A stretch of DNA of 64,000 nt from an uncultured Roseburia sp. (GTDB taxonomy: Bacteria; Bacillota; Clostridia; Lachnospirales; Lachnospiraceae): contig CANSKO010000002.1 in the NCBI GenBank assembly GCA_947647505.1, positions 62,001 through 126,000 of the forward strand, read 5' to 3'. Positions 1 through 64,000 of this stretch are shown here, one piece after another. Position numbers and translations under genes: made by a program. The notes below the pieces were generated by a model. The model was not told where the DNA came from. It was given only the letters and a program-made list of their open reading frames with translations, and searched no databases. Within the stretch, counting starts at the first letter, position 1, and each line of letters opens with the position of its first letter.

Positions 1-395
1 ATCGTCTCTCTGCCGGAGGAGCGCCCGCCGCCGCGGTAATCCCGAAACCCGTACTTGGCGTCAAATGTGTAATCTGCATGTCCGGGCCGGTAATACCCTG
101 CAATTTCGCTGTAATCTGTGGACTTTTGATCCTGATTGCGTATAATCATAGAAATCGGAGCGCCAGTCGTCTTTCCTTCAAACACGCCGGAAAGGAGTTC
201 TACGGCATCGCTTTCGCGCCGCTGTGTTGTAAAACGGGATTGTCCCGGCCGCCTCCGGTTCAGATAGCTTTGAATGTCGCCTTCTGCCAGAGAAATTCCT
301 GCCGGACAGCCGTCTACAACGACGCCGATCCCCTTTCCGTGAGATTCTCCCCATGTGGTAATTTTGAATATTGTACCGAGCGTTGAACCTGCCAT
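1..395 (-). CDS. aroC: Chorismate synthase, N-terminal part (runs off the window start)
   Basis: The reverse-strand reading frame begins with ATG at 395 and is still open at base 1, giving about 131 residues. It starts [20 protein letters not shown] and contains the chorismate synthase features GESHGKGIG, the RRRPGQS block and the RPGHAD block, in the order usual for the family. The enzyme converts 5-enolpyruvylshikimate-3-phosphate to chorismate with reduced FMN, the last step of the shikimate pathway, in the cytoplasm. A CAGGAGGC ribosome-binding site lies about 8 bases upstream of the ATG, so the start is secure. The C-terminal two thirds are outside the window. Confidence 0.95.
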
Positions 396-470
396 GTTTG
401 TGCTGCCTCCTGATTTTTGTGCTGTAGTTCTGTTATCCGGTGTATTTCATGCGTTGAAACGTTTAGCTTA

Positions 471-719
471 TCATGTTTTACACGGAATCCACTTGTCGCC
501 TTCCCAACGATGCAGTGTATAATTGTATAAACGTTTATACCATTTGCCATTTATTTCCTTGTAGACCCATTCAATTATGTCGGATAATGGCTGTATTCCT
601 GCTTCTGCCGCAGAAACTGGCACACTTGGTATAGCTATGGCAGAAAAAGAAGCGATTCCGAATGCGCCTGCCATTAAAAGTGCAAAGCTCTTTTTTCTTA
701 GATGTTTGATCATTGTCAT
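471..719 (-). CDS. Small secreted protein of unknown function, third gene of the BlaI/M56 operon
   Basis: This is an 82-residue protein. It has a basic N-terminus (MTMIKHLRKK), a hydrophobic stretch at about residues 11-30, and a likely signal-peptidase site near VSAAEA, leaving a mature peptide of roughly 45 residues. The mature part is rich in Trp, Tyr and Lys (WVYKEINGKWYKRLYNY, then HRWEGDKW). I do not recognise a family. An AGGAGGTGA site precedes the ATG, and the gene follows the M56 peptidase gene by only 6 bases, so it is almost certainly co-transcribed with it. From context it could be the target, substrate or signal of the M56/BlaI system; that is inference. Confidence 0.7.
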   Translation of the reverse strand: MTMIKHLRKKSFALLMAGAFGIASFSAIAIPSVPVSAAEAGIQPLSDIIEWVYKEINGKWYKRLYNYTLHRWEGDKWIPCKT

Positions 720-725
720 TTGTCT

Positions 726-1871
726 TCACCTCCTTTCTTTATATACGGGAATTGACGAGGGATAATATTCCAGAGAATCGATTGTATCAATGAGCGTTTT
801 ATCCATATAGAGTTCATAAATCCCGTCATCTTTTTCTATAAAATAACAGTTGCCTTGTGTAGGAATCACTGTATCAGCCAAATCTTCTGGACATGCATAG
901 TATGCTTCAAAGATAAACAAATACGACAACGAAAACAAAACTGTCAGGGAAACTAACAGCAGCGCTCTTCTGACCTTGTTAGACAGTGAAAGTTTTCCTT
1001 CCGAAATCATAATAAAACGCTGTGCCAGAAAATTGACGTTCGGATTATAGAACGAAATAGAGGCTGGCGAAGTAAAATTATTTTTTGACCGGGTTGCATG
1101 ATTTGCAACATAGAGCAGACAGTCAAAATAGTCTTTTTTCTGTTCCGGCGTCTTAATAATTTTATAATCGACGCGCATTTCAAGGATATCGCCCGCTTTA
1201 TCCTTCAGGAAGCTGCAAAGCGGATTCCACCAGTATACAATGCATAACAGCTCCAGACCAAGCTTTAAATATAAATCATGGTGGAGATAATGGGATACTT
1301 CATGCCGCAGTATGTAAGGAAGCTGTTCTTCGGTCAGTGGAAGGTCGTCCGGCAATAACAGATAGGGATGCCATACGCCATAGATGCCGGGCGATTTTAA
1401 ATTGGAAAACGTACGCAGACGAATGCGTTTCGCTTTCGGATGCTCCTTTTGAATATCCCGAAAAATGGAAACGGCGGGAGAAGAGAGCGGCAAAGACCGG
1501 CTTCCATACATAATCGCTTTGGATGTGGCGCGTTCTTTACGGATAAAGCGCACGAGAAGATAGACAATGCGCGCAACCCATGCAATTTGAAGGATGGACC
1601 AGGCGGACAGACGCCCGTTTAGAAAACGGGGCGTTAAAAATTCGCCAATGAAATAGGATACATCCTGTGGCAAATGGATATTTCGTGATAAAAAAAGAAA
1701 TTCAACAGGGAATATCATGCGTGTAGCCGCTGCGCAGAGGATGGCGGCAAGAGAAATCAGGCCCATGCGCGCCATTCGTTTCCGGCTGCGGAATATGACG
1801 TATAAAATGACGATTATAATGTTTGAAAAAATAATGGACATGTAAAACGAAGAAAAAGAAAATCGTATCAT
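726..1871 (-). CDS. M56-family (BlaR1/MecR1-like) membrane metallopeptidase
   Basis: The protein has 381 residues, with hydrophobic segments near residues 10-27, 37-55, 90-110 and 303-325. The zinc-peptidase motif HEVSH is at residues 190-194 and the downstream EMRVD is at about 231-235, as in M56 peptidases. In BlaR1/MecR1 the cytoplasmic-facing protease leads to cleavage of the BlaI/MecI repressor after an extracellular signal. Here the C-terminal extracellular part is only about 55 residues and there is no penicillin-binding sensor domain, so beta-lactam sensing is not supported. The gene lies between a BlaI-type repressor and a small secreted protein. An AAAGGAGGA site precedes the start. 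Confidence 0.85.
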   Translation of the reverse strand: MIRFSFSSFYMSIIFSNIIIVILYVIFRSRKRMARMGLISLAAILCAAATRMIFPVEFLFLSRNIHLPQDVSYFIGEFLTPRFLNGRLSAWSILQIAWVARIVYLLVRFIRKERATSKAIMYGSRSLPLSSPAVSIFRDIQKEHPKAKRIRLRTFSNLKSPGIYGVWHPYLLLPDDLPLTEEQLPYILRHEVSHYLHHDLYLKLGLELLCIVYWWNPLCSFLKDKAGDILEMRVDYKIIKTPEQKKDYFDCLLYVANHATRSKNNFTSPASISFYNPNVNFLAQRFIMISEGKLSLSNKVRRALLLVSLTVLFSLSYLFIFEAYYACPEDLADTVIPTQGNCYFIEKDDGIYELYMDKTLIDTIDSLEYYPSSIPVYKERR

Positions 1872-1911
1872 GCTTTTCCTCCTTTGTATAAAATGGATAA
1901 GATCGTAAAAA

Positions 1912-2319
1912 TCAGAGTTTCTTTTTGTAATCCTCTAACATGGATTCCAGTTCTTCGATGTCTTTCCGAATCATTCCGGGATCCTTCTCATTGCCGAGAA
2001 GAGATGCCATCAGCGTGCTTTTGGAAATGCGTCCCTGCATTTTCTGGTATTCGTTGCCAAACTGTGACAGTGCAAATTCATCTGCGGATATTGCGGGAGC
2101 GTAGCTTCTGCAAAGTACGGTGCCGCTGTATACAATATCGTCTACTTTGATCAGTTCTGCTTTTAAAAGCTTCCGGATGACGGCCTGTACCGTATTGATC
2201 GTAAGTCCTTCGTCTGACTGTGCGATCTGGGACGCCGTCAGGGAGGAGTCGCTCCCCCATAAAATATTCAGTATGTCCATGTCGCGTCGGGTAAGGTTAT
2301 CTGGAAAATTTCTTTTCAT
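1912..2319 (-). CDS. BlaI/MecI/CopY-family transcriptional repressor
   Basis: This is a 135-residue protein with an N-terminal winged helix. NLTRRDMDILNILW is followed by LTASQIAQ and the recognition-helix region LTINTVQAVIRKLLKAELI, which is the family pattern TxxTVxxxLxRLxxKG in diverged form. The C-terminal half is the usual helical dimerisation and cleavage region. BlaI proteins repress their own operon until cleaved through the partner M56 peptidase, whose gene starts 40 bases downstream. An upstream TTG at 2325 sits closer to the AAAGG site than the ATG at 2319, so the start could be two codons earlier. Regulation is probably autogenous through the inverted repeat between the -35 and -10 boxes. 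Confidence 0.85.
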   Translation of the reverse strand: MKRNFPDNLTRRDMDILNILWGSDSSLTASQIAQSDEGLTINTVQAVIRKLLKAELIKVDDIVYSGTVLCRSYAPAISADEFALSQFGNEYQKMQGRISKSTLMASLLGNEKDPGMIRKDIEELESMLEDYKKKL

Positions 2320-2354
2320 GATCAAAATCAGCCTTTCTTCTATCTTTTTTTGCC

Positions 2355-2385
2355 ATTATACAACAGTTCGCTTTGAAAAGCAAAC
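2355..2385 (-). promoter_or_regulatory. Promoter with embedded operator-like inverted repeat for the BlaI/M56 operon
   Basis: On the minus strand a -35 TTGCTT (2378-2383) and a -10 TATAAT (2355-2360) are separated by 17 bases. A 20-bp inverted repeat occupies 2366-2385, with arms GTT-N-GCTTT and AAAGC-N-AAC. It fills the spacer and overlaps the -35 box, where a bound BlaI dimer would block RNA polymerase. The repeat differs from the classical TACA/TGTA mec/bla operator, so assigning it to this BlaI is inference. Confidence 0.65.
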
Positions 2386-2415
2386 ATAAATCGCAGGAAA
2401 AATATTTTTTTTACA

Positions 2416-2428
2416 GTGACAGTGTCAC
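2416..2428. promoter_or_regulatory. Perfect inverted repeat GTGACA-N-TGTCAC
   Basis: A perfect 6+6-bp palindrome with a one-base centre lies about 33 bases upstream of the -35 box of the blaI promoter, in the divergent region between blaI and the ATPase gene at 2642. Its size and symmetry suit a dimeric repressor. Which gene it serves is unknown. Confidence 0.35.
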
Positions 2429-2571
2429 AAATGGAGTGTTGTCTGCTGTTTGCGGTAAGGTTTTATGGGAAATGTCTGTCTTTTTCCGGGATTTGTTGTG
2501 TGGCTATGGAGCGCTTTGTTTGTATAAAAGAGAGTAATCCGGAAACAATGAAAACATAAAAATGTTTTATG

Positions 2572-2600
2572 TTGAAATATAGACCCATATACTATAAAAT
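2572..2600 (+). promoter_or_regulatory. Promoter of the ATPase/RloB-like cassette
   Basis: A -35 TTGAAA (2572-2577) and a -10 TAAAAT (2595-2600) are spaced by 17 bases, followed by a GAGGTG ribosome-binding site just before the ATG at 2642. The surrounding sequence is strongly AT-rich. The remaining bases between 2429 and 2571 hold nothing else that I recognise. Confidence 0.55.
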
Positions 2601-2641
2601 ATTATAGAATATAAAACAGAAAAAATACTTGAGGTGAAAAG

Positions 2642-3910
2642 ATGCTGCTGAATTATAAATTTCAAAATTGTTTTTCTTTTCGGGATAATGTGGAATTTTC
2701 CTTGCTGGCTCCCAAAAGTAAGGTGAAAGGAAGATTTCCGGACAATTATGTAAAAATGGAAAATGGCTGTGAAGTATTAAAAACAGCGGTGATTGTCGGG
2801 GAAAACGCCGGCGGAAAATCAAATTTTGTCAATAGTCTGGAATATTTTAAATCTTTTTTTCAGGATGTTGAGAAGGTACGGGCATTTAAATCGGTTGTAA
2901 ACGCAAATAACTATTTCGACAATTGTCCCAAAAAAAGCGATACCTGCCAGATATTTGAAATAGAGGTGTTGTGGAATACGGAGATCATGTATTGCTATCA
3001 TTTTGAGGTTGATTTTTTTGGGATTGTCAAAGAATATTTTGCGTATAAAAATAAATATTCGGAGAAATACAAAAGTTTATTTGATGTGACAAGAAAATCA
3101 TGCAGGATACATTGTGAAAATGAAACAGAGTCTGGAAATTGTAAAAATTGCAGCGGTGATTTTGACGTGGAATTTAACGTGTCTGTGTCGGAAATGGACA
3201 GATCTCTGAGGGATTCGTTAGTAAAAGTCTTACAGAATAAAAATAATCTTGGATTATTTATTACAAAGCTTGCTCTGCTTGGAAATGAGCATGCCATGCG
3301 TTTTACAGAATGGGTCAGTCTTTCTTTATGTCCGGAGTCATATAGCATTGGCGCGGATCTTTACCGGGCATTTAAGAATGAGGAGGATGATATGAGAATC
3401 CTGAAAGATCCGGGATTTATAGACATTTTCAGGATGATCGACTATAGCATAATTGGAATAGAGATTGATGAAGAAAATCCGTTTACAAAAACCGTTGTGA
3501 GGAGAAAAAAAACGGATGGAACGGAGCTGGTAAGGGAGCTTGGACAGGATTCTGGCGGCGTCAGGGAATTTTTCGCCTGGGCGGTACAGGTGTTTAAAGT
3601 AGTATATGAAAATAAGACCGTTTTTGCGGATGAGATGGATCGCGTTTTAAACCCTGTGCTTTCAGACAGAGTGATCGCATTTATTCATGGGAAAAAACAT
3701 CAGGGACAATTTATTTTTACATCGCATAATGTTTTACATCTTGATTTAAGGACGTACATGAAAGAACAGATCTATTTTGTCACAAAAGATATAGAAAGCC
3801 TGGAGTCCGAACTGTATGCGTTGTCGGATTTTCCGGAGATACGATATGAAACGGCAAAAATATATGAGTTTTATATGAAAGGCATATTGGGAGGAACAGC
3901 CGTTGAGTAG
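2642..3910 (+). CDS. AAA15/AbiLi-like ATPase, first component of an AbiL/RloA-type defence pair
   Basis: The 422-residue P-loop ATPase has Walker A GENAGGKS at residues 53-60, a signature-like ELGQDSGG segment near residues 299-306, Walker B FADEMDR near 335 and an H-loop TSHN near 360. This is the ABC/SMC-like arrangement of the AAA15 ATPases found as RloA or AbiLi. Its 3' end overlaps the next gene by 8 bases, which indicates translational coupling with the RloB-domain protein. Such pairs are known as phage abortive-infection or restriction-linked modules. Codon and base use are clearly more AT-rich than in alaS next door, which suggests horizontal acquisition. A phage-defence role is inferred from family and pairing. 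Confidence 0.8.
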   Translation: MLLNYKFQNCFSFRDNVEFSLLAPKSKVKGRFPDNYVKMENGCEVLKTAVIVGENAGGKSNFVNSLEYFKSFFQDVEKVRAFKSVVNANNYFDNCPKKSDTCQIFEIEVLWNTEIMYCYHFEVDFFGIVKEYFAYKNKYSEKYKSLFDVTRKSCRIHCENETESGNCKNCSGDFDVEFNVSVSEMDRSLRDSLVKVLQNKNNLGLFITKLALLGNEHAMRFTEWVSLSLCPESYSIGADLYRAFKNEEDDMRILKDPGFIDIFRMIDYSIIGIEIDEENPFTKTVVRRKKTDGTELVRELGQDSGGVREFFAWAVQVFKVVYENKTVFADEMDRVLNPVLSDRVIAFIHGKKHQGQFIFTSHNVLHLDLRTYMKEQIYFVTKDIESLESELYALSDFPEIRYETAKIYEFYMKGILGGTAVE

Positions 3911-4556
3911 AAAAGTACGTGAGATTAAAAAGACGTTTAAAATTTTTTGTGAAGGAGATACGGAATACCTTTATATGGAAGGAATGCGGCGTGCATGCCG
4001 GCTTTCGATTTCTTTAAAGATGGTAAATATGGAAGGTGGGGGCTACAGCAGTTTTTTGGATGACCTTCGCAAAGATGGAAATGCAAATTGTCTGGCGAAG
4101 TTTATAATAATTGATGGAGACAGAGCAGTAAAAGAATATGGAGAGCGGGAAAACTTAAGAAAATTGCTGGAATATTGTAAGATACAAAACGCAAGCGGAA
4201 GAACGCCGCATATTTTAATTATAAATTATCCGGACTTTGAGTACATCGGCTGTCTGCATACTCCAAAATATAAAGGGCAGAATGTGGAGCAATATATTAT
4301 AAAGGAAATGGGATATAAAGACATTGGCGCGTTTAAGTCTGATAAATGCATATATAAAACGCTCAATACAAAAGGAAATTCCTGTGATATTATGCAGGAA
4401 GCGTTGCGGAAAAGAGATTGTTTCGTCAGAAATACATTCAGGATACATACAAACCGCTTTGAAATAAAAGTGTCTACCGGCTATGACTGGGAAAAACTGG
4501 AATGCAGAGGATCGAATTTGGATGAATTGTTTTTTCTGCTGCGTGCATTCTCATGA
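3903..4556 (+). CDS. RloB-domain protein (AbiLii-like), second component of the defence pair
   Basis: This 217-residue protein opens with FKIFCEGDTEYLYMEGMRR, the conserved acidic start of the RloB family, and continues with FIIIDGDRA, giving the acidic residues expected of a Toprim-like or nuclease-like fold. Other family-like blocks are IINYPDFEYIGCLH and the C-terminal GYDWEKLE region. The start is a TTG at 3903 with a GGGAGGA site 7 bases upstream, inside the end of the ATPase gene. In AbiL/RloAB systems the ATPase is thought to control the effector; which step this protein attacks is not known from sequence. Confidence 0.75.
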   Translation: MSRKVREIKKTFKIFCEGDTEYLYMEGMRRACRLSISLKMVNMEGGGYSSFLDDLRKDGNANCLAKFIIIDGDRAVKEYGERENLRKLLEYCKIQNASGRTPHILIINYPDFEYIGCLHTPKYKGQNVEQYIIKEMGYKDIGAFKSDKCIYKTLNTKGNSCDIMQEALRKRDCFVRNTFRIHTNRFEIKVSTGYDWEKLECRGSNLDELFFLLRAFS

Positions 4557-4574
4557 TATGGCGATTCCGAAGGC

Positions 4575-4603
4575 TTGAAAAAGCGGTTAAAGTGTTCTAT
4601 AAT
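4575..4603 (+). promoter_or_regulatory. Sigma-A-type promoter upstream of the small membrane protein and alaS
   Basis: TTGAAA (4575-4580) and a consensus TATAAT (4598-4603) are separated by 17 bases. The promoter lies just past the RloB-like gene and would drive the 50-residue protein gene at 4643 and probably alaS, since no terminator or other promoter is evident between them. Confidence 0.7.
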
Positions 4604-4642
4604 TTAACTATGATTGCGGATGAAAAGAATGGAGGAATGAGC

Positions 4643-4795
4643 ATGGAGTTTTTAGCAAGCATGGCAGGTTATCTGGGACACCTTGTTTTTTATGCGGCGC
4701 TGGCAGTTCTGGGCGTGATTGCAGGAAAGAAATTAAGCGACAATAAAAAGGCAAAGAACGCGTCGAAGCAGTCAGAAGCGAAGACAGAAGAGTAA
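4643..4795 (+). CDS. Small single-span membrane protein, unknown function
   Basis: The protein has 50 residues, beginning MEFLASMAGYLGHLVFYAAL. One transmembrane segment covers about residues 9-30 and is followed by a Lys/Ala/Glu-rich cytoplasmic tail. GGAGGA at 4631-4636 sits 6 bases before this ATG. An in-frame ATG at 4637 directly abuts the site and is less likely. It lies 20 bases before alaS under the same promoter. No family recognised. Confidence 0.55.
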   Translation: MEFLASMAGYLGHLVFYAALAVLGVIAGKKLSDNKKAKNASKQSEAKTEE

Positions 4796-4815
4796 GAAGC
4801 TTGGAGGGTTTTACA

Positions 4816-7476
4816 GTGAGACAGAAATTTGGAGTAAATGAGCTGCGCAGGATGTATCTGGAATTTTTTGAAAGCAAGGAGCATCTTGCAATGAAGAGTT
4901 TTTCTCTGGTGCCGCATAATGACAACAGTCTGCTGCTGATCAATGCGGGCATGGCGCCGCTTAAGCCGTATTTTACCGGGCAGGAGATTCCACCGAAAAA
5001 GCGCGTGACGACGTGTCAGAAGTGCATTCGCACCGGAGATATTGAAAATGTGGGCAAAACGGCGCGGCATCTGACGTTTTTTGAAATGCTGGGTAATTTT
5101 TCGTTTGGGGATTATTTCAAAAAAGAAGCAATCGCTTGGTCCTGGGAGTTTTTAACGGAGGTTCTGGGGCTTGAGGCGGAACGGCTGTATCCATCCATTT
5201 ATGGCGAGGACGAAGAGGCGTTTCGCATCTGGAATGAGGAGATTGGCATTCCGGCGGAAAAGATCACACGGTTTTACCGTGATCCGGAAACAGGAAAATG
5301 CGACAATTTCTGGGAGCATGGCGCAGGTCCGTGCGGGCCGTGCTCTGAGATTTATTACGACAGGGGCGAGCGTTATGGCTGCGGCAGGGCGGACTGTAAG
5401 GTTGGCTGTGACTGCGACCGGTTTATGGAAGTATGGAATAATGTATTTACGCAGTTTGACGGCGATGGTAAGGGCGGCTATGCGGAGCTGGAGCAGAAGA
5501 ACATCGACACGGGAATGGGGCTGGAGCGGCTGGCCGTTGTGATGCAGGAAGTCGATTCCGTGTTTGATATTGATACGATGAAGGCGATCCGCGATAAAGT
5601 CTGTGATTTGTCCGGCAAAACGTACCAGACGGACGCAGACGACGACGTTTCGATTCGTCTGATTACCGATCATATCCGTTCCGCTACGTTTATGGTGTCC
5701 GACGGCATTATGCCGGGCAATGAGGGCAGGGGCTATGTGCTGCGCCGGCTGATTCGACGCGCGGCAAGGCATGGCAGAATGCTTGGCATTCCGGACGTTT
5801 TTCTGGCGGAGCTGAGCGCGACGGTGATCTGCGAGAGCAGGGACGGATACCCGGAGCTGGAAGAAAAGAAAGATTTTATCTTCCGCGTTCTGACGCAGGA
5901 GGAGGAGAAGTTTCACAAGACGATCGATCAGGGTCTTGCAATTTTATCGGAGATGCAGCAGAGCATGCAGCAAAAGGGGGAGAAGGTCCTTTCCGGAGAA
6001 GCGGCCTTTAAACTCTACGATACGTATGGATTTCCGGTGGATCTGACGCAGGAAATTCTGGCGGAGCAGGGATTTACGATTGATGAAGCCGGATTTTCAA
6101 AGGAAATGGAAGCGCAGCGGACAAAAGCGCGTAAGGCGCGCAAGGCGACGAATTATATGGGAGCCGACGCGACGGTGTACGAATCCATTGATCCAAAGAT
6201 TACATCGGAGTTTGACGGATACGACGCGCTGACGCTTGCGTCGAATATTACCGTGATGACGACGGAAACGGAGCTCACAGAAGCGCTTTCAGAGGGCATG
6301 ACGGGCACGATCTTTGTGGAAAAGACGCCGTTTTATGCGACGATGGGCGGTCAGAATGCGGACCGGGGCGTAATAACGGCAGACGGCTTTGCATTTGAAG
6401 TGGAAGATACGGCGGCGTTTTCCGGAGGCAAAATCGGCCATATCGGAAAGGTGACAAAGGGCATGGTGAAAACGGGCGATACGGTAACGCTTTGCGTAGA
6501 CAAAGACCGGCGCGCCGCCATTGCAAGAAATCACAGCGCGACGCATCTTTTGCAGAAGGCGCTGCGGGAGGTTCTGGGCAGTCATGTGGAACAGGCCGGT
6601 TCCGACGTCAACGCGAATCGCCTGCGTTTTGATTTTGCGCATTTTTCGGCAATGACGAAGGAAGAGCTTGAAAAAGTGGAAGATATGGTCAATCAGAAAA
6701 TTGCCGACGGGCTTTTGGTGCAAACGGAGCAGATGACGCTTGCGGAAGCAAAGAAGACGGGCGCAATGGCATTGTTTGGCGAAAAATATGGCGATGTGGT
6801 GCGCGTTGTGCGTATGGGCGATTTTTCCACAGAGCTGTGCGGCGGCACGCATGTTGCAGACACGTCGAAGATTGCGGCGTTTAAGATTGTCGGCGAATCG
6901 GGCGTTGCGGCGGGCGTTCGGCGTATCGAAGCGCTGACGGGCAATGCGGTATTTGCCTATTATGACGCCATCAAAGATAAATTGGAGCAGGTGGCCGCGT
7001 TGTTGAAGACAAGCCCGGATGAAGCGCCGGAGCGCGTGAAGCATTTGCTTTCGGAATGCAAAGCGCTGCAAAGTGAAAATGATGCGTTAAAGAGCAGGGC
7101 GGCAAAAGATGCGCTTGGCGACGTTATGAATCAGACGGTGGAAGTAAAGGGCGTGAAGCTGATTGCCGCAAGAGCCGACGGCGTAGATCAGAACGGGCTG
7201 CGCGAGCTGGGCGATCAGTTAAAAAATGCGCTTGGCGAAGGCGTCATCGTGCTGGCGTCTGAAAACGACGGCAAGGTATGTCTGCTTGCAATGGCTACGG
7301 ATGGAGCGATGAAACAGGGGGCGCATGCCGGAAACCTGATTAAAAGCATAGCGAAAATTGTTGGCGGCGGCGGCGGCGGACGTCCCAATATGGCACAGGC
7401 CGGCGGAAAGAATCCGGCGGGCATAGCGGAAGCGATTGACCAGGTGAAGACGGTTCTGGAAGGTCAGCTGGCATAA
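4816..7476 (+). CDS. alaS: Alanyl-tRNA synthetase
   Basis: This 886-residue class II synthetase attaches alanine to tRNA-Ala and edits Ser/Gly mischarging. The N-terminal catalytic core includes MKSFSLVPHNDNSLLLINAG, RTGDIENVGKTARHLTFFEM and the GPCGPCSEI segment. The editing domain has the SATHLLQ zinc motif (HxxxH) and CGGTHV. The C-terminal C-Ala domain ends in a Gly-rich GGGGGGRPNMAQAGG segment. GTG at 4816 is chosen because GGAGGG at 4803-4808 is correctly spaced and translation then begins MRQKFGVNELR as in relatives; a TTG at 4801 is in frame but lies before the Shine-Dalgarno sequence. No T-box leader is visible upstream. The length is normal for the family. Confidence 0.97.
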   Translation: MRQKFGVNELRRMYLEFFESKEHLAMKSFSLVPHNDNSLLLINAGMAPLKPYFTGQEIPPKKRVTTCQKCIRTGDIENVGKTARHLTFFEMLGNFSFGDYFKKEAIAWSWEFLTEVLGLEAERLYPSIYGEDEEAFRIWNEEIGIPAEKITRFYRDPETGKCDNFWEHGAGPCGPCSEIYYDRGERYGCGRADCKVGCDCDRFMEVWNNVFTQFDGDGKGGYAELEQKNIDTGMGLERLAVVMQEVDSVFDIDTMKAIRDKVCDLSGKTYQTDADDDVSIRLITDHIRSATFMVSDGIMPGNEGRGYVLRRLIRRAARHGRMLGIPDVFLAELSATVICESRDGYPELEEKKDFIFRVLTQEEEKFHKTIDQGLAILSEMQQSMQQKGEKVLSGEAAFKLYDTYGFPVDLTQEILAEQGFTIDEAGFSKEMEAQRTKARKARKATNYMGADATVYESIDPKITSEFDGYDALTLASNITVMTTETELTEALSEGMTGTIFVEKTPFYATMGGQNADRGVITADGFAFEVEDTAAFSGGKIGHIGKVTKGMVKTGDTVTLCVDKDRRAAIARNHSATHLLQKALREVLGSHVEQAGSDVNANRLRFDFAHFSAMTKEELEKVEDMVNQKIADGLLVQTEQMTLAEAKKTGAMALFGEKYGDVVRVVRMGDFSTELCGGTHVADTSKIAAFKIVGESGVAAGVRRIEALTGNAVFAYYDAIKDKLEQVAALLKTSPDEAPERVKHLLSECKALQSENDALKSRAAKDALGDVMNQTVEVKGVKLIAARADGVDQNGLRELGDQLKNALGEGVIVLASENDGKVCLLAMATDGAMKQGAHAGNLIKSIAKIVGGGGGGRPNMAQAGGKNPAGIAEAIDQVKTVLEGQLA

Positions 7477-7526
7477 GGAAAAGGAAAAAGAGAAGGATTT
7501 TAACAGGGAAAAGAAGGGGGAAGGCA

Positions 7527-10500
7527 ATGAATAGAATAAAAAAACGGATTCTTTCTTGTACTTTGATTGTTTGCATGACGATGGGGATGTCTGGTTCCCA
7601 TTTGGGGCTTCTGGATGTTTCTGCGGCGCAGAATCTGGAAGACGGACTGATTGGATACTGGAAGTTTGACGGCGATACGAATGAAGAGCAGTTTGAGAAT
7701 TTTGCGCCCGGGCAGAGTTGTACGATAGAGGCAAGCGGAAGCGGGGTAGGAATCAGCCAGGAGGACAGCATATCGGGCGGCGCGGCGCGTTTTGAGAAAA
7801 AGGAGAACTCTTTCCTTAAGTTGAATTTGCTGGCGGCGGATCAGGGGTTAAACGCTGCCGCTGCGGATTTTTCGATTGCGGTCTGGGTAAAAGTTGACAG
7901 CGGCGCGGGCAATAAAGTCACGCTGTTTCAGCAGACGGCGGACGCATCCAATGCAAATGCGCAGGGAAGGACGGTTTTATATTATACGTCGGATAACAAG
8001 TTTGGGACGTATCTTTCCGGCAATGACATCGTGTGCGCGGAAAAAGCTGATCCTGGAAGCTGGAACCACATTGTGTTTACCTGTAATCATGCTACGAAAA
8101 AAGCGCAGTTTTATATCAACGGCAGACTTGCGGAGGAAAAAACGCTGACGGGGGATTTTCTTAACACATCGGTCGATCTGCTGGCAGGCGCGCATAAAAA
8201 TATGGCGGCGGAAAGCGCGATGAAAGGAAATATGGATGAGCTGCGCTATTATGGCAAAGTCATCGATGCAGAAACGGTACAGGCGATTTACCTTGAATAT
8301 GCGGACGGCGTGCAGGTGGAGACGTTAAGAGAGAACCTCAGGCAGAAGGTCGAGGAGGCGAAGCGTCTGACGGGCGGCACACAGGAAGTGGAAGCCGCGC
8401 TTTTGCAGCAGGTGCAGGAGGCGGAAGAGCTGCTTGCAGACGCAAATGCGGACGCAGAGGCGTTGACGGAACGGCTTGCACAGCTGGAAGATGCGATGTC
8501 GGAGTATAAAAAAACAGTGGTGATGGAAATTACAGTGGATACCAGTCAGGAGGTTCGCAGCATTTCCGACGCCATGTTTGGCATCAATCACAGATATCAT
8601 AACGACGGGTACAGCTCCTGGAATTCTGTAAATCAGGAGATCGAGCCAAAATTTCACGAGCTGGTGCAGGAGGCTTCGTTTGGCTCCATTCGATATCCGG
8701 GCGGAACTGTAGCGAATCTGTATGACTGGAAGCGTGCCATTGGTCCTTTCGAACAGAGGAAAAAGACGATTCATGGCAATACGAAAGAGCCAATTACGCC
8801 AAATTTTGGCGTAGACGAGGCGATGCGCTGGATTTATGACGATCTGGACTCCGAAGCCATCTGGGTCTATGCGATGGGACAGGGAAGCGCGCAGGATGCG
8901 GCGGACCTGTTTGAATATCTGAATGCGCCGGCAGACGGCGATCAGACGAATCCCAACGGCGGCGTGGACTGGGCGGAGGTGCGTGCCAAAAACGGGCATC
9001 CGGAGCCTTATGGCGTGACGCGGTTTGAAATTGGAAATGAAATGGGGCTTTGGGGACAGAATTATTGGATGCCGGGCTGCGGCAGCTCCTCGTATGAGAG
9101 TATGGCGGGCGCCTATGCCAACGGCGGCGAAATGAAGTTTGTAAAAGAACGGACCGTTATGGAAGAAGACTGGAGGGACCCTTCCGCCAATTCCGATGGA
9201 ACGGCCGGACAGGTGCGGTATGCCAGATATAAATATGTAAAAGAAGGCAGCGCTTCCGTATACGTGGATAATGAAGAATGGGAAATTGTAGATTCGCTTG
9301 CCGGAGCGGGCAGCGCCAATGTCTGCACATTTGAATATGAGACAGGAAAAATTACGTTTGGAGATGGCACAAACGGAAATATTCCTGCAAGAGGAAAGGC
9401 GATTACCGTATCGTATACGAGCATGCAGGACGGATTTACATCATATTACGACGCGTTAAAGGCGATTGCCGATGAGCTTGGCATGGAAGTGGAAGTGTAT
9501 ACGTGCATGGAGCAGAGAGCGGCCATTAAAGCGTTACAGGAGGCCGGAAACAAATACGACGGCGCAGTCATTCATCCGTACAGTGAAACAAGCGCAAATG
9601 GCGGCAGCTATATCTATATTGATGAAAATGACCCCGAGTTTTATGAAAAGGTGCTGGGCCGTTCGTTAGAGCATAATATGACCCGCGTGCGCGAGCTGAT
9701 CGATCTGATGGGCGAAGGAAAAGTTCCGGTCGTTTCGGAGTTTGGCATATACAGGCATAATTCACAGTTTATCCGCGCGATTGGCCATGCGGTTTATATC
9801 GCGAATGAAATGATCGACTATATCAATTTTGGCACGCCGTATCTGAATAAACACTGTCTGGTGGATTATCCATACGGATCGGACAATCTTGGAACGGGCG
9901 CGCAGTGCGTTATACAGTCTCTGGAAAATGCGGACGGCACGATGGATTTTGTATCGACGCCTTCTGCAAAAGCGTTTTCCATCTTTAACAATATGACGGG
10001 AAACGTACAGGTTGCACAGACGATTACAGGCAATACAACGTATTATACGTTTGAACGAAACGGCAGCTATGAAGTGCCGGTGTTAAAAGCCATTGCTTCC
10101 AAAGATGAAGATGGAAACACATATATTACGGTAATCAATAACCGCAAGAATGACACGGCGAACGTGTCGCTTCGGGTAGACGGCAGAGATCTGACGAACC
10201 AGGAGGCAAACGTATGGTATCTGACTTCGGAAGATGTGGAGGATGAGAACACAAAAGAGAATCCGAATCATGTGGACGTAGTAAAGACGACGGCTGTAAG
10301 CGAAGGGCCCTGTCTGCAATATACGCTTGCGCCGCATTCCATCACTGCATTTCAGATTCCGCCGCAGAAAATGGTGTCCATTACAACGGAAGCGCAGGAA
10401 GGCGGAACGGTAAGCGAAAGCGTGGAAACAGAGGCCGGAAGCAGCGTTACGGTGACGGCGACCCCGAATGAAGGATATGTATTTGCCGGCTGGTATCTGG

Positions 10501-11249
10501 GTGAGGAAAAAGTATCGGAAGAGGCGTCCTATACATTTGTAGCGGAAGAAAGCGTTACCGTGACGGCAAGATTTGTGATAAAAGCAGCTCCGCCTGCGCC
10601 GGACGATGGAAAGCGTCCGGATAATCCGCCAGATAATCCGCCTGTAAAAGGAGAGGAGACGCCGGGCGTTGGAGGGGCGTTTACAGCGTCCGCAGAAAAT
10701 GCGGTCTGTCAGGTTCTTTCGTCTGAAGCCGGAAAAGAGGAGGTTTCCTATATAAAGCCGGCCAATGCGGATCTGACGAGTTATGTCATACCGGATGCCG
10801 TAACATTTGGCGGCGTGAAGTATACCGTGACATCGATTGCGGCGGAGGCGTTTTTGAATAACAAAAAAGCTGTGTCCATTGCAATTGGATCAGGCATTCA
10901 GACGATTGGAAAAGAGGCTTTTTCCGGATGCAGCCGTATAAAGACGGTTAAAATCGGAAATAATGTAACGGAGATTCAGGATAAGGCCTTTTATAAGGCG
11001 ACTTCCCTGACAAAGATCGTCCTTCCATCCAGTGTAAAAAAGATTGGAAAACAGGCTTTCTTCGGCAACAAGAAGTTAAAGAATGTGACGATTCAGACAG
11101 AAAAGCTGACGAAGCGGACAGTAGGGAAAAAAGCATTTACCGGCATACATGCGAAAGCAAAGTTTAAAGTTCCGGCAAAGAAATGGAAGGTTTATCAGAA
11201 GATGCTGCGGGCAAGAGGCGCAGGCGCAAAGACTTCCATCCGGAAATAG
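7527..11249 (+). CDS. Secreted multidomain glycoside hydrolase (LamG - clan GH-A-like barrel - InlB-type repeat - BspA-type LRR)
   Basis: The protein has 1240 residues. A signal peptide covers about residues 1-35 (cleavage near VSAAQ). A LamG/concanavalin-like domain (about 40-255, starting LIGYWKFDG) is followed by a charged helical segment (about 258-330). A TIM-barrel glycosidase-like region carries GSIRYPGG, a candidate acid/base Glu in FEIGNE at residue 505 and a candidate nucleophile Glu in VVSEFG at residue 738. The two are about 230 residues apart because a beta-rich stretch (about 535-640) appears inserted in the barrel. The C-terminus has an InlB/Listeria-Bacteroides-type repeat (about 950-1015), a Pro-rich linker, and BspA-type leucine-rich repeats (about 1085-1205). 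It likely attacks host or plant glycans outside the cell. The substrate is not predictable; arabinofuranosidase-like is only a guess. No sortase motif is seen. Confidence 0.8.
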   Translation: MNRIKKRILSCTLIVCMTMGMSGSHLGLLDVSAAQNLEDGLIGYWKFDGDTNEEQFENFAPGQSCTIEASGSGVGISQEDSISGGAARFEKKENSFLKLNLLAADQGLNAAAADFSIAVWVKVDSGAGNKVTLFQQTADASNANAQGRTVLYYTSDNKFGTYLSGNDIVCAEKADPGSWNHIVFTCNHATKKAQFYINGRLAEEKTLTGDFLNTSVDLLAGAHKNMAAESAMKGNMDELRYYGKVIDAETVQAIYLEYADGVQVETLRENLRQKVEEAKRLTGGTQEVEAALLQQVQEAEELLADANADAEALTERLAQLEDAMSEYKKTVVMEITVDTSQEVRSISDAMFGINHRYHNDGYSSWNSVNQEIEPKFHELVQEASFGSIRYPGGTVANLYDWKRAIGPFEQRKKTIHGNTKEPITPNFGVDEAMRWIYDDLDSEAIWVYAMGQGSAQDAADLFEYLNAPADGDQTNPNGGVDWAEVRAKNGHPEPYGVTRFEIGNEMGLWGQNYWMPGCGSSSYESMAGAYANGGEMKFVKERTVMEEDWRDPSANSDGTAGQVRYARYKYVKEGSASVYVDNEEWEIVDSLAGAGSANVCTFEYETGKITFGDGTNGNIPARGKAITVSYTSMQDGFTSYYDALKAIADELGMEVEVYTCMEQRAAIKALQEAGNKYDGAVIHPYSETSANGGSYIYIDENDPEFYEKVLGRSLEHNMTRVRELIDLMGEGKVPVVSEFGIYRHNSQFIRAIGHAVYIANEMIDYINFGTPYLNKHCLVDYPYGSDNLGTGAQCVIQSLENADGTMDFVSTPSAKAFSIFNNMTGNVQVAQTITGNTTYYTFERNGSYEVPVLKAIASKDEDGNTYITVINNRKNDTANVSLRVDGRDLTNQEANVWYLTSEDVEDENTKENPNHVDVVKTTAVSEGPCLQYTLAPHSITAFQIPPQKMVSITTEAQEGGTVSESVETEAGSSVTVTATPNEGYVFAGWYLGEEKVSEEASYTFVAEESVTVTARFVIKAAPPAPDDGKRPDNPPDNPPVKGEETPGVGGAFTASAENAVCQVLSSEAGKEEVSYIKPANADLTSYVIPDAVTFGGVKYTVTSIAAEAFLNNKKAVSIAIGSGIQTIGKEAFSGCSRIKTVKIGNNVTEIQDKAFYKATSLTKIVLPSSVKKIGKQAFFGNKKLKNVTIQTEKLTKRTVGKKAFTGIHAKAKFKVPAKKWKVYQKMLRARGAGAKTSIRK

Positions 11250-11290
11250 CCGGTGAAAGAAAGTTTCATCTATATTTTGTATAAAAGTAG

Positions 11291-11318
11291 TTGACTATTG
11301 GAAAAATTATGCTATAAT
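11291..11318 (+). promoter_or_regulatory. Promoter of rpsU
   Basis: TTGACT (11291-11296) and TATAAT (11313-11318) are spaced by 16 bases. A strong GGAGGGAGG ribosome-binding site follows at about 11376-11384, before the rpsU ATG at 11398. Confidence 0.7.
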
Positions 11319-11397
11319 GAATATCAGTGCAATAAAATATTACCCAGACAGTTGAATATGCACAATACGCAACTGGAGGGAGGTTAGGTGTGAGACA

Positions 11398-11574
11398 ATG
11401 TCGAATGTAATCGTAAAAGAGAACGAGACTTTAGACAGCGCTTTACGCAGATTCAAAAGAAACTGTGCAAAGGCTGGCATTCAGCAGGAGATTCGTAAAA
11501 GAGAACATTACGAAAAGCCGAGCGTGAGACGCAAGAAAAAGTCGGAGGCAGCAAGAAAACGTAAATACAATTAA
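11398..11574 (+). CDS. rpsU: 30S ribosomal protein bS21
   Basis: This is a 58-residue, very basic protein that begins [20 protein letters not shown] and ends in an Arg/Lys-rich tail ([13 protein letters not shown]), which is bS21. It binds the 16S rRNA 3' region on the 30S platform and assists initiation. It is monocistronic here, with its own promoter upstream and a hairpin terminator 12 bases after the stop. Confidence 0.97.
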
Positions 11575-11585
11575 GCGTAGTTAAT

Positions 11586-11618
11586 GAGAAGAAGTTCATC
11601 TGAACTTCTTCTTTTTTT
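11586..11618 (+). terminator. Rho-independent terminator of rpsU
   Basis: A perfect stem of 12 bp (AGAAGAAGTTCA pairing with TGAACTTCTTCT, loop TC) is followed directly by a run of seven T. Confidence 0.9.
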
Positions 11619-11956
11619 GGTTTGCGCGTCATGAGAGGGGAATCGCCAGTGAATCCTGTAGTATCGTTACGTTAGCCCTGTAAGCGGATAAGAGGGAGTC
11701 AGGTCACGAAAGCGGTAGTAAAGTTCAGGGTACGGAAGAAGAAGCTTACTAAGATACGGCTTACGCATGCGCATATGAAAATATTGGAAAATGCCGAAAA
11801 ACAGAGCAAATGTTTCAATTTCTGTAAAAATGCAATGTATTTTAGAATTCTGTTTCGTATAGGATAGAAATGTGCCTTATTTTTATAATTTTTTTATAAA
11901 AAATGGGATTTATATTATAAATTTGCAGAATAAATCTATTATTTTCAAAAATAATA
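11619..11956. other. Non-coding stretch with no recognised feature
   Basis: About 340 bases between the rpsU terminator and the next promoter. I see no convincing gene, tRNA or riboswitch. The first 150 bases are of ordinary composition and the rest become very AT-rich. A small structured RNA cannot be excluded by eye. Confidence 0.4.
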
Positions 11957-11985
11957 TTGTATCAGTCGAAAATATATAGTATAAT
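11957..11985 (+). promoter_or_regulatory. Promoter upstream of the leucine-rich-repeat gene
   Basis: TTGTAT (11957-11962), a 17-base spacer and a consensus TATAAT (11980-11985) lie in an AT-rich stretch. Transcription would begin near 11992, leaving a roughly 200-base leader before the LRR gene. Confidence 0.6.
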
Positions 11986-12032
11986 TGCACATATTAATAA
12001 ACAGGAAAGGAATAGGAACGTCGGCAGATGGC

Positions 12033-12149
12033 ATGGACATTCTTTTTGCATTGGATGAAACATATACATCCGATACGTCATACCGTCTTATTAACGTAAA
12101 GCGATATATCGTTGAAAACGGCTATGGAGGGCAGAACGATGCGTTATGA
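12033..12149 (+). CDS. Possible 38-codon leader ORF
   Basis: An ATG-started frame encodes 38 residues (it begins MDILFALDETYTSDTS) within the leader of the LRR gene. It overlaps a second short frame that starts with ATG at 12139 after a good GGAGGG site and stops at 12189, just before the LRR start. Neither matches a family I know. The 38-codon frame lacks a clear ribosome-binding site, so it may be chance; the shorter one could couple translation to the LRR gene. Confidence 0.25.
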   Translation: MDILFALDETYTSDTSYRLINVKRYIVENGYGGQNDAL

Positions 12150-12194
12150 AACAGGGCAAATGTCGATGTCCCGGTTAATTGAAAGGTGAAGTTT

Positions 12195-13584
12195 ATGGAG
12201 CGTAAATTTAGAATGGGGATGCTGGCATTTCTGGGATGTATTCTGATGTGTTTTTCTGGTGTGTATGCATCGGAGAATGACGTGATTGCGAACGACGCGT
12301 CCGGAATACCGGACAGGGAGCTATACCGGCAGATATTGCATGAAATGGGTAAATCCGAACACGAAGTGATTACAAAGCGGGAGGCAGAGAGGAAAAAAGG
12401 ACTGTGGATTCCAAATGGAGGCGTGCAGGATCTGACTGGCATTGGATATTTCTGCAATCTGACCAGCCTGAAGATAGAAGACCAATGGCATCAGGGAGCG
12501 AATGCATTCACAAGCCTAAAGCCGCTGGAGGACTTGGAGCATCTGAAAAAGCTTACGATTGACCGCAGCTGGGATCTGGAGAGCCTTGCGGGAATCGAAG
12601 GCCTGACGCAGTTGAAGAATCTGCAAGTGACGCGCACGGGGCTTAAGAGTCTGAAAGGAATCGAAGGGCTGACACAGCTGAAGGAGTTGAGACTTGACTA
12701 TGGCAGACTGACCAGCCTGAAAGGGATAGAGTCTCTGAAAAATCTGAAATACCTGGATGCGCCAAACAACCGGTTAAAGAGCGCGAAAGAAATCCGATAT
12801 CTGAAGCATTTAAAACAGTTGGATTTGAACAATAACCGGCTGACGGAGGTGGAAGGGATCCGCTATCTTAAAAATCTAAAGGGCTTTGATTTAAGCAACA
12901 ACCGCTTAACAGACATCGACGGCATAAAGGGTTTGGAAAAAGTGGTCGCATTTGGCGTTACAAACAATCAAATCCGAAGGATTCCGGAATTAAGAAGGGG
13001 GCAGTACCTGATGATGGACTTTAAAGGGAATAACCTGTCGGAAGGGGAGCTGAACGCTAAGCTGAAAGCGCATCTGAACAACGACAGGCTTACTCCGCAG
13101 TGGCTGAAGGACCAGATCGCGTTTCAGAATCATTACAAAGTGAGCCTGACCGTCCCGCGGAAGCTAAAGAAGATACCAAAAAACACGCGCAGGATAGTTG
13201 GAAAGATGCAGAGGAGCGGGCCATACAGGGGGGGAAGTCTACGTTACGGTGAACGATAAAGGGACAAGGGCGCGGAATGGCCTGGTAAAGGTGGACGCGC
13301 AGGGAAAGATCATCCCGGTAAGGGGAAAAAAGAACGGTTCTCTGAACAACAGCCTGGTCAGAGTGCAGCCGGACGGGGCGTTTGTGATAGATAAGGCGAT
13401 GGCGAAGAAGGAGATGGGAGATGGAGCGCTCGTCGAGACGCTTCGACATCAGTTAAAGGGGAACAAGGAGCTGTTTTTTGAAATTTATATCTACAGCGAG
13501 GAGTCCAGGCGGCTGGAATGCGCCAAAAGCGTTCTGATTACGGAAAAGGCCGATTTTGACATCGGCTATGAATGGAGCGACTAA
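12195..13584 (+). pseudogene. Secreted leucine-rich-repeat protein interrupted by a frameshift in a G7 run
   Basis: The first frame (12195-13259) encodes a signal peptide (cleavage near VYA-SEN), then about seven internalin-like leucine-rich repeats with units such as LTQLKELRLDYGRLTSLKGI and LKQLDLNNNRLTEVEGIRYL. The next part of the protein continues in another frame to 13584 (VYVTVNDKGTRARNGLVKVD, then an acidic C-terminus ending DIGYEWSD). The switch falls at a run of seven G at 13228-13234. With six G the two parts fuse into one protein of about 463 residues (junction SGPYRGEVYVTV). This may be a true inactivating mutation, phase variation by slipped-strand mispairing, or an assembly error. 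The start ATG at 12195 follows GAAAGGTGA. Confidence 0.75.
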
Positions 13585-13598
13585 GGCGGGTTCGGAAA

Positions 13599-13667
13599 GC
13601 AAAAGCAGGACTGCATCAGCTTATGCGGCATGTGCCACCGCATAGCTGGTGCAGTCCTGCTTTTTCG
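13599..13667 (+). terminator. Strong terminator after the LRR gene
   Basis: A long imperfect hairpin pairs AAAGCAGGACTGCA with TGCAGTCCTGCTTT, with an inner stem from GCTTATGCGG and CCGCATAGC, and ends in a T-run at about 13661-13665. It separates the LRR gene from the spoIIIA operon. Confidence 0.85.
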
Positions 13668-13726
13668 CGTTATGGGTGCGCTCTAACGGATGCATGAAGT
13701 AAATTTGTTCGGCAGAGCGTTTTTTA

Positions 13727-13755
13727 GTCATACTTTATGAGACAAGTCATATATT
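13727..13755 (+). promoter_or_regulatory. Sigma-E-type promoter of the spoIIIA operon
   Basis: GTCATACT (13727-13734) and CATATATT (13748-13755) are spaced by 13 bases. This closely fits the mother-cell sigma-E consensus known from Bacillus (about GTCATATT, 13-14 bases, CATACAAT). spoIIIA is a sigma-E operon in characterised spore-formers, so the match and the context agree. Confidence 0.75.
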
Positions 13756-13807
13756 AGACTAAAGCATGCAAACGGATCATGGATTGCATAACCGGAGGGC
13801 ACAGGGA

Positions 13808-14719
13808 GTGAGAATGGTGCGGGAGGAAATTTTACATATTATGCCAACGGGGCTGCGCGGTTTTATGAAAGATTGCTTAAAAGGAGCGGCAGACCCGGAA
13901 GAGATTCGCATCCGAATTGGACAGGCGCCGGAGGTGCGATGCGCCAATGGGAGCATCTGGCTTCCGTATACGATTACGGCGGAAGATCTGGAAGAAATGC
14001 TGACGTTTATCAGCGGTTATTCTGTTTACGCATACGAAGAGGAGATCCGTCAGGGATACTTAACGATTGCGGGGGGGAATCGCATCGGCTTTGCCGGAGA
14101 GACGAGGCTTGTGGATGGACGGGTGGACCGTATGACGCATATTTGCTTTTTGAATATTCGAATTGCCGCAGAGCGGAAAGGCTGCGCAAAAAAACTGCTG
14201 CCGTTTCTGTTTGAGGAGGGGGAGTTTTTGAATACGCTTTTGATTGCAAGGCCCGGAGCCGGTAAGACAACCTTTTTGCGGGATTGTGTGCGTATGCTTT
14301 CCGATGGAGAAGCCGGACGGGATGGGAAAAAGGTCTGTGTCATTGATGAGCGTTCGGAAATTGCAGCTTCGCATCTTGGCGTGCCGCAGAATGACGTGGG
14401 AAGACGGACGGATGTGCTGGACGGCTGTCCGAAACGGGAGGGGATGCGCATGGCGATGCGGAGCATGTCGCCGGAAATTATCGGGATTGACGAGCTGGGC
14501 GGGAAAGAGGATGCAAAGGCCGTGGAGGAAATTATTTTAAGCGGGTGTAAAATTCTTGGAACGATGCATGGAAGCTGTGTGGAGCACAGCATGCAGACGG
14601 CGGGGGTGAAGCGAATGTACCGAAAAAAACTGTTTGCGCGCTATGTTCTTTTGGACAAAACGGAAACAGGAGAAAGGACGTTCCTGGTTTACGATCAGGA
14701 CTGTAAGCGGTTATGTTGA
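13808..14719 (+). CDS. spoIIIAA: Stage III sporulation protein AA (ATPase)
   Basis: About 303 residues. It is a secretion-ATPase-like protein with Walker A ARPGAGKTTF, an acidic CVIDERSEIA segment, Walker B IIGIDELGG and a conserved TMHG. SpoIIIAA powers the SpoIIIA-SpoIIQ channel between mother cell and forespore. GTG at 13808 is chosen because GGAGGG lies 8 bases upstream; ATG at 13814 is a close alternative, and the upstream in-frame ATG at 13766 precedes the ribosome-binding site. It overlaps spoIIIAB by 7 bases. It is the first gene of the eight-gene operon behind the sigma-E-type promoter. Confidence 0.93.
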   Translation: MRMVREEILHIMPTGLRGFMKDCLKGAADPEEIRIRIGQAPEVRCANGSIWLPYTITAEDLEEMLTFISGYSVYAYEEEIRQGYLTIAGGNRIGFAGETRLVDGRVDRMTHICFLNIRIAAERKGCAKKLLPFLFEEGEFLNTLLIARPGAGKTTFLRDCVRMLSDGEAGRDGKKVCVIDERSEIAASHLGVPQNDVGRRTDVLDGCPKREGMRMAMRSMSPEIIGIDELGGKEDAKAVEEIILSGCKILGTMHGSCVEHSMQTAGVKRMYRKKLFARYVLLDKTETGERTFLVYDQDCKRLC

Positions 14720-15225
14720 AGTGGATGGGAATGCTTTGCATTTTAACGGGCGCGGTTGGAACGGGGCGTTATTTTTTCACGTATTTCAGAATGCATTTTG
14801 AGCAGCTGGTGGAATGCAGGGAAATTTTTGCACAGATGGATGCGGGGAGGGAATATCTGCGTCTGCCCTATGCGCAGCTTTTGAAACGGGCGGCAAAGGG
14901 GAAACGGGAGGTTTTTGCCGACATGCTGTGTGAAGTTGCGGATGCAATGGAACAAAACCAGGAAGCAGACGCGGGCGCACTTTGGAATCAGGCGTTTCTG
15001 AAACGAAAAAAAGAGATTCTTTTAAAAGAAGAAGAGAAGGATTTATTTTTGGCGCTGGCGAAAAGCCTGATGCTTGCCGGAGATCACGGGCAGGTTTCCA
15101 GACTGTATTTTTTGCAGCTTGACGATCGGATTCAAAAGGCGATGGAAGAAAAGAAGGAAAAGCAGAAGCTGTATGGCGCAGTCAGCGTCCTGGGCGGCCT
15201 GTTTCTTGTCATATTGCTGTTTTAG
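14713..15225 (+). CDS. spoIIIAB: Stage III sporulation protein AB
   Basis: A 170-residue protein with an N-terminal hydrophobic segment (about 1-22, GMLCILTGAVGTGRYF), a helical middle with the ALAKSLMLAGDHGQ block resembling GspF-type proteins, and a C-terminal transmembrane segment (about 151-170). SpoIIIAB is the membrane platform component of the feeding-tube complex. Its start overlaps the end of spoIIIAA. Confidence 0.9.
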   Translation: MLKWMGMLCILTGAVGTGRYFFTYFRMHFEQLVECREIFAQMDAGREYLRLPYAQLLKRAAKGKREVFADMLCEVADAMEQNQEADAGALWNQAFLKRKKEILLKEEEKDLFLALAKSLMLAGDHGQVSRLYFLQLDDRIQKAMEEKKEKQKLYGAVSVLGGLFLVILLF

Positions 15226-15265
15226 CCAGACGTCTGCGGGACAATAAGGAAGCGAAGGAGAAGTC

Positions 15266-15460
15266 ATGAGCGTAAATTTAATTTTTAAAATCGCTGCGGT
15301 GGGGATTCTCGTTACCGTATTAAGCCAGGTTTTAAAACACAGCGGAAGAGAAGAGCATGCATTTTTAACAAGCCTTGCAGGGCTGATTATTGTGCTGTTC
15401 TGGATTGTGCCTTATATTTATGAATTGTTTGAAACGATGCAGAAGCTGTTTTCTCTTTAG
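15266..15460 (+). CDS. spoIIIAC: Stage III sporulation protein AC
   Basis: A 64-residue, two-helix membrane protein. The first span is at about residues 5-22 and the second at about 38-60 (LAGLIIVLFWIVPYIYELFE). Size and position between AB and AD are diagnostic. An AAGGAGAAG site precedes the ATG. It is part of the inner-membrane section of the SpoIIIA channel. Confidence 0.92.
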   Translation: MSVNLIFKIAAVGILVTVLSQVLKHSGREEHAFLTSLAGLIIVLFWIVPYIYELFETMQKLFSL

Positions 15461-15468
15461 GAGGTACG

Positions 15469-15852
15469 ATGGATATTTTAAAAATCAGCGTGTTTGGCAT
15501 TTCGGCCGTCCTTCTGGCGTTGATCTTAAAAGGCTATCGGCCGGAGTACAGCCATTATATCAGCATCGCCGTATGCATCTGCGTCTTTTTGTTTGCGGCA
15601 ACGAAGCTGGAGCAGATCATAAGCTACGCAAAGAAGATGCAGGATATGGTTTCGATGGATCATTCTTATATGGCGATGATTTTAAAAATGATTGGCATTA
15701 CGTATGTTGCGGAATTTGCATCCAATATCTGCAAGGATTGCGGATATCAGACGGTGGCCGGACAGATTGAGCTGTTTGCCAAATTGTCGATTCTTGTCAT
15801 TGGGATGCCGGTGATCCTGGCCTTTATGGAGACGATTGGAGAGCTGCTATGA
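15469..15852 (+). CDS. spoIIIAD: Stage III sporulation protein AD
   Basis: A 127-residue integral membrane protein with four hydrophobic segments. The family-like motif ITYVAEFASNICKDCG is followed by GQIELFAKLSILVIGMPVIL. It overlaps spoIIIAE by 4 bases (ATGA) and is the usual partner of SpoIIIAC/AE in the channel membrane base. Confidence 0.93.
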   Translation: MDILKISVFGISAVLLALILKGYRPEYSHYISIAVCICVFLFAATKLEQIISYAKKMQDMVSMDHSYMAMILKMIGITYVAEFASNICKDCGYQTVAGQIELFAKLSILVIGMPVILAFMETIGELL

Positions 15853-16976
15853 GAAGCTGCATGGGTATCTGGATGTTTTTGTTTTGCGCGCTTTCTTTCG
15901 GTATGACGGTAAGGGCGTCGGAACCGGAAGATCTGATGGAAGAAATGGATTTTACGGAAATCAGCCGTTTTCTGGACGATGAAAAGGACGTTCCCGTTTC
16001 GTTTGAGGAAGTGATGCGCGCGCTGCTTAAAGGAGGTGATATTTCGTATGAAACGATGGGAGATTACATCAAGGATCTGTTGCTGTCGGGCTTTTCTTCA
16101 CATAAGCAGCTTGTGGTCTGGCTTCTGGCAGTGTCCTTTGCATTCTCCATACTGAAAAATTATGCAAAGAGCTTTTCCAGCTCCTATGTTTCGGAAATCT
16201 GTTTTTTTCTGTGCTATTGTTTTATGATGGCGCTGCTGCTGCGGTCGTTTTCTTCTATGAATGAGACGGCGCTTGCAACGACGGAAAAAATGACGGGGTT
16301 TATGAAAGCTCTGATTCCGACGTATTGCATGGCGATTTCGTATACGATGAATCTGAATTCCTCCGCTGCGGCGTATTCGCTGATTTTTGCGGCGGTGTAT
16401 CTGGTGGAGTGGATGATTCGCTACGTGCTGGCGCCGCTGGTGCAGATTTACATTATGATGGAGTTTTTGAATCATTTTATGGAGGAGGAACGCTTTCACA
16501 GGATTTCGGAGCTGCTTTGCGATACGGTGCGCGTGCTGCTCAAAGGGTCCGTTACGGTGATTTTGGGCATCAACATCATTCAGGGCATGATCGCGCCGGC
16601 GATGGACCGTCTGGCCGGAAATACGATTGCCAAAACGATTCAGATGGTGCCCGGACTGGGAAACGCCGTCAATGGAATGGGGCAGATTTTTATCAGCTCC
16701 GGACTTGTGATCAAAAATTCCGTCGGCGCTGCGGCGCTCATTATTCTGACGATTTTGTGCGCTGTTCCATTTCTGAAAATGGCGGTTCTGGCAATCCTGT
16801 ATAAAGCGCTTTCGGCTATCTTAGAGCCGATTGCGGATAAGCGGCTTTCCGGCGGGATGAATGGCATTGCGAATGGTGGAATGCTGTATCTGAAAATTTT
16901 AAGTACAAGCTTTATGCTCTTCTTTCTGACGGTTGCGCTTACGGCCGCCGCAGTTGGCTTTGGAACGGGGGGATAG
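15849..16976 (+). CDS. spoIIIAE: Stage III sporulation protein AE
   Basis: A 375-residue polytopic membrane protein with a signal-peptide-like N-terminus (cleavage near VRA-SEP), an acidic extracellular stretch (about 20-70), then seven or eight transmembrane segments from about residue 85 on. SpoIIIAE is the largest membrane component of the SpoIIIA channel. Start and stop are tightly packed with neighbours (4-base overlap upstream, 2-base gap downstream). Confidence 0.93.
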   Translation: MRSCMGIWMFLFCALSFGMTVRASEPEDLMEEMDFTEISRFLDDEKDVPVSFEEVMRALLKGGDISYETMGDYIKDLLLSGFSSHKQLVVWLLAVSFAFSILKNYAKSFSSSYVSEICFFLCYCFMMALLLRSFSSMNETALATTEKMTGFMKALIPTYCMAISYTMNLNSSAAAYSLIFAAVYLVEWMIRYVLAPLVQIYIMMEFLNHFMEEERFHRISELLCDTVRVLLKGSVTVILGINIIQGMIAPAMDRLAGNTIAKTIQMVPGLGNAVNGMGQIFISSGLVIKNSVGAAALIILTILCAVPFLKMAVLAILYKALSAILEPIADKRLSGGMNGIANGGMLYLKILSTSFMLFFLTVALTAAAVGFGTGG

Positions 16977-16978
16977 CG

Positions 16979-17515
16979 ATGGATCACGTAGTGGGGTGGG
17001 TTAAAAATTACAGCATGGTGTTTCTGCTGATGACGGTTTTGACTTCGGTTGCGGCGAAAAAAGAATATCGGAAATACATCCAGTTATTTGTGGAAATTAT
17101 TCTGGTCATCACGCTGGCAGGGCCTTTGCTTGGGGCGCTGGGCAAATCGAACGATTTGTTTGAAAAAATTTCGTATGACAGCTTCTGGCAGGGACTGGAA
17201 GGGATGAAGCTGGATCAGGAGAAGATCGATTTTATACAGGAAGAGGCGTACCTTTCGTATTATGAAAAGGCGATTGCGGCCGATGTGAAGCTGATGGCGG
17301 AGGAGGCCGGATATGCGGCGCTTGCCGTGTCTGTAACGCTAAGCGATGCGTTTGAGGTGGAAGCGCTGGAGCTTGAGGTGGCAAGGCAGGATACAGAAAA
17401 AGTGATTGTAGGAACGGTGGGAGAGAAGCCGGAGAGCGGGGAAATTACGGCATTGCGGGAAAAGATTGCCGCGCATTACCAGGTGGATGCACAGACGGTT
17501 TCCATCGTGGATTAG
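16979..17515 (+). CDS. spoIIIAF: Stage III sporulation protein AF
   Basis: A 178-residue protein with two N-terminal transmembrane segments (about 9-25 and 35-54) followed by a soluble ring-building-motif-type domain, as in SpoIIIAF. The C-terminus is an acidic alpha/beta region ending in DAQTVSIVD. It lies directly after spoIIIAE and before spoIIIAG. Confidence 0.88.
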   Translation: MDHVVGWVKNYSMVFLLMTVLTSVAAKKEYRKYIQLFVEIILVITLAGPLLGALGKSNDLFEKISYDSFWQGLEGMKLDQEKIDFIQEEAYLSYYEKAIAADVKLMAEEAGYAALAVSVTLSDAFEVEALELEVARQDTEKVIVGTVGEKPESGEITALREKIAAHYQVDAQTVSIVD

Positions 17516-17529
17516 TTTGGGAGGCATGC

Positions 17530-18132
17530 GTGAAGCTGAAGGATTTTTTTCAAAACAGGTCATGGAAGAAATGGGAAAAAAGCCAGTGGAGCATTCTGAT
17601 TCTGGTAGGCATGCTTCTGATGGTGATTGCAATTCCGACAAAGGACAAGGAAAAGGAAGTGCAGAAATTGCAGGAGGAGGTCGGGGAGGATGCCGCGCGC
17701 GCCGCGGAAGTGGAAAAAGAGGACTATGTGCGAAAGCTGGAACAGCGGCTTTGTGATACGCTCTCAAGACTGGAGGGGGCCGGCGCGGTGGAGGTGATGA
17801 TTACGCTGGAAGATTCCGGCGAGAGCATTGTGGAAAAAGACACTTCGAATGAAACGTCAACGCTGCAGGAGGCGGACAGCGCGGGAGGAAGCCGGTCGGA
17901 AAAAAACGCGCAGACGGCGCGGTCAACGGTTTACCGCGAAGAAAGCAGCGAAAAAACGCCTTTCATAGGAAAAGAAATGACGCCGAAAGTCGCCGGCGTA
18001 CTGGTTGTTGCGCAGGGAGGCGATCAGACTGCGGTAAAGCAAAATATTTCTGAAGCAGTGATGGCATTATTCCAAATTGACGTGAATAGAATAAAAGTAG
18101 TTAAGATGAATATGCAGGAGGAAGAATATTGA
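17530..18132 (+). CDS. spoIIIAG: Stage III sporulation protein AG
   Basis: A 200-residue protein with one transmembrane segment (about 19-36), a coiled and charged stretch, and a C-terminal ring-building domain (GAGAVEVMITLEDSGE, then VAGVLVVAQGGDQTAVK). SpoIIIAG forms the large ring in the intermembrane space. The start is GTG at 17530 behind GGGAGGC. It overlaps spoIIIAH by 4 bases. Confidence 0.92.
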   Translation: MKLKDFFQNRSWKKWEKSQWSILILVGMLLMVIAIPTKDKEKEVQKLQEEVGEDAARAAEVEKEDYVRKLEQRLCDTLSRLEGAGAVEVMITLEDSGESIVEKDTSNETSTLQEADSAGGSRSEKNAQTARSTVYREESSEKTPFIGKEMTPKVAGVLVVAQGGDQTAVKQNISEAVMALFQIDVNRIKVVKMNMQEEEY

Positions 18133-18977
18133 AAAAGAAATTGAAGAAGAATCAAATCATCATTACAGCGCTGGCGCTTATGATTGCGGTTGCCGGATAT
18201 GTCAGCTATACAAGAAGCAACTTAGACGGCGCAGCTACGGAAACAAGCGCGGATATTTCGGAGGATTCTTATGAAATCTCCGATAATCCAATCCTGGAGG
18301 GCGATATTTTTACGGATACGGGAGATGGGAACCCGGATGTGGCGCAGGCGGAGAACGGCGGTACGGACGTTGCTTTAGACGAAGACGCGGCGGAGGCCGG
18401 AGCGGACGCGGCGCAAAGCGGAGCGGAATTAAATCCGGGAGAAGCCGTGCTTACAAGCTCGACGGTAAACAATGTGGATTTTGCGGCTGAGATGAAGCTG
18501 TCCAGGGAACAGGTGCGCGCCAAAAATAAAGAAACGCTGCTTGGCATCGTCAACAGCACGACGCTGACGGATGAGCAGAAGCAGGCGGCCGTCGATCAGA
18601 TGATTGCGTTGACGGATGTGGCGGAACGGGAAGCGGCGGCGGAAATGCTTTTAGAGGCCAAAGGCTTTACGGACGTTGTAGTCAGCATTACGGAAGATAT
18701 GGTAGACGTCGTTTTGAATATGGGAGACGTTACCGATGCAAAACGGGCGCAGATTGAGGATATTGTGAAGCGCAAGACGAATATCAGCGCGGAGCACATT
18801 GTGATCACGCCGATTGATACGACGGCGCAGACAGAGAGTGGGACGCAGACGGAAAGTGAAACGCAGCAGGATAGCGGGACGCAGACGGAAGGAAGCGAGA
18901 CGGCGGGAACGTCCGGCACGGCAGAAATGACAGAGTCGACAGAATCGGAGAATACGGAGGGGACTTCTTCCAAGTAA
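18129..18977 (+). CDS. spoIIIAH: Stage III sporulation protein AH
   Basis: A 282-residue protein with an N-terminal transmembrane segment (about 9-25), an acidic linker, and the YscJ/FliF-like ring domain (about 120-220; AAAEMLLEAKGFTDVVVSI, then IEDIVKRKTNISAEHIVITP). SpoIIIAH faces the forespore protein SpoIIQ. A Thr/Glu/Ser/Gln-rich low-complexity tail of about 50 residues built from TESGTQTESE-like units follows the domain and looks like a lineage-specific extension. Last gene of the operon. Confidence 0.92.
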   Translation: MKKKLKKNQIIITALALMIAVAGYVSYTRSNLDGAATETSADISEDSYEISDNPILEGDIFTDTGDGNPDVAQAENGGTDVALDEDAAEAGADAAQSGAELNPGEAVLTSSTVNNVDFAAEMKLSREQVRAKNKETLLGIVNSTTLTDEQKQAAVDQMIALTDVAEREAAAEMLLEAKGFTDVVVSITEDMVDVVLNMGDVTDAKRAQIEDIVKRKTNISAEHIVITPIDTTAQTESGTQTESETQQDSGTQTEGSETAGTSGTAEMTESTESENTEGTSSK

Positions 18978-18980
18978 CGG

Positions 18981-19026
18981 AAAAAAGGAAGATTTCACAG
19001 CGTGCGCATGTGAAATCTTCCTTTTT
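18981..19026. terminator. Bidirectional terminator between spoIIIAH and cotJC
   Basis: An AAAAAAGGAAGATTTCACA arm pairs with TGTGAAATCTTCCTTTTT. A T-run follows on the plus strand and an A-run (T-run on the minus strand) on the other side, so it can end both spoIIIA transcription and the convergent cotJ transcript. Confidence 0.9.
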
Positions 19027-19027
19027 A

Positions 19028-19454
19028 TTATTTGCAACCGCAGTTTTTGTCGATAACGGGATTGCATGCGTAGAAGTTTTTGGAGTCGAGGCGTTCCTGG
19101 ATCAGCCGCAGCGCTTCGCCAAACCTCTGGAAGTGCACAATTTCCCTTGCACGCAGGAAGCGGATCGGGTCAATGACGTCAGGATCTTTGACAACGCGCA
19201 GGATGTTGTCGTAGGTGCTTCTGGCTTTCTGTTCGGCTGCCATATCCTCCACAATATCCGTGATCGGATCGCCTTTTACCTGGAATTCACAGGCATTTTG
19301 CGGAACGCCGCCGGCTGCCTGCGGCCATACGCCAAGGGTGTGGTCAATATAATATTCACCAAAACCGGATTCTTTGATTTCTTCCGGCGTTAAGTTGCGG
19401 GTGAGCTGGTGCACGATGGTGGCTACCATTTCGAAGTGGGCCATTTCTTCTGTG
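19028..19454 (-). CDS. cotJC: cotJC 3' part (C-terminal segment of a manganese-catalase-like spore coat protein)
   Basis: From TEEMAHFEMVATIVHQL to the stop, this encodes the C-terminal 141 residues of CotJC, including the ExxH metal ligands (EEMAH) and the later EDMAAEQ and REIVHFQRF ligand regions. The catalase N-terminus is missing here: upstream of LGTEEM the frame runs into element sequence with an unrelated chimeric extension (SNRNITDAS and beyond). The missing N-terminus lies at 27295-27479 on the same strand. Joining 27295 to 19454 yields 612 bases, exactly 204 codons with stop, and a perfect CotJC junction (VLTDIG-TEEMAH). CotJC is a coat protein of the ferritin-like manganese catalase family. 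Confidence 0.93.
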
Positions 19455-19480
19455 CCCAGAGAAGCATCGGTAATGTTCCG
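19455..19480. repeat. Left end of the cotJC element: inverted arm plus CC core (att site)
   Basis: The central CC is at 19455-19456 and the 24-bp arm occupies 19457-19480. Read on the minus strand it begins CGGAACATT and ends CTTCTCTG. It matches the right-end arm (27271-27294) at 20 of 24 positions in inverted orientation. This is the expected layout of a serine-recombinase attachment half-site. Confidence 0.8.
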
Positions 19481-19561
19481 GTTACTGTATTTTGGGACGG
19501 GCATGATACGGTGGGATTTCCGATACATAGCTTTTCGACGTTTGAGAGAATAAAGAAGCAT

Positions 19562-19608
19562 GTTGTAACACTTTATCTTACAACTGAAATATGTTATACT
19601 CATTTCAG
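19562..19608 (+). promoter_or_regulatory. Promoter and inverted repeats upstream of the Rrf2 regulator
   Basis: GTTGTAA at 19562-19568 and TTACAAC at 19578-19584 form an inverted repeat with a 9-base spacer. A second pair, CTGAAAT (19584-19590) and ATTTCAG (19602-19608), brackets a -10 TATACT (19595-19600). The -35 region is poor. The TTGTAA/TTACAA half-sites recur upstream of the next gene (20181-20226), so autoregulation by the Rrf2 protein is plausible. Confidence 0.5.
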
Positions 19609-19635
19609 AAATATGGAACAAGGAGAATTTAAAAT

Positions 19636-20079
19636 ATGCAGATTTCAAGTCGGTTTACCGTCGCAGTTCATATATTTGCCTGTATAGCTGCATTTGAAAA
19701 AGACTATAAATTAACAAGTGATTTTTTGGCAGGGAGCGTTAATGTGAATCCGGTCGTCATTCGCAGAATCCTGCAGCAGTTAAAGGCGGCAAATCTCATA
19801 ACCGTATCAAGAGGCGGCGGTGGCGCGTCTATTGTAAAGCCCTTGAATGAAATCACCCTTTTTGATGTGTATAATGCTGTCGAATGTGTGGAGAATGGAA
19901 AGTTATTTCATTTTCACGAAAATCCGAATCCCAAATGCCCTGTTGGGAGAAATATTCACAATGCTTTAGATGATAAATTACATCGTATTCAACAGGCAAT
20001 GGAGAATGAAATGTGCAAAATAACAATCTTTGATATAGTAAAAGACACACAGGCTTATATAGAGCAAGAAAATAAATGA
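19636..20079 (+). CDS. Rrf2-family transcriptional regulator
   Basis: A 147-residue protein beginning MQISSRFTVAVHIFACIAAF. It has the Rrf2 winged helix (TSDFLAGSVNVNPVVIRRILQQL, wing ISVSRGGGG-like as ITVSRGGGGASIV) and the typical LFDVYNAVE block. The effector region has one cysteine in PNPKCPVG rather than the three of IscR/NsrR, so Fe-S binding of the classical kind is doubtful. It resembles the YwnA-type subgroup. It is the first gene inside the element and is followed by a terminator and then the regulated-looking operon. An AAGGAGAA site precedes the ATG. Confidence 0.85.
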   Translation: MQISSRFTVAVHIFACIAAFEKDYKLTSDFLAGSVNVNPVVIRRILQQLKAANLITVSRGGGGASIVKPLNEITLFDVYNAVECVENGKLFHFHENPNPKCPVGRNIHNALDDKLHRIQQAMENEMCKITIFDIVKDTQAYIEQENK

Positions 20080-20101
20080 TGTGAATATAGGAACAGAGTC
20101 A

Positions 20102-20136
20102 GCCATCCCTTACCATTCATTTTGGGGTGGTTTTTT
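20102..20136 (+). terminator. Terminator after the Rrf2 gene
   Basis: CCATCCC (20103-20109) can pair with GGGGTGG (20124-20130), followed by six T. It separates the regulator from the downstream operon. Confidence 0.65.
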
Positions 20137-20174
20137 ATACGTAAAATAGTTTTAAGAAAACCTCAATGTAACTA

Positions 20175-20226
20175 TTGATATTACAACAAAGGCATGTTAC
20201 AATTGTTGTAATTGAGATAGTTACAA
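20175..20226 (+). promoter_or_regulatory. Promoter with overlapping Rrf2-type operators for the redox/transport operon
   Basis: TTGATA (20175-20180), a 17-base spacer and TACAAT (20198-20203) make a good promoter. A palindrome TTACAA-TTG-TTGTAA lies at 20197-20211, directly over the -10, with further TTACAA half-sites at 20181-20186 and 20221-20226. The same half-site occurs before the Rrf2 gene. Repression by that Rrf2 protein is inferred. Confidence 0.65.
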
Positions 20227-20254
20227 CAATAATTTTTCTTATGGAGGAATGGAC

Positions 20255-20857
20255 ATGGATGCTCAGAGATGCCTGGAAATTTTACGGGAAGTAAAGGATG
20301 TTGCGTTTGCTACGGTGGATGAAAACGGACTTCCTCAAATACGTATGATTGATGTGATGATCGTTGAAAAGGAAAAAATGTATTTTTGTACAGCAAGAGG
20401 AAAAAACTTTTACTGTCAGGTTGTCAAAAGCGGTCAGGTTGCGGTTACAGGAATGAATCAAGAATTTCAGATGGTACGGTTAAATGGCACGGCGAAAAAA
20501 CTGGAGGAGCAAAGAAAATGGATTGACAGAATTTTTAAAGAAAATCCGTCGATGAATGCAGTTTATCCAGAGGAAAGCAGATATGTGCTGGAGGCGTTCT
20601 GCATTGAGGATGGCTCTGTTGAGTTTTTTGACTTAGGAAAAGGGCAGATTGTCAGAGAAAGCTTCACGTTCGGAAATGCTGCGGCAAAAAAATCAGGATT
20701 TCACATTTCAGATGGCTGTATTCATTGCGGAAAGTGCGAGCGTATTTGCCCACAGAAATGTATAGCGGATGATAAAATCAATCAAAATCATTGCCTGCAT
20801 TGTGGGCTGTGCGTCGAGGAATGCCCTGTCGGAGCCATTAAAAAAAGAGGAGAATAA
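20255..20857 (+). CDS. Pyridoxamine-5'-phosphate-oxidase-like FMN-barrel protein fused to a 2[4Fe-4S] ferredoxin domain
   Basis: A 200-residue protein. Residues about 1-125 form an FMN-binding split barrel (VAFATVDENGLPQIRMID, then MYFCTARGKNFYCQV). Residues about 145-200 carry two clusters, CIHCGKCERICPQKC and CLHCGLCVEECPVG. It is probably an electron-transfer flavoprotein or reductase; the substrate is unknown. GGAGGA at 20243-20248 fits the ATG at 20255; an in-frame ATG at 20249 abuts the site. It is followed after 2 bases by the transporter gene and so belongs to the same operon under the palindrome-covered promoter. Confidence 0.85.
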   Translation: MDAQRCLEILREVKDVAFATVDENGLPQIRMIDVMIVEKEKMYFCTARGKNFYCQVVKSGQVAVTGMNQEFQMVRLNGTAKKLEEQRKWIDRIFKENPSMNAVYPEESRYVLEAFCIEDGSVEFFDLGKGQIVRESFTFGNAAAKKSGFHISDGCIHCGKCERICPQKCIADDKINQNHCLHCGLCVEECPVGAIKKRGE

Positions 20858-20859
20858 AG

Positions 20860-22398
20860 ATGTTGCAGAATATGTGGTTACTTTTTATAGAAAGAAAAGA
20901 GTTCTTTTTGGATTTGCTGTGGGAGCATTTAGAGATTTCTCTGCTTGCGATTATAATAGCGGTTTTATTCGGTGGCATGATCGGAATTTTAATCAGCGAA
21001 TTTCAAAAAACAGCAAAACTTACTTTGGGCGCAATCAACTTCCTGTATACCATACCGTCAATTTCTATGCTTGGATTTTTAATTCCGTTTTCGGGCATTG
21101 GAAATGCCACCGCTGTCATTGCTTTGACCGTTTATGCCCTTTTGCCGATGGTAAGGAATACGCACACGGGAATGACAAATGTGGATCCTGCTATTTTAGA
21201 AGCGGCAAAAGGCATGGGAAGCACAAGAATGCAAATACTTTTCAAAATTAAGCTTCCGCTTGCGATGCCTGTTATTTTGTCCGGGATTCGTAATATGGTT
21301 ACAATGACAATCGCCCTTGCAGGCATTGCTTCATTCATTGGCGCAGGTGGCCTGGGCGTTGTGATTTATAGAGGCATCACCACAAATAATGCCGCAATGA
21401 CCATGGCCGGCAGCTTGCTCATTGCCCTGCTTGCTTTGGCAACGGATTTCTTGCTTGGATTTATGGAAAAGCGAATTGGAAAGCGCAGCGTAAAAGCGAA
21501 AAAGGCAAACCGCGTCATGGCAATTGCGGCTCTTTTGATTTGCCTGTGCGTGATTGTTGGGATGCTGCTCCCAGTGAATAGGCGGGATACCCTGCATATT
21601 GCGACAAAGCCGATGACAGAGCAATATGTGTTGGGTGAGATGTTGGACATTCTGATTGAGCAGGATACCGATTTGAATGTAGAGCTAACGCAAGGCGTAG
21701 GCGGGGGGACGTCAAATATTCAGCCTGCAATGGAAAGCGGTGAATTTGACATCTATCCCGAATATACGGGGACAGGTTGGAATATGGTTTTGAAAAAAGA
21801 GGGCCTGTATACCGAAGAGTTATTTGAGGCAATGCAGGACGAGTATAAAAATTCACTCAATCTGCAATGGGTTGGGATGTACGGCTTCAATAATACCTAT
21901 GGCTTGGCTGTTCGTCGTGAAATTGCTGAAACATACCATATCAAAACGTATTCAGACTTGAAATCCGTATCGGATCAGCTTATATTCGGCGCGGAATATG
22001 ATTTTTTTGAGCGTGAGGACGGCTATGATGCGCTTTGTGACGCCTATGGCTTTGCATTCAAAAGAACGATGGATATGGATATTGGATTGAAATACCAGGC
22101 AATCAATCAGGGGAAAATTGATGTGATGACTATTTTCACCACGGACGGGCAGTTAAGCGTTTCCGATGTTGCTGTTTTGGAAGATGATGAGAATTTCTAT
22201 CCTTCTTATTTATGCGGGAATGTGATCCGTTCTGAAATTTTGGAACAGCATCCCGAATTGATGGAGCTGTTCAACAAGCTTACGGATGTCATTTCCGATG
22301 AAGACATGGCGCAAATGAACTACGCTGTCGAGAGTGAGGGGAAAGGGACGCGAGAAGTAGCCGAAGCATTTTTACAAAATGCGGGCCTTTTGAAATGA
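20860..22398 (+). CDS. ABC transporter permease fused to its substrate-binding domain (OpuB/EgtU type)
   Basis: A 512-residue protein. The N-terminal half (about 1-225) is an OpuBB-like permease with about six transmembrane segments and the EAAKGMGSTRMQILFKIKLP coupling motif. The C-terminal half (about 240-512) is an OpuBC/ProX-like binding domain (IATKPMTEQYVLGEMLDILI, EYTGTGW, and a late YPSYLCGNVIR). Fused permease-binding proteins of this type transport glycine betaine, choline, carnitine or, in EgtU, ergothioneine; the ligand cannot be decided here. The neighbouring redox gene makes a thiol or betaine-type ligand attractive, but this is inference. It lies 10 bases before the ATPase gene. 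Confidence 0.88.
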   Translation: MLQNMWLLFIERKEFFLDLLWEHLEISLLAIIIAVLFGGMIGILISEFQKTAKLTLGAINFLYTIPSISMLGFLIPFSGIGNATAVIALTVYALLPMVRNTHTGMTNVDPAILEAAKGMGSTRMQILFKIKLPLAMPVILSGIRNMVTMTIALAGIASFIGAGGLGVVIYRGITTNNAAMTMAGSLLIALLALATDFLLGFMEKRIGKRSVKAKKANRVMAIAALLICLCVIVGMLLPVNRRDTLHIATKPMTEQYVLGEMLDILIEQDTDLNVELTQGVGGGTSNIQPAMESGEFDIYPEYTGTGWNMVLKKEGLYTEELFEAMQDEYKNSLNLQWVGMYGFNNTYGLAVRREIAETYHIKTYSDLKSVSDQLIFGAEYDFFEREDGYDALCDAYGFAFKRTMDMDIGLKYQAINQGKIDVMTIFTTDGQLSVSDVAVLEDDENFYPSYLCGNVIRSEILEQHPELMELFNKLTDVISDEDMAQMNYAVESEGKGTREVAEAFLQNAGLLK

Positions 22399-22408
22399 GG
22401 TGCAGAAA

Positions 22409-23233
22409 ATGAGCATAGCGATTGAATTTAAGAATATTAAAAAAGCTTACGGGAACAAAGTGATACTGGATGACTTTAACCTTTCTGTTGCACAGGGTGA
22501 GTTTGTCACTGTCATCGGCTCTTCAGGATGCGGAAAAACGACAGCCTTAAAGATGGTAAACGGGCTGATCGAGCCGACGAGCGGTGATATTTTTGTAGAT
22601 GGAGAAAATATTCGAGAGAAAAACATGACGGAATTCCGTCGTAATATTGGATATGCAATTCAAGGCAGCGTTTTATTTCCTCACATGACAGTGGAGCAGA
22701 ACGTAGCTTATGTGCCTAATCTTCTCAATAAGAAGGACAAGGAAAAGACGAAGCTTGCAGTTTCTAAGTGGATGAAGCTCGTTGGCCTTGATGACGAATT
22801 AAAAGGCCGTTATCCTTCTGAACTGTCAGGCGGGCAGCAGCAAAGAGTTGGCATAGCGAGAGCGTTGGCGGCGTCCCCTAATATTCTTCTGATGGATGAG
22901 CCTTTCGGCGCGGTTGATGAAATTACTCGTGGGCAGCTGCAAAATGAATTGAAGCAAATCCATGAAAAAACAGGCATTACCATCTTGTTTGTGACGCATG
23001 ATATTTCTGAAGCGTTAAAGCTTGGCACAAAAGCGCTTGTTATGGATCAAGGGCAAATACAGCAGTATGGAAAAGCAGATGAGCTTTTGCGCAATCCCAA
23101 AACGGATTTTGTAAAGCAGTTGGTAGAGAAAGAGAGGCGTATCTGCCATTTGCCTGAGGAACGCCTAAAAAATTGTGAATACAGTTGGGCAGGCTGCTCT
23201 GCGGCAGCGGAACATGATGTCATGCCATTTTAG
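22409..23233 (+). CDS. ABC transporter ATP-binding protein (OpuA/OpuB type)
   Basis: A 274-residue ATPase. Walker A GSSGCGKTTALK is followed by the Q-loop YAIQGSVLFP, signature LSGGQQQRVGIARAL, Walker B ILLMDEPFGAVD and switch His FVTHDISEA. It lacks the C-terminal CBS pair of OpuAA-type osmoregulated ATPases and instead has a short Cys-containing tail (RICHLPEERLKNCEYSWAGC). It energises the fused permease/binding protein encoded 10 bases upstream. ATG at 22409 is chosen with GAGG upstream; GTG at 22400 is in frame. Confidence 0.9.
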   Translation: MSIAIEFKNIKKAYGNKVILDDFNLSVAQGEFVTVIGSSGCGKTTALKMVNGLIEPTSGDIFVDGENIREKNMTEFRRNIGYAIQGSVLFPHMTVEQNVAYVPNLLNKKDKEKTKLAVSKWMKLVGLDDELKGRYPSELSGGQQQRVGIARALAASPNILLMDEPFGAVDEITRGQLQNELKQIHEKTGITILFVTHDISEALKLGTKALVMDQGQIQQYGKADELLRNPKTDFVKQLVEKERRICHLPEERLKNCEYSWAGCSAAAEHDVMPF

Positions 23234-23253
23234 CCGGATGCATTCAGCGACCG

Positions 23254-23292
23254 CCCTCCGACTTCGCTTGTTGAAGTTTGGAGGGATTTTTA
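23254..23292 (+). terminator. Terminator of the element's transport operon
   Basis: CCCTCC-N-ACTTC pairs with GAAGT-TT-GGAGGG around a short loop, followed by a T-rich run (ATTTTTATTT). Confidence 0.8.
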
Positions 23293-23453
23293 TTTCATTA
23301 TTTGTTTTTGAGCGCTCTGCGCTTCGTTAAGCCCCTGTGCCGTATATCCGAAAGGTCGGAAATCGCCCCGGAAAACTGCCTATTTCCACGCTCTCAAAAT
23401 TGTGGTAAAATAAGAAAATAAGGGTTGTTTTGCAGATGAAAGGGATAAAACGT

Positions 23454-23924
23454 ATGTACAAACACTGCGACTCAGATGATTGTTATATCAGCCTCCATGA
23501 CTGCCGCGCTGAAAAAATGAGTTTTGATAAAGGAATTTTATCTTTTACTTTCCCTGACGGATTCTGGATAACGCAACAGCATTCTTTGAACAGTTCGGAG
23601 AATACCGTCTTAACAAGTTCTTCTCAAGTGGATTTTACAATTATTGGTGAAGAGATTTGCGGAATTGAAATTTCTATATTTAGGAAGAAAAGAAGTGGAA
23701 CGGTAATTCGAGAGGACTGGGAACCGCTAAATTTTATAAATGCTGTGAATGCAGGAGATTTTGAAATAGAATTTATTACGCAATATAAGAGTTATCAATC
23801 ATTTCTTTTCAAGTGTTGGGTATGGTTTAACAAAGAACCATATCATTCAGAATGTGAAATAATTTTACATAGTGGAAGGGTATTGTACCGTTGGAATGAT
23901 TTACGCTACGATCGTTGCTGGTAA
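23454..23924 (+). CDS. Hypothetical protein, unknown family
   Basis: A 156-residue protein (MYKHCDSDDCYISLHDCRAE...) without a signal peptide or membrane segment. It is beta-rich by eye, with aromatic-rich stretches (KCWVWFNKEPYHSEC) and an acidic-to-neutral character. Size and composition recall small immunity-type or cytosolic beta-sandwich proteins, but no family is recognised. The ATG at 23454 follows AAGGGAT; in-frame ATGs at 23433 and 23436 lie further upstream. Confidence 0.55.
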   Translation: MYKHCDSDDCYISLHDCRAEKMSFDKGILSFTFPDGFWITQQHSLNSSENTVLTSSSQVDFTIIGEEICGIEISIFRKKRSGTVIREDWEPLNFINAVNAGDFEIEFITQYKSYQSFLFKCWVWFNKEPYHSECEIILHSGRVLYRWNDLRYDRCW

Positions 23925-23967
23925 GACATTACTATATTGATTCATTCAGCAGGCAAGGAGGGAGAGC

Positions 23968-24206
23968 ATGGAGCTATCCATACAAGAACGATTGAAAGAC
24001 CTGCATGTGGAGCGTGGCTGACACTGGAACAGTTTGCGGAGCAGACCCGCAGTTCAGGCAGCTTATCGCCGCCCATCTTGACGAGGACGAGTTTTGCCGC
24101 CATGTGATACAGCGGGATATAGACGGCGTAGGAAGTGGCTGAAAAAGATTGCGGAGAAGTCGGACTTGCTGAAAAATCCTAACCCACGGCGGGGACGGAA
24201 GCAGAG
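23968..24206 (+). pseudogene. Decayed XRE-type HTH gene and mobile-element remnant
   Basis: ATG at 23968 behind GGAGGGAG opens MELSIQERLKDLHVERG, typical of an XRE regulator, then stops. Skipping one base continues LTLEQFAEQT. Further on, QLIAAHLDEDEFCRHVIQRD is readable in another frame, followed by a Lys/Arg-rich tail. These are fragments of genes common on Clostridial mobile elements, joined by deletions and frameshifts. Confidence 0.6.
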
Positions 24207-24235
24207 AATAATAAGTAAAATATGGAGAAAAATCA

Positions 24236-24727
24236 ATGGGAATGATTGCAAATTATCAGTCAACTACAGACATTGAATTAGAAAAATTTATGTGCCTTGC
24301 TGATGTGGAAGAAGCGCAGGAAAATGAGGACTTAGAAATTTGTGATATAGATAAAATGTGGGACGCACTTCATTTTTTGCTGACAGGAAAATCTGCCAGC
24401 GAACCGATTGAAGATAATTTAATCAGCGAAGCGATTATAGGACAGTTTAATATTTCCGGAGAAGAAATTGAAGAATTTATATCTGGAACGAAAACCGATA
24501 GAGTGAAAAAAATTGCAAAGGCGTTGCAGGAACTTGATTTTGAAACATATATTGATAAATTTGATATAAGTGCGTTTCGTCAAAACGATATTTACCCTGA
24601 TATTTGGGGATACGAAGAGGAAGCTGATGAAATTAAAGATGATTTAAGAACCTCATTTGAAAGTTTGAAAAGGTTTTATGAGAAAATGGCAGAACAAGAA
24701 AGAGCCGTATTGGTGTCAATTTATTAA
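24236..24727 (+). CDS. DUF1877 (YfbM-like) family protein
   Basis: A 163-residue acidic protein starting MGMIANYQSTTDIELEKFM and containing ICDIDKMWDALHFLLTG, the hallmark of DUF1877, plus a C-terminal YFDSLKRFYEKMAE-like helix (here FESLKRFYEKMAEQ). The function of the family is unknown. It is cytoplasmic. A GGAGA site precedes the ATG. DUF1877 genes are often carried on accessory islands. Confidence 0.85.
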   Translation: MGMIANYQSTTDIELEKFMCLADVEEAQENEDLEICDIDKMWDALHFLLTGKSASEPIEDNLISEAIIGQFNISGEEIEEFISGTKTDRVKKIAKALQELDFETYIDKFDISAFRQNDIYPDIWGYEEEADEIKDDLRTSFESLKRFYEKMAEQERAVLVSIY

Positions 24728-24899
24728 TTATCTGAGAGTATAAAAAATTCTGTAAAAACTGAATCGAAGTATTCTGAAAAGGTCTTCTATGATAAAATAA
24801 AAAATCATAGGAGGCCTTAAATTATGGCAAACAGAAAAAAAGAAGCCCAATTATCGCAACGGGGCAAAGCCCAAGCGCGTCCGCAGCAGATAGGGTGAG

Positions 24900-25065
24900 T
24901 TTGAAGGCTTTGGGCTTGGCATTCTTTCTGGAATTCATTGCGCCATCGACGGACGCTCTCTTTGGAGATGCCATATTCCGTGGTGATGCTGTTGATTGTT
25001 CGTCCTTCTTCCAGACGGAGACGGACGATCTTCTTTTTAAATTCGGATGTGTATTTTTGCGGCAT
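24900..25065 (-). pseudogene. Truncated IS3-type transposase OrfA fragment
   Basis: The minus strand encodes MPQKYTSEFKKKIVRLRLEE followed by the HTH segment INSITTEYGISKESVRRW and RNEFQKECQ, the N-terminus of an IS3-family OrfA. After about 50 residues the frame diverges into unrelated sequence and no OrfB is present. It is a remnant of an insertion sequence. From 24728 to about 24899 I see no intact gene, only a possible short frame at 24823 and an imperfect hairpin at about 24779-24820. Confidence 0.7.
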
Positions 25066-25229
25066 AATAAGCGCCTCTTTTCCTTGTAGATTGATTATAT
25101 CTTATTAGCCATTTCTGTTACAACTTTACTTTATCACAACAACTGCCACAGTTTTACCAAAAAGGACTAACCATCCCGTTATATCGTACAAACCCTAACG
25201 AATATCATATAGCGAGGTGGTGTTGATGA

Positions 25230-25430
25230 TTGAAGTGTCGTGAGTTTGTCTATGTCGGAGAGTCTGCTCCACAAATCACAGAACAGGAACACACAGCGTT
25301 TTATCTGCAATTTCAAAAGTCAATACTTGCTTCTCTGAAAAAAAGAGAACTATTGACACACTCACAGTATGAGCGTTGTATCGAGGAAATAGAAAAGCAA
25401 TACAGAAAGAACAACCGCAGCCAAGCCTAA
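25230..25430 (+). CDS. Small protein encoded before the recombinase
   Basis: A frame of 66 residues contains PQITEQEHTAFYLQFQKSIL and ELLTHSQYERCIEEIEKQY. Small SHOCT-like proteins of this type commonly precede serine recombinases in Clostridial elements. GAGGTGG at 25214-25220 is the likely ribosome-binding site. Start choice is uncertain: TTG at 25230 is used, and a nearby ATG at 25226 runs into a stop after five codons, so a small frameshift near the start is possible. Confidence 0.55.
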   Translation: MKCREFVYVGESAPQITEQEHTAFYLQFQKSILASLKKRELLTHSQYERCIEEIEKQYRKNNRSQA

Positions 25431-25581
25431 ACGCTTGGCTCTTTACATATGTTTCGTGAACCATCGCTACTCAATCAAGAATAAAAATGTACGATTTCCA
25501 AATTTGCGCATTCGACAACATACCTCTATGAAACTATACTTAAAATACGGCAAGGCTTTTGTCGGGAAAGGAGCTTTTCTT

Positions 25582-27330
25582 ATGTCAATAGACAAATACG
25601 AAACCCTCAATCAAGAGAGAAAAATACAGAATATGAAAAAGAGAGTTGCCGCTTACTGCCGCGTCTCCACGGACAATGACGACCAGGCAAATTCATTTGA
25701 AAGCCAGCAGCGGTATTTCCGCCAGTATATCGAACGTAAACCCGATTGGGAGCTTTATGCCATATTTGCTGATGAGGGTATCTCTGGAACGAACACAAAA
25801 AAGAGAAAAGAATTTAACCGCATGATTGCATGTGCCAAAAACGGCGATTTCGATTTGATTATCACAAAGGAAATCTCCCGTTTTGCGAGAAATACCCTTG
25901 ACAGCATATTCTACACCCGTGACCTCAAAAAGCACGGAGTAGGCGTTATCTTTCTAAACGACAACATCAACACCCTGGACGGCGATGCAGAGCTTCGCCT
26001 TGCCATTATGTCCTCTATCGCACAGGAGGAAAGCCGCAAGACTTCTGAGCGTGTCAAATGGGGACAGAAACGCCAGATGGAGCGAGGCGTTGTGTTCGGG
26101 CGCAGTATGCTCGGCTATGATGTAAAAGGCGGCAAAATGACCATCAATGAAGATGGGGCTAAAATCGTCCGTCTTATCTTTCGTAAGTTCGTGGACGAGG
26201 GCAAAGGCACTCATGTTATCGCCCGTGAGCTTCGGGAGGAGGGCATAAGTCCCATGCGTGTGAAAGAATGGAGCAATACCGTCATTTTACGAGTGATACG
26301 CAATGAAAAATACTGCGGCGACTTAGTACAGAAGAAAACCTATACGCCAGACTTCCTATCCCATGAAAAGAAAGTAAACCTCGGGCAGGAGGAATTTGTC
26401 ATCCTCAAAGACCACCACGAGCCGATCATCTCCCGTGAGCTTTTCGACAAGGCAAACCGCATTTTGGATGCAAAATCGCTTTCGCAGGAGGGCAAGGCAA
26501 AACACAGCAACCGCTATCCGTTCTCTGGAAAAATCAAATGCGGCAGATGCGGGGCAAGCTATGTTGCCCGATACAAAACCCGAAAGGATGGAAGCCAGTA
26601 TAAGGCATGGCGTTGTTTTGAGGGCGCAAAGCATGGAGGCCCCCACATCGACAAAGCAGGAAACCAAGTGGGCTGCTCTGGAACAAGCATCCGCAACGAA
26701 GAAGCCATCCACATTATGTATCTTGTCTGCAAGCAGCTCACCATTGACCGCCAGAAAATAGCGGATAACTTAATTAAAACGATTCAAAAGGTGATTTCAC
26801 TGGATATGACTGGTGCAGATACAAATACTCTGGAAGATAAAATTGAAGCGGCACAGAAAAAACGTACTGATTTGATTGACCTTTACACAAGCGGCGATAT
26901 TGACCGTGATGAATTTACGGCTCTTAGGGCAAAATACGATGCTGAAATCAACAGCTTGAAATCTATGGTGGAAAGCATGGAAAAACAGCAGGTTGTAATT
27001 GCGAAGCAAGAGGAACGGATGGAGGATATTAAAAACGCCGTGGATGAGCTTATCGAAGGCATTGAGTATGAGGATGAATTTTACACACAGCTACTTGACA
27101 AAATGGTGATTAACGACAGAGAGAACATAGATGTATATCTGAATTTACTTCCCCTTAAATGGAGCTATACGGTTGCGGGCAGCATAAACTGTCCACAGGG
27201 CGGAAATTGTCTAAAGGACAGACAGTTGCTAAAAAAAGCGTTAGCCTCTGAAAACGCCCTGCAAGCACAGCGGAACATTTCAGAGGCTTCACTGCCGATA
27301 TCCGTTAATACGCCCATGACCTCGCGGTAA
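25582..27330 (+). CDS. Large serine recombinase of the cotJC element
   Basis: 582 residues. The resolvase domain has the catalytic serine in AAYCRVSTDND, with FADEGISGTN and EISRFARNT. A recombinase domain (about 185-290) follows, then a zinc ribbon (IKCGRCGASYVARYK, with WRCFEG and VGCSGTSI) and a coiled-coil region (about 410-490). This is the SpoIVCA/CcrB/TnpX-type class that excises skin-like elements. ATG at 25582 follows AAAGGAG; an internal ATG at 25633 (MKKRVAAYCRVSTD) is possible. The frame crosses the right att site and ends inside cotJC, so its last ten residues come from host sequence. In an excised circle it would run on to a stop at 19551-19553. Confidence 0.93.
   Translation: MSIDKYETLNQERKIQNMKKRVAAYCRVSTDNDDQANSFESQQRYFRQYIERKPDWELYAIFADEGISGTNTKKRKEFNRMIACAKNGDFDLIITKEISRFARNTLDSIFYTRDLKKHGVGVIFLNDNINTLDGDAELRLAIMSSIAQEESRKTSERVKWGQKRQMERGVVFGRSMLGYDVKGGKMTINEDGAKIVRLIFRKFVDEGKGTHVIARELREEGISPMRVKEWSNTVILRVIRNEKYCGDLVQKKTYTPDFLSHEKKVNLGQEEFVILKDHHEPIISRELFDKANRILDAKSLSQEGKAKHSNRYPFSGKIKCGRCGASYVARYKTRKDGSQYKAWRCFEGAKHGGPHIDKAGNQVGCSGTSIRNEEAIHIMYLVCKQLTIDRQKIADNLIKTIQKVISLDMTGADTNTLEDKIEAAQKKRTDLIDLYTSGDIDRDEFTALRAKYDAEINSLKSMVESMEKQQVVIAKQEERMEDIKNAVDELIEGIEYEDEFYTQLLDKMVINDRENIDVYLNLLPLKWSYTVAGSINCPQGGNCLKDRQLLKKALASENALQAQRNISEASLPISVNTPMTSR
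27244..27287. repeat. Inverted repeat near the right end of the element
   Basis: GCCTCTGAAA (27244-27253) and TTTCAGAGGC (27278-27287) are perfect 10-bp inverted arms separated by 24 bases. They lie inside the 3' end of the recombinase gene and overlap the right att arm. They could be accessory recombinase sites or RNA structure. Confidence 0.55.
27271..27296. repeat. Right end of the cotJC element: inverted arm plus CC core (att site)
   Basis: The 24-bp arm at 27271-27294 begins CGGAACATT and ends CTTCACTG, followed by CC at 27295-27296. It is the inverted counterpart of the left arm (19457-19480), with 20 of 24 bases identical. cotJC coding sequence begins immediately beyond. Confidence 0.8.
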
Positions 27331-27479
27331 GGCATGGAATATCTCTGCGACAGATACCGCAGGCTGGCGGAAATCTCTCCATCCGGACCACCGTACTGAC
27401 TCATAATAAACTTCGCGATTTTCGGATTCGTTTCCTTAATATTGACCGGATATTCCAGACGCTTTTCATAATTCCACAT
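27295..27479 (-). CDS. cotJC: cotJC 5' part (N-terminal segment)
   Basis: ATG at 27479 (MWNYEKRLEYPVNIKE...) behind GGAGG encodes the first 61 codons of CotJC and two bases of codon 62. They include YGGPDGEISASLRYLSQRYS with Glu35, the first manganese ligand of this family. The native sequence ends at VLTDIG; beyond it the frame enters the element (SEASEMFRCA...) and stops after 104 residues in all. The other ligands (Glu65, His68 and later) are on the distal part at 19028-19454, so neither fragment can form the di-metal site. The ATG overlaps the cotJB stop (TGATG). Confidence 0.93.
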
Positions 27480-27748
27480 CAGCAGTAACCTCCTTCCCAG
27501 GGCCACGGTTCCAAAGCCCAGCGCCAGTAGTCGCAGTTTTCTATCGCATCCAGCGTCAAAGGCGCGTAGTTTGCAGAATAAAGCGCCACGGCGCGCCTGC
27601 GCTCTTCATTATAATGGTTAAAAAAAGCAAGCGCATCCGCATCATTGGGATGCGTGTCCAGATATAGTGTGATTTCCGTTATTGCAAAGCTGACCTCGTC
27701 AATCCACTGCATCAGCTGACGTCGGTCCATTGTATTTTGCATCAACAC
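27479..27748 (-). CDS. cotJB: Spore coat protein CotJB
   Basis: An 89-residue protein with LMQWIDEVSFAITEITLYLD, then DADALAFFNHYNEERRRA and a C-terminal NCDYWRWALEPWPWEGGYC, the conserved CotJB layout. GTG at 27748 is taken because GGAGGG is at the right distance; the ATG at 27742 overlapping the cotJA stop is an alternative. CotJB is assembled into the spore coat together with CotJC and CotJA. It is the middle gene of the operon. Confidence 0.92.
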   Translation of the reverse strand: MLMQNTMDRRQLMQWIDEVSFAITEITLYLDTHPNDADALAFFNHYNEERRRAVALYSANYAPLTLDAIENCDYWRWALEPWPWEGGYC

Positions 27749-27966
27749 GAACGCCCTCCTTTCCCTCCGGTAAATGGTTTATTCAGCTCCGGGAAAATTG
27801 TTCCGTATTGCAGGGCTTCCTCCAATTCGTAAATGCGCTTGAACTGCTGCATTGGGACATATGCCATGGCAAGCGGGAAATGCTCCATAGACCAGTCCCG
27901 TTCCGGCGGCATGACAGGAGGAGGGCAGGCGTTTCTTCTGCATCTCGGCTGACTGCAAGTATTCAT
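27742..27966 (-). CDS. cotJA: Spore coat associated protein CotJA
   Basis: A 74-residue Pro- and Cys-containing protein with FPLAMAYVPMQQFKRIYELE and LQYGTIFPELNKPF, diagnostic of CotJA. It is first in the cotJABC operon, with a GGAG site before the ATG and a sigma-E-type promoter upstream. It overlaps the cotJB start. Confidence 0.92.
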   Translation of the reverse strand: MNTCSQPRCRRNACPPPVMPPERDWSMEHFPLAMAYVPMQQFKRIYELEEALQYGTIFPELNKPFTGGKGGRSC

Positions 27967-27996
27967 AATACGTCTCCTTTTTTCGTTTATATCAAT

Positions 27997-28025
27997 AGCG
28001 TATGCATCGTTTTCTGAAAAGTTAC
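27997..28025 (-). promoter_or_regulatory. Sigma-E-like promoter of cotJABC
   Basis: On the minus strand GTAACTTT (28018-28025), a 13-base spacer and CATACGCT (27997-28004) match the mother-cell sigma-E pattern, in the same geometry as the spoIIIA promoter in this window. The -10 also fits the sigma-K form CATANNNT with an AC 16 bases upstream. cotJ is sigma-E dependent in Bacillus. Confidence 0.6.
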
Positions 28026-28087
28026 AGAGGAAACTATCATTCTATTTTGAAAAAAAAGAAATAAGAACAGGATTCACAAAAAAGACA

Positions 28088-28117
28088 TTGATTTTCGTTT
28101 CGTAAGTGTGTTATTAT
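28088..28117 (+). promoter_or_regulatory. Promoter of the PPIase lipoprotein gene
   Basis: TTGATT (28088-28093) and TATTAT (28112-28117) are separated by 18 bases, about 85 bases upstream of the ATG at 28203. Confidence 0.5.
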
Positions 28118-28202
28118 GCCTATGAACAGCGGCGCAGGAAGGAAACGCCAGTTTGATTTCTGTGCATGCCGGTTGATTTATTTTAAGAAAAGAGGATATG
28201 CT

Positions 28203-29342
28203 ATGAAGAAAAGAGTATACTTGGCAGCGACGGCGCTGGGAGCCGGAATGCTTTTGCTGACCGGATGTGGCGATGATGGCAAAAAAGAAGCGTCTGTAGA
28301 TGGTACGGAAGCGGCGGAAGAGGCAGCATTTGACTTTAAAGGCAGTGAATATGTTACGCTTGGCGAATACAAAAATCTTGCAGTGCGCTATCCGGTTCCG
28401 GTCATATCGGACGAAGACGTGGAGCTTGAAGTGGAATACCTTCTGGATGAGAATACGGAATACAACGAAATTTCGGACCGCAGCGTAGAAGACGGCGATT
28501 ATATCAGCATTGATTTTGCCGGGACGATCGACGGAAAAGAATTCGAGGGCGGATCGGAAACGGGATATGAATTTACGCTTGGCGAAGGAGAATTTCTGGA
28601 AGAGTTTGAAAAGAATCTGATCGGAAAAAATAAAGGGGAGACGGCGACGTTTTCCATTACGTATCCGGAAGGGTATGACGATGATCTTACAGGGAAGACG
28701 GCGGAATTTAACGTGACGATCAATTCCATCAGTGAAATCGTTGTGCCGGAATATAATGATGCGTTTGTCAAAGAGAAAGCAGGCTACGATACGGTGCAGG
28801 AGTATGAAGAGGCGCTTCGGGAAGAGCTGATAGCTCTGGCAGAGCAGGATTCCGTGGACACGGCAGGAGAAGACGCGCTGCAGGCGGCAATCTCCAATGC
28901 CACGATCAAGGGATATCCGCAGGCGCTTTATGACGCATGCCATGACAGCACCATGAAGGAATATCAGGAATATGCCGACATGCTGGACATGGAAATTTCA
29001 GATTTTATCGGGAGCGACGAAGAGCTTGACAATGAAGTTTTAAACTGGGTCAATGAAATACTCGTATCCCAGGCGATCGCGGAAAAAGAAGGATTTGAAA
29101 TTACAGACGACGGCTATGAAGAAGACGCAAAAGCGCTGGCGCAGGAATACGAATACGATTCGCTGGATGAATTTATTGCGGATTATGGCGATGTTTTTGT
29201 CAAATCCAACGTGCTGCGTGCAAGAGCCGTTGCATTTTTGTATGAAAACGCTGACGTGGAGGAAGTGTCGGAAGACGAGTATTACGGCGGCGGAGACGAC
29301 CTGGAAAGCCTCGAAGAGGCGGGAACGGAAGTTGCTCTGTAA
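28203..29342 (+). CDS. Trigger-factor-like peptidyl-prolyl isomerase lipoprotein
   Basis: 379 residues. A lipoprotein signal peptide ends in LLLTGC (Cys about 22), so it is anchored to the outer face of the membrane. An FKBP-type domain follows (DGDYISIDFAGTIDGKEFEG, then FTLGEGEFLEEFEKNLIG), and then a trigger-factor-like helical C-terminal domain. It lacks the ribosome-binding N-domain of trigger factor and so is an extracytoplasmic foldase, a functional analogue of PrsA. The C-terminus is highly acidic. ATG at 28203 follows AAGAGGAT; an upstream in-frame ATG at 28116 would put the signal peptide inside the protein. Confidence 0.88.
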   Translation: MKKRVYLAATALGAGMLLLTGCGDDGKKEASVDGTEAAEEAAFDFKGSEYVTLGEYKNLAVRYPVPVISDEDVELEVEYLLDENTEYNEISDRSVEDGDYISIDFAGTIDGKEFEGGSETGYEFTLGEGEFLEEFEKNLIGKNKGETATFSITYPEGYDDDLTGKTAEFNVTINSISEIVVPEYNDAFVKEKAGYDTVQEYEEALREELIALAEQDSVDTAGEDALQAAISNATIKGYPQALYDACHDSTMKEYQEYADMLDMEISDFIGSDEELDNEVLNWVNEILVSQAIAEKEGFEITDDGYEEDAKALAQEYEYDSLDEFIADYGDVFVKSNVLRARAVAFLYENADVEEVSEDEYYGGGDDLESLEEAGTEVAL

Positions 29343-29360
29343 GAAGATGTGGAATACTTC

Positions 29361-29388
29361 TTGCAAAAGAGCGGATATATGATACAAT
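29361..29388 (+). promoter_or_regulatory. Promoter of the polysaccharide deacetylase gene
   Basis: TTGCAA (29361-29366) and TACAAT (29383-29388) are spaced by 16 bases, 33 bases before the ATG at 29422. Confidence 0.5.
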
Positions 29389-29421
29389 AGGAACGAATAA
29401 TTTTAACCGGGGAGTTAGGTT

Positions 29422-30411
29422 ATGGAAGAGAATTCGGAAAAAAAACTCAAACAGGAAAGGGCGCGGCGCATACGCGTGGCACGGATTCGTCATTCGATCA
29501 TCAGCGTGTTTGGCGTCTGGCTTGTGCTTTCTGTTGCAATTTGTGTGTTTCTGCTGTTAAAATTACATACAATGGAAGAGAAAATGGATTATCTTCTGGA
29601 TAATTTTACAGTAAGCGGACAGATGGAGGAAGAGTCAAAGAATTCCGCGGCTGATACGGACGCGGGCGCATATTTGAATCTGGAAGGAATGGAAGAAAGT
29701 TACGATGCGCAGGAAGATTATGTTGTAGCGCAGGCTGTGAACCAGAGAGAAAATCTTGCCGGACCGGATGATCTGCATAAGGTGTATCTGACGTTTGACG
29801 ACGGGCCAAGCAGCAATACGGCGCAGATTTTGGATATCCTGAAGAAACATGATCTGAAAGCGACTTTTTTTGTCGTTGGCAGGGAGGGTGAAGAAGAGAA
29901 GGCTCTGTATCGGCGCATTGTGGAGGAAGGGCATACGCTCGCCATGCATTCTTATTCACACAGGTACAATGCGCTGTATCAGTCCAGAGAAGCCTTTGAA
30001 CAGGATTTTGCGCAGATCCAGAATTATCTGTATGAAATAACCGGACAGGAATGCCTGTTTTACCGTTTTCCCGGCGGCAGCAGCAATCATGTAAGCAATA
30101 CGGATATGACCGAATTTATCCGGTATCTGAACAGCCAGGGAATTACGTATTTTGATTGGAACGTATCCAGCGGCGATGCGACGTCGCAGGCCTATACGCC
30201 GCAGGAACTGGTGGAAAACGTCATAGAAGACGTAGAGAAGTACAAGACTTCCATTGTTCTGATGCATGATGCAAAGACAAAGGGATCTACCGTAGAAGCA
30301 TTAGAGCCCATGATTGCGTCTTTACAGGAGATGGGAGCTGAAATACTGCCCATTGATGAAGATACGACCGTTGTCCAGCATATAACGGCGGCAGACGTAC
30401 AGGCGCGGTAG
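29422..30411 (+). CDS. Membrane-anchored polysaccharide (peptidoglycan) deacetylase
   Basis: 329 residues. A basic cytoplasmic start is followed by one transmembrane segment (about 27-48), a coil/linker, and a NodB-homology domain (about 120-315). Motifs present are TFDDGPSS (catalytic base Asp plus metal Asp), HSYSH (metal histidines), FRFPGGSSN and a late VLMHDA. It deacetylates N-acetylglucosamine or MurNAc in cell-wall glycan, affecting lysozyme resistance or cortex formation. The nearby bactofilin gene (30498) fits a cell-envelope role. The exact substrate is not determined by sequence. Confidence 0.9.
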   Translation: MEENSEKKLKQERARRIRVARIRHSIISVFGVWLVLSVAICVFLLLKLHTMEEKMDYLLDNFTVSGQMEEESKNSAADTDAGAYLNLEGMEESYDAQEDYVVAQAVNQRENLAGPDDLHKVYLTFDDGPSSNTAQILDILKKHDLKATFFVVGREGEEEKALYRRIVEEGHTLAMHSYSHRYNALYQSREAFEQDFAQIQNYLYEITGQECLFYRFPGGSSNHVSNTDMTEFIRYLNSQGITYFDWNVSSGDATSQAYTPQELVENVIEDVEKYKTSIVLMHDAKTKGSTVEALEPMIASLQEMGAEILPIDEDTTVVQHITAADVQAR

Positions 30412-30497
30412 AAGTCAAATACCCTGCGGCAGACGAGTGGGACGAAACAGTTGCAGCCTGGCTCATTGTCTGCGGGAATAAAAATGGAGGAATGGAA

Positions 30498-31325
30498 ATG
30501 GGATTTTTTAAAGATTTCAAGGATGATTTTTCACAGGCGGTCAATGATCTGATTCCGGGAGAAGAGGAAAACGCGGAAGAAGAGGGTGCGCTTGAAAATG
30601 ACGACATGGTAGTCAATACGCTGGATGCGGAGGTGGATGCCGAAAGGGAACTGTTCAAATTAAACGGGCTGCTGGAGCAGGTGGCGGAAGCGCCGGCGCA
30701 ACAGACAGTCGTGAAGCCGCAGCAGGTAGCCAGAATGGAACAGGAGCTGGCGAAGGAAGTAAAACGAACCGATGCAAGAGCAACGATGGAGGAGAGGAAA
30801 AGAATGAACGAAGAAGCAATGAGAACGAGCGCAAAGCAGACAATGGAGGTTAATCCGGAATCCATTTCCGATGAAACGACGGTGATTACGGAAGGGACAA
30901 GCATCAATGGCGATATCAACGCAGACGGCTCCATCGATATCCGTGGAAGAATCGGCGGAAACGTAACCTGCAATGGCAAGCTGGTGATTACCGGGATTTT
31001 GGAAGGCAACAGCAATTCCTCGGAGTTTTTTGCGGACGCGGCGAAAATTCAGGGCGAAGTCAACAGCACGGGGACGGTAAAAATTGGAATCGGTTCCGTT
31101 GTAATTGGCAATATCACGGCGGCTTCCGCAGTGATTGCCGGCGCGATCAAAGGTGATATCGATGTGCAGGGACCGGTCGTTGTCGATACGTCCGCAGTGA
31201 TTATGGGCAATATCAAATCCCGTTCCGTGCAGATCAACAATGGCGCAGTAATTGAAGGATTCTGTTCACAGTGCTATGCTGATATCGATGTACAGGGGCT
31301 TTTCGACGAGAAAAAGGAGAGCTGA
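30498..31325 (+). CDS. Bactofilin-family polymer-forming cytoskeletal protein
   Basis: 275 residues. The C-terminal part (about 130-260) is a bactofilin beta-helix with repeated G-x-I/V units (TSINGDINADGSIDIRGRIG, GNITAASAVIAGAIKGDIDV). The N-terminal about 110 residues are acidic and coiled, longer than in typical bactofilins. It probably forms membrane-associated filaments that position envelope enzymes. ATG at 30498 follows GGAGGA by 6 bases; an in-frame ATG at 30492 abuts it. The pyrH start lies 5 bases after this gene, so the two are likely co-transcribed. Confidence 0.85.
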   Translation: MGFFKDFKDDFSQAVNDLIPGEEENAEEEGALENDDMVVNTLDAEVDAERELFKLNGLLEQVAEAPAQQTVVKPQQVARMEQELAKEVKRTDARATMEERKRMNEEAMRTSAKQTMEVNPESISDETTVITEGTSINGDINADGSIDIRGRIGGNVTCNGKLVITGILEGNSNSSEFFADAAKIQGEVNSTGTVKIGIGSVVIGNITAASAVIAGAIKGDIDVQGPVVVDTSAVIMGNIKSRSVQINNGAVIEGFCSQCYADIDVQGLFDEKKES

Positions 31326-31329
31326 CGTT

Positions 31330-32025
31330 ATGAAGCGGGTTTTATTGAAATTAAGCGGAGAAGCATTGGCCGGCGATAAGAAGACGGGATTTGATGAGCC
31401 TACGGTGATGAAAGTTGCCGAGCAGGTCCGAACGCTGACAGAGCGGCAAATACAGGTGGGCATCGTCATTGGCGGCGGCAATTTCTGGCGCGGACGCACC
31501 AGCGAGACGATTGACAGAACAAGAGCGGATCAGATCGGCATGCTGGCGACGGTGATGAACTGCATCTATGTATCGGAGATTTTCCGCCATGCGGGGATGA
31601 TGACGCAGATTCTTACCCCGTTTGCCTGTGGTTCGATGACGAAGCTGTTTTCGAAAGACCGCGCAAATAAATATTTTGCTCACAATATGGTTGTTTTTTT
31701 TGCAGGAGGAACGGGACATCCCTATTTTTCAACGGATACGGCTACGGTGTTGCGCGCCGTTGAAATCGAGGCGGATGGAATTTTGCTGGCAAAAGCGGTA
31801 GACGGCGTATACGATAAAGACCCGAAAGCGTATGCGGATGCAAAGCGGTATGACGCAATATCGATAGAAGAAGTGATCGCAAAAAAGCTTTCCGTCGTCG
31901 ACATGACGGCCTCCATCCTTTGCATGGAGAATCGGATGCCGATGTATGTCTTTGCGCTAAACGAAGAAAACAGCATTATAAAAGCAATATCCGGACAGTT
32001 TCACGGAACAGAAGTTACGGTATAG
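31330..32025 (+). CDS. pyrH: UMP kinase
   Basis: 231 residues of the amino-acid-kinase fold: KRVLLKLSGEALAG at the start, GIVIGGGNFWRG, and DGVYDKDPKAY near the C-terminus, all characteristic of bacterial hexameric UMP kinase. It phosphorylates UMP to UDP. ATG at 31330 follows the overlapping AAGGAGAGC within the previous stop region. The order pyrH-frr-uppS-cdsA is the common Firmicute arrangement. Confidence 0.96.
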   Translation: MKRVLLKLSGEALAGDKKTGFDEPTVMKVAEQVRTLTERQIQVGIVIGGGNFWRGRTSETIDRTRADQIGMLATVMNCIYVSEIFRHAGMMTQILTPFACGSMTKLFSKDRANKYFAHNMVVFFAGGTGHPYFSTDTATVLRAVEIEADGILLAKAVDGVYDKDPKAYADAKRYDAISIEEVIAKKLSVVDMTASILCMENRMPMYVFALNEENSIIKAISGQFHGTEVTV

Positions 32026-32060
32026 AAAAAGCGGCGTATCATGAAAAGGGAGGTTAAGTT

Positions 32061-32612
32061 ATGGACGCAAGATTAGAACCATTTGAAACAAAAATGCAGA
32101 AATCTCTGAACAATCTTGAAGAAGAATATGGCTCCATACGTGCCGGACGTGCCAATCCGCATGTCCTGGATAAATTAAAAGTCGATTATTACGGAACGCC
32201 GACGCCGATTCAGTCGGTAGCGAACGTCAGCGTGCCGGAGCCGCGGATGATACAGATTCAGCCCTGGGAGAAAGCAATGGTAAAAGAAATTGAACGGGCG
32301 ATTCTGACTTCGGAGCTTGGCATTCATCCGACGAATGACGGCACGGTCATCCGCCTTGTATTTCCGGAGCTGACAGAAGAGCGCAGAAAAGAGCTTGCAA
32401 AGGAGATCAAGAAAAAAGGCGAGAATGCAAAGGTTGCGGTGCGCAATATTCGTCGCGATGCGAACGATTCCTTCAAAAAGCTTGCCAAAGAAGACGTATC
32501 TAAAGATGAAATCAAGGATCTTGAGGATGCGGCGCAGAAGATGACGGATCAGTATATTGCCAGGATTGAAAAAGCAGTTGAGGCAAAGTCGAAAGAGATT
32601 CTTACAGTATAA
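32061..32612 (+). CDS. frr: Ribosome recycling factor
   Basis: 183 residues: an N-terminal helix (KMQKSLNNLEEEYGSIRAGR), the conserved RANPHVLDKLKVDYYGTPTP, and the C-terminal helical bundle (RRDANDSFKKLAKE). It splits post-termination ribosomes with EF-G. It lies 35 bases downstream of pyrH with a GGGAGGT site. Confidence 0.97.
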   Translation: MDARLEPFETKMQKSLNNLEEEYGSIRAGRANPHVLDKLKVDYYGTPTPIQSVANVSVPEPRMIQIQPWEKAMVKEIERAILTSELGIHPTNDGTVIRLVFPELTEERRKELAKEIKKKGENAKVAVRNIRRDANDSFKKLAKEDVSKDEIKDLEDAAQKMTDQYIARIEKAVEAKSKEILTV

Positions 32613-32629
32613 AATAAAGAAGACAGGCG

Positions 32630-32661
32630 TGGGGACATTGCGTGATGCGTGTCCCCATTTT
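32630..32661 (+). terminator. Hairpin between frr and uppS, weak terminator or attenuator
   Basis: TGGGGACA (32630-32637) pairs perfectly with TGTCCCCA (32650-32657), followed by a short TTTT. The T-run is brief, so partial read-through into uppS is likely. Confidence 0.5.
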
Positions 32662-32696
32662 CACCATAGCTGTGAAAAGGAAGGGATACAGATACG

Positions 32697-33410
32697 ATGA
32701 TACCAAATCACGTAGCGATTATATTGGATGGAAACGGCAGATGGGCGAAGCAAAAGGGCATGCCAAGAAATTATGGCCATACGATGGGCGCAAAAAATGT
32801 GGAAGTGATTTCAAAGGCGGCCTATGAGATGGGCATTCGTTATCTGACGCTGTATGCGTTTTCCACAGAAAACTGGAATCGTCCAAAAAGCGAGGTTGGC
32901 GCCCTGATGTCGCTTTTGGATTCTTATCTGAAAAACTGTCTGAAAACGGCCAGAAAAAATCATATTTGCGTTCGCGTCATTGGCGACATCAGCCGTCTGG
33001 ATCAAACGTTTCAAAAGAATATACGCCAGCTGGAGGAGGCTTCTGCCGGATATGACGGGCTGCATCTGCAAATTGCAATCAATTACGGAAGCCGGGATGA
33101 AATGCTGCGCGCCGTGCGCAGACTGGCGGGAGAATGCGAGGCCGGGCGGATTTCTTCGGAAACGCTTGACGAGGCGGCGTTTGCCTCCTGTCTGGACACG
33201 GCGGGCATTCCCGATCCTGACCTTTTGATTCGTACGAGCGGCGAGCAGCGGCTGTCGAATTTTCTGCTCTGGCAGCTTGCTTACAGCGAGTTTTATTTTA
33301 CTGACGTTTTGTGGCCGGATTTTGACCGGAAGGAATTGGAACGTGCCGTATTGGCATATAGTTCCAGAGAGAGGCGTTTTGGCGGCGTCGGAGGAGAAGC
33401 GAATGTTTAA
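32697..33410 (+). CDS. uppS: Isoprenyl transferase (undecaprenyl diphosphate synthase)
   Basis: 237 residues. It has the signature HVAIILDGNGRWAKQKGMPR, then YAFSTENWNRPKSEV, RVIGDISRL and the C-terminal DLLIRTSGEQRLSNFLLWQ, all motifs of cis-prenyltransferases. It makes the C55 lipid carrier used in peptidoglycan synthesis. It overlaps cdsA by 8 bases. Confidence 0.96.
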   Translation: MIPNHVAIILDGNGRWAKQKGMPRNYGHTMGAKNVEVISKAAYEMGIRYLTLYAFSTENWNRPKSEVGALMSLLDSYLKNCLKTARKNHICVRVIGDISRLDQTFQKNIRQLEEASAGYDGLHLQIAINYGSRDEMLRAVRRLAGECEAGRISSETLDEAAFASCLDTAGIPDPDLLIRTSGEQRLSNFLLWQLAYSEFYFTDVLWPDFDRKELERAVLAYSSRERRFGGVGGEANV

Positions 33411-34206
33411 GACAAGGTTGGCAAGCGGCGTGGTTTTGGTGGCGCTTGCTTTGGTTTTGATTCTTATGGGCGGAGATGTGCTGCTGGCGTCGCTGTTTTT
33501 GATTTCATTGACGGGCATGTATGAATTGTATCGCGTGTTTCAGGTGGAAAAGAATGCGGTTGGCATAACGGGGTATCTGGCGGCGGCTCTTTTTTATGCG
33601 CATTTGAAGTATGCCTTTTTGCCGGATAGCATGGCGCTTGTGATGGGCGTTTTGATCTGTCTGATGTCGGTCTATGTTTTTTCTTATCCCAAATATCGGA
33701 CAGAGCAGATTTTAGCGTCCTTTTTTGGCGTATTTTATGTGGCGGTCATGCTCTCCTGCATTTATCAGACGAGAATGCTGGCGCGCGGCAGTTATATCGT
33801 ATGGCTGATTTTTCTGTGCTCGTGGGGCTGCGACACCTGCGCGTACTGCGTCGGCGTTCTGTTTGGAAAGCATAAAATGTCGCCGAAATTAAGCCCGAAA
33901 AAATCTGTCGAAGGCGCGTTTGGCGGCGTAATCGGAAGCATGCTGCTGACGCTTTTGTACGGCTTCATTTTTCGGGACGCGATGCAGATTGCAACGAGAG
34001 AGCTGTTTCTGCTTTCGGCAATCAGCGGCACAGGGGCGTTGATTTCCATGGTGGGAGATCTGGCGGCTTCCGCGGTAAAGCGAAATTACGAAATCAAAGA
34101 CTACGGAACGCTGATTCCGGGACACGGCGGGATTTTGGATCGGTTTGACAGCGTGATTTTTACGGCGCCCGTCGTTTATTATCTGGCGGCATATTGGATA
34201 ACATAG
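33403..34206 (+). CDS. cdsA: Phosphatidate cytidylyltransferase
   Basis: 267 residues with about seven transmembrane segments. The C-terminal signature is present (SMVGDLAASAVKRNYEIKDY, then LIPGHGGILDRFDSVIFTAP). It makes CDP-diacylglycerol for phospholipid synthesis. ATG at 33403 overlaps the end of uppS and follows GGAGGAG. The longer frame upstream is not needed. Confidence 0.95.
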   Translation: MFKTRLASGVVLVALALVLILMGGDVLLASLFLISLTGMYELYRVFQVEKNAVGITGYLAAALFYAHLKYAFLPDSMALVMGVLICLMSVYVFSYPKYRTEQILASFFGVFYVAVMLSCIYQTRMLARGSYIVWLIFLCSWGCDTCAYCVGVLFGKHKMSPKLSPKKSVEGAFGGVIGSMLLTLLYGFIFRDAMQIATRELFLLSAISGTGALISMVGDLAASAVKRNYEIKDYGTLIPGHGGILDRFDSVIFTAPVVYYLAAYWIT

Positions 34207-34227
34207 AGAAAGACCCGGAGGTATGGG

Positions 34228-35376
34228 ATGAAAAAAATTGCAATACTGGGTTCGACCGGTTCGATTGGCACGCAGACGCTCGCAGTCGTCAGAGAGCAGA
34301 AAGACATTGCGGTGACGGCGCTTTCCGCCGGTGATAATATCGCGCTTTTGGAAGCGCAGATCCGGGAGTTTCGGCCAAAGCTGGCCGCTGTTCGGACGGA
34401 AGGCCTGGCGAAAGAGCTGCGCATTCGTACGGCGGATCTTGACGTAACCATTGTATCCGGCATGGAGGGCCTTCTTTCCGTCGCGACGGAACCAGACGCT
34501 TCGATTCTGGTGACGGCGATTGTAGGCATGCTGGGGCTTCGTCCGACGGTTGCGGCGGTAAAAGCGGGCAAGACGATTGCGCTTGCCAACAAGGAGACGC
34601 TGGTGACGGCGGGACATCTGATTGTGCCGCTGGCCAGACAAAACGGCGTTTCGATTCTCCCGGTGGACAGTGAGCACAGCGCGATTTTTCAGGCGTTGCA
34701 GGGAGAGGCGCGCAATGCGGTGGCCAAACTGATTCTGACGGCGTCCGGCGGGCCGTTTCGTGGCAAAAAAACAGAAGCGTTAAAGCAGATTCGGCCGGAA
34801 GACGCGCTGAAGCATCCAAACTGGTCGATGGGAAAGAAAATTACGATTGATTCCGCGACGCTTGTCAACAAAGGGCTTGAAGTGATCGAGGCGAAGTGGC
34901 TGTTTCACGTAGAGCCGGAACAGATTCAGGTCGTCGTCCATCCGCAGAGCGTTGTGCATTCCGCCGTGGAATTTGAAGACGGAGCGGTGATGGCGCAGCT
35001 TGGAACGCCGGATATGCGGCTTCCGATTCAGTATGCGCTATATTATCCGACGCGGCGCAGATTAAGCGGAACGCGGCTTTCTTTGACCGATCTTTCGGGA
35101 CTTACGTTTGAGGAGCCGGATATGAAGACGTTTCGGGGACTTGCGCTTGCGTATGAGGCGATGCGGCGGGGCGGCAATATGCCGACGATTCTAAACGCGG
35201 CAAACGAAAAGGCCGTGACGATGTTTCTTCAGAGAAAGCTTGCATTTTTGGAAATACCCGAAATGATAGAAGCGTGCATGGAGGAGATCGGATTTTTGGA
35301 GCATCCTGGTCTGGAAGATATTTTGGAGACGGAAGCGGCAGTGCATCAATATATAGAAAGCAGGTGGCAGGTTTGA
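34228..35376 (+). CDS. dxr: 1-deoxy-D-xylulose 5-phosphate reductoisomerase
   Basis: 382 residues. NADPH-binding AILGSTGSIGTQTL is at the N-terminus, with ALANKETLVTAGHL, PVDSEHSAIFQ and MGKKITIDSATLVNKGLEVI. It catalyses the second step of the MEP isoprenoid pathway; ispG of the same pathway lies two genes downstream. The stop overlaps the rseP start (TTGA). Confidence 0.97.
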   Translation: MKKIAILGSTGSIGTQTLAVVREQKDIAVTALSAGDNIALLEAQIREFRPKLAAVRTEGLAKELRIRTADLDVTIVSGMEGLLSVATEPDASILVTAIVGMLGLRPTVAAVKAGKTIALANKETLVTAGHLIVPLARQNGVSILPVDSEHSAIFQALQGEARNAVAKLILTASGGPFRGKKTEALKQIRPEDALKHPNWSMGKKITIDSATLVNKGLEVIEAKWLFHVEPEQIQVVVHPQSVVHSAVEFEDGAVMAQLGTPDMRLPIQYALYYPTRRRLSGTRLSLTDLSGLTFEEPDMKTFRGLALAYEAMRRGGNMPTILNAANEKAVTMFLQRKLAFLEIPEMIEACMEEIGFLEHPGLEDILETEAAVHQYIESRWQV

Positions 35377-36407
35377 GATTTTTGATTGCAATTTTGATAT
35401 TCAGTCTGATTATTTTGTTTCATGAGCTGGGGCATTTTCTTCTGGCAAAGAAAAACGGCATCCGGGTCAATGAATTTTCTCTGGGGCTTGGACCGACGCT
35501 GTTTGGCGTGACAAAGGGAGAGACAAAATATTCGCTGAAGCTTTTTCCATTTGGCGGCGCGTGCATGATGGAAGGGGAGGATGAAGAGAGCGACGACGCG
35601 AAGGCGTTTGGAAAAAAGTCGGTATGGGCCAGGATCAGCGTCGTTGCGGCCGGACCGCTGTTTAATTTTATCCTGGCGTTTGCGCTGGCCTTTCTTCTGA
35701 TCTGCTGCATTGGCGTGGACGTTCCAAACGTATCGGACGTCAGCAAGGGAAGCCCCGCTGAGGCGGCCGGCATACAGGGGGGAGACGTCATTGTAAAGAT
35801 CAATCAGAAAAACATTCATTTTTACCGGGAAGTCAGCATGTATACGTTTTTCTATCCGGGAGAAACACTCGATATTACGTACGAAAGGAACGGGGAGCGG
35901 CGCGTCGCTACGGTAACGCCTTCGTATTATGAAGAGGACGGGCGGTACCGCATCGGCATTTTAAACCGGCATGAGCGGGAAAAGGGAAATGTGCTTACAA
36001 ATTTGAAATACAGCGTCTATGAAGTGAAATACTGGATCTGGAGCACGCTGCAAAGCTTAAAAATGCTCGTGACAGGGCGCGTGAGCGCCAATGAGCTGTC
36101 CGGCCCCGTAGGGATTGTAAAAAGCATTGGAGACGTCTATGAAACGAGCAAAGAGGACGGTTCGTTTTATATTTTTATCAATATGTTAAATTTTGCGATT
36201 CTTCTGACGTCCAATCTGGGCGTGATGAATTTGCTTCCGCTGCCGGCGTTAGACGGCGGCAGGCTTGTATTTTTGCTTTTGGAAGCCGTGCGCAAAAAGA
36301 AGGTGGATCCCGAAAAGGAGGGCATGGTGCATTTTGTCGGCATTATGCTGCTGATGGGGCTTATGGTTCTTGTAATGTTCAACGATATTCGAAAACTGTT
36401 TCTTTGA
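35373..36407 (+). CDS. rseP: RseP/RasP-type site-2 membrane protease
   Basis: 344 residues. The zinc motif HELGHFLLAKKNGIRVNEFS is in the first transmembrane segment. A PDZ domain occupies about 120-200 (GSPAEAAGIQGGDVIVKINQ), and the LDGGR motif is in a late membrane segment (LPALDGGRLVFLLLE). It cleaves membrane-bound anti-sigma factors and signal-peptide remnants. The start is TTG at 35373, overlapping the dxr stop, with AGGTGGCAGG upstream. The length is short but normal for Firmicute RasP. Confidence 0.94.
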   Translation: MRFLIAILIFSLIILFHELGHFLLAKKNGIRVNEFSLGLGPTLFGVTKGETKYSLKLFPFGGACMMEGEDEESDDAKAFGKKSVWARISVVAAGPLFNFILAFALAFLLICCIGVDVPNVSDVSKGSPAEAAGIQGGDVIVKINQKNIHFYREVSMYTFFYPGETLDITYERNGERRVATVTPSYYEEDGRYRIGILNRHEREKGNVLTNLKYSVYEVKYWIWSTLQSLKMLVTGRVSANELSGPVGIVKSIGDVYETSKEDGSFYIFINMLNFAILLTSNLGVMNLLPLPALDGGRLVFLLLEAVRKKKVDPEKEGMVHFVGIMLLMGLMVLVMFNDIRKLFL

Positions 36408-36417
36408 GAGGAATGCT

Positions 36418-37473
36418 ATGAAACGAATGCAGACAAAACAGATTGCGATTGGAAACCGCGTGATCGGCGGGGGCAGCCCGATTCTGATCCAGTCGATGAC
36501 AAATACGGCGACCGAAGACGCAGACGCGACGGCGGCGCAGATTCAAAGGCTTGCGGCGGCGGGCTGTGACATTGTCCGTTGCGCCGTTCCCACGATGGAA
36601 GCGGCGAAGGCGCTGGAAGCGATCAAGAGGCAGATTGCCATTCCGCTTGTGGCGGATATTCATTTTGACTATCGTCTTGCTCTTGCGGCGATTGCGCATG
36701 GCGCGGATAAAATTCGGATCAATCCGGGAAATATCGGAAGCGCCGAACGACTGCGCGCCGTCGTTGCGGCGGCCAAAGCGCAGAATATTCCCATCCGCGT
36801 CGGCGTAAACAGCGGCTCGCTGGAAAAAGAGCTCGTAGAGAAATATCATGGCGTGACGGCGGAAGGGCTGGTGGAAAGCGCGCTGGATAAAGTGCGTCTG
36901 ATCGAAGAAGCGGGATATGACAATCTGGTCATCAGCATCAAGTCATCGGATGTTCTTATGTGCGTCCGGGCGCATGAGCAGATTGCAAAGCGGACGTCGT
37001 ATCCGCTGCATGTGGGCATTACGGAAGCCGGAACGTTAATCAGCGGCAATATCAAATCATCCATTGGACTTGGACTGATTTTGCATCAGGGCATTGGCGA
37101 TACGATTCGCGTTTCCTTAACAGGCGATCCGCTGGAGGAGGTTAAGTCCGCGAAGCAGATTTTAAAGACGCTTGGGCTTCGGAAGGGCGGCGTGGAGGTT
37201 GTGTCGTGTCCGACCTGCGGCCGGACGCAGATTGATCTGATTCGCCTTGCCGGGCAGGTGGAGGATCTGGTGGCGGATATTCCGTTCGACATCAAGGTGG
37301 CTGTTATGGGCTGCGTGGTTAACGGTCCGGGAGAGGCAAAGGAAGCGGATATCGGCATTGCGGGCGGAAAAGGAGAGGGACTGATTATAAAACACGGAGA
37401 AGTGTGCCGAAAGGTTCCGGAGCATGCGCTGCTTTCGGAGCTGCGGCGGGAATTGCTGCATTGGGGTGAGTAA
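36418..37473 (+). CDS. ispG: 4-hydroxy-3-methylbut-2-en-1-yl diphosphate synthase (flavodoxin)
   Basis: 351 residues: TIM barrel (IQSMTNTATEDADATAAQIQ, RINPGNIG), then the [4Fe-4S]-binding C-terminal domain with SCPTCGRTQIDL and MGCVVNGPGEAKEADIGIAG. It catalyses the penultimate MEP-pathway step. It lies 10 bases after rseP. The stop is 1 base before the preferred polC start. Confidence 0.97.
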   Translation: MKRMQTKQIAIGNRVIGGGSPILIQSMTNTATEDADATAAQIQRLAAAGCDIVRCAVPTMEAAKALEAIKRQIAIPLVADIHFDYRLALAAIAHGADKIRINPGNIGSAERLRAVVAAAKAQNIPIRVGVNSGSLEKELVEKYHGVTAEGLVESALDKVRLIEEAGYDNLVISIKSSDVLMCVRAHEQIAKRTSYPLHVGITEAGTLISGNIKSSIGLGLILHQGIGDTIRVSLTGDPLEEVKSAKQILKTLGLRKGGVEVVSCPTCGRTQIDLIRLAGQVEDLVADIPFDIKVAVMGCVVNGPGEAKEADIGIAGGKGEGLIIKHGEVCRKVPEHALLSELRRELLHWGE

Positions 37474-37474
37474 G

Positions 37475-40400
37475 TTGGCAAAGTCTTTTTTTGAAGTATT
37501 TCAGACGCTGGATCTGGCGGACGAATGCAGGCAGCTGTTACAGGATACGGAAGTGACGAAGGTAAGCGCCAATCCGTCCAGGACGTTGATTCGCGTTTCT
37601 CTTCTTTCACGCCATCTGATTCCGAAAGCGAATCTGCTGTATCTGGAACGGGAGCTGAAGCGGCAGCTGTTTCGGGAACGGCAGATGGAGGTTAAAATCA
37701 TAGAGAAGTATCAGCTTTCCGGGCAGTATACGGCCGAAACGCTGATGCAGATTTACGGGGGAGACATTGCGGAAGAAATTAAGGCGTACAGTCTCCTTTT
37801 GCACAGCATTTACCGGGACGCAGGGATGCATTTTTCGGATGGGGACAGGATGTGTCTGGAACTGAACGATACGTTTCTTTCCAGAGAGCGCGCCGATGAG
37901 CTTGTTTGCATTCTGGAAAAGATCATCTGTGAACGGTGCGGCCTGGACTGCATCATAGAAGTGTCTTATGCGCCGTCCAAAAAAAGCAGCCGAATCAGAC
38001 AGGCGGATCTTAAGATGGAGCAGGAGATTCGCAACGTCGTTCGCATGGCGGGCAGGAAGGAGACGGAGGAAGAGGAGCGCGAAGCGCCGGCTTTGGAAGA
38101 AGAGAAGCCTAAAAAGCCGGCTTTTGCAGCTTCCGGTCCGAAAAAAACGGTCAAAAGGAGCTATTTGAGATCGAACAATCCGGACGTTGTGTATGGCAGG
38201 GATTTTGAAGAGGAAGCGATACCCATTGAAAAAATCACGGGCGAGATGGGAGAAGTGACGATCCGGGGACAGGTAATGGAGCTGGAGGTGCGCAATATCC
38301 GCAATGAAAAGGCCATCGTTATCCTGACGATTACAGATTTTACCGATACGATTGTGTTAAAGCTTTTTGTCGGAAAGGAAGATCTGGATGCGCTTTGCGA
38401 AGGCGTGAAAAAGGGCTCGTTTTTAAAAATCAGGGGCATTACGACGATTGACAGATTTGACAGTGAGCTGACGATTGGCTCCATTTATGGCATCAGGCAG
38501 ATACCGGATTTTCGAAAAACGCGCATGGATAACAGTCCCATAAAGCGCGTGGAGCTGCATTGCCATACCAAGATGAGCGATATGGACGGGGTAACGGACG
38601 TGAAAGATCTGATTCGGCGTGCGAAAGAATGGGGGCATCGGGCGATTGCCATTACCGATCACGGCAATGTGCAGTCCTTTCCGGACGCCAACCATGCCGT
38701 TTCAAAGGAAGAGGAGTTTAAAGTCATCTATGGAATGGAAGCGTATCTGGTCGATGATTTAAAAACGCCGGTGGAACGTCCGGCCGGGCAGAGCCTTTCA
38801 GACGTCTGCGTCGTGTTTGATCTGGAGACAACAGGATTTCGCCCAAAAGAAAATAAAATCATTGAAATCGGCGCGGTAAAAGTGGAGCATGGCGCCATAA
38901 CGGATCGGTTTTCTGCGTTTGTCAATCCCAAAGTCCCGATTCCCTATGAGATTGAGCAGCTGACGGGCATTCAGGATGAAATGGTGTTGGATGCGAAGAC
39001 GATCGAAGAAGTCTTGCCGGAATTTATGGAGTTTTGCGGCGATGCGATTCTCGTTGCGCATAACGCGGACTTTGATATGAGTTTTATCCGGCACAATCTA
39101 AAGCTGCAGAAGCTGGATCGGACGTTCACCGTGATCGATACGGTGATGCTTGCCAGAATCCTGCTTCCGGGACTTGGACGGTACAAGCTGGATACCGTGG
39201 CAAAAGCGCTGGGCATTTCCCTTTTGCATCATCATCGCGCCGTAGACGATGCGGAATGCACGGCGGAGATCTTTCTGAAATTTGTGCGGATGTTAAATGA
39301 GCGGGACGTTTGGGATGTGGACCGTTTGCAGTCGTTTGGCAGCCTGACGCCGGAGGCAATCGGGAAACTGCCGACGTATCATGCGATTATTCTGGCGACA
39401 TGCGACGTTGGAAGGGTCAATTTGTACCGTCTGGTCTCACGCTCGCACCTGACGTATTACCACAAACGTCCCAGAATACCCAAAACAGAATATCTCAAAC
39501 AAAAAGAAGGGCTTATCATAGGCTCCGCCTGTGAAGCCGGAGAGCTGTATCAGGCGATTTTAAACGGCAGACCCAAAGAGGATATTGTACGTCTGGCCCG
39601 GTTTTATGATTATCTGGAAATTCAGCCGCTGCTCAACAATGCGTTTTTGATTGCCAGCGAGAAAAGCCCGGTGCAGGACATGGAAGATTTAAAAGAGATC
39701 AACCGGAGCATCGTTGCGCTTGGGGAGGAGCTTCATAAGCCGGTTGTGGCGACGTGCGACGTGCATTTTATGGAACCGGAGGACGAGGTGTACCGCCGGA
39801 TTATTATGGCGGGAAGGGGATTTCCGGATGCGGACAATCAGGCGCCTCTGTTTTTGCGCACGACGGAAGAGATGCTTGCGGAATTTGCGTATTTGGGCAG
39901 CGAAAAGGCAGAAGAAGTCGTGATACATAATCCCAATAAAATCGCAGATTTATGCGAGAAAATTTCTCCGGTCCGTCCGGATAAATGTCCGCCTGTGATA
40001 CCGGATTCCGACCAGATGCTGCGCGACATCTGTCAGAACCGGGCGCGCGAGATGTATGGCGATCCTCTGCCGCCTGTCGTAAAAGAGCGGCTTTCGCGTG
40101 AGCTGAATTCGATTATTTCCAACGGATATGCCGTGATGTACATTATAGCGCAGAAGCTGGTCTGGAAGTCCAATGAGGACGGATATCTCGTCGGTTCCCG
40201 CGGTTCCGTCGGGTCTTCGTTCGTGGCTACGATGGCGGGCATTACGGAAGTCAACCCGTTACAGGCGCATTATCTGTGTCCGAACTGCCATTACAGTGAT
40301 TTTGATTCGCCGGAGGTAAAGGCGTATTCCGGCAGGGGCGGCTGCGACATGCCGGATCGGACCTGTCCGAAGTGCGGCGGTCCGCTGGCAAAAGAAGGGT

Positions 40401-41884
40401 TTGACATTCCATTTGAGACGTTTCTCGGGTTTAAGGGAAATAAGGAGCCGGATATTGATCTGAACTTTTCCGGAGAATACCAGAGCAAGGCGCATGCGTA
40501 TACGGAAGTGATTTTTGGCTACGGACAGACGTACCGCGCCGGGACGATCGGAACGCTGGCGGATAAGACGGCGTTTGGCTATATCAAAAATTACTTTGAA
40601 GAACGGGGCGTCCATAAGCGCAACTGCGAAGTCGGGCGGATGGTGCAGGGGTGCGTCGGCGTGCGCAGGACGACGGGCCAGCATCCGGGCGGCATTATTG
40701 TGCTTCCGGTAGGCGAGGAAATTGATTCGTTTACGCCGGTGCAGCATCCGGCAAACGATATGGGCACGACGATTGTTACGACGCACTTTGACTACCATTC
40801 CATTGACCATAATCTCCTAAAGCTGGATATACTAGGGCACGACGATCCGACGATGATTCGCATGCTGCAGGATCTGACGGGACTGGACCCGCAGAAGATT
40901 CCGCTGGACGATGCGGCGGTTTTATCGTTGTTTAAAAATACGGACGCGCTTGGCGTTACGCCGGATGAGATTGGCGGCTGTCCGCTTGGCGCGCTTGGCA
41001 TCCCCGAATTTGGCACGGATTTTGCAATGCAGATGGTCATCGACGCCAAACCGCAGGAATTTTCCGATCTGGTTCGCATTTCCGGTCTTTCGCATGGAAC
41101 GGACGTGTGGCTTGGCAATGCGCAGACGTTAATTGAAGAAGGAAAAGCGACGATTTCTACGGCGATCTGTACGCGCGACGACATTATGGTCTATCTGATT
41201 CATATGGGGCTTGACAGCGAGCTTTCGTTTATGATCATGGAGTCTGTGCGGAAAGGAAAGGGTCTGAAGGAAGAGTGGAAAAAAGAAATGACGGCGCACG
41301 GCGTGCCGGATTGGTATATCTGGTCGTGTGAAAAAATAAAATATATGTTTCCAAAGGCGCATGCCGCCGCCTATGTAATGATGGCATGGCGGATTGCCTA
41401 CTGCAAGGTGTTTTACCCGCTGGCCTATTATGCGGCGTATTTCAGCATTCGCGCCACAGGATTCAACTATGAGCTGATGTGTCAGGGACAGGAGTGCTTA
41501 CAGTATTTTATGCGGGACTATGAAGCGCGGAAAGACAAGCTTTCCAAAAAAGAACAGGATACGTATCGTGACATGCGGATTGTGCAGGAGATGTACGCAA
41601 GGGGCTTTGCGTTTCTGCCGCTGGATATTTATACGGCGCAGGCGACGCGGTTTCAGATTATAGACGGAAAGCTGATGCCTTCGCTTGGCACGATTGACGG
41701 CATGGGGGAAAAGGCGGCCGAAGCGGTGGAGGAGGCTGCAAAAGATGGAAAGTTTCTTTCTAAGGATGATTTCAGGCAGCGGACGAAAGTAAGCAAGACG
41801 GTGATTGATCTGATGGCGAATCTTGGAATTTTAAACGATCTGCCGGAGTCGAACCAGCTGTCGCTGTTTGACTTTGCCGGCTAA
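37475..41884 (+). CDS. polC: DNA polymerase III subunit alpha, PolC type
   Basis: About 1469 residues. An N-terminal domain is followed by an OB fold (about 255-345), a PHP domain (ELHCHTKMSDMDGV, about 360) split by a DnaQ-like 3'-5' exonuclease (VVFDLETTGF, about 447; HNADFDMSFI; HHRAVDDAECT), and then palm and fingers with GSRGSVGSSFVA and the catalytic acidic PDIDLNFSGEYQ. It is the leading-strand replicase of low-GC Gram-positives. TTG at 37475 is well placed after GGGGTGAG; GTG at 37466, overlapping ispG, is the alternative. Confidence 0.96.
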   Translation: MAKSFFEVFQTLDLADECRQLLQDTEVTKVSANPSRTLIRVSLLSRHLIPKANLLYLERELKRQLFRERQMEVKIIEKYQLSGQYTAETLMQIYGGDIAEEIKAYSLLLHSIYRDAGMHFSDGDRMCLELNDTFLSRERADELVCILEKIICERCGLDCIIEVSYAPSKKSSRIRQADLKMEQEIRNVVRMAGRKETEEEEREAPALEEEKPKKPAFAASGPKKTVKRSYLRSNNPDVVYGRDFEEEAIPIEKITGEMGEVTIRGQVMELEVRNIRNEKAIVILTITDFTDTIVLKLFVGKEDLDALCEGVKKGSFLKIRGITTIDRFDSELTIGSIYGIRQIPDFRKTRMDNSPIKRVELHCHTKMSDMDGVTDVKDLIRRAKEWGHRAIAITDHGNVQSFPDANHAVSKEEEFKVIYGMEAYLVDDLKTPVERPAGQSLSDVCVVFDLETTGFRPKENKIIEIGAVKVEHGAITDRFSAFVNPKVPIPYEIEQLTGIQDEMVLDAKTIEEVLPEFMEFCGDAILVAHNADFDMSFIRHNLKLQKLDRTFTVIDTVMLARILLPGLGRYKLDTVAKALGISLLHHHRAVDDAECTAEIFLKFVRMLNERDVWDVDRLQSFGSLTPEAIGKLPTYHAIILATCDVGRVNLYRLVSRSHLTYYHKRPRIPKTEYLKQKEGLIIGSACEAGELYQAILNGRPKEDIVRLARFYDYLEIQPLLNNAFLIASEKSPVQDMEDLKEINRSIVALGEELHKPVVATCDVHFMEPEDEVYRRIIMAGRGFPDADNQAPLFLRTTEEMLAEFAYLGSEKAEEVVIHNPNKIADLCEKISPVRPDKCPPVIPDSDQMLRDICQNRAREMYGDPLPPVVKERLSRELNSIISNGYAVMYIIAQKLVWKSNEDGYLVGSRGSVGSSFVATMAGITEVNPLQAHYLCPNCHYSDFDSPEVKAYSGRGGCDMPDRTCPKCGGPLAKEGFDIPFETFLGFKGNKEPDIDLNFSGEYQSKAHAYTEVIFGYGQTYRAGTIGTLADKTAFGYIKNYFEERGVHKRNCEVGRMVQGCVGVRRTTGQHPGGIIVLPVGEEIDSFTPVQHPANDMGTTIVTTHFDYHSIDHNLLKLDILGHDDPTMIRMLQDLTGLDPQKIPLDDAAVLSLFKNTDALGVTPDEIGGCPLGALGIPEFGTDFAMQMVIDAKPQEFSDLVRISGLSHGTDVWLGNAQTLIEEGKATISTAICTRDDIMVYLIHMGLDSELSFMIMESVRKGKGLKEEWKKEMTAHGVPDWYIWSCEKIKYMFPKAHAAAYVMMAWRIAYCKVFYPLAYYAAYFSIRATGFNYELMCQGQECLQYFMRDYEARKDKLSKKEQDTYRDMRIVQEMYARGFAFLPLDIYTAQATRFQIIDGKLMPSLGTIDGMGEKAAEAVEEAAKDGKFLSKDDFRQRTKVSKTVIDLMANLGILNDLPESNQLSLFDFAG

Positions 41885-41887
41885 TAA

Positions 41888-41915
41888 GCAAACGCTGACG
41901 TGTTGCGCGTCAGCG
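41888..41915 (+). terminator. Hairpin after polC
   Basis: AACGCTGACG pairs with CGTCAGCGTT just after the polC stop. No T-run follows, so termination here may be weak or depend on the second hairpin at 41961. Confidence 0.45.
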
Positions 41916-41960
41916 TTCGCCGCATGGCAGAAAGACAGGGTTTCATCCGGGACAGAAATA

Positions 41961-41992
41961 AAAAACGCTGCAATCGAAATTGCAGCGTTTCA
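41961..41992 (-). terminator. Rho-independent terminator of tRNA-Thr (also usable for polC)
   Basis: AAACGCTGCAAT and ATTGCAGCGTTT form a perfect stem with a CGAA-type loop. On the minus strand it is followed by six T, suiting the tRNA transcript. Confidence 0.8.
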
Positions 41993-42002
41993 AAAGAAAA
42001 AA

Positions 42003-42074
<72 letters not shown>

Positions 42075-42160
42075 GTACCTGAACCGTACTTTGACATTAT
42101 ATCCGCTTTTTATAAAAATAGCAAGTGTTTTTTTAAAAAAATTTTCAGGCAGGGTGAAAT

Positions 42161-42829
42161 ATGTGGAAAAACAGGGAAAAACAGGGGTGTGGAGCCGTGT
42201 ATATTTCGGTATCGGAACAGGAAGATATACGGGAAACAGAGCTTGCAGGTCGTCTGCTTTCCAGGGGATTTCTGGAATGCTATGGCATTCGTCTAAAAGA
42301 AGGAGACATTTTAAGGGATGCATACGGGAAGCCGTACTACGCGAAGGATGCGCGCATCTCATTTAATGTCAGCCATTGCAGAAACGGCGCGGCGGCGGCA
42401 TTCTGTGACAGGCCGGTCGGCGTTGACCTGGAACGCATGCGCAGGGTAAACGTTCGGACGGCCGCAAAATGCTTAAGCAAAGAAGAGATGGCGTACGTGT
42501 TTTGGGGAAACGACGGGGGAAAAGACGGCGGCTCCGCGCTGTCTGTGGAAGAGGCGCGGCGGTTTCTGCAATTGTGGACGCTAAAAGAAAGCGCGGTAAA
42601 GATGACGGGAGAGGGGCTGCGCACCCCTCTGCGTGAAGTTTCGTTTGGGTTGGCGGGAGTGGAGCGGGAGCTTCTTTTGGGCGTGCGGCAGGTAAGAGGC
42701 TGTCGCGACGGCGCGCTCCACTATCTGTATGCGCAGGAGGACGTTTTTGCGGCTCTGACGGCGCGATGTGAAGAAACAGACGCCATCCCTCGCTTTGACT
42801 GGAAATTTCTCCCGTCAAATGCGCTCTAG
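42161..42829 (+). CDS. 4'-phosphopantetheinyl transferase (Sfp type)
   Basis: 222 residues with the three Sfp-type motifs: ARISFNVSHC (about 66), PVGVDLERM (magnesium ligands Asp and Glu) and WTLKESAVKMTGEGL. It transfers 4'-phosphopantetheine from CoA to acyl or peptidyl carrier proteins. No polyketide or nonribosomal synthetase is in the window, so it may serve a remote cluster or fatty-acid ACP. The stop codon lies inside the palindromic repeat at 42826. AGGGTGA precedes the ATG. Confidence 0.9.
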   Translation: MWKNREKQGCGAVYISVSEQEDIRETELAGRLLSRGFLECYGIRLKEGDILRDAYGKPYYAKDARISFNVSHCRNGAAAAFCDRPVGVDLERMRRVNVRTAAKCLSKEEMAYVFWGNDGGKDGGSALSVEEARRFLQLWTLKESAVKMTGEGLRTPLREVSFGLAGVERELLLGVRQVRGCRDGALHYLYAQEDVFAALTARCEETDAIPRFDWKFLPSNAL

Positions 42830-42990
42830 AGCGTGTTTGAAACATGCTTTCTGACAGATGTGCGACCCACTTAGTGGGAGATTTGTGCCAAATAAGGGAG
42901 GCGTAGCGGGCTACGTTGACCGAATTTGGTGAAATCTCGCGCTAAGTGGGGCGTGCAGATGGCGGGAATGATTTTTCAGACACGCTCTAG
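42826..42990. repeat. 165-bp palindromic repeat (MITE/REP-like) between convergent genes
   Basis: The ends are inverted: CTAGAGCGTGTTTGAAA at the left and TTTCAGACACGCTCTAG at the right, with one mismatch. Inside, CCCACTTAG and CTAAGTGGG pair, as do shorter segments around GCGGGCTACG, so most of the element can fold into a long cruciform or RNA hairpin. It supplies the stop codon of the Sfp-type gene and the last codons of the convergent permease gene. It may act as a bidirectional terminator. No coding capacity. Confidence 0.75.
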
Positions 42991-43764
42991 GAGCCGGATG
43001 CATCCATACAGTCCCATCGCGATGATGCAGAGGATAACGATGGAGAGGATGACCCAATCCAGTTTAAACACCTGACTTCCATAAATGATCAGATACCCAA
43101 GCCCGCATTTGGAGGCGATAAATTCTCCGATGATAACGCCGACAAGACACAGTCCGATATTGCTTTTCATCAGGCCGATCAGATTTGCGCGGTTTGCGGG
43201 CAGGATGACTTTTAAAAGCGTCTGGCTGCCGCTTCCGCCCAGCGTCTGAATCAGACGGATTTTTTCTTCGTCCACTTCATGAAAGCCAATGTAGAGGTTT
43301 AATATGGTGCCAAAGATGGCGACGGACATGCCGGTTAAGATAATTGTTTTGTAGTTTGCGCCAAGCCATACGATCAGAAGCGGCGCAAGCGCGGATTTTG
43401 GCAGGCTGTTTAATATGACAAGATAAGGGTCTAACGTTTCGGTCAGGCTTTTGCTGTACCAGAGCAGGATGGTAATAAAAAGAGAACAGGCCATAACGAG
43501 AAAAAAGCTGACGATCGTTTCAAACAGCGTAATTCCAATATGAAAGAACAGACGGTTTTCCATCGTCATATGGTAAAAGCAGAGGAAAAGCTTCGTTGGG
43601 CTGCTGAAGATAAAGTCGTCGATCCAGTTTTGCCTTGCGCCAAGCTCCCAGAGAAGGAAAAAGGCAAGCAAAATTGCAAGGCGGTAAAGATGGATGCGGA
43701 TTTTATGATACCGATAGGATTTCAGGTAGGCAAGCTGCGCCGCGGAAACGGAATCAGGATGCAT
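42976..43764 (-). CDS. ABC transporter permease (NitT/TauT/SsuC type)
   Basis: 262 residues with about six transmembrane segments. It has the BPD-transporter motif EEKIRLIQTLGGSGSQTLLK-VILP and GVIIGEFIASKCGLGYLI near the C-terminus. Family members import taurine, alkanesulfonates, nitrate or thiamine precursors. It overlaps the ATPase gene by 11 bases. Its last codons (ending LLERV) fall in the palindromic repeat, so the C-terminus may have been altered by insertion of that repeat. No substrate-binding protein gene is adjacent. Confidence 0.87.
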   Translation of the reverse strand: MHPDSVSAAQLAYLKSYRYHKIRIHLYRLAILLAFFLLWELGARQNWIDDFIFSSPTKLFLCFYHMTMENRLFFHIGITLFETIVSFFLVMACSLFITILLWYSKSLTETLDPYLVILNSLPKSALAPLLIVWLGANYKTIILTGMSVAIFGTILNLYIGFHEVDEEKIRLIQTLGGSGSQTLLKVILPANRANLIGLMKSNIGLCLVGVIIGEFIASKCGLGYLIIYGSQVFKLDWVILSIVILCIIAMGLYGCIRLLERV

Positions 43765-44524
43765 TTGGATTCAGCTCCTTCCATATCTGATTAAAATATT
43801 CTTTAAAGCAGTCTGTGTTCCGGCGTTCAAAGGGAGAAAGCTCCTTTGGAAAATCGGTCCGGATTACGGCGGATACGCCGGCTGGCAGCGGCGTCAGGAC
43901 AAGAATGCGATCGCCGAGGCTGACGGCTTCCGACAGATCGTGTGTAACGAGAATCGCTGTTTTTCCGCTTTTTCGGATAATGCTGCCAATGTCGTCGCTG
44001 ACCTTTAATCTTGTCTGATAGTCCAGAGCCGAAAACGGCTCATCCAGCAAAAGCAGATCAGGATGCAGCAAAAGCGTGCGGATCAGCGCGGCCCGCTGCC
44101 GCATGCCGCCGGAGAGCTGCGAGGGCTTTGCGTCTTTAAAAGGGTAAAGTCCATACAGCTTTAACAGATGATCCGCTTCTAAAAGGCGTTCGTCTGACAA
44201 TTTTTTCTGTATTTCCAGTCCGAGCAGAACGTTTTTGCGCACGCTTCTCCATTCAAACAAATGGTCGTGCTGCAGCATATATCCGATCTGCGTGCGGTTT
44301 TTGTCGGAAAGCGGCGTTCCTTTGAAGCGGACTTCTCCGGCCTCCGGTTTTAAAAGTCCGCATAAAATGGATAAAAGCGTTGTTTTGCCGCAGCCGGAAG
44401 GACCGACGATGCTGACAAATTCGCCTTCTTCTATCTGAAAATGCATATCGTTGAGCGCACATGTTTCACCCTGCAACGTATGATACGTATAACTGACATG
44501 ACGGCATTCCATCAATGGCTCCAT
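43754..44524 (-). CDS. ABC transporter ATP-binding protein (SsuB/TauB type)
   Basis: 256 residues: Walker A GPSGCGKTTLLS, Q-loop YMLQHDHLFEWRSV, signature LSGGMRQRAALIRTL, Walker B LLLLDEPFSALD and switch His LVTHDLSEA. It pairs with the downstream permease. ATG at 44524 (MEPLMECRHV) is chosen because AGGCAGGA lies about 7 bases upstream; ATG at 44551 has no clear site. The expected binding-protein gene is missing, and queH runs divergently upstream, so the solute receptor is elsewhere or lost. Confidence 0.87.
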   Translation of the reverse strand: MEPLMECRHVSYTYHTLQGETCALNDMHFQIEEGEFVSIVGPSGCGKTTLLSILCGLLKPEAGEVRFKGTPLSDKNRTQIGYMLQHDHLFEWRSVRKNVLLGLEIQKKLSDERLLEADHLLKLYGLYPFKDAKPSQLSGGMRQRAALIRTLLLHPDLLLLDEPFSALDYQTRLKVSDDIGSIIRKSGKTAILVTHDLSEAVSLGDRILVLTPLPAGVSAVIRTDFPKELSPFERRNTDCFKEYFNQIWKELNPNAS

Positions 44525-44670
44525 ACAGGTTCCTGCCTTTCGCAGCGGCATATCCAGCTGGTTTGCCGGCGCCTTTGTTTATAGAAATAGTGTATGTGAG
44601 TTGCTATTTTTTGACACATGGGGTAAAATACTTTTTGTCGCCCGTCTGGGCATGGAAATGGAGGAGGAAG

Positions 44671-45336
44671 ATGAACCGCAGGAATTATCAGAGAGAGATG
44701 GATGGCCTTTTGGATACGCTTACGCAGCAGCGGCGCGTGCCGAATCTGCTTTTGCACAGCTGCTGCGCGCCATGCAGTTCCTATGTGATCGAATATCTGT
44801 CTTCTTATTTTCATATCACGGTTTTTTATTACAATCCGAATCTGTATCCGGAAGCGGAATATGAAAAGCGTAAGAAAGAACAGCAGCGGTTTCTTCTGGA
44901 ATTTCCGGCAAAGCATCCGGTGCGGTTTTTATCCGGTGATTTTGAAAAGGACCGGTTTTATGCGGCGGTAAAGGGGCTGGAAGGAGAAAAGGAAGGCGGA
45001 CGGCGCTGCGCGCGCTGCTACCGGCTCAGGCTCAGGAAAACGGCGGAGACGGCGGCCGCTCTTTCGATGGATTATTTTGCAACGACGCTTACGATCAGTC
45101 CTTTGAAACAGGCAAAAACAATCAACGAAATCGGAGAGGAAGCCGCAAAAGCGTGCGGCGTGGCGTATTTGTGTTCGGATTTTAAGAAAAAAAACGGATT
45201 TTTGCGCTCTGTGGCGCTTTCTGACGAATACGGGATGTACCGGCAGGACTACTGCGGATGCATATTTTCCAGGCAGGAAAGAGAACATGCGCGGCATCCG
45301 TTTAAAGATACGCACAGTCAGCAGAACGAGCAATGA
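44671..45336 (+). CDS. queH: Epoxyqueuosine reductase QueH
   Basis: 221 residues with LLLHSCCAPCSSYVIEYLS (adjacent cysteines), YNPNLYPEAEYEKRK, GGRRCARCYRLRL and a final DYCGCIFS. These are the cysteine clusters of QueH (former DUF208), which bind a [4Fe-4S] cluster and an additional iron. It reduces epoxyqueuosine to queuosine in tRNA wobble position 34. ATG at 44671 directly follows GGAGGAGGA. Confidence 0.93.
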   Translation: MNRRNYQREMDGLLDTLTQQRRVPNLLLHSCCAPCSSYVIEYLSSYFHITVFYYNPNLYPEAEYEKRKKEQQRFLLEFPAKHPVRFLSGDFEKDRFYAAVKGLEGEKEGGRRCARCYRLRLRKTAETAAALSMDYFATTLTISPLKQAKTINEIGEEAAKACGVAYLCSDFKKKNGFLRSVALSDEYGMYRQDYCGCIFSRQEREHARHPFKDTHSQQNEQ

Positions 45337-45365
45337 AAACAGACAACAGACAGGAGGAATTTCGT

Positions 45366-46766
45366 ATGGCACAGTTATGGGGAGGCCGTTTTACCGGGGA
45401 AACGGATCAGATGGTTTATGCGTTTAACGCGTCTGTTTCCTATGATAAAAAATTATACCGGCAGGATATAGAGGGGAGCAGGGCGCATGTTGCAATGCTT
45501 GGCAGACAGGGCATTTTGACGGAGGAGGAAGCGGCGCAGATTCTGCGCGCGCTGGATGAGATTTTAGCGGATGTGGAGTCGGAAGCGCTTGCGATTACGA
45601 TGGAATACGAGGATATTCACAGCTTTGTGGAAGCGGAGCTGATCCGGCGTCTGGGAGACGTTGGAAAGAAGCTGCATACCGGAAGGAGCAGAAACGATCA
45701 GGTGGCTTTGGATATGCGCCTTTATATCCGGCAGGAGGTAAAAGAGACGGATGGTCTGCTGCGCGCGCTGCTGCAGACGCTTCTTTCGGGGATGGAGGCG
45801 CATGTGGAGACGATTATGCCGGGATTTACGCATTTGCAGAAAGCGCAGCCGACGACGCTTGCGCATCATCTGGGCGCGTATTTTGAAATGTTTAAGCGGG
45901 ACAGGCAGCGTCTGTCCGATTTGTATGCGCGCATGAATTACTGTCCGCTTGGCTCCGGCGCGTTTGCCGGCACGACGTATCCTCTGGACCGGGCGTATAC
46001 GGCAAAGCTGCTTTCCTTTTACGGGCCGACGTTAAACAGCATGGACGGCGTGTCGGACCGGGATTATCTGATTGAGTTTCTTTCGGCTTTAGCTACGATT
46101 ATGATGCATTTAAGCCGGTTTTCGGAGGAGATTATCATCTGGAATTCCAATGAGTATCAGTTTGTGGAAATCGACGACGCGTACAGCACGGGAAGCAGCA
46201 TTATGCCGCAGAAGAAAAACCCGGACATTGCAGAGCTTGTGCGCGGCAAAACCGGAAGGGTATACGGCGCGCTGATGGCTCTGCTTACGACGATGAAGGG
46301 CATTCCTCTGGCCTACAATAAAGACATGCAGGAAGATAAGGAGATGACGTTTGACGCGATTGAAACGGTAAAGTCCTGTCTGGCTCTTTTTGAAGGCATG
46401 CTGGCTACGATCACGTTTCGGAAAGACGTGATGCGAAGAAGCGCCGGGCTTGGATTTACGAATGCGACGGACGCGGCGGATTATCTGGTCGGACGCGGCG
46501 TGCCGTTTCGGGATGCGCACGGCGTCATTGGAAGGCTTGTGCTGGCCTGCATGGAGAAAAAGATTGCGATTGACGAGATGCCGCTTTTCGAATTAAAGCA
46601 GTTTTCGGAAGCGTTTGAAGCGGACGTATATGAAGCGATTTCGATGGACGCCTGCGTAAACCGGCGGCTGACGGTCGGCGCGCCGGGCAAGGAAGCGATG
46701 CGGTCCGCGATTCTGGAAGAGAAGCGTTATCTGGAAGAAACGCCTCCGATTGGTATAAATGCATAA
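45366..46766 (+). CDS. argH: Argininosuccinate lyase
   Basis: 466 residues: WGGRFTGETDQMVYAFNASV at the start, HTGRSRNDQVALDMRLY, and the fumarase/aspartase signature GSSIMPQKKNPDIAEL. It releases arginine and fumarate from argininosuccinate. ATG at 45366 follows CAGGAGGA. argG is not in the window, so the arginine genes are dispersed here. Confidence 0.97.
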   Translation: MAQLWGGRFTGETDQMVYAFNASVSYDKKLYRQDIEGSRAHVAMLGRQGILTEEEAAQILRALDEILADVESEALAITMEYEDIHSFVEAELIRRLGDVGKKLHTGRSRNDQVALDMRLYIRQEVKETDGLLRALLQTLLSGMEAHVETIMPGFTHLQKAQPTTLAHHLGAYFEMFKRDRQRLSDLYARMNYCPLGSGAFAGTTYPLDRAYTAKLLSFYGPTLNSMDGVSDRDYLIEFLSALATIMMHLSRFSEEIIIWNSNEYQFVEIDDAYSTGSSIMPQKKNPDIAELVRGKTGRVYGALMALLTTMKGIPLAYNKDMQEDKEMTFDAIETVKSCLALFEGMLATITFRKDVMRRSAGLGFTNATDAADYLVGRGVPFRDAHGVIGRLVLACMEKKIAIDEMPLFELKQFSEAFEADVYEAISMDACVNRRLTVGAPGKEAMRSAILEEKRYLEETPPIGINA

Positions 46767-46795
46767 GAAACGCAGAGGATAGAACTGATTTTCTG

Positions 46796-46836
46796 CCAAA
46801 ATGTGAATTGCATTTTGGAGTGGTTTATCATAAGAT
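46796..46836 (+). promoter_or_regulatory. Promoter of asd with an overlapping inverted repeat
   Basis: TTGCAT (46808-46813) and TAAGAT (46831-46836) are 17 bases apart. CCAAAATG (46796-46803) and CATTTTGG (46811-46818) form a perfect 8-bp inverted repeat over the -35 box, which could bind a repressor. No riboswitch is visible before asd. Confidence 0.45.
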
Positions 46837-46886
46837 ATTCTGGTATAAAGACAAATGTACGCGACAGACGAACATGGAGGGAAAAG

Positions 46887-47972
46887 ATGGACAGAAAATT
46901 AAAAGCAGGCATTTTAGGCGGCACAGGCATGGTGGGACAGCGTTTTATATCGCTGCTTGCAAATCATCCGTGGTTTGAGGTGACGACGATTGCGGCAAGC
47001 CCCAAAAGCGCGGGAAAAACGTATGAAGAGGCGGCGGGCGGCCGCTGGAAAATGGATACGCCGATGCCGGATAGCGTAAAACAGATTATAGTAAAAAATG
47101 TAAATGACATAGAAGAAGTGGCGTCTTCCGTTGATTTTGTATTTTCGGCGGTGGATATGACGAAAGAGGAGATCCGGGCGATCGAAGAAGCGTACGCGAA
47201 GGCGGAGACGCCCGTTGTATCCAACAACAGCGCGCACCGCTGGACGCCGGACGTGCCGATGGTGATTCCGGAAATCAATCCGGAGCATATGGATGTGATT
47301 GCGTTTCAGAAGAAGCGGCTTGGCACGACGCGGGGATTTGTTGCGGTGAAGCCAAACTGCTCCATTCAAAGCTATGCGCCGCCGCTTTTTGCATGGAAGG
47401 AATTTGAGCCGTATGAAGTCGTAGCGACGACGTATCAGGCGATTTCCGGAGCCGGGAAGACGTTTGCGGACTGGCCGGAAATGGAAGGCAATATCATTCC
47501 CTATATCGGCGGTGAAGAAGAAAAAAGCGAAAAGGAGCCGCTTCGAATCCTGGGCAGGATTTCTGACGGCGTGATTGTGCCGGCGCAAAGCCCCGTGATC
47601 ACGTGCCAGTGCATCCGCGTTCCCGTTTTAAACGGACATACGGCCGCAGTGTTTGTCAAATTCCGAAACAAACCGACGAAAGAGCAGCTGATACAGGCGT
47701 TAAAGGAGTTTCAGGGGCTTCCGCAGACGCTTTCGCTTCCCAGCGCGCCAAAGCAGTTTATCCAGTATCTGGAAGAGGACAATCGTCCGCAGGTTGCGCT
47801 GGATGTGGCGTATGAAAACGGCATGGGCGTTTCCGTTGGAAGGCTCAGGGAAGACAGCGTTTATGACTTTAAGTTTGTCGGACTGTCTCATAATACGGTG
47901 CGCGGCGCGGCCGGCGGCGCAGTCCTTTGTGCAGAATTATTAAAAGCGCAGGGCTACATTATGGCAAAATAG
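46887..47972 (+). CDS. asd: Aspartate-semialdehyde dehydrogenase
   Basis: 361 residues: NADP-binding AGILGGTGMVGQRFISLL, SNNSAHRW, active-site Cys in KPNCSIQSYAPPL, and YQAISGAGKTFADWPEM. The sequence type is the longer archaeal/fungal-like form with TRG and CSIQ rather than the classic QMS type. It makes aspartate semialdehyde for lysine/diaminopimelate, threonine and methionine. ATG at 46887 follows GGAGGG. Confidence 0.95.
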   Translation: MDRKLKAGILGGTGMVGQRFISLLANHPWFEVTTIAASPKSAGKTYEEAAGGRWKMDTPMPDSVKQIIVKNVNDIEEVASSVDFVFSAVDMTKEEIRAIEEAYAKAETPVVSNNSAHRWTPDVPMVIPEINPEHMDVIAFQKKRLGTTRGFVAVKPNCSIQSYAPPLFAWKEFEPYEVVATTYQAISGAGKTFADWPEMEGNIIPYIGGEEEKSEKEPLRILGRISDGVIVPAQSPVITCQCIRVPVLNGHTAAVFVKFRNKPTKEQLIQALKEFQGLPQTLSLPSAPKQFIQYLEEDNRPQVALDVAYENGMGVSVGRLREDSVYDFKFVGLSHNTVRGAAGGAVLCAELLKAQGYIMAK

Positions 47973-47976
47973 AGTA

Positions 47977-48005
47977 TTGCCAATATCTGCCGAAACAGAT
48001 ATAAT
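47977..48005 (+). promoter_or_regulatory. Promoter of the yicC-remA-gmk-rpoZ operon
   Basis: TTGCCA (47977-47982), 17 bases, TATAAT (48000-48005), about 45 bases before the yicC start. Confidence 0.7.
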
Positions 48006-48049
48006 AGTACGGACGAGAGTTTTTGGAATAACGGCAGGAGAGGATTTTC

Positions 48050-48928
48050 ATGATTAAGAGCATGACCGGATTTGGCCGCTGTGAGGTGACGGAGCAGGAG
48101 CATAAGTTTACAGTGGAAGTCAAATCCGTCAATCACAGGTATCTGGACGTCAATATCCGTTTGCCGAGGAAGCTTGGCTTTTTAGAAAATGCCGTTCGTA
48201 CCGTACTGAAAGCGTACATACAGCGCGGCAAGGTGGACGTCTATATTTCGCATGAAGCGTATGCAGAAGAAAAGTTTGCGTTAAAATACAATGCAGAGAT
48301 TGCACAGGCATATCTGAACCATCTGCGCCATATGGCAGAGGCGTTTGGACTGGAAAATGACGTCAGCGCCGTAAGCCTTTCGCGTTATCCGGAAGTGTTT
48401 ACAATGGAAGAGCAGGAGATGGATGAGCAGGAGCTTTGGGGCGTTTTGGAACGGGCGCTGCGCGGCGCGTGCGAATCGTTTGTGGAGAGCAGGATTGCGG
48501 AAGGCGCTTCTCTTGCCGCTGATCTGGCGGGCAAGCTGGACGCGCTGCGTGGATATGTGGATTATATGGAAGCGCGCGCGCCCGAGATTCTTTCCGAGTA
48601 TCGGAAGCGTCTGGAAGAGAAGGTTATGGAGCTGTTTTCCGACCGTCAGGCAGATGAGAGCCGCATTGCGATGGAAGTGACGCTTTTTGCGGATAAGATC
48701 TGCGTCGATGAGGAGACGGTTCGTTTAAGAAGCCATGTGGACGCTATGACGGCTGCGCTCAGAGAAGGCGGCAGCATTGGCAGGAAGCTGGATTTTATTG
48801 CGCAGGAGATGAATCGGGAGGCCAATACCATATTATCCAAGACGACGGATCTTTCCATATCAAACGTGGGCATCAATCTGAAAACGGATATCGAAAAGAT
48901 CAGAGAGCAGATTCAGAATATAGAGTAG
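48050..48928 (+). CDS. YicC-family endoribonuclease
   Basis: 292 residues beginning MIKSMTGFGRCEV, with EVKSVNHRYLDVNIRLPRKL and the C-terminal EGGSIGRKLDFIAQEMNREA, then TISKTTDLSISNVGI-like (ILSKTTDLSISN). YicC proteins are RNases implicated in small-RNA turnover. It is the first gene of the conserved yicC-remA-gmk-rpoZ block. A GGAGAGGA site lies before the ATG. Confidence 0.95.
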   Translation: MIKSMTGFGRCEVTEQEHKFTVEVKSVNHRYLDVNIRLPRKLGFLENAVRTVLKAYIQRGKVDVYISHEAYAEEKFALKYNAEIAQAYLNHLRHMAEAFGLENDVSAVSLSRYPEVFTMEEQEMDEQELWGVLERALRGACESFVESRIAEGASLAADLAGKLDALRGYVDYMEARAPEILSEYRKRLEEKVMELFSDRQADESRIAMEVTLFADKICVDEETVRLRSHVDAMTAALREGGSIGRKLDFIAQEMNREANTILSKTTDLSISNVGINLKTDIEKIREQIQNIE

Positions 48929-48936
48929 GGGATTGG

Positions 48937-49197
48937 ATGGCTGAACTAATAAATATCGGATTTGGCAATCTTGTCAACACGGAAAAAATCGCCGCGATTG
49001 TCACGCCGGATTCTGCGCCGGCCAAGCGGCTGGTACAAAGGTCCAGACAAAAGGAGAGCGTAGTGGACGCGACGCAGGGCAGGAAGACGAGGAGCATTCT
49101 GATTCTGGAGCAGGGGACAATCGTGCTTTCGGCTTTGGGACCGGACACGCTGGCAGGACGTTTTCATGAGCTTGTCGGAAGGGCTGAGGGAGAATAG
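48937..49197 (+). CDS. remA: Extracellular matrix regulator RemA (DUF370)
   Basis: An 86-residue protein starting MAELINIGFGNLVNTEKIAA, with RSRQKESVVDATQGRKTRSI and a conserved SALGPDTLAGRF. RemA forms DNA-wrapping rings that activate matrix genes in Bacillus. It lies 8 bases after yicC and abuts gmk. Confidence 0.95.
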   Translation: MAELINIGFGNLVNTEKIAAIVTPDSAPAKRLVQRSRQKESVVDATQGRKTRSILILEQGTIVLSALGPDTLAGRFHELVGRAEGE

Positions 49198-49848
49198 ATG
49201 GATGTAAAGGGACGGCAGCAGAAAGGCATTCTTGTTGTGTTTTCCGGGTTTTCCGGTTCCGGGAAAGGAACCGTGATGAACCGTCTGATGGAACGATACG
49301 GCGCATATTATGCGCTGTCGATTTCCGCGACGACGCGAAAGCCCAGGGAAGGGGAGCAGGACGGCAGGGAATATTTTTTCAAAACAAAGGAAGAATTTGA
49401 AAAAATGATTGAAAATCAGGAGCTGGTCGAGTATGCTTTGTACGTGGGCAATTATTATGGGACGCCAAAGGCGTACGTGCAGGAACAGCTGGACGCGGGG
49501 AAGGACGTTATTCTTGAAATCGAAATTCAGGGCGCGCGCAGCATAAAGGCTATGTTTCCGGATACGCTTCTTTTGTTCGTGGCGCCGCCGGATGCGGATA
49601 CGCTTAAGAAGCGTCTGTCGGGAAGAGGCACGGAGAGTAAAGAAGCAGTGGCCGCAAGGCTGGCGCGGGCGTATGAAGAAGCCCAGGGCGTGGAAGAGTA
49701 TGATTATCTGGTGATCAACGACGCGCTGGAGGAATGCGTCGATGCGGTGCATGCGACGATTCGAAACGAGCACGCGAAGGTATCCAGAAATCAGGCTTAT
49801 ATCGGGAAAATCAAAGAAGAGCTGAAACGCTTTTCGAAAGGAGAATAG
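49198..49848 (+). CDS. gmk: Guanylate kinase
   Basis: 216 residues with P-loop FSGFSGSGKGTVMNRLM, ATTRKPREGEQDGREYFF and EIEIQGARSIKAMFP. It phosphorylates GMP to GDP. It starts immediately after the remA stop, with GAGGGAGAA inside remA as ribosome-binding site. Confidence 0.97.
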   Translation: MDVKGRQQKGILVVFSGFSGSGKGTVMNRLMERYGAYYALSISATTRKPREGEQDGREYFFKTKEEFEKMIENQELVEYALYVGNYYGTPKAYVQEQLDAGKDVILEIEIQGARSIKAMFPDTLLLFVAPPDADTLKKRLSGRGTESKEAVAARLARAYEEAQGVEEYDYLVINDALEECVDAVHATIRNEHAKVSRNQAYIGKIKEELKRFSKGE

Positions 49849-49851
49849 AAT

Positions 49852-50106
49852 ATGATACATCCATCTTATGTAGAGCTTATGAAGGTCGTCAATCACGAGG
49901 GCGCAATCGGGGAAGAGCCGGTCGTAAACAGTCGTTATTCGATTGTGATCGCCGCAGCGAAGCGGGCGCGTCAGATTGTCGGCGGAGCGGAGCCGATGCT
50001 TCCAAATTCTCACGGAAAGAAGCCGTTGTCCATCGCGGTCGAAGAGCTGTATGTGGGCGACGTTAAGATTTTAAGTGAAGAAGAACAGGATACAAAGCCG
50101 TATTAA
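49852..50106 (+). CDS. rpoZ: RNA polymerase subunit omega
   Basis: An 84-residue protein starting MIHPSYVELMKVVN, with SRYSIVIAAAKRARQI and KPLSIAVEELYVGDV, the omega pattern. It stabilises the beta' subunit. It lies 3 bases after gmk, with AAAGGAGAA upstream. Confidence 0.95.
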   Translation: MIHPSYVELMKVVNHEGAIGEEPVVNSRYSIVIAAAKRARQIVGGAEPMLPNSHGKKPLSIAVEELYVGDVKILSEEEQDTKPY

Positions 50107-50108
50107 GA

Positions 50109-50152
50109 TAAAAGGGGATGTGCAAAACGCGGGTTTTGACATCCCTTTTATA
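50109..50152 (+). terminator. Terminator after rpoZ
   Basis: A long hairpin pairs AAAGGGG-ATGT-GCAAAAC with GTTTTG-ACAT-CCCTTT and is followed by TTTTAT. It ends the yicC-rpoZ operon. Confidence 0.8.
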
Positions 50153-50172
50153 ACAGTGACATGGAGGAACAG

Positions 50173-51501
50173 ATGAAATTACTGTTGATATCGCTTGGAT
50201 GCGATAAGAATCTGGTGGATTCCGAATATATGCTTGGCATGCTGGCGGCAGATGGCGTAATATTGACGGATGATGAGAAAGAGGCGGATGTGATCGTCAT
50301 CAATACCTGCTGTTTTATTGGAGACGCCAAAGAAGAAAGCATTCAGACGATTCTGGATATGGCGGCATATAAAGAAAGCGGCAGTTTAAAAGGCCTGATC
50401 GTAACCGGTTGCCTGGCGCAGCGCTACAGGGAAGAGATTTTAGAGGAAATACCGGAAGTGGACGCATTGCTTGGGACGAATTCCTGTGACGGCATTGTGG
50501 AGGCGGTGCGAAGCGTCTGGAAGCAGGGGCATTATGAGCGCTTTCGGGAGCTTAAAGGGCTTCCGGCGTTTCCGGCAAAGCGCATGGTGACAACGGGCGG
50601 GCATTACGCGTATCTTAAGATTGCGGAGGGGTGCGACAAATGCTGCACGTACTGCATTATTCCAAAGGTGCGCGGCGCATATCGGAGCGTTCCGCTTCCT
50701 GCGCTGGTGCGGCAGGCCAAAGAGCTGGTTTCTATGGGGGTAAAAGAACTGATCCTGGTTGCGCAGGAGACGACGCTTTACGGCGTGGATCTGTATGGAG
50801 AGAAGTCGCTGTGGCGTCTTTTGGATGCGTTAAATCAGATTCCAAAGCTGCGCTGGATACGGATTCTCTACTGTTATCCGGAAGACATTGACGATACGCT
50901 GATTGACGCGATGGTGCAAAATGAAAAGGTCTGCCATTATCTGGATCTGCCGATTCAGCATTGTTCGGACATCATTTTGCGCCGCATGGGTCGGAAGACG
51001 GGAAAAGAGGACATTGTGCGCATGATAGAAAAGCTGCGTGAACGCATACCGGATATCTGCATTCGCACGACGTTGATCTGTGGATTTCCCGGAGAGACGG
51101 ATCAGCAGCATGAAGATCTGATGCAGTTTGTAAACGATATGGAGTTTGACCGTCTGGGCGTATTTGCCTATTCGCCGGAAGAGGGAACGCCGGCGGAAGC
51201 GTTTTCGGGTCAGGTGGAGGAAGCGGTCAAACAGACGCGAAGAGAAGAGCTGATGGAATTGCAGCAGGAAATTTCGTTTGACCGGCATGCGGCATGGAAG
51301 GGAAAGGAAATTGACGTATTGGTAGAGGGATGCGTGGCGGGAGAAGAGCATGCCTACGTCGGGCGTACGTACCGGGATGCGCCGGACGTGGATGGCTATG
51401 TATTCTTCCAGACGGACGAGACGCTTATGACGGGTGATTTTGTGCGGGCAAGGATTACCGGCGCGTACGAATACGATTTGACAGGGGAGTTGATACCATG
51501 A
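50173..51501 (+). CDS. rimO: Ribosomal protein uS12 methylthiotransferase RimO
   Basis: 442 residues. The N-terminal UPF0004 domain carries three cysteines (SLGCDKNLVDSE, NTCCFIG, TGCLAQRY). The radical-SAM CxxxCxxC is in AEGCDKCCTYCIIPKVRG, and a C-terminal TRAM domain follows. LGCDKN and the RG following IPK separate RimO from MiaB. ATG at 50173 is set by GGAGGA; an ATG at 50161 precedes that site. It overlaps pgsA by 4 bases. Confidence 0.94.
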   Translation: MKLLLISLGCDKNLVDSEYMLGMLAADGVILTDDEKEADVIVINTCCFIGDAKEESIQTILDMAAYKESGSLKGLIVTGCLAQRYREEILEEIPEVDALLGTNSCDGIVEAVRSVWKQGHYERFRELKGLPAFPAKRMVTTGGHYAYLKIAEGCDKCCTYCIIPKVRGAYRSVPLPALVRQAKELVSMGVKELILVAQETTLYGVDLYGEKSLWRLLDALNQIPKLRWIRILYCYPEDIDDTLIDAMVQNEKVCHYLDLPIQHCSDIILRRMGRKTGKEDIVRMIEKLRERIPDICIRTTLICGFPGETDQQHEDLMQFVNDMEFDRLGVFAYSPEEGTPAEAFSGQVEEAVKQTRREELMELQQEISFDRHAAWKGKEIDVLVEGCVAGEEHAYVGRTYRDAPDVDGYVFFQTDETLMTGDFVRARITGAYEYDLTGELIP

Positions 51502-52040
51502 ATTTGCCAAACAGACTGACGGTTTTGCGCGTGCTGCTGATCCCGTTTTTTGTGTTTTTTTTACTGTATCCGGATGTGGCGGAATATGGGAATTACATTG
51601 CAGCGGTTATCTTTATTCTCGCGAGCCTGACCGATTTTGCAGATGGAAAAATTGCAAGAAAGTACAATCTGGTCACAAATTTTGGAAAATTTATGGACCC
51701 TCTGGCAGATAAGCTGCTGGTCTGCGCGGCTATGATCTGCCTGATTGAGACGGGAAAGCTGGCCGCATGGATTGTGATTGTGATTATCAGCAGAGAGTTT
51801 ATCATCAGCGGCTTTCGGCTGGTGGCTTCGGATAACGGCATTGTCATTGCGGCAAACTACTGGGGAAAGTTTAAAACGACGTTTCAGATTCTGATGATTA
51901 TCGTTTTGATTCTGGATCTCGACCTGCCGTATTACGATATTCTGGAACAGGCTCTGACGGCCGTTGCGCTGGCTTTAACGATCATTTCCCTGATCGATTA
52001 TGTCTGGAAGAATAAAGAAGTGTTAAAAGAACAAAAATAA
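51498..52040 (+). CDS. pgsA: CDP-diacylglycerol--glycerol-3-phosphate 3-phosphatidyltransferase
   Basis: 180 residues, mostly membrane spans. It starts MNLPNRLTVLRVLLIPFFVF and has the CDP-alcohol phosphotransferase motif TDFADGKIARKYNLVTNFGKFMDPLADK (D-x2-D-G-x2-A-R-x-G/N...G-x3-D-x3-D pattern). It makes phosphatidylglycerol phosphate. It overlaps rimO, the usual Clostridial order rimO-pgsA-cinA. Confidence 0.95.
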   Translation: MNLPNRLTVLRVLLIPFFVFFLLYPDVAEYGNYIAAVIFILASLTDFADGKIARKYNLVTNFGKFMDPLADKLLVCAAMICLIETGKLAAWIVIVIISREFIISGFRLVASDNGIVIAANYWGKFKTTFQILMIIVLILDLDLPYYDILEQALTAVALALTIISLIDYVWKNKEVLKEQK

Positions 52041-52063
52041 AAGAAAAACGGAAAGAAGAGCAG

Positions 52064-52534
52064 ATGGAACAGAAAATTGCAGAGCTTTTGATGCAGAAGA
52101 GCCTGACAATCACAACGGCGGAATCGTGCACCGGCGGACTGATTGCGGCTGCGCTTGTCAATGCGCCGGGGATTTCCGGCAGCTTTCAGGAGGGCTATAT
52201 TACGTATTCGAATGAGGCGAAAGAAAAGCTGCTTGGCGTATCGCACGAGACGCTGCGGCAGTTTGGAGCAGTCAGCCGGGAAACGGCAGAAGAGATGGCG
52301 CGCGGGGCAAAAAAGGCCGCCAGAGCGGATGTTTCGATTATTTCGACCGGAATTGCAGGACCCGACGGAGGAACGAAAGAGAAGCCGGTGGGACTTGTCT
52401 ATCTGGCCTGCTGCTGTCAGGATGCGCTTACAGTGGAATGCCACACGTTTTCCGGGGACAGGCAGAGCGTGCGCAACGCGTCTGTTGCCGCCGCGCTTGC
52501 GCTGGTGAAACGAATGATTGCGCATGCAGAGTGA
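52064..52534 (+). CDS. pncC: CinA C-terminal-type nicotinamide-nucleotide amidohydrolase
   Basis: 156 residues containing TTAESCTGGLIAAALVNAPG, SNEAKEKLLGV and STGIAGPDGGTKEKPVGLVY, the PncC domain. The N-terminal MoCF domain of full CinA is absent. It hydrolyses NMN to nicotinate mononucleotide in NAD salvage. Confidence 0.93.
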   Translation: MEQKIAELLMQKSLTITTAESCTGGLIAAALVNAPGISGSFQEGYITYSNEAKEKLLGVSHETLRQFGAVSRETAEEMARGAKKAARADVSIISTGIAGPDGGTKEKPVGLVYLACCCQDALTVECHTFSGDRQSVRNASVAAALALVKRMIAHAE

Positions 52535-52549
52535 CGGAGGAAACAGAAG

Positions 52550-53110
52550 ATGAGAATTATTGCGGGAAGCAGGCGGCGCATGCAGTTAAAGACGCCGGAA
52601 GGCAAAGGGGTCCGGCCGACGACGGACCGGATCAAGGAAACGCTGTTTAACATGCTGCAAAACGAGCTGTACGGCTGTCATTTCCTGGATTTGTTCGCCG
52701 GGAGCGGACAGATTGGGCTGGAAGCGTTAAGCCGCGGCGCAAAACATGCCGTGTTTGTGGAACGGGATGCAAAAGCCGCCGCATGCATCCGTGCGAATCT
52801 GGAATCGACCGGGCTGTCGGAGCAGGGACTGCTGCTGAAAATGGACGCAGCTGCGGCGCTGCGCACGCTGGAAGGAAAGCATTCGTTTGACGTCGTGTTT
52901 CTGGACCCGCCGTATGAGATGTCTCTGGAAAAAGAGGCGCTTGCGTATCTGGCGGGCTCTTCCTTATTGAAGGAAGGCGCGGTTTTAGTCGTAGAGTCCG
53001 GGCTTGGGACGGATTTTTCCTATCTTTCCGAGCTTGGCTATACGGTGGTAAAAGAAAAAAAATATAAGACCAATCAGCATTTGTTTTTAACGTGGGAGAG
53101 GAAAGCGTGA
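52550..53110 (+). CDS. rsmD: 16S rRNA (guanine(966)-N(2))-methyltransferase RsmD
   Basis: 186 residues: MRIIAGSRRRMQLKTPEGKG, RPTTDRIKETLFNML, SAM-binding FLDLFAGSGQIGLEALSRGA and the catalytic VFLDPPYEM. It lies 6 bases before coaD, the ylbH-ylbI order of Bacillus. Confidence 0.95.
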   Translation: MRIIAGSRRRMQLKTPEGKGVRPTTDRIKETLFNMLQNELYGCHFLDLFAGSGQIGLEALSRGAKHAVFVERDAKAAACIRANLESTGLSEQGLLLKMDAAAALRTLEGKHSFDVVFLDPPYEMSLEKEALAYLAGSSLLKEGAVLVVESGLGTDFSYLSELGYTVVKEKKYKTNQHLFLTWERKA

Positions 53111-53116
53111 TCAGAT

Positions 53117-53632
53117 ATGAGAAAAGCAATCTATCCGGGAAGCTTTGACCCGGTGACGTTTGGACATCAGGATATTATCGAGCGTTCGTCTGTGATTTTC
53201 GATGAATTAATCGTGGGCGTGTTGAATAATAGTGAGAAAAATTCATTGTTTTCTGTAGGGGAACGTGTTAGTATGTTAAAAGAGATTACAAAAGACATAC
53301 CAAATGTGACGGTTGATTCCTTCGATGGACTTTTAGTCGATTATATGAAGGAGATCGGCGCCACAATTATTGTGCGGGGACTGCGGGCTGTAACTGATTT
53401 TGAATATGAGTTGCAGATTGCACAGACGAACCATGTGGAATATCCGCGTGCAGAAACTGTTTTTCTGACGACGAATCTGAAATATTCCTATCTGAGTTCT
53501 TCAATCGTACGGGAATTTGCCGCATATGGAGGCGATATTTCGAAATTTGTTCCTTCGCAGTTTGTGGACAGGATTTACGAAAAATCCAACAGGAAGCAGG
53601 ATGGGCCCACGGCGGTTAAAAACAGTAAATAA
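53117..53632 (+). CDS. coaD: Pantetheine-phosphate adenylyltransferase
   Basis: 171 residues with the TxGH-type nucleotidyltransferase motif ([20 protein letters not shown]), [22 protein letters not shown] and a late [13 protein letters not shown]. It catalyses the penultimate CoA-synthesis step. Confidence 0.97.
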
Positions 53633-53644
53633 GGAGTGTTGGCA

Positions 53645-54268
53645 TTGAATAGCAGGATGGAGCAGATTATCGAAGAAATTGAAGAATACATAGAAGGCTG
53701 TAAAGCGCAGAGATTCAATGGTTCGAATATTATTGTAGATAAAGAGACGATGGAGGAGCTTTTGACGGAGCTTCGGATGAAGATGCCGGAGGAGATTAAG
53801 CGGTATCAGAAGATTATCAGCAATAAAGAGGCGATTCTTGCGGATGCCAGGACGAAAGCAGACGAGATTTTGGCGCAGGCGCAGGTTCAGACAACGGAGC
53901 TGATCAGCGAGCATGAAATTATGCAGCAGGCTTATGCGCAGGCCAATGAAGTCGTGATGATTGCAACGCGGCAGGCGCAGGAGATTCTGGACGCCGCGAC
54001 GAATGACGCCAATGCCATCCGCATGAGCGCCATTACGTATACGGACGATATGTTAAAAAGCCTGGAGGAGATCATTTCCGGTTCCATTGAGACGTCAAAG
54101 GCCAGAACGGAAAGCCTGGTCAGCTCCCTGCAGGGGTATCTGGAGGTTGTGATGACAAACCGTTCGGAGCTTCTGCCGCAGGAGCTGGATGGCGCCGGAG
54201 GCCGCGGAGAACGGGGGATGGAGGCCGTTTCCCGTTCCTATTCACAGCCTGTAGATGAGGAGGAATAG
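53645..54268 (+). CDS. Coiled-coil protein related to DivIVA/ATP-synthase-b-like helices, function unknown
   Basis: 207 residues, nearly all alpha-helical. LLTELRMKMPEEIKRYQKII and LADARTKADEILAQAQVQTT run into a long heptad-like region, then a Gly/Arg-rich tail. The KADEILAQAQ-type pattern is like that of F-type ATPase b subunits and DivIVA-like proteins, but there is no membrane segment. A conserved neighbour of coaD in Clostridia; the role may be cell-division or envelope scaffolding (inference). TTG at 53645 follows GGAGTG; GTG at 53636 is in frame. The 3' end overlaps the convergent ylbJ gene by 27 bases. Confidence 0.6.
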   Translation: MNSRMEQIIEEIEEYIEGCKAQRFNGSNIIVDKETMEELLTELRMKMPEEIKRYQKIISNKEAILADARTKADEILAQAQVQTTELISEHEIMQQAYAQANEVVMIATRQAQEILDAATNDANAIRMSAITYTDDMLKSLEEIISGSIETSKARTESLVSSLQGYLEVVMTNRSELLPQELDGAGGRGERGMEAVSRSYSQPVDEEE

Positions 54269-55165
54269 GAAAGAGAGCGCACAGCTTGCTGCGGCAAAAG
54301 CAAGGCGGCAGAGCAGATAGCGCGTTCTGGAAAAAGAACATTCCGCCGTCATGGAACAGGTCTGGGCGAAGCCGCACAGTCCGCCAAATGAAGCAAAGAA
54401 TATGGCAAGCGGATAGACGCATTCCGGTGGAAGATCCGCTTCGTTCAGACAGGAAATGCCGGTCGTGACTTCCACAATGCCGGTGCAGATGACGTTTAGC
54501 AGGGGCGCGCCTGTATTGTATGTATGCAGCAGAGCGGCAAAGATGGAAAACAGGATGATATAGCCGCCGAGCTTTGTCAGAGATTCAAAACCATTCATAA
54601 TTCCGGCATCGACGATTCCAAAATCCAGATGGAAGTCGGATGCCGAATTTTTTACATCTTCTGTTTTTAATCGCCTCAGACGGCAGATGCCGTAGAGGAG
54701 GGGCGGAAGGTAAAGCGCCGCATAGCTTGGAAGCGTAAGCTGCGGCATGGCAAGGATGTTCGTTAAAAGATAGCCGCTTACAAATACGGGGCTTAACTGG
54801 TTAAAGCATATGGAAAGAATTTCGCCTTCTTTTTGGCTGATTTTGTTTCCTGCGACGAGGTCCGCGCTGATTTTGCTTCCCATTGGAAAGCCGAACAGCA
54901 TGCCGCCTAAAAAGGCGAAGCAGCCGTTTCTGCTGGTTGGGACGATGCGCTTTGTCAGCGGATATAAATATTTTGTAACAATCTGCATATAATTGGAGTA
55001 CACCATCAGATTCGACAGGATTGCAAGCGGCAGCAGAGCGGGAAGAATCTGTTCGTACCAGAGCAGAAGCCCGTTTCCGGCCGCCTGCATGGATACGGAT
55101 GGGTGCGTGAGAATAAACAGTATAACGATAAGCAGTGTAATCAGAATCAAATAAGTTTTTTTCAT
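54242..55165 (-). CDS. ylbJ: YlbJ-type sporulation integral membrane protein (Gate/nucleoside-recognition family)
   Basis: 307 residues with about eight transmembrane segments. Characteristic blocks are LLWYEQILPALLPLAILSNL, GMLFGFPMGSKISADLVAG and FNQLSPVFVSGYLL, with a late FFASFGGLCGFAQT. YlbJ is needed for mature spore formation in Bacillus, where it also adjoins coaD (ylbI). Here it is inverted relative to coaD. Its start lies only 30 bases from the divergent pepD start. Confidence 0.85.
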   Translation of the reverse strand: MKKTYLILITLLIVILFILTHPSVSMQAAGNGLLLWYEQILPALLPLAILSNLMVYSNYMQIVTKYLYPLTKRIVPTSRNGCFAFLGGMLFGFPMGSKISADLVAGNKISQKEGEILSICFNQLSPVFVSGYLLTNILAMPQLTLPSYAALYLPPLLYGICRLRRLKTEDVKNSASDFHLDFGIVDAGIMNGFESLTKLGGYIILFSIFAALLHTYNTGAPLLNVICTGIVEVTTGISCLNEADLPPECVYPLAIFFASFGGLCGFAQTCSMTAECSFSRTRYLLCRLAFAAASCALSFLFLLIYRL

Positions 55166-55195
55166 AGTACAATATATTAGAAAAAGGAGGAAGCT

Positions 55196-56644
55196 ATGCG
55201 TGTTTTAGAAAACCAGAAGCCGCAGGACGTGTTTTACTATTTTGAAGAAATCAGCCGGATTCCGCGCGCTTCTTATCATACAAGGGCAATCAGCGATTAT
55301 CTGGTGCAGTTTGCAAAAACGCATGGATTTGAGCATTATCAGGATGACGATGACAACGTAATTATCATCAAAGAAGCGTCGCCGGGCTATGAAGCGTCGG
55401 AGCCTGTTATTTTGCAGGGGCATATGGACATGGTCTGTGAAAAGGAAGCGGGAAGGGAAATTGATTTTGAAACAGAGGGCCTTACGCTTTTTGTAGATGG
55501 CGATTTTGTCAGAGCAGAGGGGACGACGCTGGGCGGAGACGACGGCATTGCGCTTGCCTGCGCGCTTGCGGTTCTGGATGACGATACGTTATGTCATCCG
55601 AGGCTTGAGGCCGTTTTTACGACGAATGAGGAAGTCGGGCTTCTGGGCGCGAAATCAATTGATTTATCGATGCTGAAAGGGCATATTCTGTTGAATATTG
55701 ATTCGGATCGGGAAGGGCATTTTCTGACGAGCTGCGCCGGCGGACTGACGGCGCAGGTGAAAATACCGGTGTCGTATCAAAAGGAGAAGGGCAGATGGGC
55801 GCAGATTCGGCTGCATGGGCTTTTGGGCGGGCATTCCGGAAGCGAGATTGACAAAGAGCACGCCAATGCCATTGTGACGATGGGACGCATTCTCAAATAC
55901 CTGAAAGACCGTATGCCGTATGGCGTCGTTTCGCTGGAAGGGGGCCGTAAGGACAATGCGATTCCAAGAGAAGCGACGGCCGGCATTCTGCTGCCTGATG
56001 AAGCGGAAGGGGCGTTTTCGGGTTATGTGGAAGCGATTGCGGACATTCTGAAAAAAGAATATATAAACACGGAGCCAAATCTTTCCGTAAGCGTGGAAAT
56101 CGCGGAGGAGAGGGAGTGCGACGTTCTTTCCGTCGTATCAATGGAAAAGGTTTTGTTTTATCTGCGCAATGCGCCAAATGGCGTGCTGTACAGGAGCGTA
56201 AATTTTGAGGGACTGGTGGAGACGTCCTTAAACGCCGGGATTTTAAAGCTGGACGGTACGGATTTTTGCATTTCCACATCTGTCAGAAGCAGCGTGGGAA
56301 GTCGGAAAGAGGAGCTTTGCGAGCGGCTTACGTATCTGACGGAGTTTCTGGGCGGAACGATTACGCTGTCAGGCGACTATCCGGCATGGGAATATCGTGA
56401 CGATTCAAAGGTGCGCGCGCTTGTTTCAAAGATTTATCGGGAAGAGACGGGCAGAGAACCGATCTTTGAAGCGATTCACGCAGGATTGGAGTGCGGCGCG
56501 CTTTCCGATAAAATTCCTGGCATGGACGCCGTTTCGTTTGGACCGGATAATTTTGACATCCATACGCCAAACGAGCGCCTGAGCATTTCTTCGACAGAGC
56601 GCGTCTATCGGTTTTTGGTTCGGCTGCTTGCAGCCATGCGGTAA
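55196..56644 (+). CDS. pepD: Aminoacyl-histidine dipeptidase (PepD, M20 family)
   Basis: 482 residues. Metal-binding and catalytic motifs are LQGHMDMVCEK, TLGGDDGIALA, FTTNEEVGLLGA and HGLLGGHSGSEIDKEHANAI, with a C-terminal EAIHAGLECGAL and DAVSFGPDNFDIHTPNE. It cleaves Xaa-His dipeptides. AAAAGGAGGAAG precedes the ATG. Confidence 0.93.
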   Translation: MRVLENQKPQDVFYYFEEISRIPRASYHTRAISDYLVQFAKTHGFEHYQDDDDNVIIIKEASPGYEASEPVILQGHMDMVCEKEAGREIDFETEGLTLFVDGDFVRAEGTTLGGDDGIALACALAVLDDDTLCHPRLEAVFTTNEEVGLLGAKSIDLSMLKGHILLNIDSDREGHFLTSCAGGLTAQVKIPVSYQKEKGRWAQIRLHGLLGGHSGSEIDKEHANAIVTMGRILKYLKDRMPYGVVSLEGGRKDNAIPREATAGILLPDEAEGAFSGYVEAIADILKKEYINTEPNLSVSVEIAEERECDVLSVVSMEKVLFYLRNAPNGVLYRSVNFEGLVETSLNAGILKLDGTDFCISTSVRSSVGSRKEELCERLTYLTEFLGGTITLSGDYPAWEYRDDSKVRALVSKIYREETGREPIFEAIHAGLECGALSDKIPGMDAVSFGPDNFDIHTPNERLSISSTERVYRFLVRLLAAMR

Positions 56645-56647
56645 TTC

Positions 56648-57280
56648 GTGGCGGCGCGCAGGTACTTTTGTCTGATTTTGCTCTTTTTTACCGTTGTGCT
56701 TTTGGATGCATGGCTGCTTCAGTCTCTGCGTGAGACGAAAGAGGCGGAGCCGGAGGACGTCCTTTGGGCGGTGCGGGAGGATATGGTTTATTTTCCCGTT
56801 CCGCAGTCGTCCTATGATACGGAAGGCTACAGCGTAAGCTTTGCTGACAGCTGGATGGAGAGCCGAAATTTTGGCGGCGAGCGGGTGCATGAGGGATGTG
56901 ACATTATGGCGGCCGTAAATAAGCGCGGACATTATCCGATTGTAAGCATTTCGGACGGATGCGTGGAAAATATGGGCTGGCTTACGCTGGGCGGCTATCG
57001 GATCGGGATACGAAGTCCTGCCGGCGTTTATTTCTATTATGCGCATTTGAGCGATTATGCGCCGGATCTTGCCGTTGGAGATGAAGTGAAAGCCGGGGAG
57101 CTGCTGGGCTTTATGGGAGATACCGGCTACAGTGAAAAGGAAGGGACGACGGGCTTTTTTCCCGTGCATCTGCATGTCGGGATTTATCTGAATCAGGAGG
57201 ACGGGGAAGAGAAAAGCTACAATCCTTATCCGTTTTTAAAAGAGCTGGAAAAAAAGAAACTGAAGTTTTGTTTTGAATAA
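56648..57280 (+). CDS. M23-family (LytM/peptidoglycan endopeptidase-like) membrane-anchored protein
   Basis: 210 residues. One N-terminal transmembrane segment (about 5-24) is followed by an extracytoplasmic LytM domain: the zinc ligands of RVHEGCDIM (HxxxD) and of VHLHVGIY (HxH), and YYAHLSDYAPDLAVGD. The start is GTG at 56648, four bases after the pepD stop. It likely cleaves or regulates peptidoglycan peptides. Sporulation homologues exist, but none is certain here. Confidence 0.83.
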   Translation: MAARRYFCLILLFFTVVLLDAWLLQSLRETKEAEPEDVLWAVREDMVYFPVPQSSYDTEGYSVSFADSWMESRNFGGERVHEGCDIMAAVNKRGHYPIVSISDGCVENMGWLTLGGYRIGIRSPAGVYFYYAHLSDYAPDLAVGDEVKAGELLGFMGDTGYSEKEGTTGFFPVHLHVGIYLNQEDGEEKSYNPYPFLKELEKKKLKFCFE

Positions 57281-57294
57281 CAGGAGAAGGAAGC

Positions 57295-57948
57295 ATGTTT
57301 GAGCAGATAAAGGCTGTGATATTTGATCTGGACGGCACGCTTGTAGATTCCATGGGATTGTGGCGGGATATCGATATCGCGTTTCTTGGCGAGCGGGGCA
57401 TTCCATACCAGGAGGATTTGCAGGAAAAAATCGAAGGCATGAGCTTTACGGAAACGGCCGTATTCTGTAAGGAGTATTTTGGACTGAGTGAATCCGTGGA
57501 AGAGCTGAAAGCCATCTGGAACGAAATGGCGAATCAAAAGTATCGCTTTGAGGTAAAGGCGAAGCCGGGCGTGATGGAGTTTTTGGATTTGCTCAGGGAA
57601 AAAGGCATTAAGATGGGCATCGCGACAAGCAATTCCAGCGAACTGATTCAGGCAGTCAATGCGGCGCATCATTTTGACGAATACATGTCATGCATCGTAA
57701 CGTCGTGTTCCGTCAAAAAGGGAAAACCGGCGCCGGACGTTTATCTGGAAGCGGCGCGGCAGCTTGGAGTTTTGCCGGAGCAGTGCCTTGTGTTTGAGGA
57801 TATCGTAAAAGGCATCGAGGCGGGAAAGAATGCCGGCATGCAGGTATGCGCCGTAGAAGACGCTTATTCTGCCGCATATCGGGAGAAGAAGAAAGAAATC
57901 AGCGATTACTACATAGAAACGTACGATGAAATAATAAAGGACTGGTAA
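57295..57948 (+). CDS. HAD-superfamily phosphatase (beta-phosphoglucomutase/pyrophosphatase-like)
   Basis: 217 residues: FDLDGTLVDSMG (nucleophile Asp), GIATSNSS and KKGKPAPDVYLEAARQLGV, then VFEDIVKGIEAGKNAGM. Subfamily IA with a helical cap. The substrate is not predictable. AAGGAAG precedes the ATG; it is operonic with the genes on both sides. Confidence 0.85.
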   Translation: MFEQIKAVIFDLDGTLVDSMGLWRDIDIAFLGERGIPYQEDLQEKIEGMSFTETAVFCKEYFGLSESVEELKAIWNEMANQKYRFEVKAKPGVMEFLDLLREKGIKMGIATSNSSELIQAVNAAHHFDEYMSCIVTSCSVKKGKPAPDVYLEAARQLGVLPEQCLVFEDIVKGIEAGKNAGMQVCAVEDAYSAAYREKKKEISDYYIETYDEIIKDW

Positions 57949-57953
57949 AGGCG

Positions 57954-59867
57954 ATGGAGACGGGATTTTTACCTGTGACAAAAGAAGAACTGGAAGAGCG
58001 GGGCATAGGCCAGCCGGATTTCGTCTATGTGATTGGCGACGCCTATGTGGACCATCCGTCGTTTGGGCATGCGATTATAGCGAGGCTTCTGGAAGCGCAC
58101 GGCTATTCGGTGGCGATCCTTTCCCAGCCGGACTGGAAAGACGAGGAGAGCATTGCGGTGTTTGGCGAGCCGCGTCTTGGCTTTCTGGTGACGGCCGGAA
58201 ATATGGATTCCATGGTCAATCATTACGCCGTATCAAAACGGCGGCGGGAGACGGATGCGTATACGCCCGGCGGCGTTATGGGAAAGCGGCCGGATTATGC
58301 GACGATTGTCTACTGCAATCTGATTCGCAGGAAATACAAAAAAACGCCGCTGATTATTGGCGGGATGGAGGCAAGTCTGCGGCGGCTTGCGCATTATGAC
58401 TACTGGTCGAATCAGGTTCGGCGGTCCATTCTTTTAGACGCGGGCGCAGACCTGCTTTCTTATGGCATGGGGGAACGCAGCATTCTTGCGATCGCGGAAG
58501 CGTTAAACGCCGGCATCGCCGTAAGCGACATCACGTATATCGATGGAACGGTATGGAAGACGAAGCGGCGGGAAGATATTTATGACGCGCTGCAGCTACC
58601 GTCTTTTGACGCGATAAAAAAGAGCCGGCGGGCATATGCGGAAAGCTTTTCCATGCAGTATCGCAATACCGACCCCTACAGTGGAAAACGTCTGTTTGAA
58701 GCGTATGGAGCGTCGCTTTTTATTGTGCAGAATCCTCCGGCGGAGCCGTTAAGCCAAAGCGAGCTGGACGACGTCTATGCGCTTCCGTTTCAGCGCGCAT
58801 ACCATCCGTCGTATCAGGCGGCCGGCGGCGTTCCTGCGCTGGAAGAGGTGAAATTCAGCCTGGTCAGCAGCCGCGGCTGCTTTGGAGGATGCAGCTTCTG
58901 CGCGCTGACGTTTCATCAGGGAAGGATTGTACAGGCGAGGAGCCATGCGTCGATTGTAAGAGAAGCGGAAAAAATGATAAAAGAGCCGGATTTTAAAGGA
59001 TACATTCACGACGTGGGCGGCCCGACGGCAAATTTTCGGCTGCCTTCCTGTGAAAAGCAGCTTTCGTATGGCGTCTGTGCGGACAGGCAGTGCCTGTTTC
59101 CTAAGCCATGCAAAAATCTTACGATAGATCATACGGATTATCTGGCGCTGCTGCGGAAACTAAGAGCGCTTCCCGGTGTGAAAAAGGTCTTTATCCGTTC
59201 CGGCATCCGCTACGATTATCTGACGTACGATAAAAATCCGGAATTTCTGGAAGAGCTGTGCAGACATCATATCAGCGGCCAGTTAAAGGTCGCGCCGGAG
59301 CATATCTGCGATGCGGTGCTTGAGAAGATGGGAAAGCCCTCCGCGGCGGTATACCGGAAATTTGTAAAAGACTATGAAGCGGTGAATGCAGCGCTTTCCA
59401 AAAAGCAGTATCTGGTGCCGTATCTGATGTCCTCCCATCCCGGCTCCACGTTAAAAGAAGCGATTGCGCTTGCGGAATTTCTGCGGGACTTTGGATACAG
59501 GCCGCAGCAGGTGCAGGATTTTTATCCGACGCCTTCGACCGTATCTGCGTGTATGTATTATACCGGCCTTGATCCGCGCACGATGCAGCCCGTGTATACG
59601 GCCGTCAATCCGCATGAAAAAGCCATGCAGCGCGCGCTGATTCAATATCGCGATCCGAAGAATTACGATCTTGTCAAAGAAGCGCTGTTGAAAGCGGGAA
59701 GGCGCGATCTGATCGGATATGGAAAGGCGTGCCTGATCCGGCCGGAGCGAAAGAAAGCAGCTCCATGCAAAACGTCCCATGCGCAGGGCGACAAAAAGAA
59801 GCGAAAAAAGACGATTCGCAATGTGCATGCGAAGAAGAAGCAACCGACAGGGAGAAATCATGCGTGA
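57954..59867 (+). CDS. YgiQ-family radical SAM protein
   Basis: 637 residues. The N-terminal YgiQ domain (FLPVTKEELEERGI, GDAYVDHPSFGHAIIARLLE, IGGMEASLRRLAHYDYWS) is followed by the radical-SAM motif RGCFGGCSFCALTFHQGR (CxxxCxxC), KVAPEHICDAVLEKMGKP and a Lys-rich C-terminus. The family is widespread but its reaction is unknown. It overlaps the next gene by 8 bases. Confidence 0.92.
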   Translation: METGFLPVTKEELEERGIGQPDFVYVIGDAYVDHPSFGHAIIARLLEAHGYSVAILSQPDWKDEESIAVFGEPRLGFLVTAGNMDSMVNHYAVSKRRRETDAYTPGGVMGKRPDYATIVYCNLIRRKYKKTPLIIGGMEASLRRLAHYDYWSNQVRRSILLDAGADLLSYGMGERSILAIAEALNAGIAVSDITYIDGTVWKTKRREDIYDALQLPSFDAIKKSRRAYAESFSMQYRNTDPYSGKRLFEAYGASLFIVQNPPAEPLSQSELDDVYALPFQRAYHPSYQAAGGVPALEEVKFSLVSSRGCFGGCSFCALTFHQGRIVQARSHASIVREAEKMIKEPDFKGYIHDVGGPTANFRLPSCEKQLSYGVCADRQCLFPKPCKNLTIDHTDYLALLRKLRALPGVKKVFIRSGIRYDYLTYDKNPEFLEELCRHHISGQLKVAPEHICDAVLEKMGKPSAAVYRKFVKDYEAVNAALSKKQYLVPYLMSSHPGSTLKEAIALAEFLRDFGYRPQQVQDFYPTPSTVSACMYYTGLDPRTMQPVYTAVNPHEKAMQRALIQYRDPKNYDLVKEALLKAGRRDLIGYGKACLIRPERKKAAPCKTSHAQGDKKKRKKTIRNVHAKKKQPTGRNHA

Positions 59868-60804
59868 ATTTTGGATTCAGAAAAACGAAGCCGGACAACG
59901 GCTGGATAAATACTTAAAAAAGCTGCTTGTTTCTGCGCCTTCCGGCTTTCTTTACAAAATGCTGCGCAAAAAGAATATTGTGCTGAATGAGCGGAAAGCG
60001 ACCGGCGCGGAGCGGCTTTTGGAGGGCGACCATGTCAGGCTGTATCTTTCGGAGGAGACGTTCTGTAAATTTACGCAGGAAGATGCAAAATGGGAACAGC
60101 TGCCAGAACTCGACCTTTGCCGTCTTCCGTTTGACATTTTATATGAAGACGAAGACCTGCTTGCGGTGAATAAGCCGGTTGGCATGCTTTCGCAGAAGGC
60201 GGATGCAGAAGACGTTTCTGCAAATGAGCTCGTCATTGCCTATCTGATGCGCACGGGCGCCGTATCCGGACAGGATCTGCGCACGTTTCGTCCGTCCGTC
60301 TGCAACCGTCTTGACCGCAACGCGTCGGGCATTCTGCTGGCCGGGAAAACGCTGATCGGCCTGCAAACGATATCCAACGCGCTGCGCTCCGGGACGATTG
60401 GAAAGTATTACAGATGCATTGTTGAGGGCAGACTGGAAGAGGGATGCAGAATCTGCGGCTACCTGCGAAAAGAGGAGCAGAGAAATCAGGTGTTTGTGTC
60501 GGATGCGCCCCTTTCCGATGCGGATAAGCGGATTGAAACGGCATATCGGCCGATCGAGCAGTTTCGGCGCGCGACGCTGTTAGAGGTGGAGCTGATTACC
60601 GGCCGTACGCATCAGATTCGCGCGCATCTGGCTTCGATCGGCCATCCGCTCGTAGGCGATGTCAAGTATGGCGCCACACGGCAGGAAACAGGGCGCGGCA
60701 TGTTTTTGCATGCATATCGGACTTGCCTGTGGGATGGCCGGGAAATTACGGCGCCGCTTCCGAAGGCATTTCAAAGAGCGGCGCGCGCATTCAGTAAGGA
60801 GTAA
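59860..60804 (+). CDS. RluA-family pseudouridine synthase
   Basis: 314 residues. An S4-like N-terminus (GQRLDKYLKKLL, MLRKKNIVLNERKA) is followed by the catalytic domain LLAVNKPVGMLSQKA, the catalytic Asp in NRLDRNASGILLAG, and ELITGRTHQIRAHLASIGHP. It isomerises uridine in rRNA or tRNA; the target is not assignable. ATG at 59860 follows GGGAGAA within the end of the YgiQ gene. Confidence 0.92.
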   Translation: MREFWIQKNEAGQRLDKYLKKLLVSAPSGFLYKMLRKKNIVLNERKATGAERLLEGDHVRLYLSEETFCKFTQEDAKWEQLPELDLCRLPFDILYEDEDLLAVNKPVGMLSQKADAEDVSANELVIAYLMRTGAVSGQDLRTFRPSVCNRLDRNASGILLAGKTLIGLQTISNALRSGTIGKYYRCIVEGRLEEGCRICGYLRKEEQRNQVFVSDAPLSDADKRIETAYRPIEQFRRATLLEVELITGRTHQIRAHLASIGHPLVGDVKYGATRQETGRGMFLHAYRTCLWDGREITAPLPKAFQRAARAFSKE

Positions 60805-60806
60805 GC

Positions 60807-61340
60807 ATGGCAACCTGGAACAGCAGAGGGCTTCGCGGTTCGGCGCTCGAAGAATACATCAACCGGACGAATGAAAAATACCTGGAAAACGGGCTGGCGC
60901 TGATACAGAAAATACCGACGCCGATTACCCCGATCAGAATTGATAAAGACCGCAGGCATATTACGCTTGCCTATTTTGATCAGAAGAGCACAGTGGATTA
61001 CATTGGCGCCGTGCAGGGCATTCCCGTCTGCTTTGACGCAAAGGAATGCCATTCGGATACGTTTCCGCTTGCCAACATTCATAAGCATCAGGTGGAGTTT
61101 ATGGAGCAGTTCGAGCGGCAGAAGGGCATTGCGTTTTTTCTGATTTCTTATACAAAGCGGGAAGCGTTTTATTATCTGACGTTTTCACTGCTGCGGACAT
61201 TCTGGAAAAGGATGGAAGAGGGCGGCAGAAAAAGCTTTCGCTATGAGGAGCTGGACCCGCGCTTTTTTTTGCAGTATAAGGGCGGCGTTTTGATTCCGTA
61301 TCTGGAAGGCGTGCAGCTGGATTTGAAAAACAGGGATTGA
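60807..61340 (+). CDS. recU: Holliday junction resolvase RecU
   Basis: 177 residues: RGSALEEYINRTNEKYLENG, then KIPTPITPIRI, the acidic STVDYIGAVQGIPVCFDAKE (catalytic D..E-x-K) and FPLANIHKHQVEFM. This is the RecU layout. It resolves four-way junctions in recombination and chromosome segregation. Start at ATG 60807 after AAGGAG, two bases beyond the upstream stop. Confidence 0.9.
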   Translation: MATWNSRGLRGSALEEYINRTNEKYLENGLALIQKIPTPITPIRIDKDRRHITLAYFDQKSTVDYIGAVQGIPVCFDAKECHSDTFPLANIHKHQVEFMEQFERQKGIAFFLISYTKREAFYYLTFSLLRTFWKRMEEGGRKSFRYEELDPRFFLQYKGGVLIPYLEGVQLDLKNRD

Positions 61341-61365
61341 CAACGGATGGGATTCATAGTAGCAT
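61337..61365 (+). promoter_or_regulatory. Possible promoter before hisZ
   Basis: TTGACA (61337-61342) followed after 17 bases by TAGCAT (61360-61365), starting at the recU stop. The -10 is weak. The 100-base leader to hisZ shows no T-box specifier or antiterminator that I can recognise. Confidence 0.35.
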
Positions 61366-61465
61366 GGCAGTGTGTTAAAGTGTATCAGAACTGTGCGAAA
61401 GGCGGTTGAAGCGCTCTGCATGGCGCAGTCTGAGAGGCAACAAAAACAGGAGAGCAGGTGCGGCG

Positions 61466-62653
61466 ATGAAGAATCAGTTACTGCACACGCCGGAAGGCGT
61501 GCGGGATATCTATAATGACGAGTGTAAAAAAAAGCAGATCTTGCAGGAGAGGCTGAAACAGTCGATGGAGTGTTTCGGCTATCAGATTATTGAGACGCCG
61601 ACGTTTGAATATTTTGATATTTTCGGAAAAGAAATTGGCACAACGCCGTCGAAAGACTTATATAAGTTTTTTGACAGGGAGGGCAATACGCTTGCGCTGC
61701 GCCCGGATCTTACGCCGTCTGTCGCAAGGGCGGCGGCCATGTATTCCGATGGCGGGGATATGCCGCTTCGCCTGTATTATATGGGCAATACGTTTATCAA
61801 CAATTCCGGGTATCAGGGCAGGTTAAAAGAAAATACGCAGCTTGGCGCGGAGCAGATCGGCGATAATTCCGTGCATGCGGATGCGGAAATGATTTCTATG
61901 GCGGTGGAATGCCTGCTTGCCGCGGGATTAAAGGAATTTCAGCTTTGCGTGGGCCATGCGGATTTTTTTGCGGGGCTGATGGAGGCCGCCGGGCTTTTGG
62001 AGGACGCTGCGGATTCGATTCGGGAGCTGATTGCGAATAAGAATTATTTTGGTCTGGAAGAGGCTGTTTCCGATTTGGATATGGATGAAGATTTAAGGGG
62101 CCTGTTCCGCATGCTGGGCGGTTTTTATTTTTCCGGCGATGAAATGGCAAAGGCCCGGTCGCTGGCGGTCAATTATCCAAAGATTTTATCGGCCATCGTC
62201 CGTCTGGAAGAACTGCACAAGGCGCTTGCCGTGTATGGCGTCGGCAAATACGTCTCGTATGAATTTGGCATGGTCAGCAATTACCGTTACTATACGGGCA
62301 TTATTTTTTCGGGCTATACGTTTGGCAGCGGCGAGCCAATCTTAAAAGGCGGCAGGTACGACAGACTGCTGCAGCATTTTGGAAAACAGGCGGCTTCGAT
62401 CGGCTTTGCCATTGTAGTCGATCAGTTAATGGCGGCTTTGTCGAGACAGAAAATTCCGGTAGCGCTGCCCGATCAGGGGGAGCTTGTCGCATATGCGGGC
62501 GATCGGTTTTTGGAAGCCGTTTCTTATGTGAAGGAAATCCGCAGACGCGGCGGGATTGCAGAGCTGGTCGGATGGGATTCGTTTCGCACAAAAGAGGAAT
62601 GCGAAGCGTATGCAAAGCGGAAGCATCGCGGGAAAGTGACGGTTTTAAAGTAG
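61466..62653 (+). CDS. hisZ: ATP phosphoribosyltransferase regulatory subunit
   Basis: 395 residues of HisRS-like fold: LHTPEGVRDIYNDECKKKQI, then TLALRPDLTPSVARAAAMYS, LGAEQIGD and GGRYDRLLQHFGKQAASIGFA. The tRNA anticodon-binding domain of HisS is reduced to about 70 residues and the HisS catalytic Arg-containing motif is diverged, as in HisZ, which pairs with short HisG in histidine synthesis. ATG at 61466 follows AGGAGAGCAGG. hisG is not directly downstream. Confidence 0.88.
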   Translation: MKNQLLHTPEGVRDIYNDECKKKQILQERLKQSMECFGYQIIETPTFEYFDIFGKEIGTTPSKDLYKFFDREGNTLALRPDLTPSVARAAAMYSDGGDMPLRLYYMGNTFINNSGYQGRLKENTQLGAEQIGDNSVHADAEMISMAVECLLAAGLKEFQLCVGHADFFAGLMEAAGLLEDAADSIRELIANKNYFGLEEAVSDLDMDEDLRGLFRMLGGFYFSGDEMAKARSLAVNYPKILSAIVRLEELHKALAVYGVGKYVSYEFGMVSNYRYYTGIIFSGYTFGSGEPILKGGRYDRLLQHFGKQAASIGFAIVVDQLMAALSRQKIPVALPDQGELVAYAGDRFLEAVSYVKEIRRRGGIAELVGWDSFRTKEECEAYAKRKHRGKVTVLK

Positions 62654-62677
62654 AGTTTCAGAGGAGGAGCGGAACTA

Positions 62678-64000
62678 TTGAACTGGAAATTAACGGTAGG
62701 CGGATACGGAAAAATCGAACGCTGTGAAATTGAAGTTGCGCCTTTGACGCTGTTCGTAGGCGATAATAACAGCGGAAAAAGCTATCTGATGTCGCTTCTC
62801 TGGGGCATAAAAAATCTTGGAATTCAGGCGTTGATCGGGAAGGAGGCTGCGAAGGAATCGGATGCGGAGAACAGGCTGCGCGTCTGGATCAGAGAGCAGA
62901 TTGGCATTGCGCTAAAACAGGGTGAGGTTTCGGTTTGTGCAGACGGCATTGCAGCTGATCTGCAAACGGTTTTATCGGAGCGCATGCATCGAAAGAAGGA
63001 CGCGTTTGTGCAAAAGATTTTTAACAGTCCGAATATGGTGATCCGGGAATTTCAGATTGAATTGCAGCGTTCTGAAAAAATGGATTTGTATTTCAATTTT
63101 AACTATGTCCAAAATGAAACTGCTTTGTATATCTATGGCAAAGACAGTGATCGATTTCGAATCATATTTGCAGAATCTGAAAAAAACGTCGATGGATTAA
63201 GCGATGATGCATATGCTGCGTGTCTGGAGGCAATGTATTGCATTCTGCTGGATATGGAACCGATTGAAAACGGACATTACAGGCATCTTTATCTTCCGGC
63301 GGCAAGGACCGGCTTTATACTTACAAAAGATACGATTAATAAGGTCAGCAGGAACGCCATGTTTAATATGCAGACGGAAAAAGAAGAGATGGTTCCTTTT
63401 GTCCGCCCGATCAATCAATTTCTGGATGTTTTAAACGATCTGTCCTGGGATGTCAGAGAAAATCGGGCATTTGAGCCTATACTGGCTTATCTGGAAAGCG
63501 GTATGGCAGACGGGTTTTTAGAGATGCGTTCGTTGCCGAATAAAGAAATATCCTATACGCCAAACGGGAGCAAAACGGGAATGCCTCTCAGAATGGCGTC
63601 TGCTGTTGTGACAGAGCTTTCACCGCTCATTTTAATGTTAAAGCATAAGGAAAATCTGAATACCTTATTCTATGAAGAGCCGGAGGTTTGTCTGCATCCG
63701 CAGCTTCAGCATAGCATGGCGAAAGTGATTTGCCGGCTGGTCAATACAGGTCTTAATCTGATCGTTACAACGCACAGCGATATCATATTACAGCATATCA
63801 ATAATATGATCCGCCTGTTTCGGCGCGACGACGCCAAAGATCTATGCGAACAATATGGGTATGCGCAGCATGACATGATGTCGCCGGAAAAGGTAAAAGT
63901 GTATCAGTTTACGAAAAAGGATGGGAGCCATACGGATATAGAAGAATTAATCTGTGGGGAAAATGGTTTTGCAATTCCAAGCTTTAACCATGCGTTGGAC
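62678..64000 (+). CDS. AAA15/AAA21-type ATPase, N-terminal part (runs off the window end)
   Basis: TTG at 62678 behind GGAGGAG opens a frame still intact at 64000 (441 codons): MNWKLTVGGYGKIERCEIEV... It has Walker A FVGDNNSGKSYLMSLLWGI near residue 29-36, a TELSPLILMLKHKEN segment, Walker B TLFYEEPEVCLHPQLQ and an H-loop LIVTTHSD. This is the OLD/AAA15 class of ATPases, often part of defence or DNA-repair systems. The C-terminal part and partners are outside the window, so no system can be named. Confidence 0.78.
   Translation, partial: MNWKLTVGGYGKIERCEIEVAPLTLFVGDNNSGKSYLMSLLWGIKNLGIQALIGKEAAKESDAENRLRVWIREQIGIALKQGEVSVCADGIAADLQTVLSERMHRKKDAFVQKIFNSPNMVIREFQIELQRSEKMDLYFNFNYVQNETALYIYGKDSDRFRIIFAESEKNVDGLSDDAYAACLEAMYCILLDMEPIENGHYRHLYLPAARTGFILTKDTINKVSRNAMFNMQTEKEEMVPFVRPINQFLDVLNDLSWDVRENRAFEPILAYLESGMADGFLEMRSLPNKEISYTPNGSKTGMPLRMASAVVTELSPLILMLKHKENLNTLFYEEPEVCLHPQLQHSMAKVICRLVNTGLNLIVTTHSDIILQHINNMIRLFRRDDAKDLCEQYGYAQHDMMSPEKVKVYQFTKKDGSHTDIEELICGENGFAIPSFNHALD

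What the first reader, a model, noticed from the sequence alone, without database searches (positions are those of the whole stretch)
19028..27479. cotJC is split by a 7.84-kb skin-like element: candidate developmentally excised intervening sequence
Seen in the sequence: CotJC residues 1-61 are encoded at 27479-27297 (codon 62 begins at 27296) and residues 63-203 at 19453-19028, same strand, 7,840 bp apart. Joining the halves at the shared CC (27295-27296 / 19455-19456) gives exactly 612 bases, restores Gly62 and reads VLTDIG-TEEMAHFEM as in intact CotJC. The break separates Glu35 from the ExxH (Glu65, His68) manganese ligands, so unexcised cells cannot make a functional protein. Established: skin in sigK, and similar elements in other sporulation genes, use serine recombinases to excise in the mother cell. 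Inference: this element plays the same role for cotJC, placing a catalase-like coat protein under DNA rearrangement. I do not know of a described cotJC example.
Basis: partly seen in the sequence, partly recalled or inferred. Interest (0 to 1): 0.95.

Follow-up and report, generated by a model that had tools for sequence, protein, structure and literature searches.

The report
Spore-coat gene repeatedly split by mobile DNA
In many gut bacteria the spore-coat gene cotJC is cut into two to four pieces by mobile DNA segments that carry their own cutting-and-rejoining enzyme, so the gene probably has to be put back together by DNA excision when the cell makes a spore.

Summary
cotJC lies in two same-strand pieces (27479-27295, 19454-19028); joined at the shared GG they give a 612-bp frame without internal stop. 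They are the only Mn-catalase matches in this draft genome. The 7,840-bp insert carries a large serine recombinase that runs into cotJC.

The case is not unique. Of 75 family genomes with CotJC (120 sampled), 28 have it split; controls gave 0 of 118 (pyrH) and 0 of 82 (gpr). There are four break sites, and one gene can carry up to three elements. Of 80 loci found by recombinase similarity, 74 carry a CotJC piece; in 65 the 5' piece abuts the recombinase.

In 48 site-B split genes no stop was found inside a piece. cotJ has a sigma-K-like promoter motif.

Against a simple developmental switch: the recombinase often moves between hosts faster than cotJC diverges, its promoter looks vegetative, and no excised circle was found.

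Best reading: mobile elements that use a gene needed only in the mother cell as a safe harbour and are excised during sporulation. Excision itself is inferred. I found no described cotJC case in the papers searched.

The parts
27295..27479 (-). cotJC 5' piece, residues 1-61 and two bases of codon 62
19028..19454 (-). cotJC 3' piece, last base of codon 62 to the stop
19455..27294 (.). intervening element, 7,840 bp
   Evidence: shared GG at both ends; whole genes in relatives
27271..27315 (-). attL (site B): GATATCGG|CAGTGAAGCCTCTGAAATGTTCC
   Evidence: aligned with the other N-half loci of this site
19440..19480 (-). attR (site B): GGAACATTACCGATGCTTCTCTGG|GCACAGAAGAA
   Evidence: aligned with the C-half loci of this site; its inner arm mirrors the inner arm of attL
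25579..27330 (+). large serine recombinase, 583 aa; its last 12 codons, stop included, lie in cotJC DNA
   Evidence: Resolvase + Recombinase + zinc ribbon; only full-length match of this kind in the genome; conserved in relatives
25230..25430 (+). 66-aa ORF kept upstream of the recombinase; candidate directionality factor (inference)
   Evidence: found upstream in 72 of 82 loci; 45-97% identical in 23 others; predicted helical hairpin; no family hit
25512..25540 (+). sigma-A-like promoter before the recombinase, TCGACA-17-TATACT
   Evidence: 3 promoter-like sites found, 1.8 expected in shuffles; the region is conserved in the part of the alignment shown
19636..20079 (+). cargo: Rrf2-family regulator
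20249..20857 (+). cargo: PNPOx-like domain with a 4Fe-4S ferredoxin domain
20860..22398 (+). cargo: glycine betaine/choline-type ABC permease + binding protein
22400..23233 (+). cargo: ProV-like ABC ATPase
23430..23924 (+). cargo: 164-aa ORF, no family
24236..24727 (+). cargo: DUF1877 protein
24817..25065 (-). transposase N-terminal fragment (HTH_Tnp_1)
27479..27748 (-). cotJB
   Evidence: CotJB Pfam match
27742..27966 (-). cotJA
   Evidence: ORF before cotJB; matches the same position in relatives; name by position, not from a family search
27996..28022 (-). sigma-K-like promoter motif AC-N16-CATANNNTA upstream of cotJA
   Evidence: only exact match in the window, 0.82 expected by chance; CATANNNT 36-39 bases before cotJA in 9 of 9 genus loci
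16979..18977 (+). spoIIIAF/AG-like genes and one further ORF beside cotJC: a sporulation neighbourhood
   Evidence: AG E=1.3e-36 and AF E=8e-4, both under their cut-offs; third ORF no hit

Best explanation
The insert is a small mobile element whose large serine recombinase recognises a DNA site inside cotJC (the Gly62 region). SHOWN: the gene is split at a shared GG with conserved attL and attR; recombining them would restore cotJC exactly; the same site is used by elements with other recombinases and arrangements; three further sites in the same gene are used by other elements. INFERRED: the element stays integrated in vegetative cells and in the forespore. In the mother cell the recombinase, together with a directionality factor (perhaps the conserved 66-aa protein), excises it as a circle, so that cotJABC, read from a sigma-K-type promoter, yields whole CotJC. 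Because the mother cell dies, neither the element nor the host lineage pays. That makes a mother-cell-only gene a safe harbour and would explain why cotJC is hit so often. Genes with two or three elements would need two or three excisions before the coat protein can be made.
For: Exact in-frame junction and att consensus. 28 of 75 CotJC-bearing family genomes split, against 0 of 118 for pyrH and 0 of 82 for the forespore gene gpr, in the same draw of 120 (Fisher 27/74 vs 0/117, own genome left out, p=2e-13). All 28 keep gpr; sigK gives one unbroken match in 15 of 15 genus genomes. 22 of 28 have no other full-length CotJC match. Four break sites with conserved junctions. At site B, besides the window type, one unrelated recombinase and two placements on the other side of the element. 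Of 48 split site-B genes none has a stop inside a piece. The 20 further stretches fetched hold pieces, some about 30 codons long, that read open from their break sites. Recombinase dN well below dS. Sigma-K-like cotJ promoter motif.
Against: No excised circle or rejoined copy was seen (patterns cover only the commoner att variants). The recombinase promoter looks sigma-A-type, and the sigma-K-type pattern with a 16-base spacer has no match inside the element. Recombinase dS is 0.01-0.2 for many host pairs whose cotJC is saturated, and dN values do not correlate (r about 0). So insertions can be recent, and the open halves and low dN/dS may reflect the time before insertion. Most within-genus dS values are above 1, so those ratios are weak; N-half ratios there range up to 0.29. 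The directionality factor is a guess. One D-site element (L023) has no recombinase ORF in its 1.5 kb, so it could not excise alone. The promoter motif was not found at the same place in the 24 loci from other genera.
Confidence: 0.65

Rival explanations
1. Plain site-specific insertion: the elements use cotJC only as an integration site and inactivate a dispensable coat gene. Excision serves transfer, not sporulation; the split state is a short-lived tip state that reverts or dies out.
For: Rapid horizontal spread of the recombinase module; sigma-A-like recombinase promoter; 6 of 28 split genomes have another full-length CotJC match; C. difficile mutants in two cotJC-type genes had reduced catalase activity but no significant spore-coat defect (passage of PMC11222575); no junction seen.
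Against: Split in 27 of 74 genomes other than the own one, yet no stop inside a piece in 48 split genes. Genes with several elements stay open in the pieces examined. Vegetative and forespore controls were not split in the sample.
Confidence: 0.25
2. Adaptive switch: the host benefits because excision times CotJC production, as has been argued for skin in sigK (recalled).
For: Strong retention of the recombinase and the 66-aa ORF; several elements in one gene.
Against: Closely related species have uninterrupted cotJC, so it is not needed; carriage is patchy and moves horizontally.
Confidence: 0.07
3. Artefact or two separate genes: misassembly or unrelated halves.
For: The window genome is a 40-contig draft.
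Against: The same codon is broken in dozens of independent genomes, some with all pieces on one long contig (sites B and C in G034, 6.3 Mb; site A in G089, 1 contig), with conserved att sequence.
Confidence: 0.01

Closest known systems
skin element in sigK (B. subtilis, C. difficile)
   Same: Sporulation gene split by an element; excision restores the gene (PMC5025042: start of abstract in the listing; PMC10747680: passages); serine recombinase (passage of PMC5595907)
   Different: Target is a coat structural gene, not a sigma factor; sigK is unbroken in this genus; no phage-type cargo recognised in the window element; recombinase convergent to the target gene, whereas spoIVCA is said to lie in similar orientation (passage)
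gin in gerE (B. cereus ATCC10987, PMC5595907: abstract and passages)
   Same: Non-prophage element with serine recombinase and a second factor needed for excision
   Different: gin is 28.6 kb with three recombinase genes; here 7.8 kb with one, and cotJC as a gene has four sites used by different elements
SP-beta in spsM, vfbin in spoVFB, yin in yabG (PMC4191935: start of abstract in the listing; PMC10747680: passages)
   Same: Elements inside other sporulation genes, excised as circles or during sporulation
   Different: In what I saw each is one element in one gene site, and the yin paper calls its element unique; the cotJC pattern spans many genera with up to three elements per gene
XisF, fdxN-element excision recombinase (NF041201)
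   Same: Distant serine-recombinase relative that excises an element from a gene during development (function recalled)
   Different: Match far under the family cut-off (117.7 vs 375 bits)

Membership tests
sporulation gene-intervening element (skin-type) | Sporulation gene divided into same-strand, in-frame parts | tested here: met
sporulation gene-intervening element (skin-type) | Element carries its own site-specific recombinase | tested here: met
sporulation gene-intervening element (skin-type) | Short shared core at both ends; recombination restores the gene | tested here: met
   In silico only: GG core, 612-bp frame, whole relatives
sporulation gene-intervening element (skin-type) | Excision during sporulation in the mother cell | not testable with these tools
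   Needs cultures or reads; no circle junction matched in 397 assemblies or the viral collection
sporulation gene-intervening element (skin-type) | Recombinase or directionality factor under a sporulation sigma factor | tested here: inconclusive
   Recombinase promoter is sigma-A-like; the 66-aa ORF has a conserved upstream block without a recognised motif; factor not identified
sporulation gene-intervening element (skin-type) | Prophage-like content (skin, SP-beta; not required for gin) | tested here: not met
   Recognised cargo is transporter, regulator and ferredoxin genes; two ORFs have no known function
large serine recombinase | Resolvase, Recombinase and zinc-ribbon domains, over 450 aa | tested here: met
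   583 aa; three Pfam domains over cut-off; phrog_95 integrase
large serine recombinase | Catalytic serine in the N-terminal domain (YCRVS motif, recalled) | tested here: met
   S30 of the alignment invariant in 10 of 10

The most novel reading that the evidence does not exclude
cotJC in gut Lachnospiraceae and related Clostridia is a bacterial gene in pieces. At four conserved codons near metal-ligand motifs, different recombinase elements have inserted again and again, and up to three DNA excisions in a dying mother cell must take place before the coat protein can be made. It would resemble programmed DNA elimination in ciliates more than the single-element skin case.
Probability: 0.5. Interest if true: 0.9.

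Novelty: new variant of a known kind. Interest (0 to 1): 0.8.

Why it matters
If true, sporulation DNA rearrangement is not a curiosity of a few model strains. It would occur in over a third of the CotJC-bearing genera sampled in one large family, in a structural coat gene, sometimes with several excisions per gene. It gives a natural set of four target sites in one gene to study how elements settle in mother-cell-only genes. It would also explain why cotJC can look missing or truncated in annotations of many commensals (inference). Several carriers appear, by their strain names, to be cultured isolates, so it can be tested.

Tried and rejected
Search for the circle junction (attP) in 397 family genomes with up to 3 mismatches: 7 matches, all 7 with cotJC-side sequence after the core (attR-like), none attP; viral collection, exact pattern: none. 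Vertical inheritance of the recombinase with cotJC: rejected, since dS and dN do not track. Sporulation-sigma control of the recombinase: not found. Structure of the 66-aa ORF: confident two-helix model but no PDB match at E<=0.001, so it gives no function. Phage or plasmid origin of the recombinase: best records 46-47% identical; ten relatives in the viral collection were fetched but hardly studied. A stop flagged at codon 43 in G024 was traced to a gapped alignment extension of another piece, not to the gene piece. My first count of split genomes (29, in a note) was 28 on recount. Papers holding 'cotJC' with recombinase or skin: 8 listed and 1; of these I opened only PMC11222575 (find), which is not about this; the others I saw as listings. 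Absence from print rests (PMC open papers only; no preprints; the 12 papers listed held no cotJC).
Full report
OBSERVATION. cotJC residues 1-61 are at 27479-27297, with codon 62 beginning at 27296. The rest is at 19454-19028, same strand. Joined at the shared GG the frame is 612 bases, 203 aa, without an internal stop. A whole-genome search with the Mn-catalase family finds just these two places, at profile positions 1-65 and 61-197. cotJB and cotJA lie directly upstream (cotJA named by position), and spoIIIAF/AG-like genes lie on the other side (both matches are under their cut-offs). The insert is 7,840 bp.

ELEMENT. It carries, from the cotJC 3' side: an Rrf2 regulator; a PNPOx-ferredoxin protein; a betaine/choline-type ABC transporter (two genes); a 164-aa ORF; a DUF1877 protein; a transposase fragment; a 66-aa ORF; and a 583-aa large serine recombinase that runs into the cotJC 5' piece. 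It is the only full-length match to itself in the genome; one further, weaker PF07508 match (226-aa frame) lies on another contig.

THE SPLIT RECURS. Of 15 genomes in the genus, the own one included, 14 match the family. tblastn on fetched stretches shows breaks at four places: A (near residue 30), B (Gly62), C (near 136) and D (near 175). By genome: B in G000, G001, G002, G003, G006, G008, G009; A in G001 and G009 (in G008 the piece also starts there); C in G009, G011, G013; D in G003, G013. In G009 the residues before A and after C, and in G011 the part after C, were not found in the stretches searched. Uninterrupted copies are in G004 (two), G005, G007 and G012; the G005 copy has a stop at codon 9. 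Weak matches in G014 and in a second G013 contig are a distant relative, 22-23% identical; a weak one in G011 was not fetched.

RECOMBINASE TIED TO COTJC. A scan of genome contigs with the window recombinase kept 80 loci out of 156 relatives. 74 of the 80 carry a CotJC piece. In 65 of the 80 the 5' piece lies convergent within 200 bases of the recombinase end; five more have it elsewhere in the locus, four have another piece only, and six have none. I sent 40 of the 80 on to a whole-genome search; 39 were held and all 39 have CotJC matches. By my reading 37 of the 39 show two or more partial pieces. The other two are G030 (one full copy and one short piece) and G051 (one piece). G050 has four pieces in order on one contig, and G034 has three. 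Five of the 39 also hold a full-length, 63-66% identical CotJC. G034 holds the locus of Eubacterium plexicaudatum ASF492. Titles include Ruminococcus and Oscillospiraceae records, so the spread seems to go beyond one family.

HOW COMMON. In a draw of 120 family genomes (one per genus as listed, at least 90% complete except the own genome), 75 have CotJC. By my reading of the rows 28 of 75 are split with complementary pieces: A 8, A+B 1, A+C 2, A+D 1, B 10, B with another partial piece or a missing end 2, C 3, D 1 (tallied). Five genomes were unclear and not counted as split: G165, G099, G131, G091, and G081 (looks like a frameshift). Six of the 28 have another full-length CotJC match; 22 do not. 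Controls on the same draw: pyrH, 118 of 118 in one full-length match. The forespore protease gpr was found in 82 and none is split; two are in two adjacent same-frame matches, and five align only to about position 240 of 306 in open frames of 292-320 aa. All 28 split genomes have gpr. Without the own genome: 27 of 74 against 0 of 117, Fisher p=2e-13. sigK gives one unbroken match (about positions 24-226 of 227) in 15 of 15 genus genomes, over the family cut-off in 7.

ATT SITES. Inner attL (GGTAGAGAAGCCCCTGAAATGTTCC and variants) and inner attR (GGAACATTTCCGATGCTTCTCTGG and variants) are conserved over most site-B loci. Put together they form a near inverted repeat around GG, as expected of a serine integrase attP (expectation recalled); GG is part of the Gly62 codon. 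Sites A, C and D also have recurring junctions. All four lie within a few codons of motifs that align with Mn-catalase relatives; that these are metal ligands is recalled. At site B other arrangements occur. L166 has a 523-aa serine recombinase without a match to the window type under the cut used. L167 and L168 have related recombinases placed at the cotJC 3' side, in two orientations.

ARE THE PIECES STILL GENES? I made codon tables for 48 site-B split genes: 7 from the genus, 28 of the 39 handle genomes, 5 from the family sample, and 8 further loci that hold both halves. No stop lies inside a piece; one flagged stop is an alignment artefact, and the one true stop is in the uninterrupted G005 copy. 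In 20 further stretches, pieces from residue 133 or 172 on (and some others) read open from their break sites. Within the genus, C-half dN/dS among split genomes is about 0.004-0.044 where dS could be estimated. Most of those dS values exceed 1 and are weak; N-half values range from 0.005 to 0.29. Over pairs with dS 0.1-1.2 the median is 0.18 (N, 43 pairs) and 0.155 (C, 32 pairs) for split genes, near the few uninterrupted pairs (0.146, 8 pairs; 0.167, 2 pairs).

THE CAVEAT. The recombinase is often nearly identical (dS 0.01-0.2) between hosts whose cotJC is saturated, and recombinase and cotJC dN values do not correlate (r -0.03 and 0.06, 921 pairs). Over the loci fetched (at least 88% identity and 150 bases asked), the window block of 66-aa ORF plus recombinase is about 89-94% identical to several other genomes over 1.6-2.4 kb, while the cargo upstream has no such match. 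The cotJC 3' side with the attR flank is 97% identical over 436 bases to G003 of the same genus. So these are mobile modules, and part of the selection seen may predate insertion. If the pieces had drifted neutrally for half the nearest recombinase dS (capped at 1), about 164 nonsense changes would be expected in 42 genes, and 16 for a tenth of that time; none is seen. This is rough: unsampled hosts make the true time shorter.

CONTROL SIGNALS. cotJA has an AC-N16-CATANNNTA motif, the sigma-K type (consensus recalled). It is the only exact match in 64 kb (0.82 expected), and CATANNNT is present 36-39 bases before cotJA in 9 of 9 genus loci. Of 33 loci, the other 24, from other genera, do not show it there; many of those upstream regions looked mis-anchored. 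The recombinase has a sigma-A-like promoter. In SP-beta and C. difficile skin it is the directionality factor that is under sporulation control (passage of PMC5595907). The 66-aa ORF lies upstream of the recombinase in 72 of 82 loci, L089 with its 3.0-kb element among them. It is my candidate for that factor, as inference.

VERDICT. The finding is real, and larger than reported. What it works like: a skin-type intervening element. Membership in that class is met on structure, not tested on developmental timing. The most likely mechanism is a mobile element in a safe harbour, excised in the mother cell (0.65). The main rival is plain insertion with no sporulation role (0.25). No cotJC case was found in the papers searched.

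Noticed in passing
L023 (G013) 7921-9288: The D-site insert of 1.5 kb holds one ORF, a chemoreceptor-like MCP/CZB protein, and no recombinase ORF; it may be excised only in trans, or be stuck.
   Followed up: partly
L023 (G013) 2451-5693: Cargo of the C-site element includes an alanine-racemase-family and a D-Ala-D-Ala-ligase-family ORF, of the kind found near van genes (recalled); described only.
   Followed up: partly
L022 3410-4351; L151 2892-3206; L032 4268-4609: Several elements carry toxin-antitoxin-type cargo: an AbiEii-type and two ParE-type ORFs; perhaps they stabilise the element.
   Followed up: partly
window 19113-19548 and 27295-27479: The C-half is nearly identical to G003 (dS 0.09) while the N-half is not (dS 0.69), so the two halves of one gene have different recent histories.
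   Followed up: partly
window 27295-27330: The last 12 codons of the recombinase, stop included, lie in cotJC DNA, so its C-terminus should differ between the integrated and circular forms.
   Followed up: no
L035 (G005) codon 9 of cotJC: An uninterrupted cotJC in the genus has an early TAG, whereas none of 48 split ones has a stop inside a piece.
   Followed up: no
G102 C68:14660-15091 and 18200-18631: Two copies of the cotJC 3' part start 3.5 kb apart on one contig, as if two elements or a duplicated end lay there.
   Followed up: no
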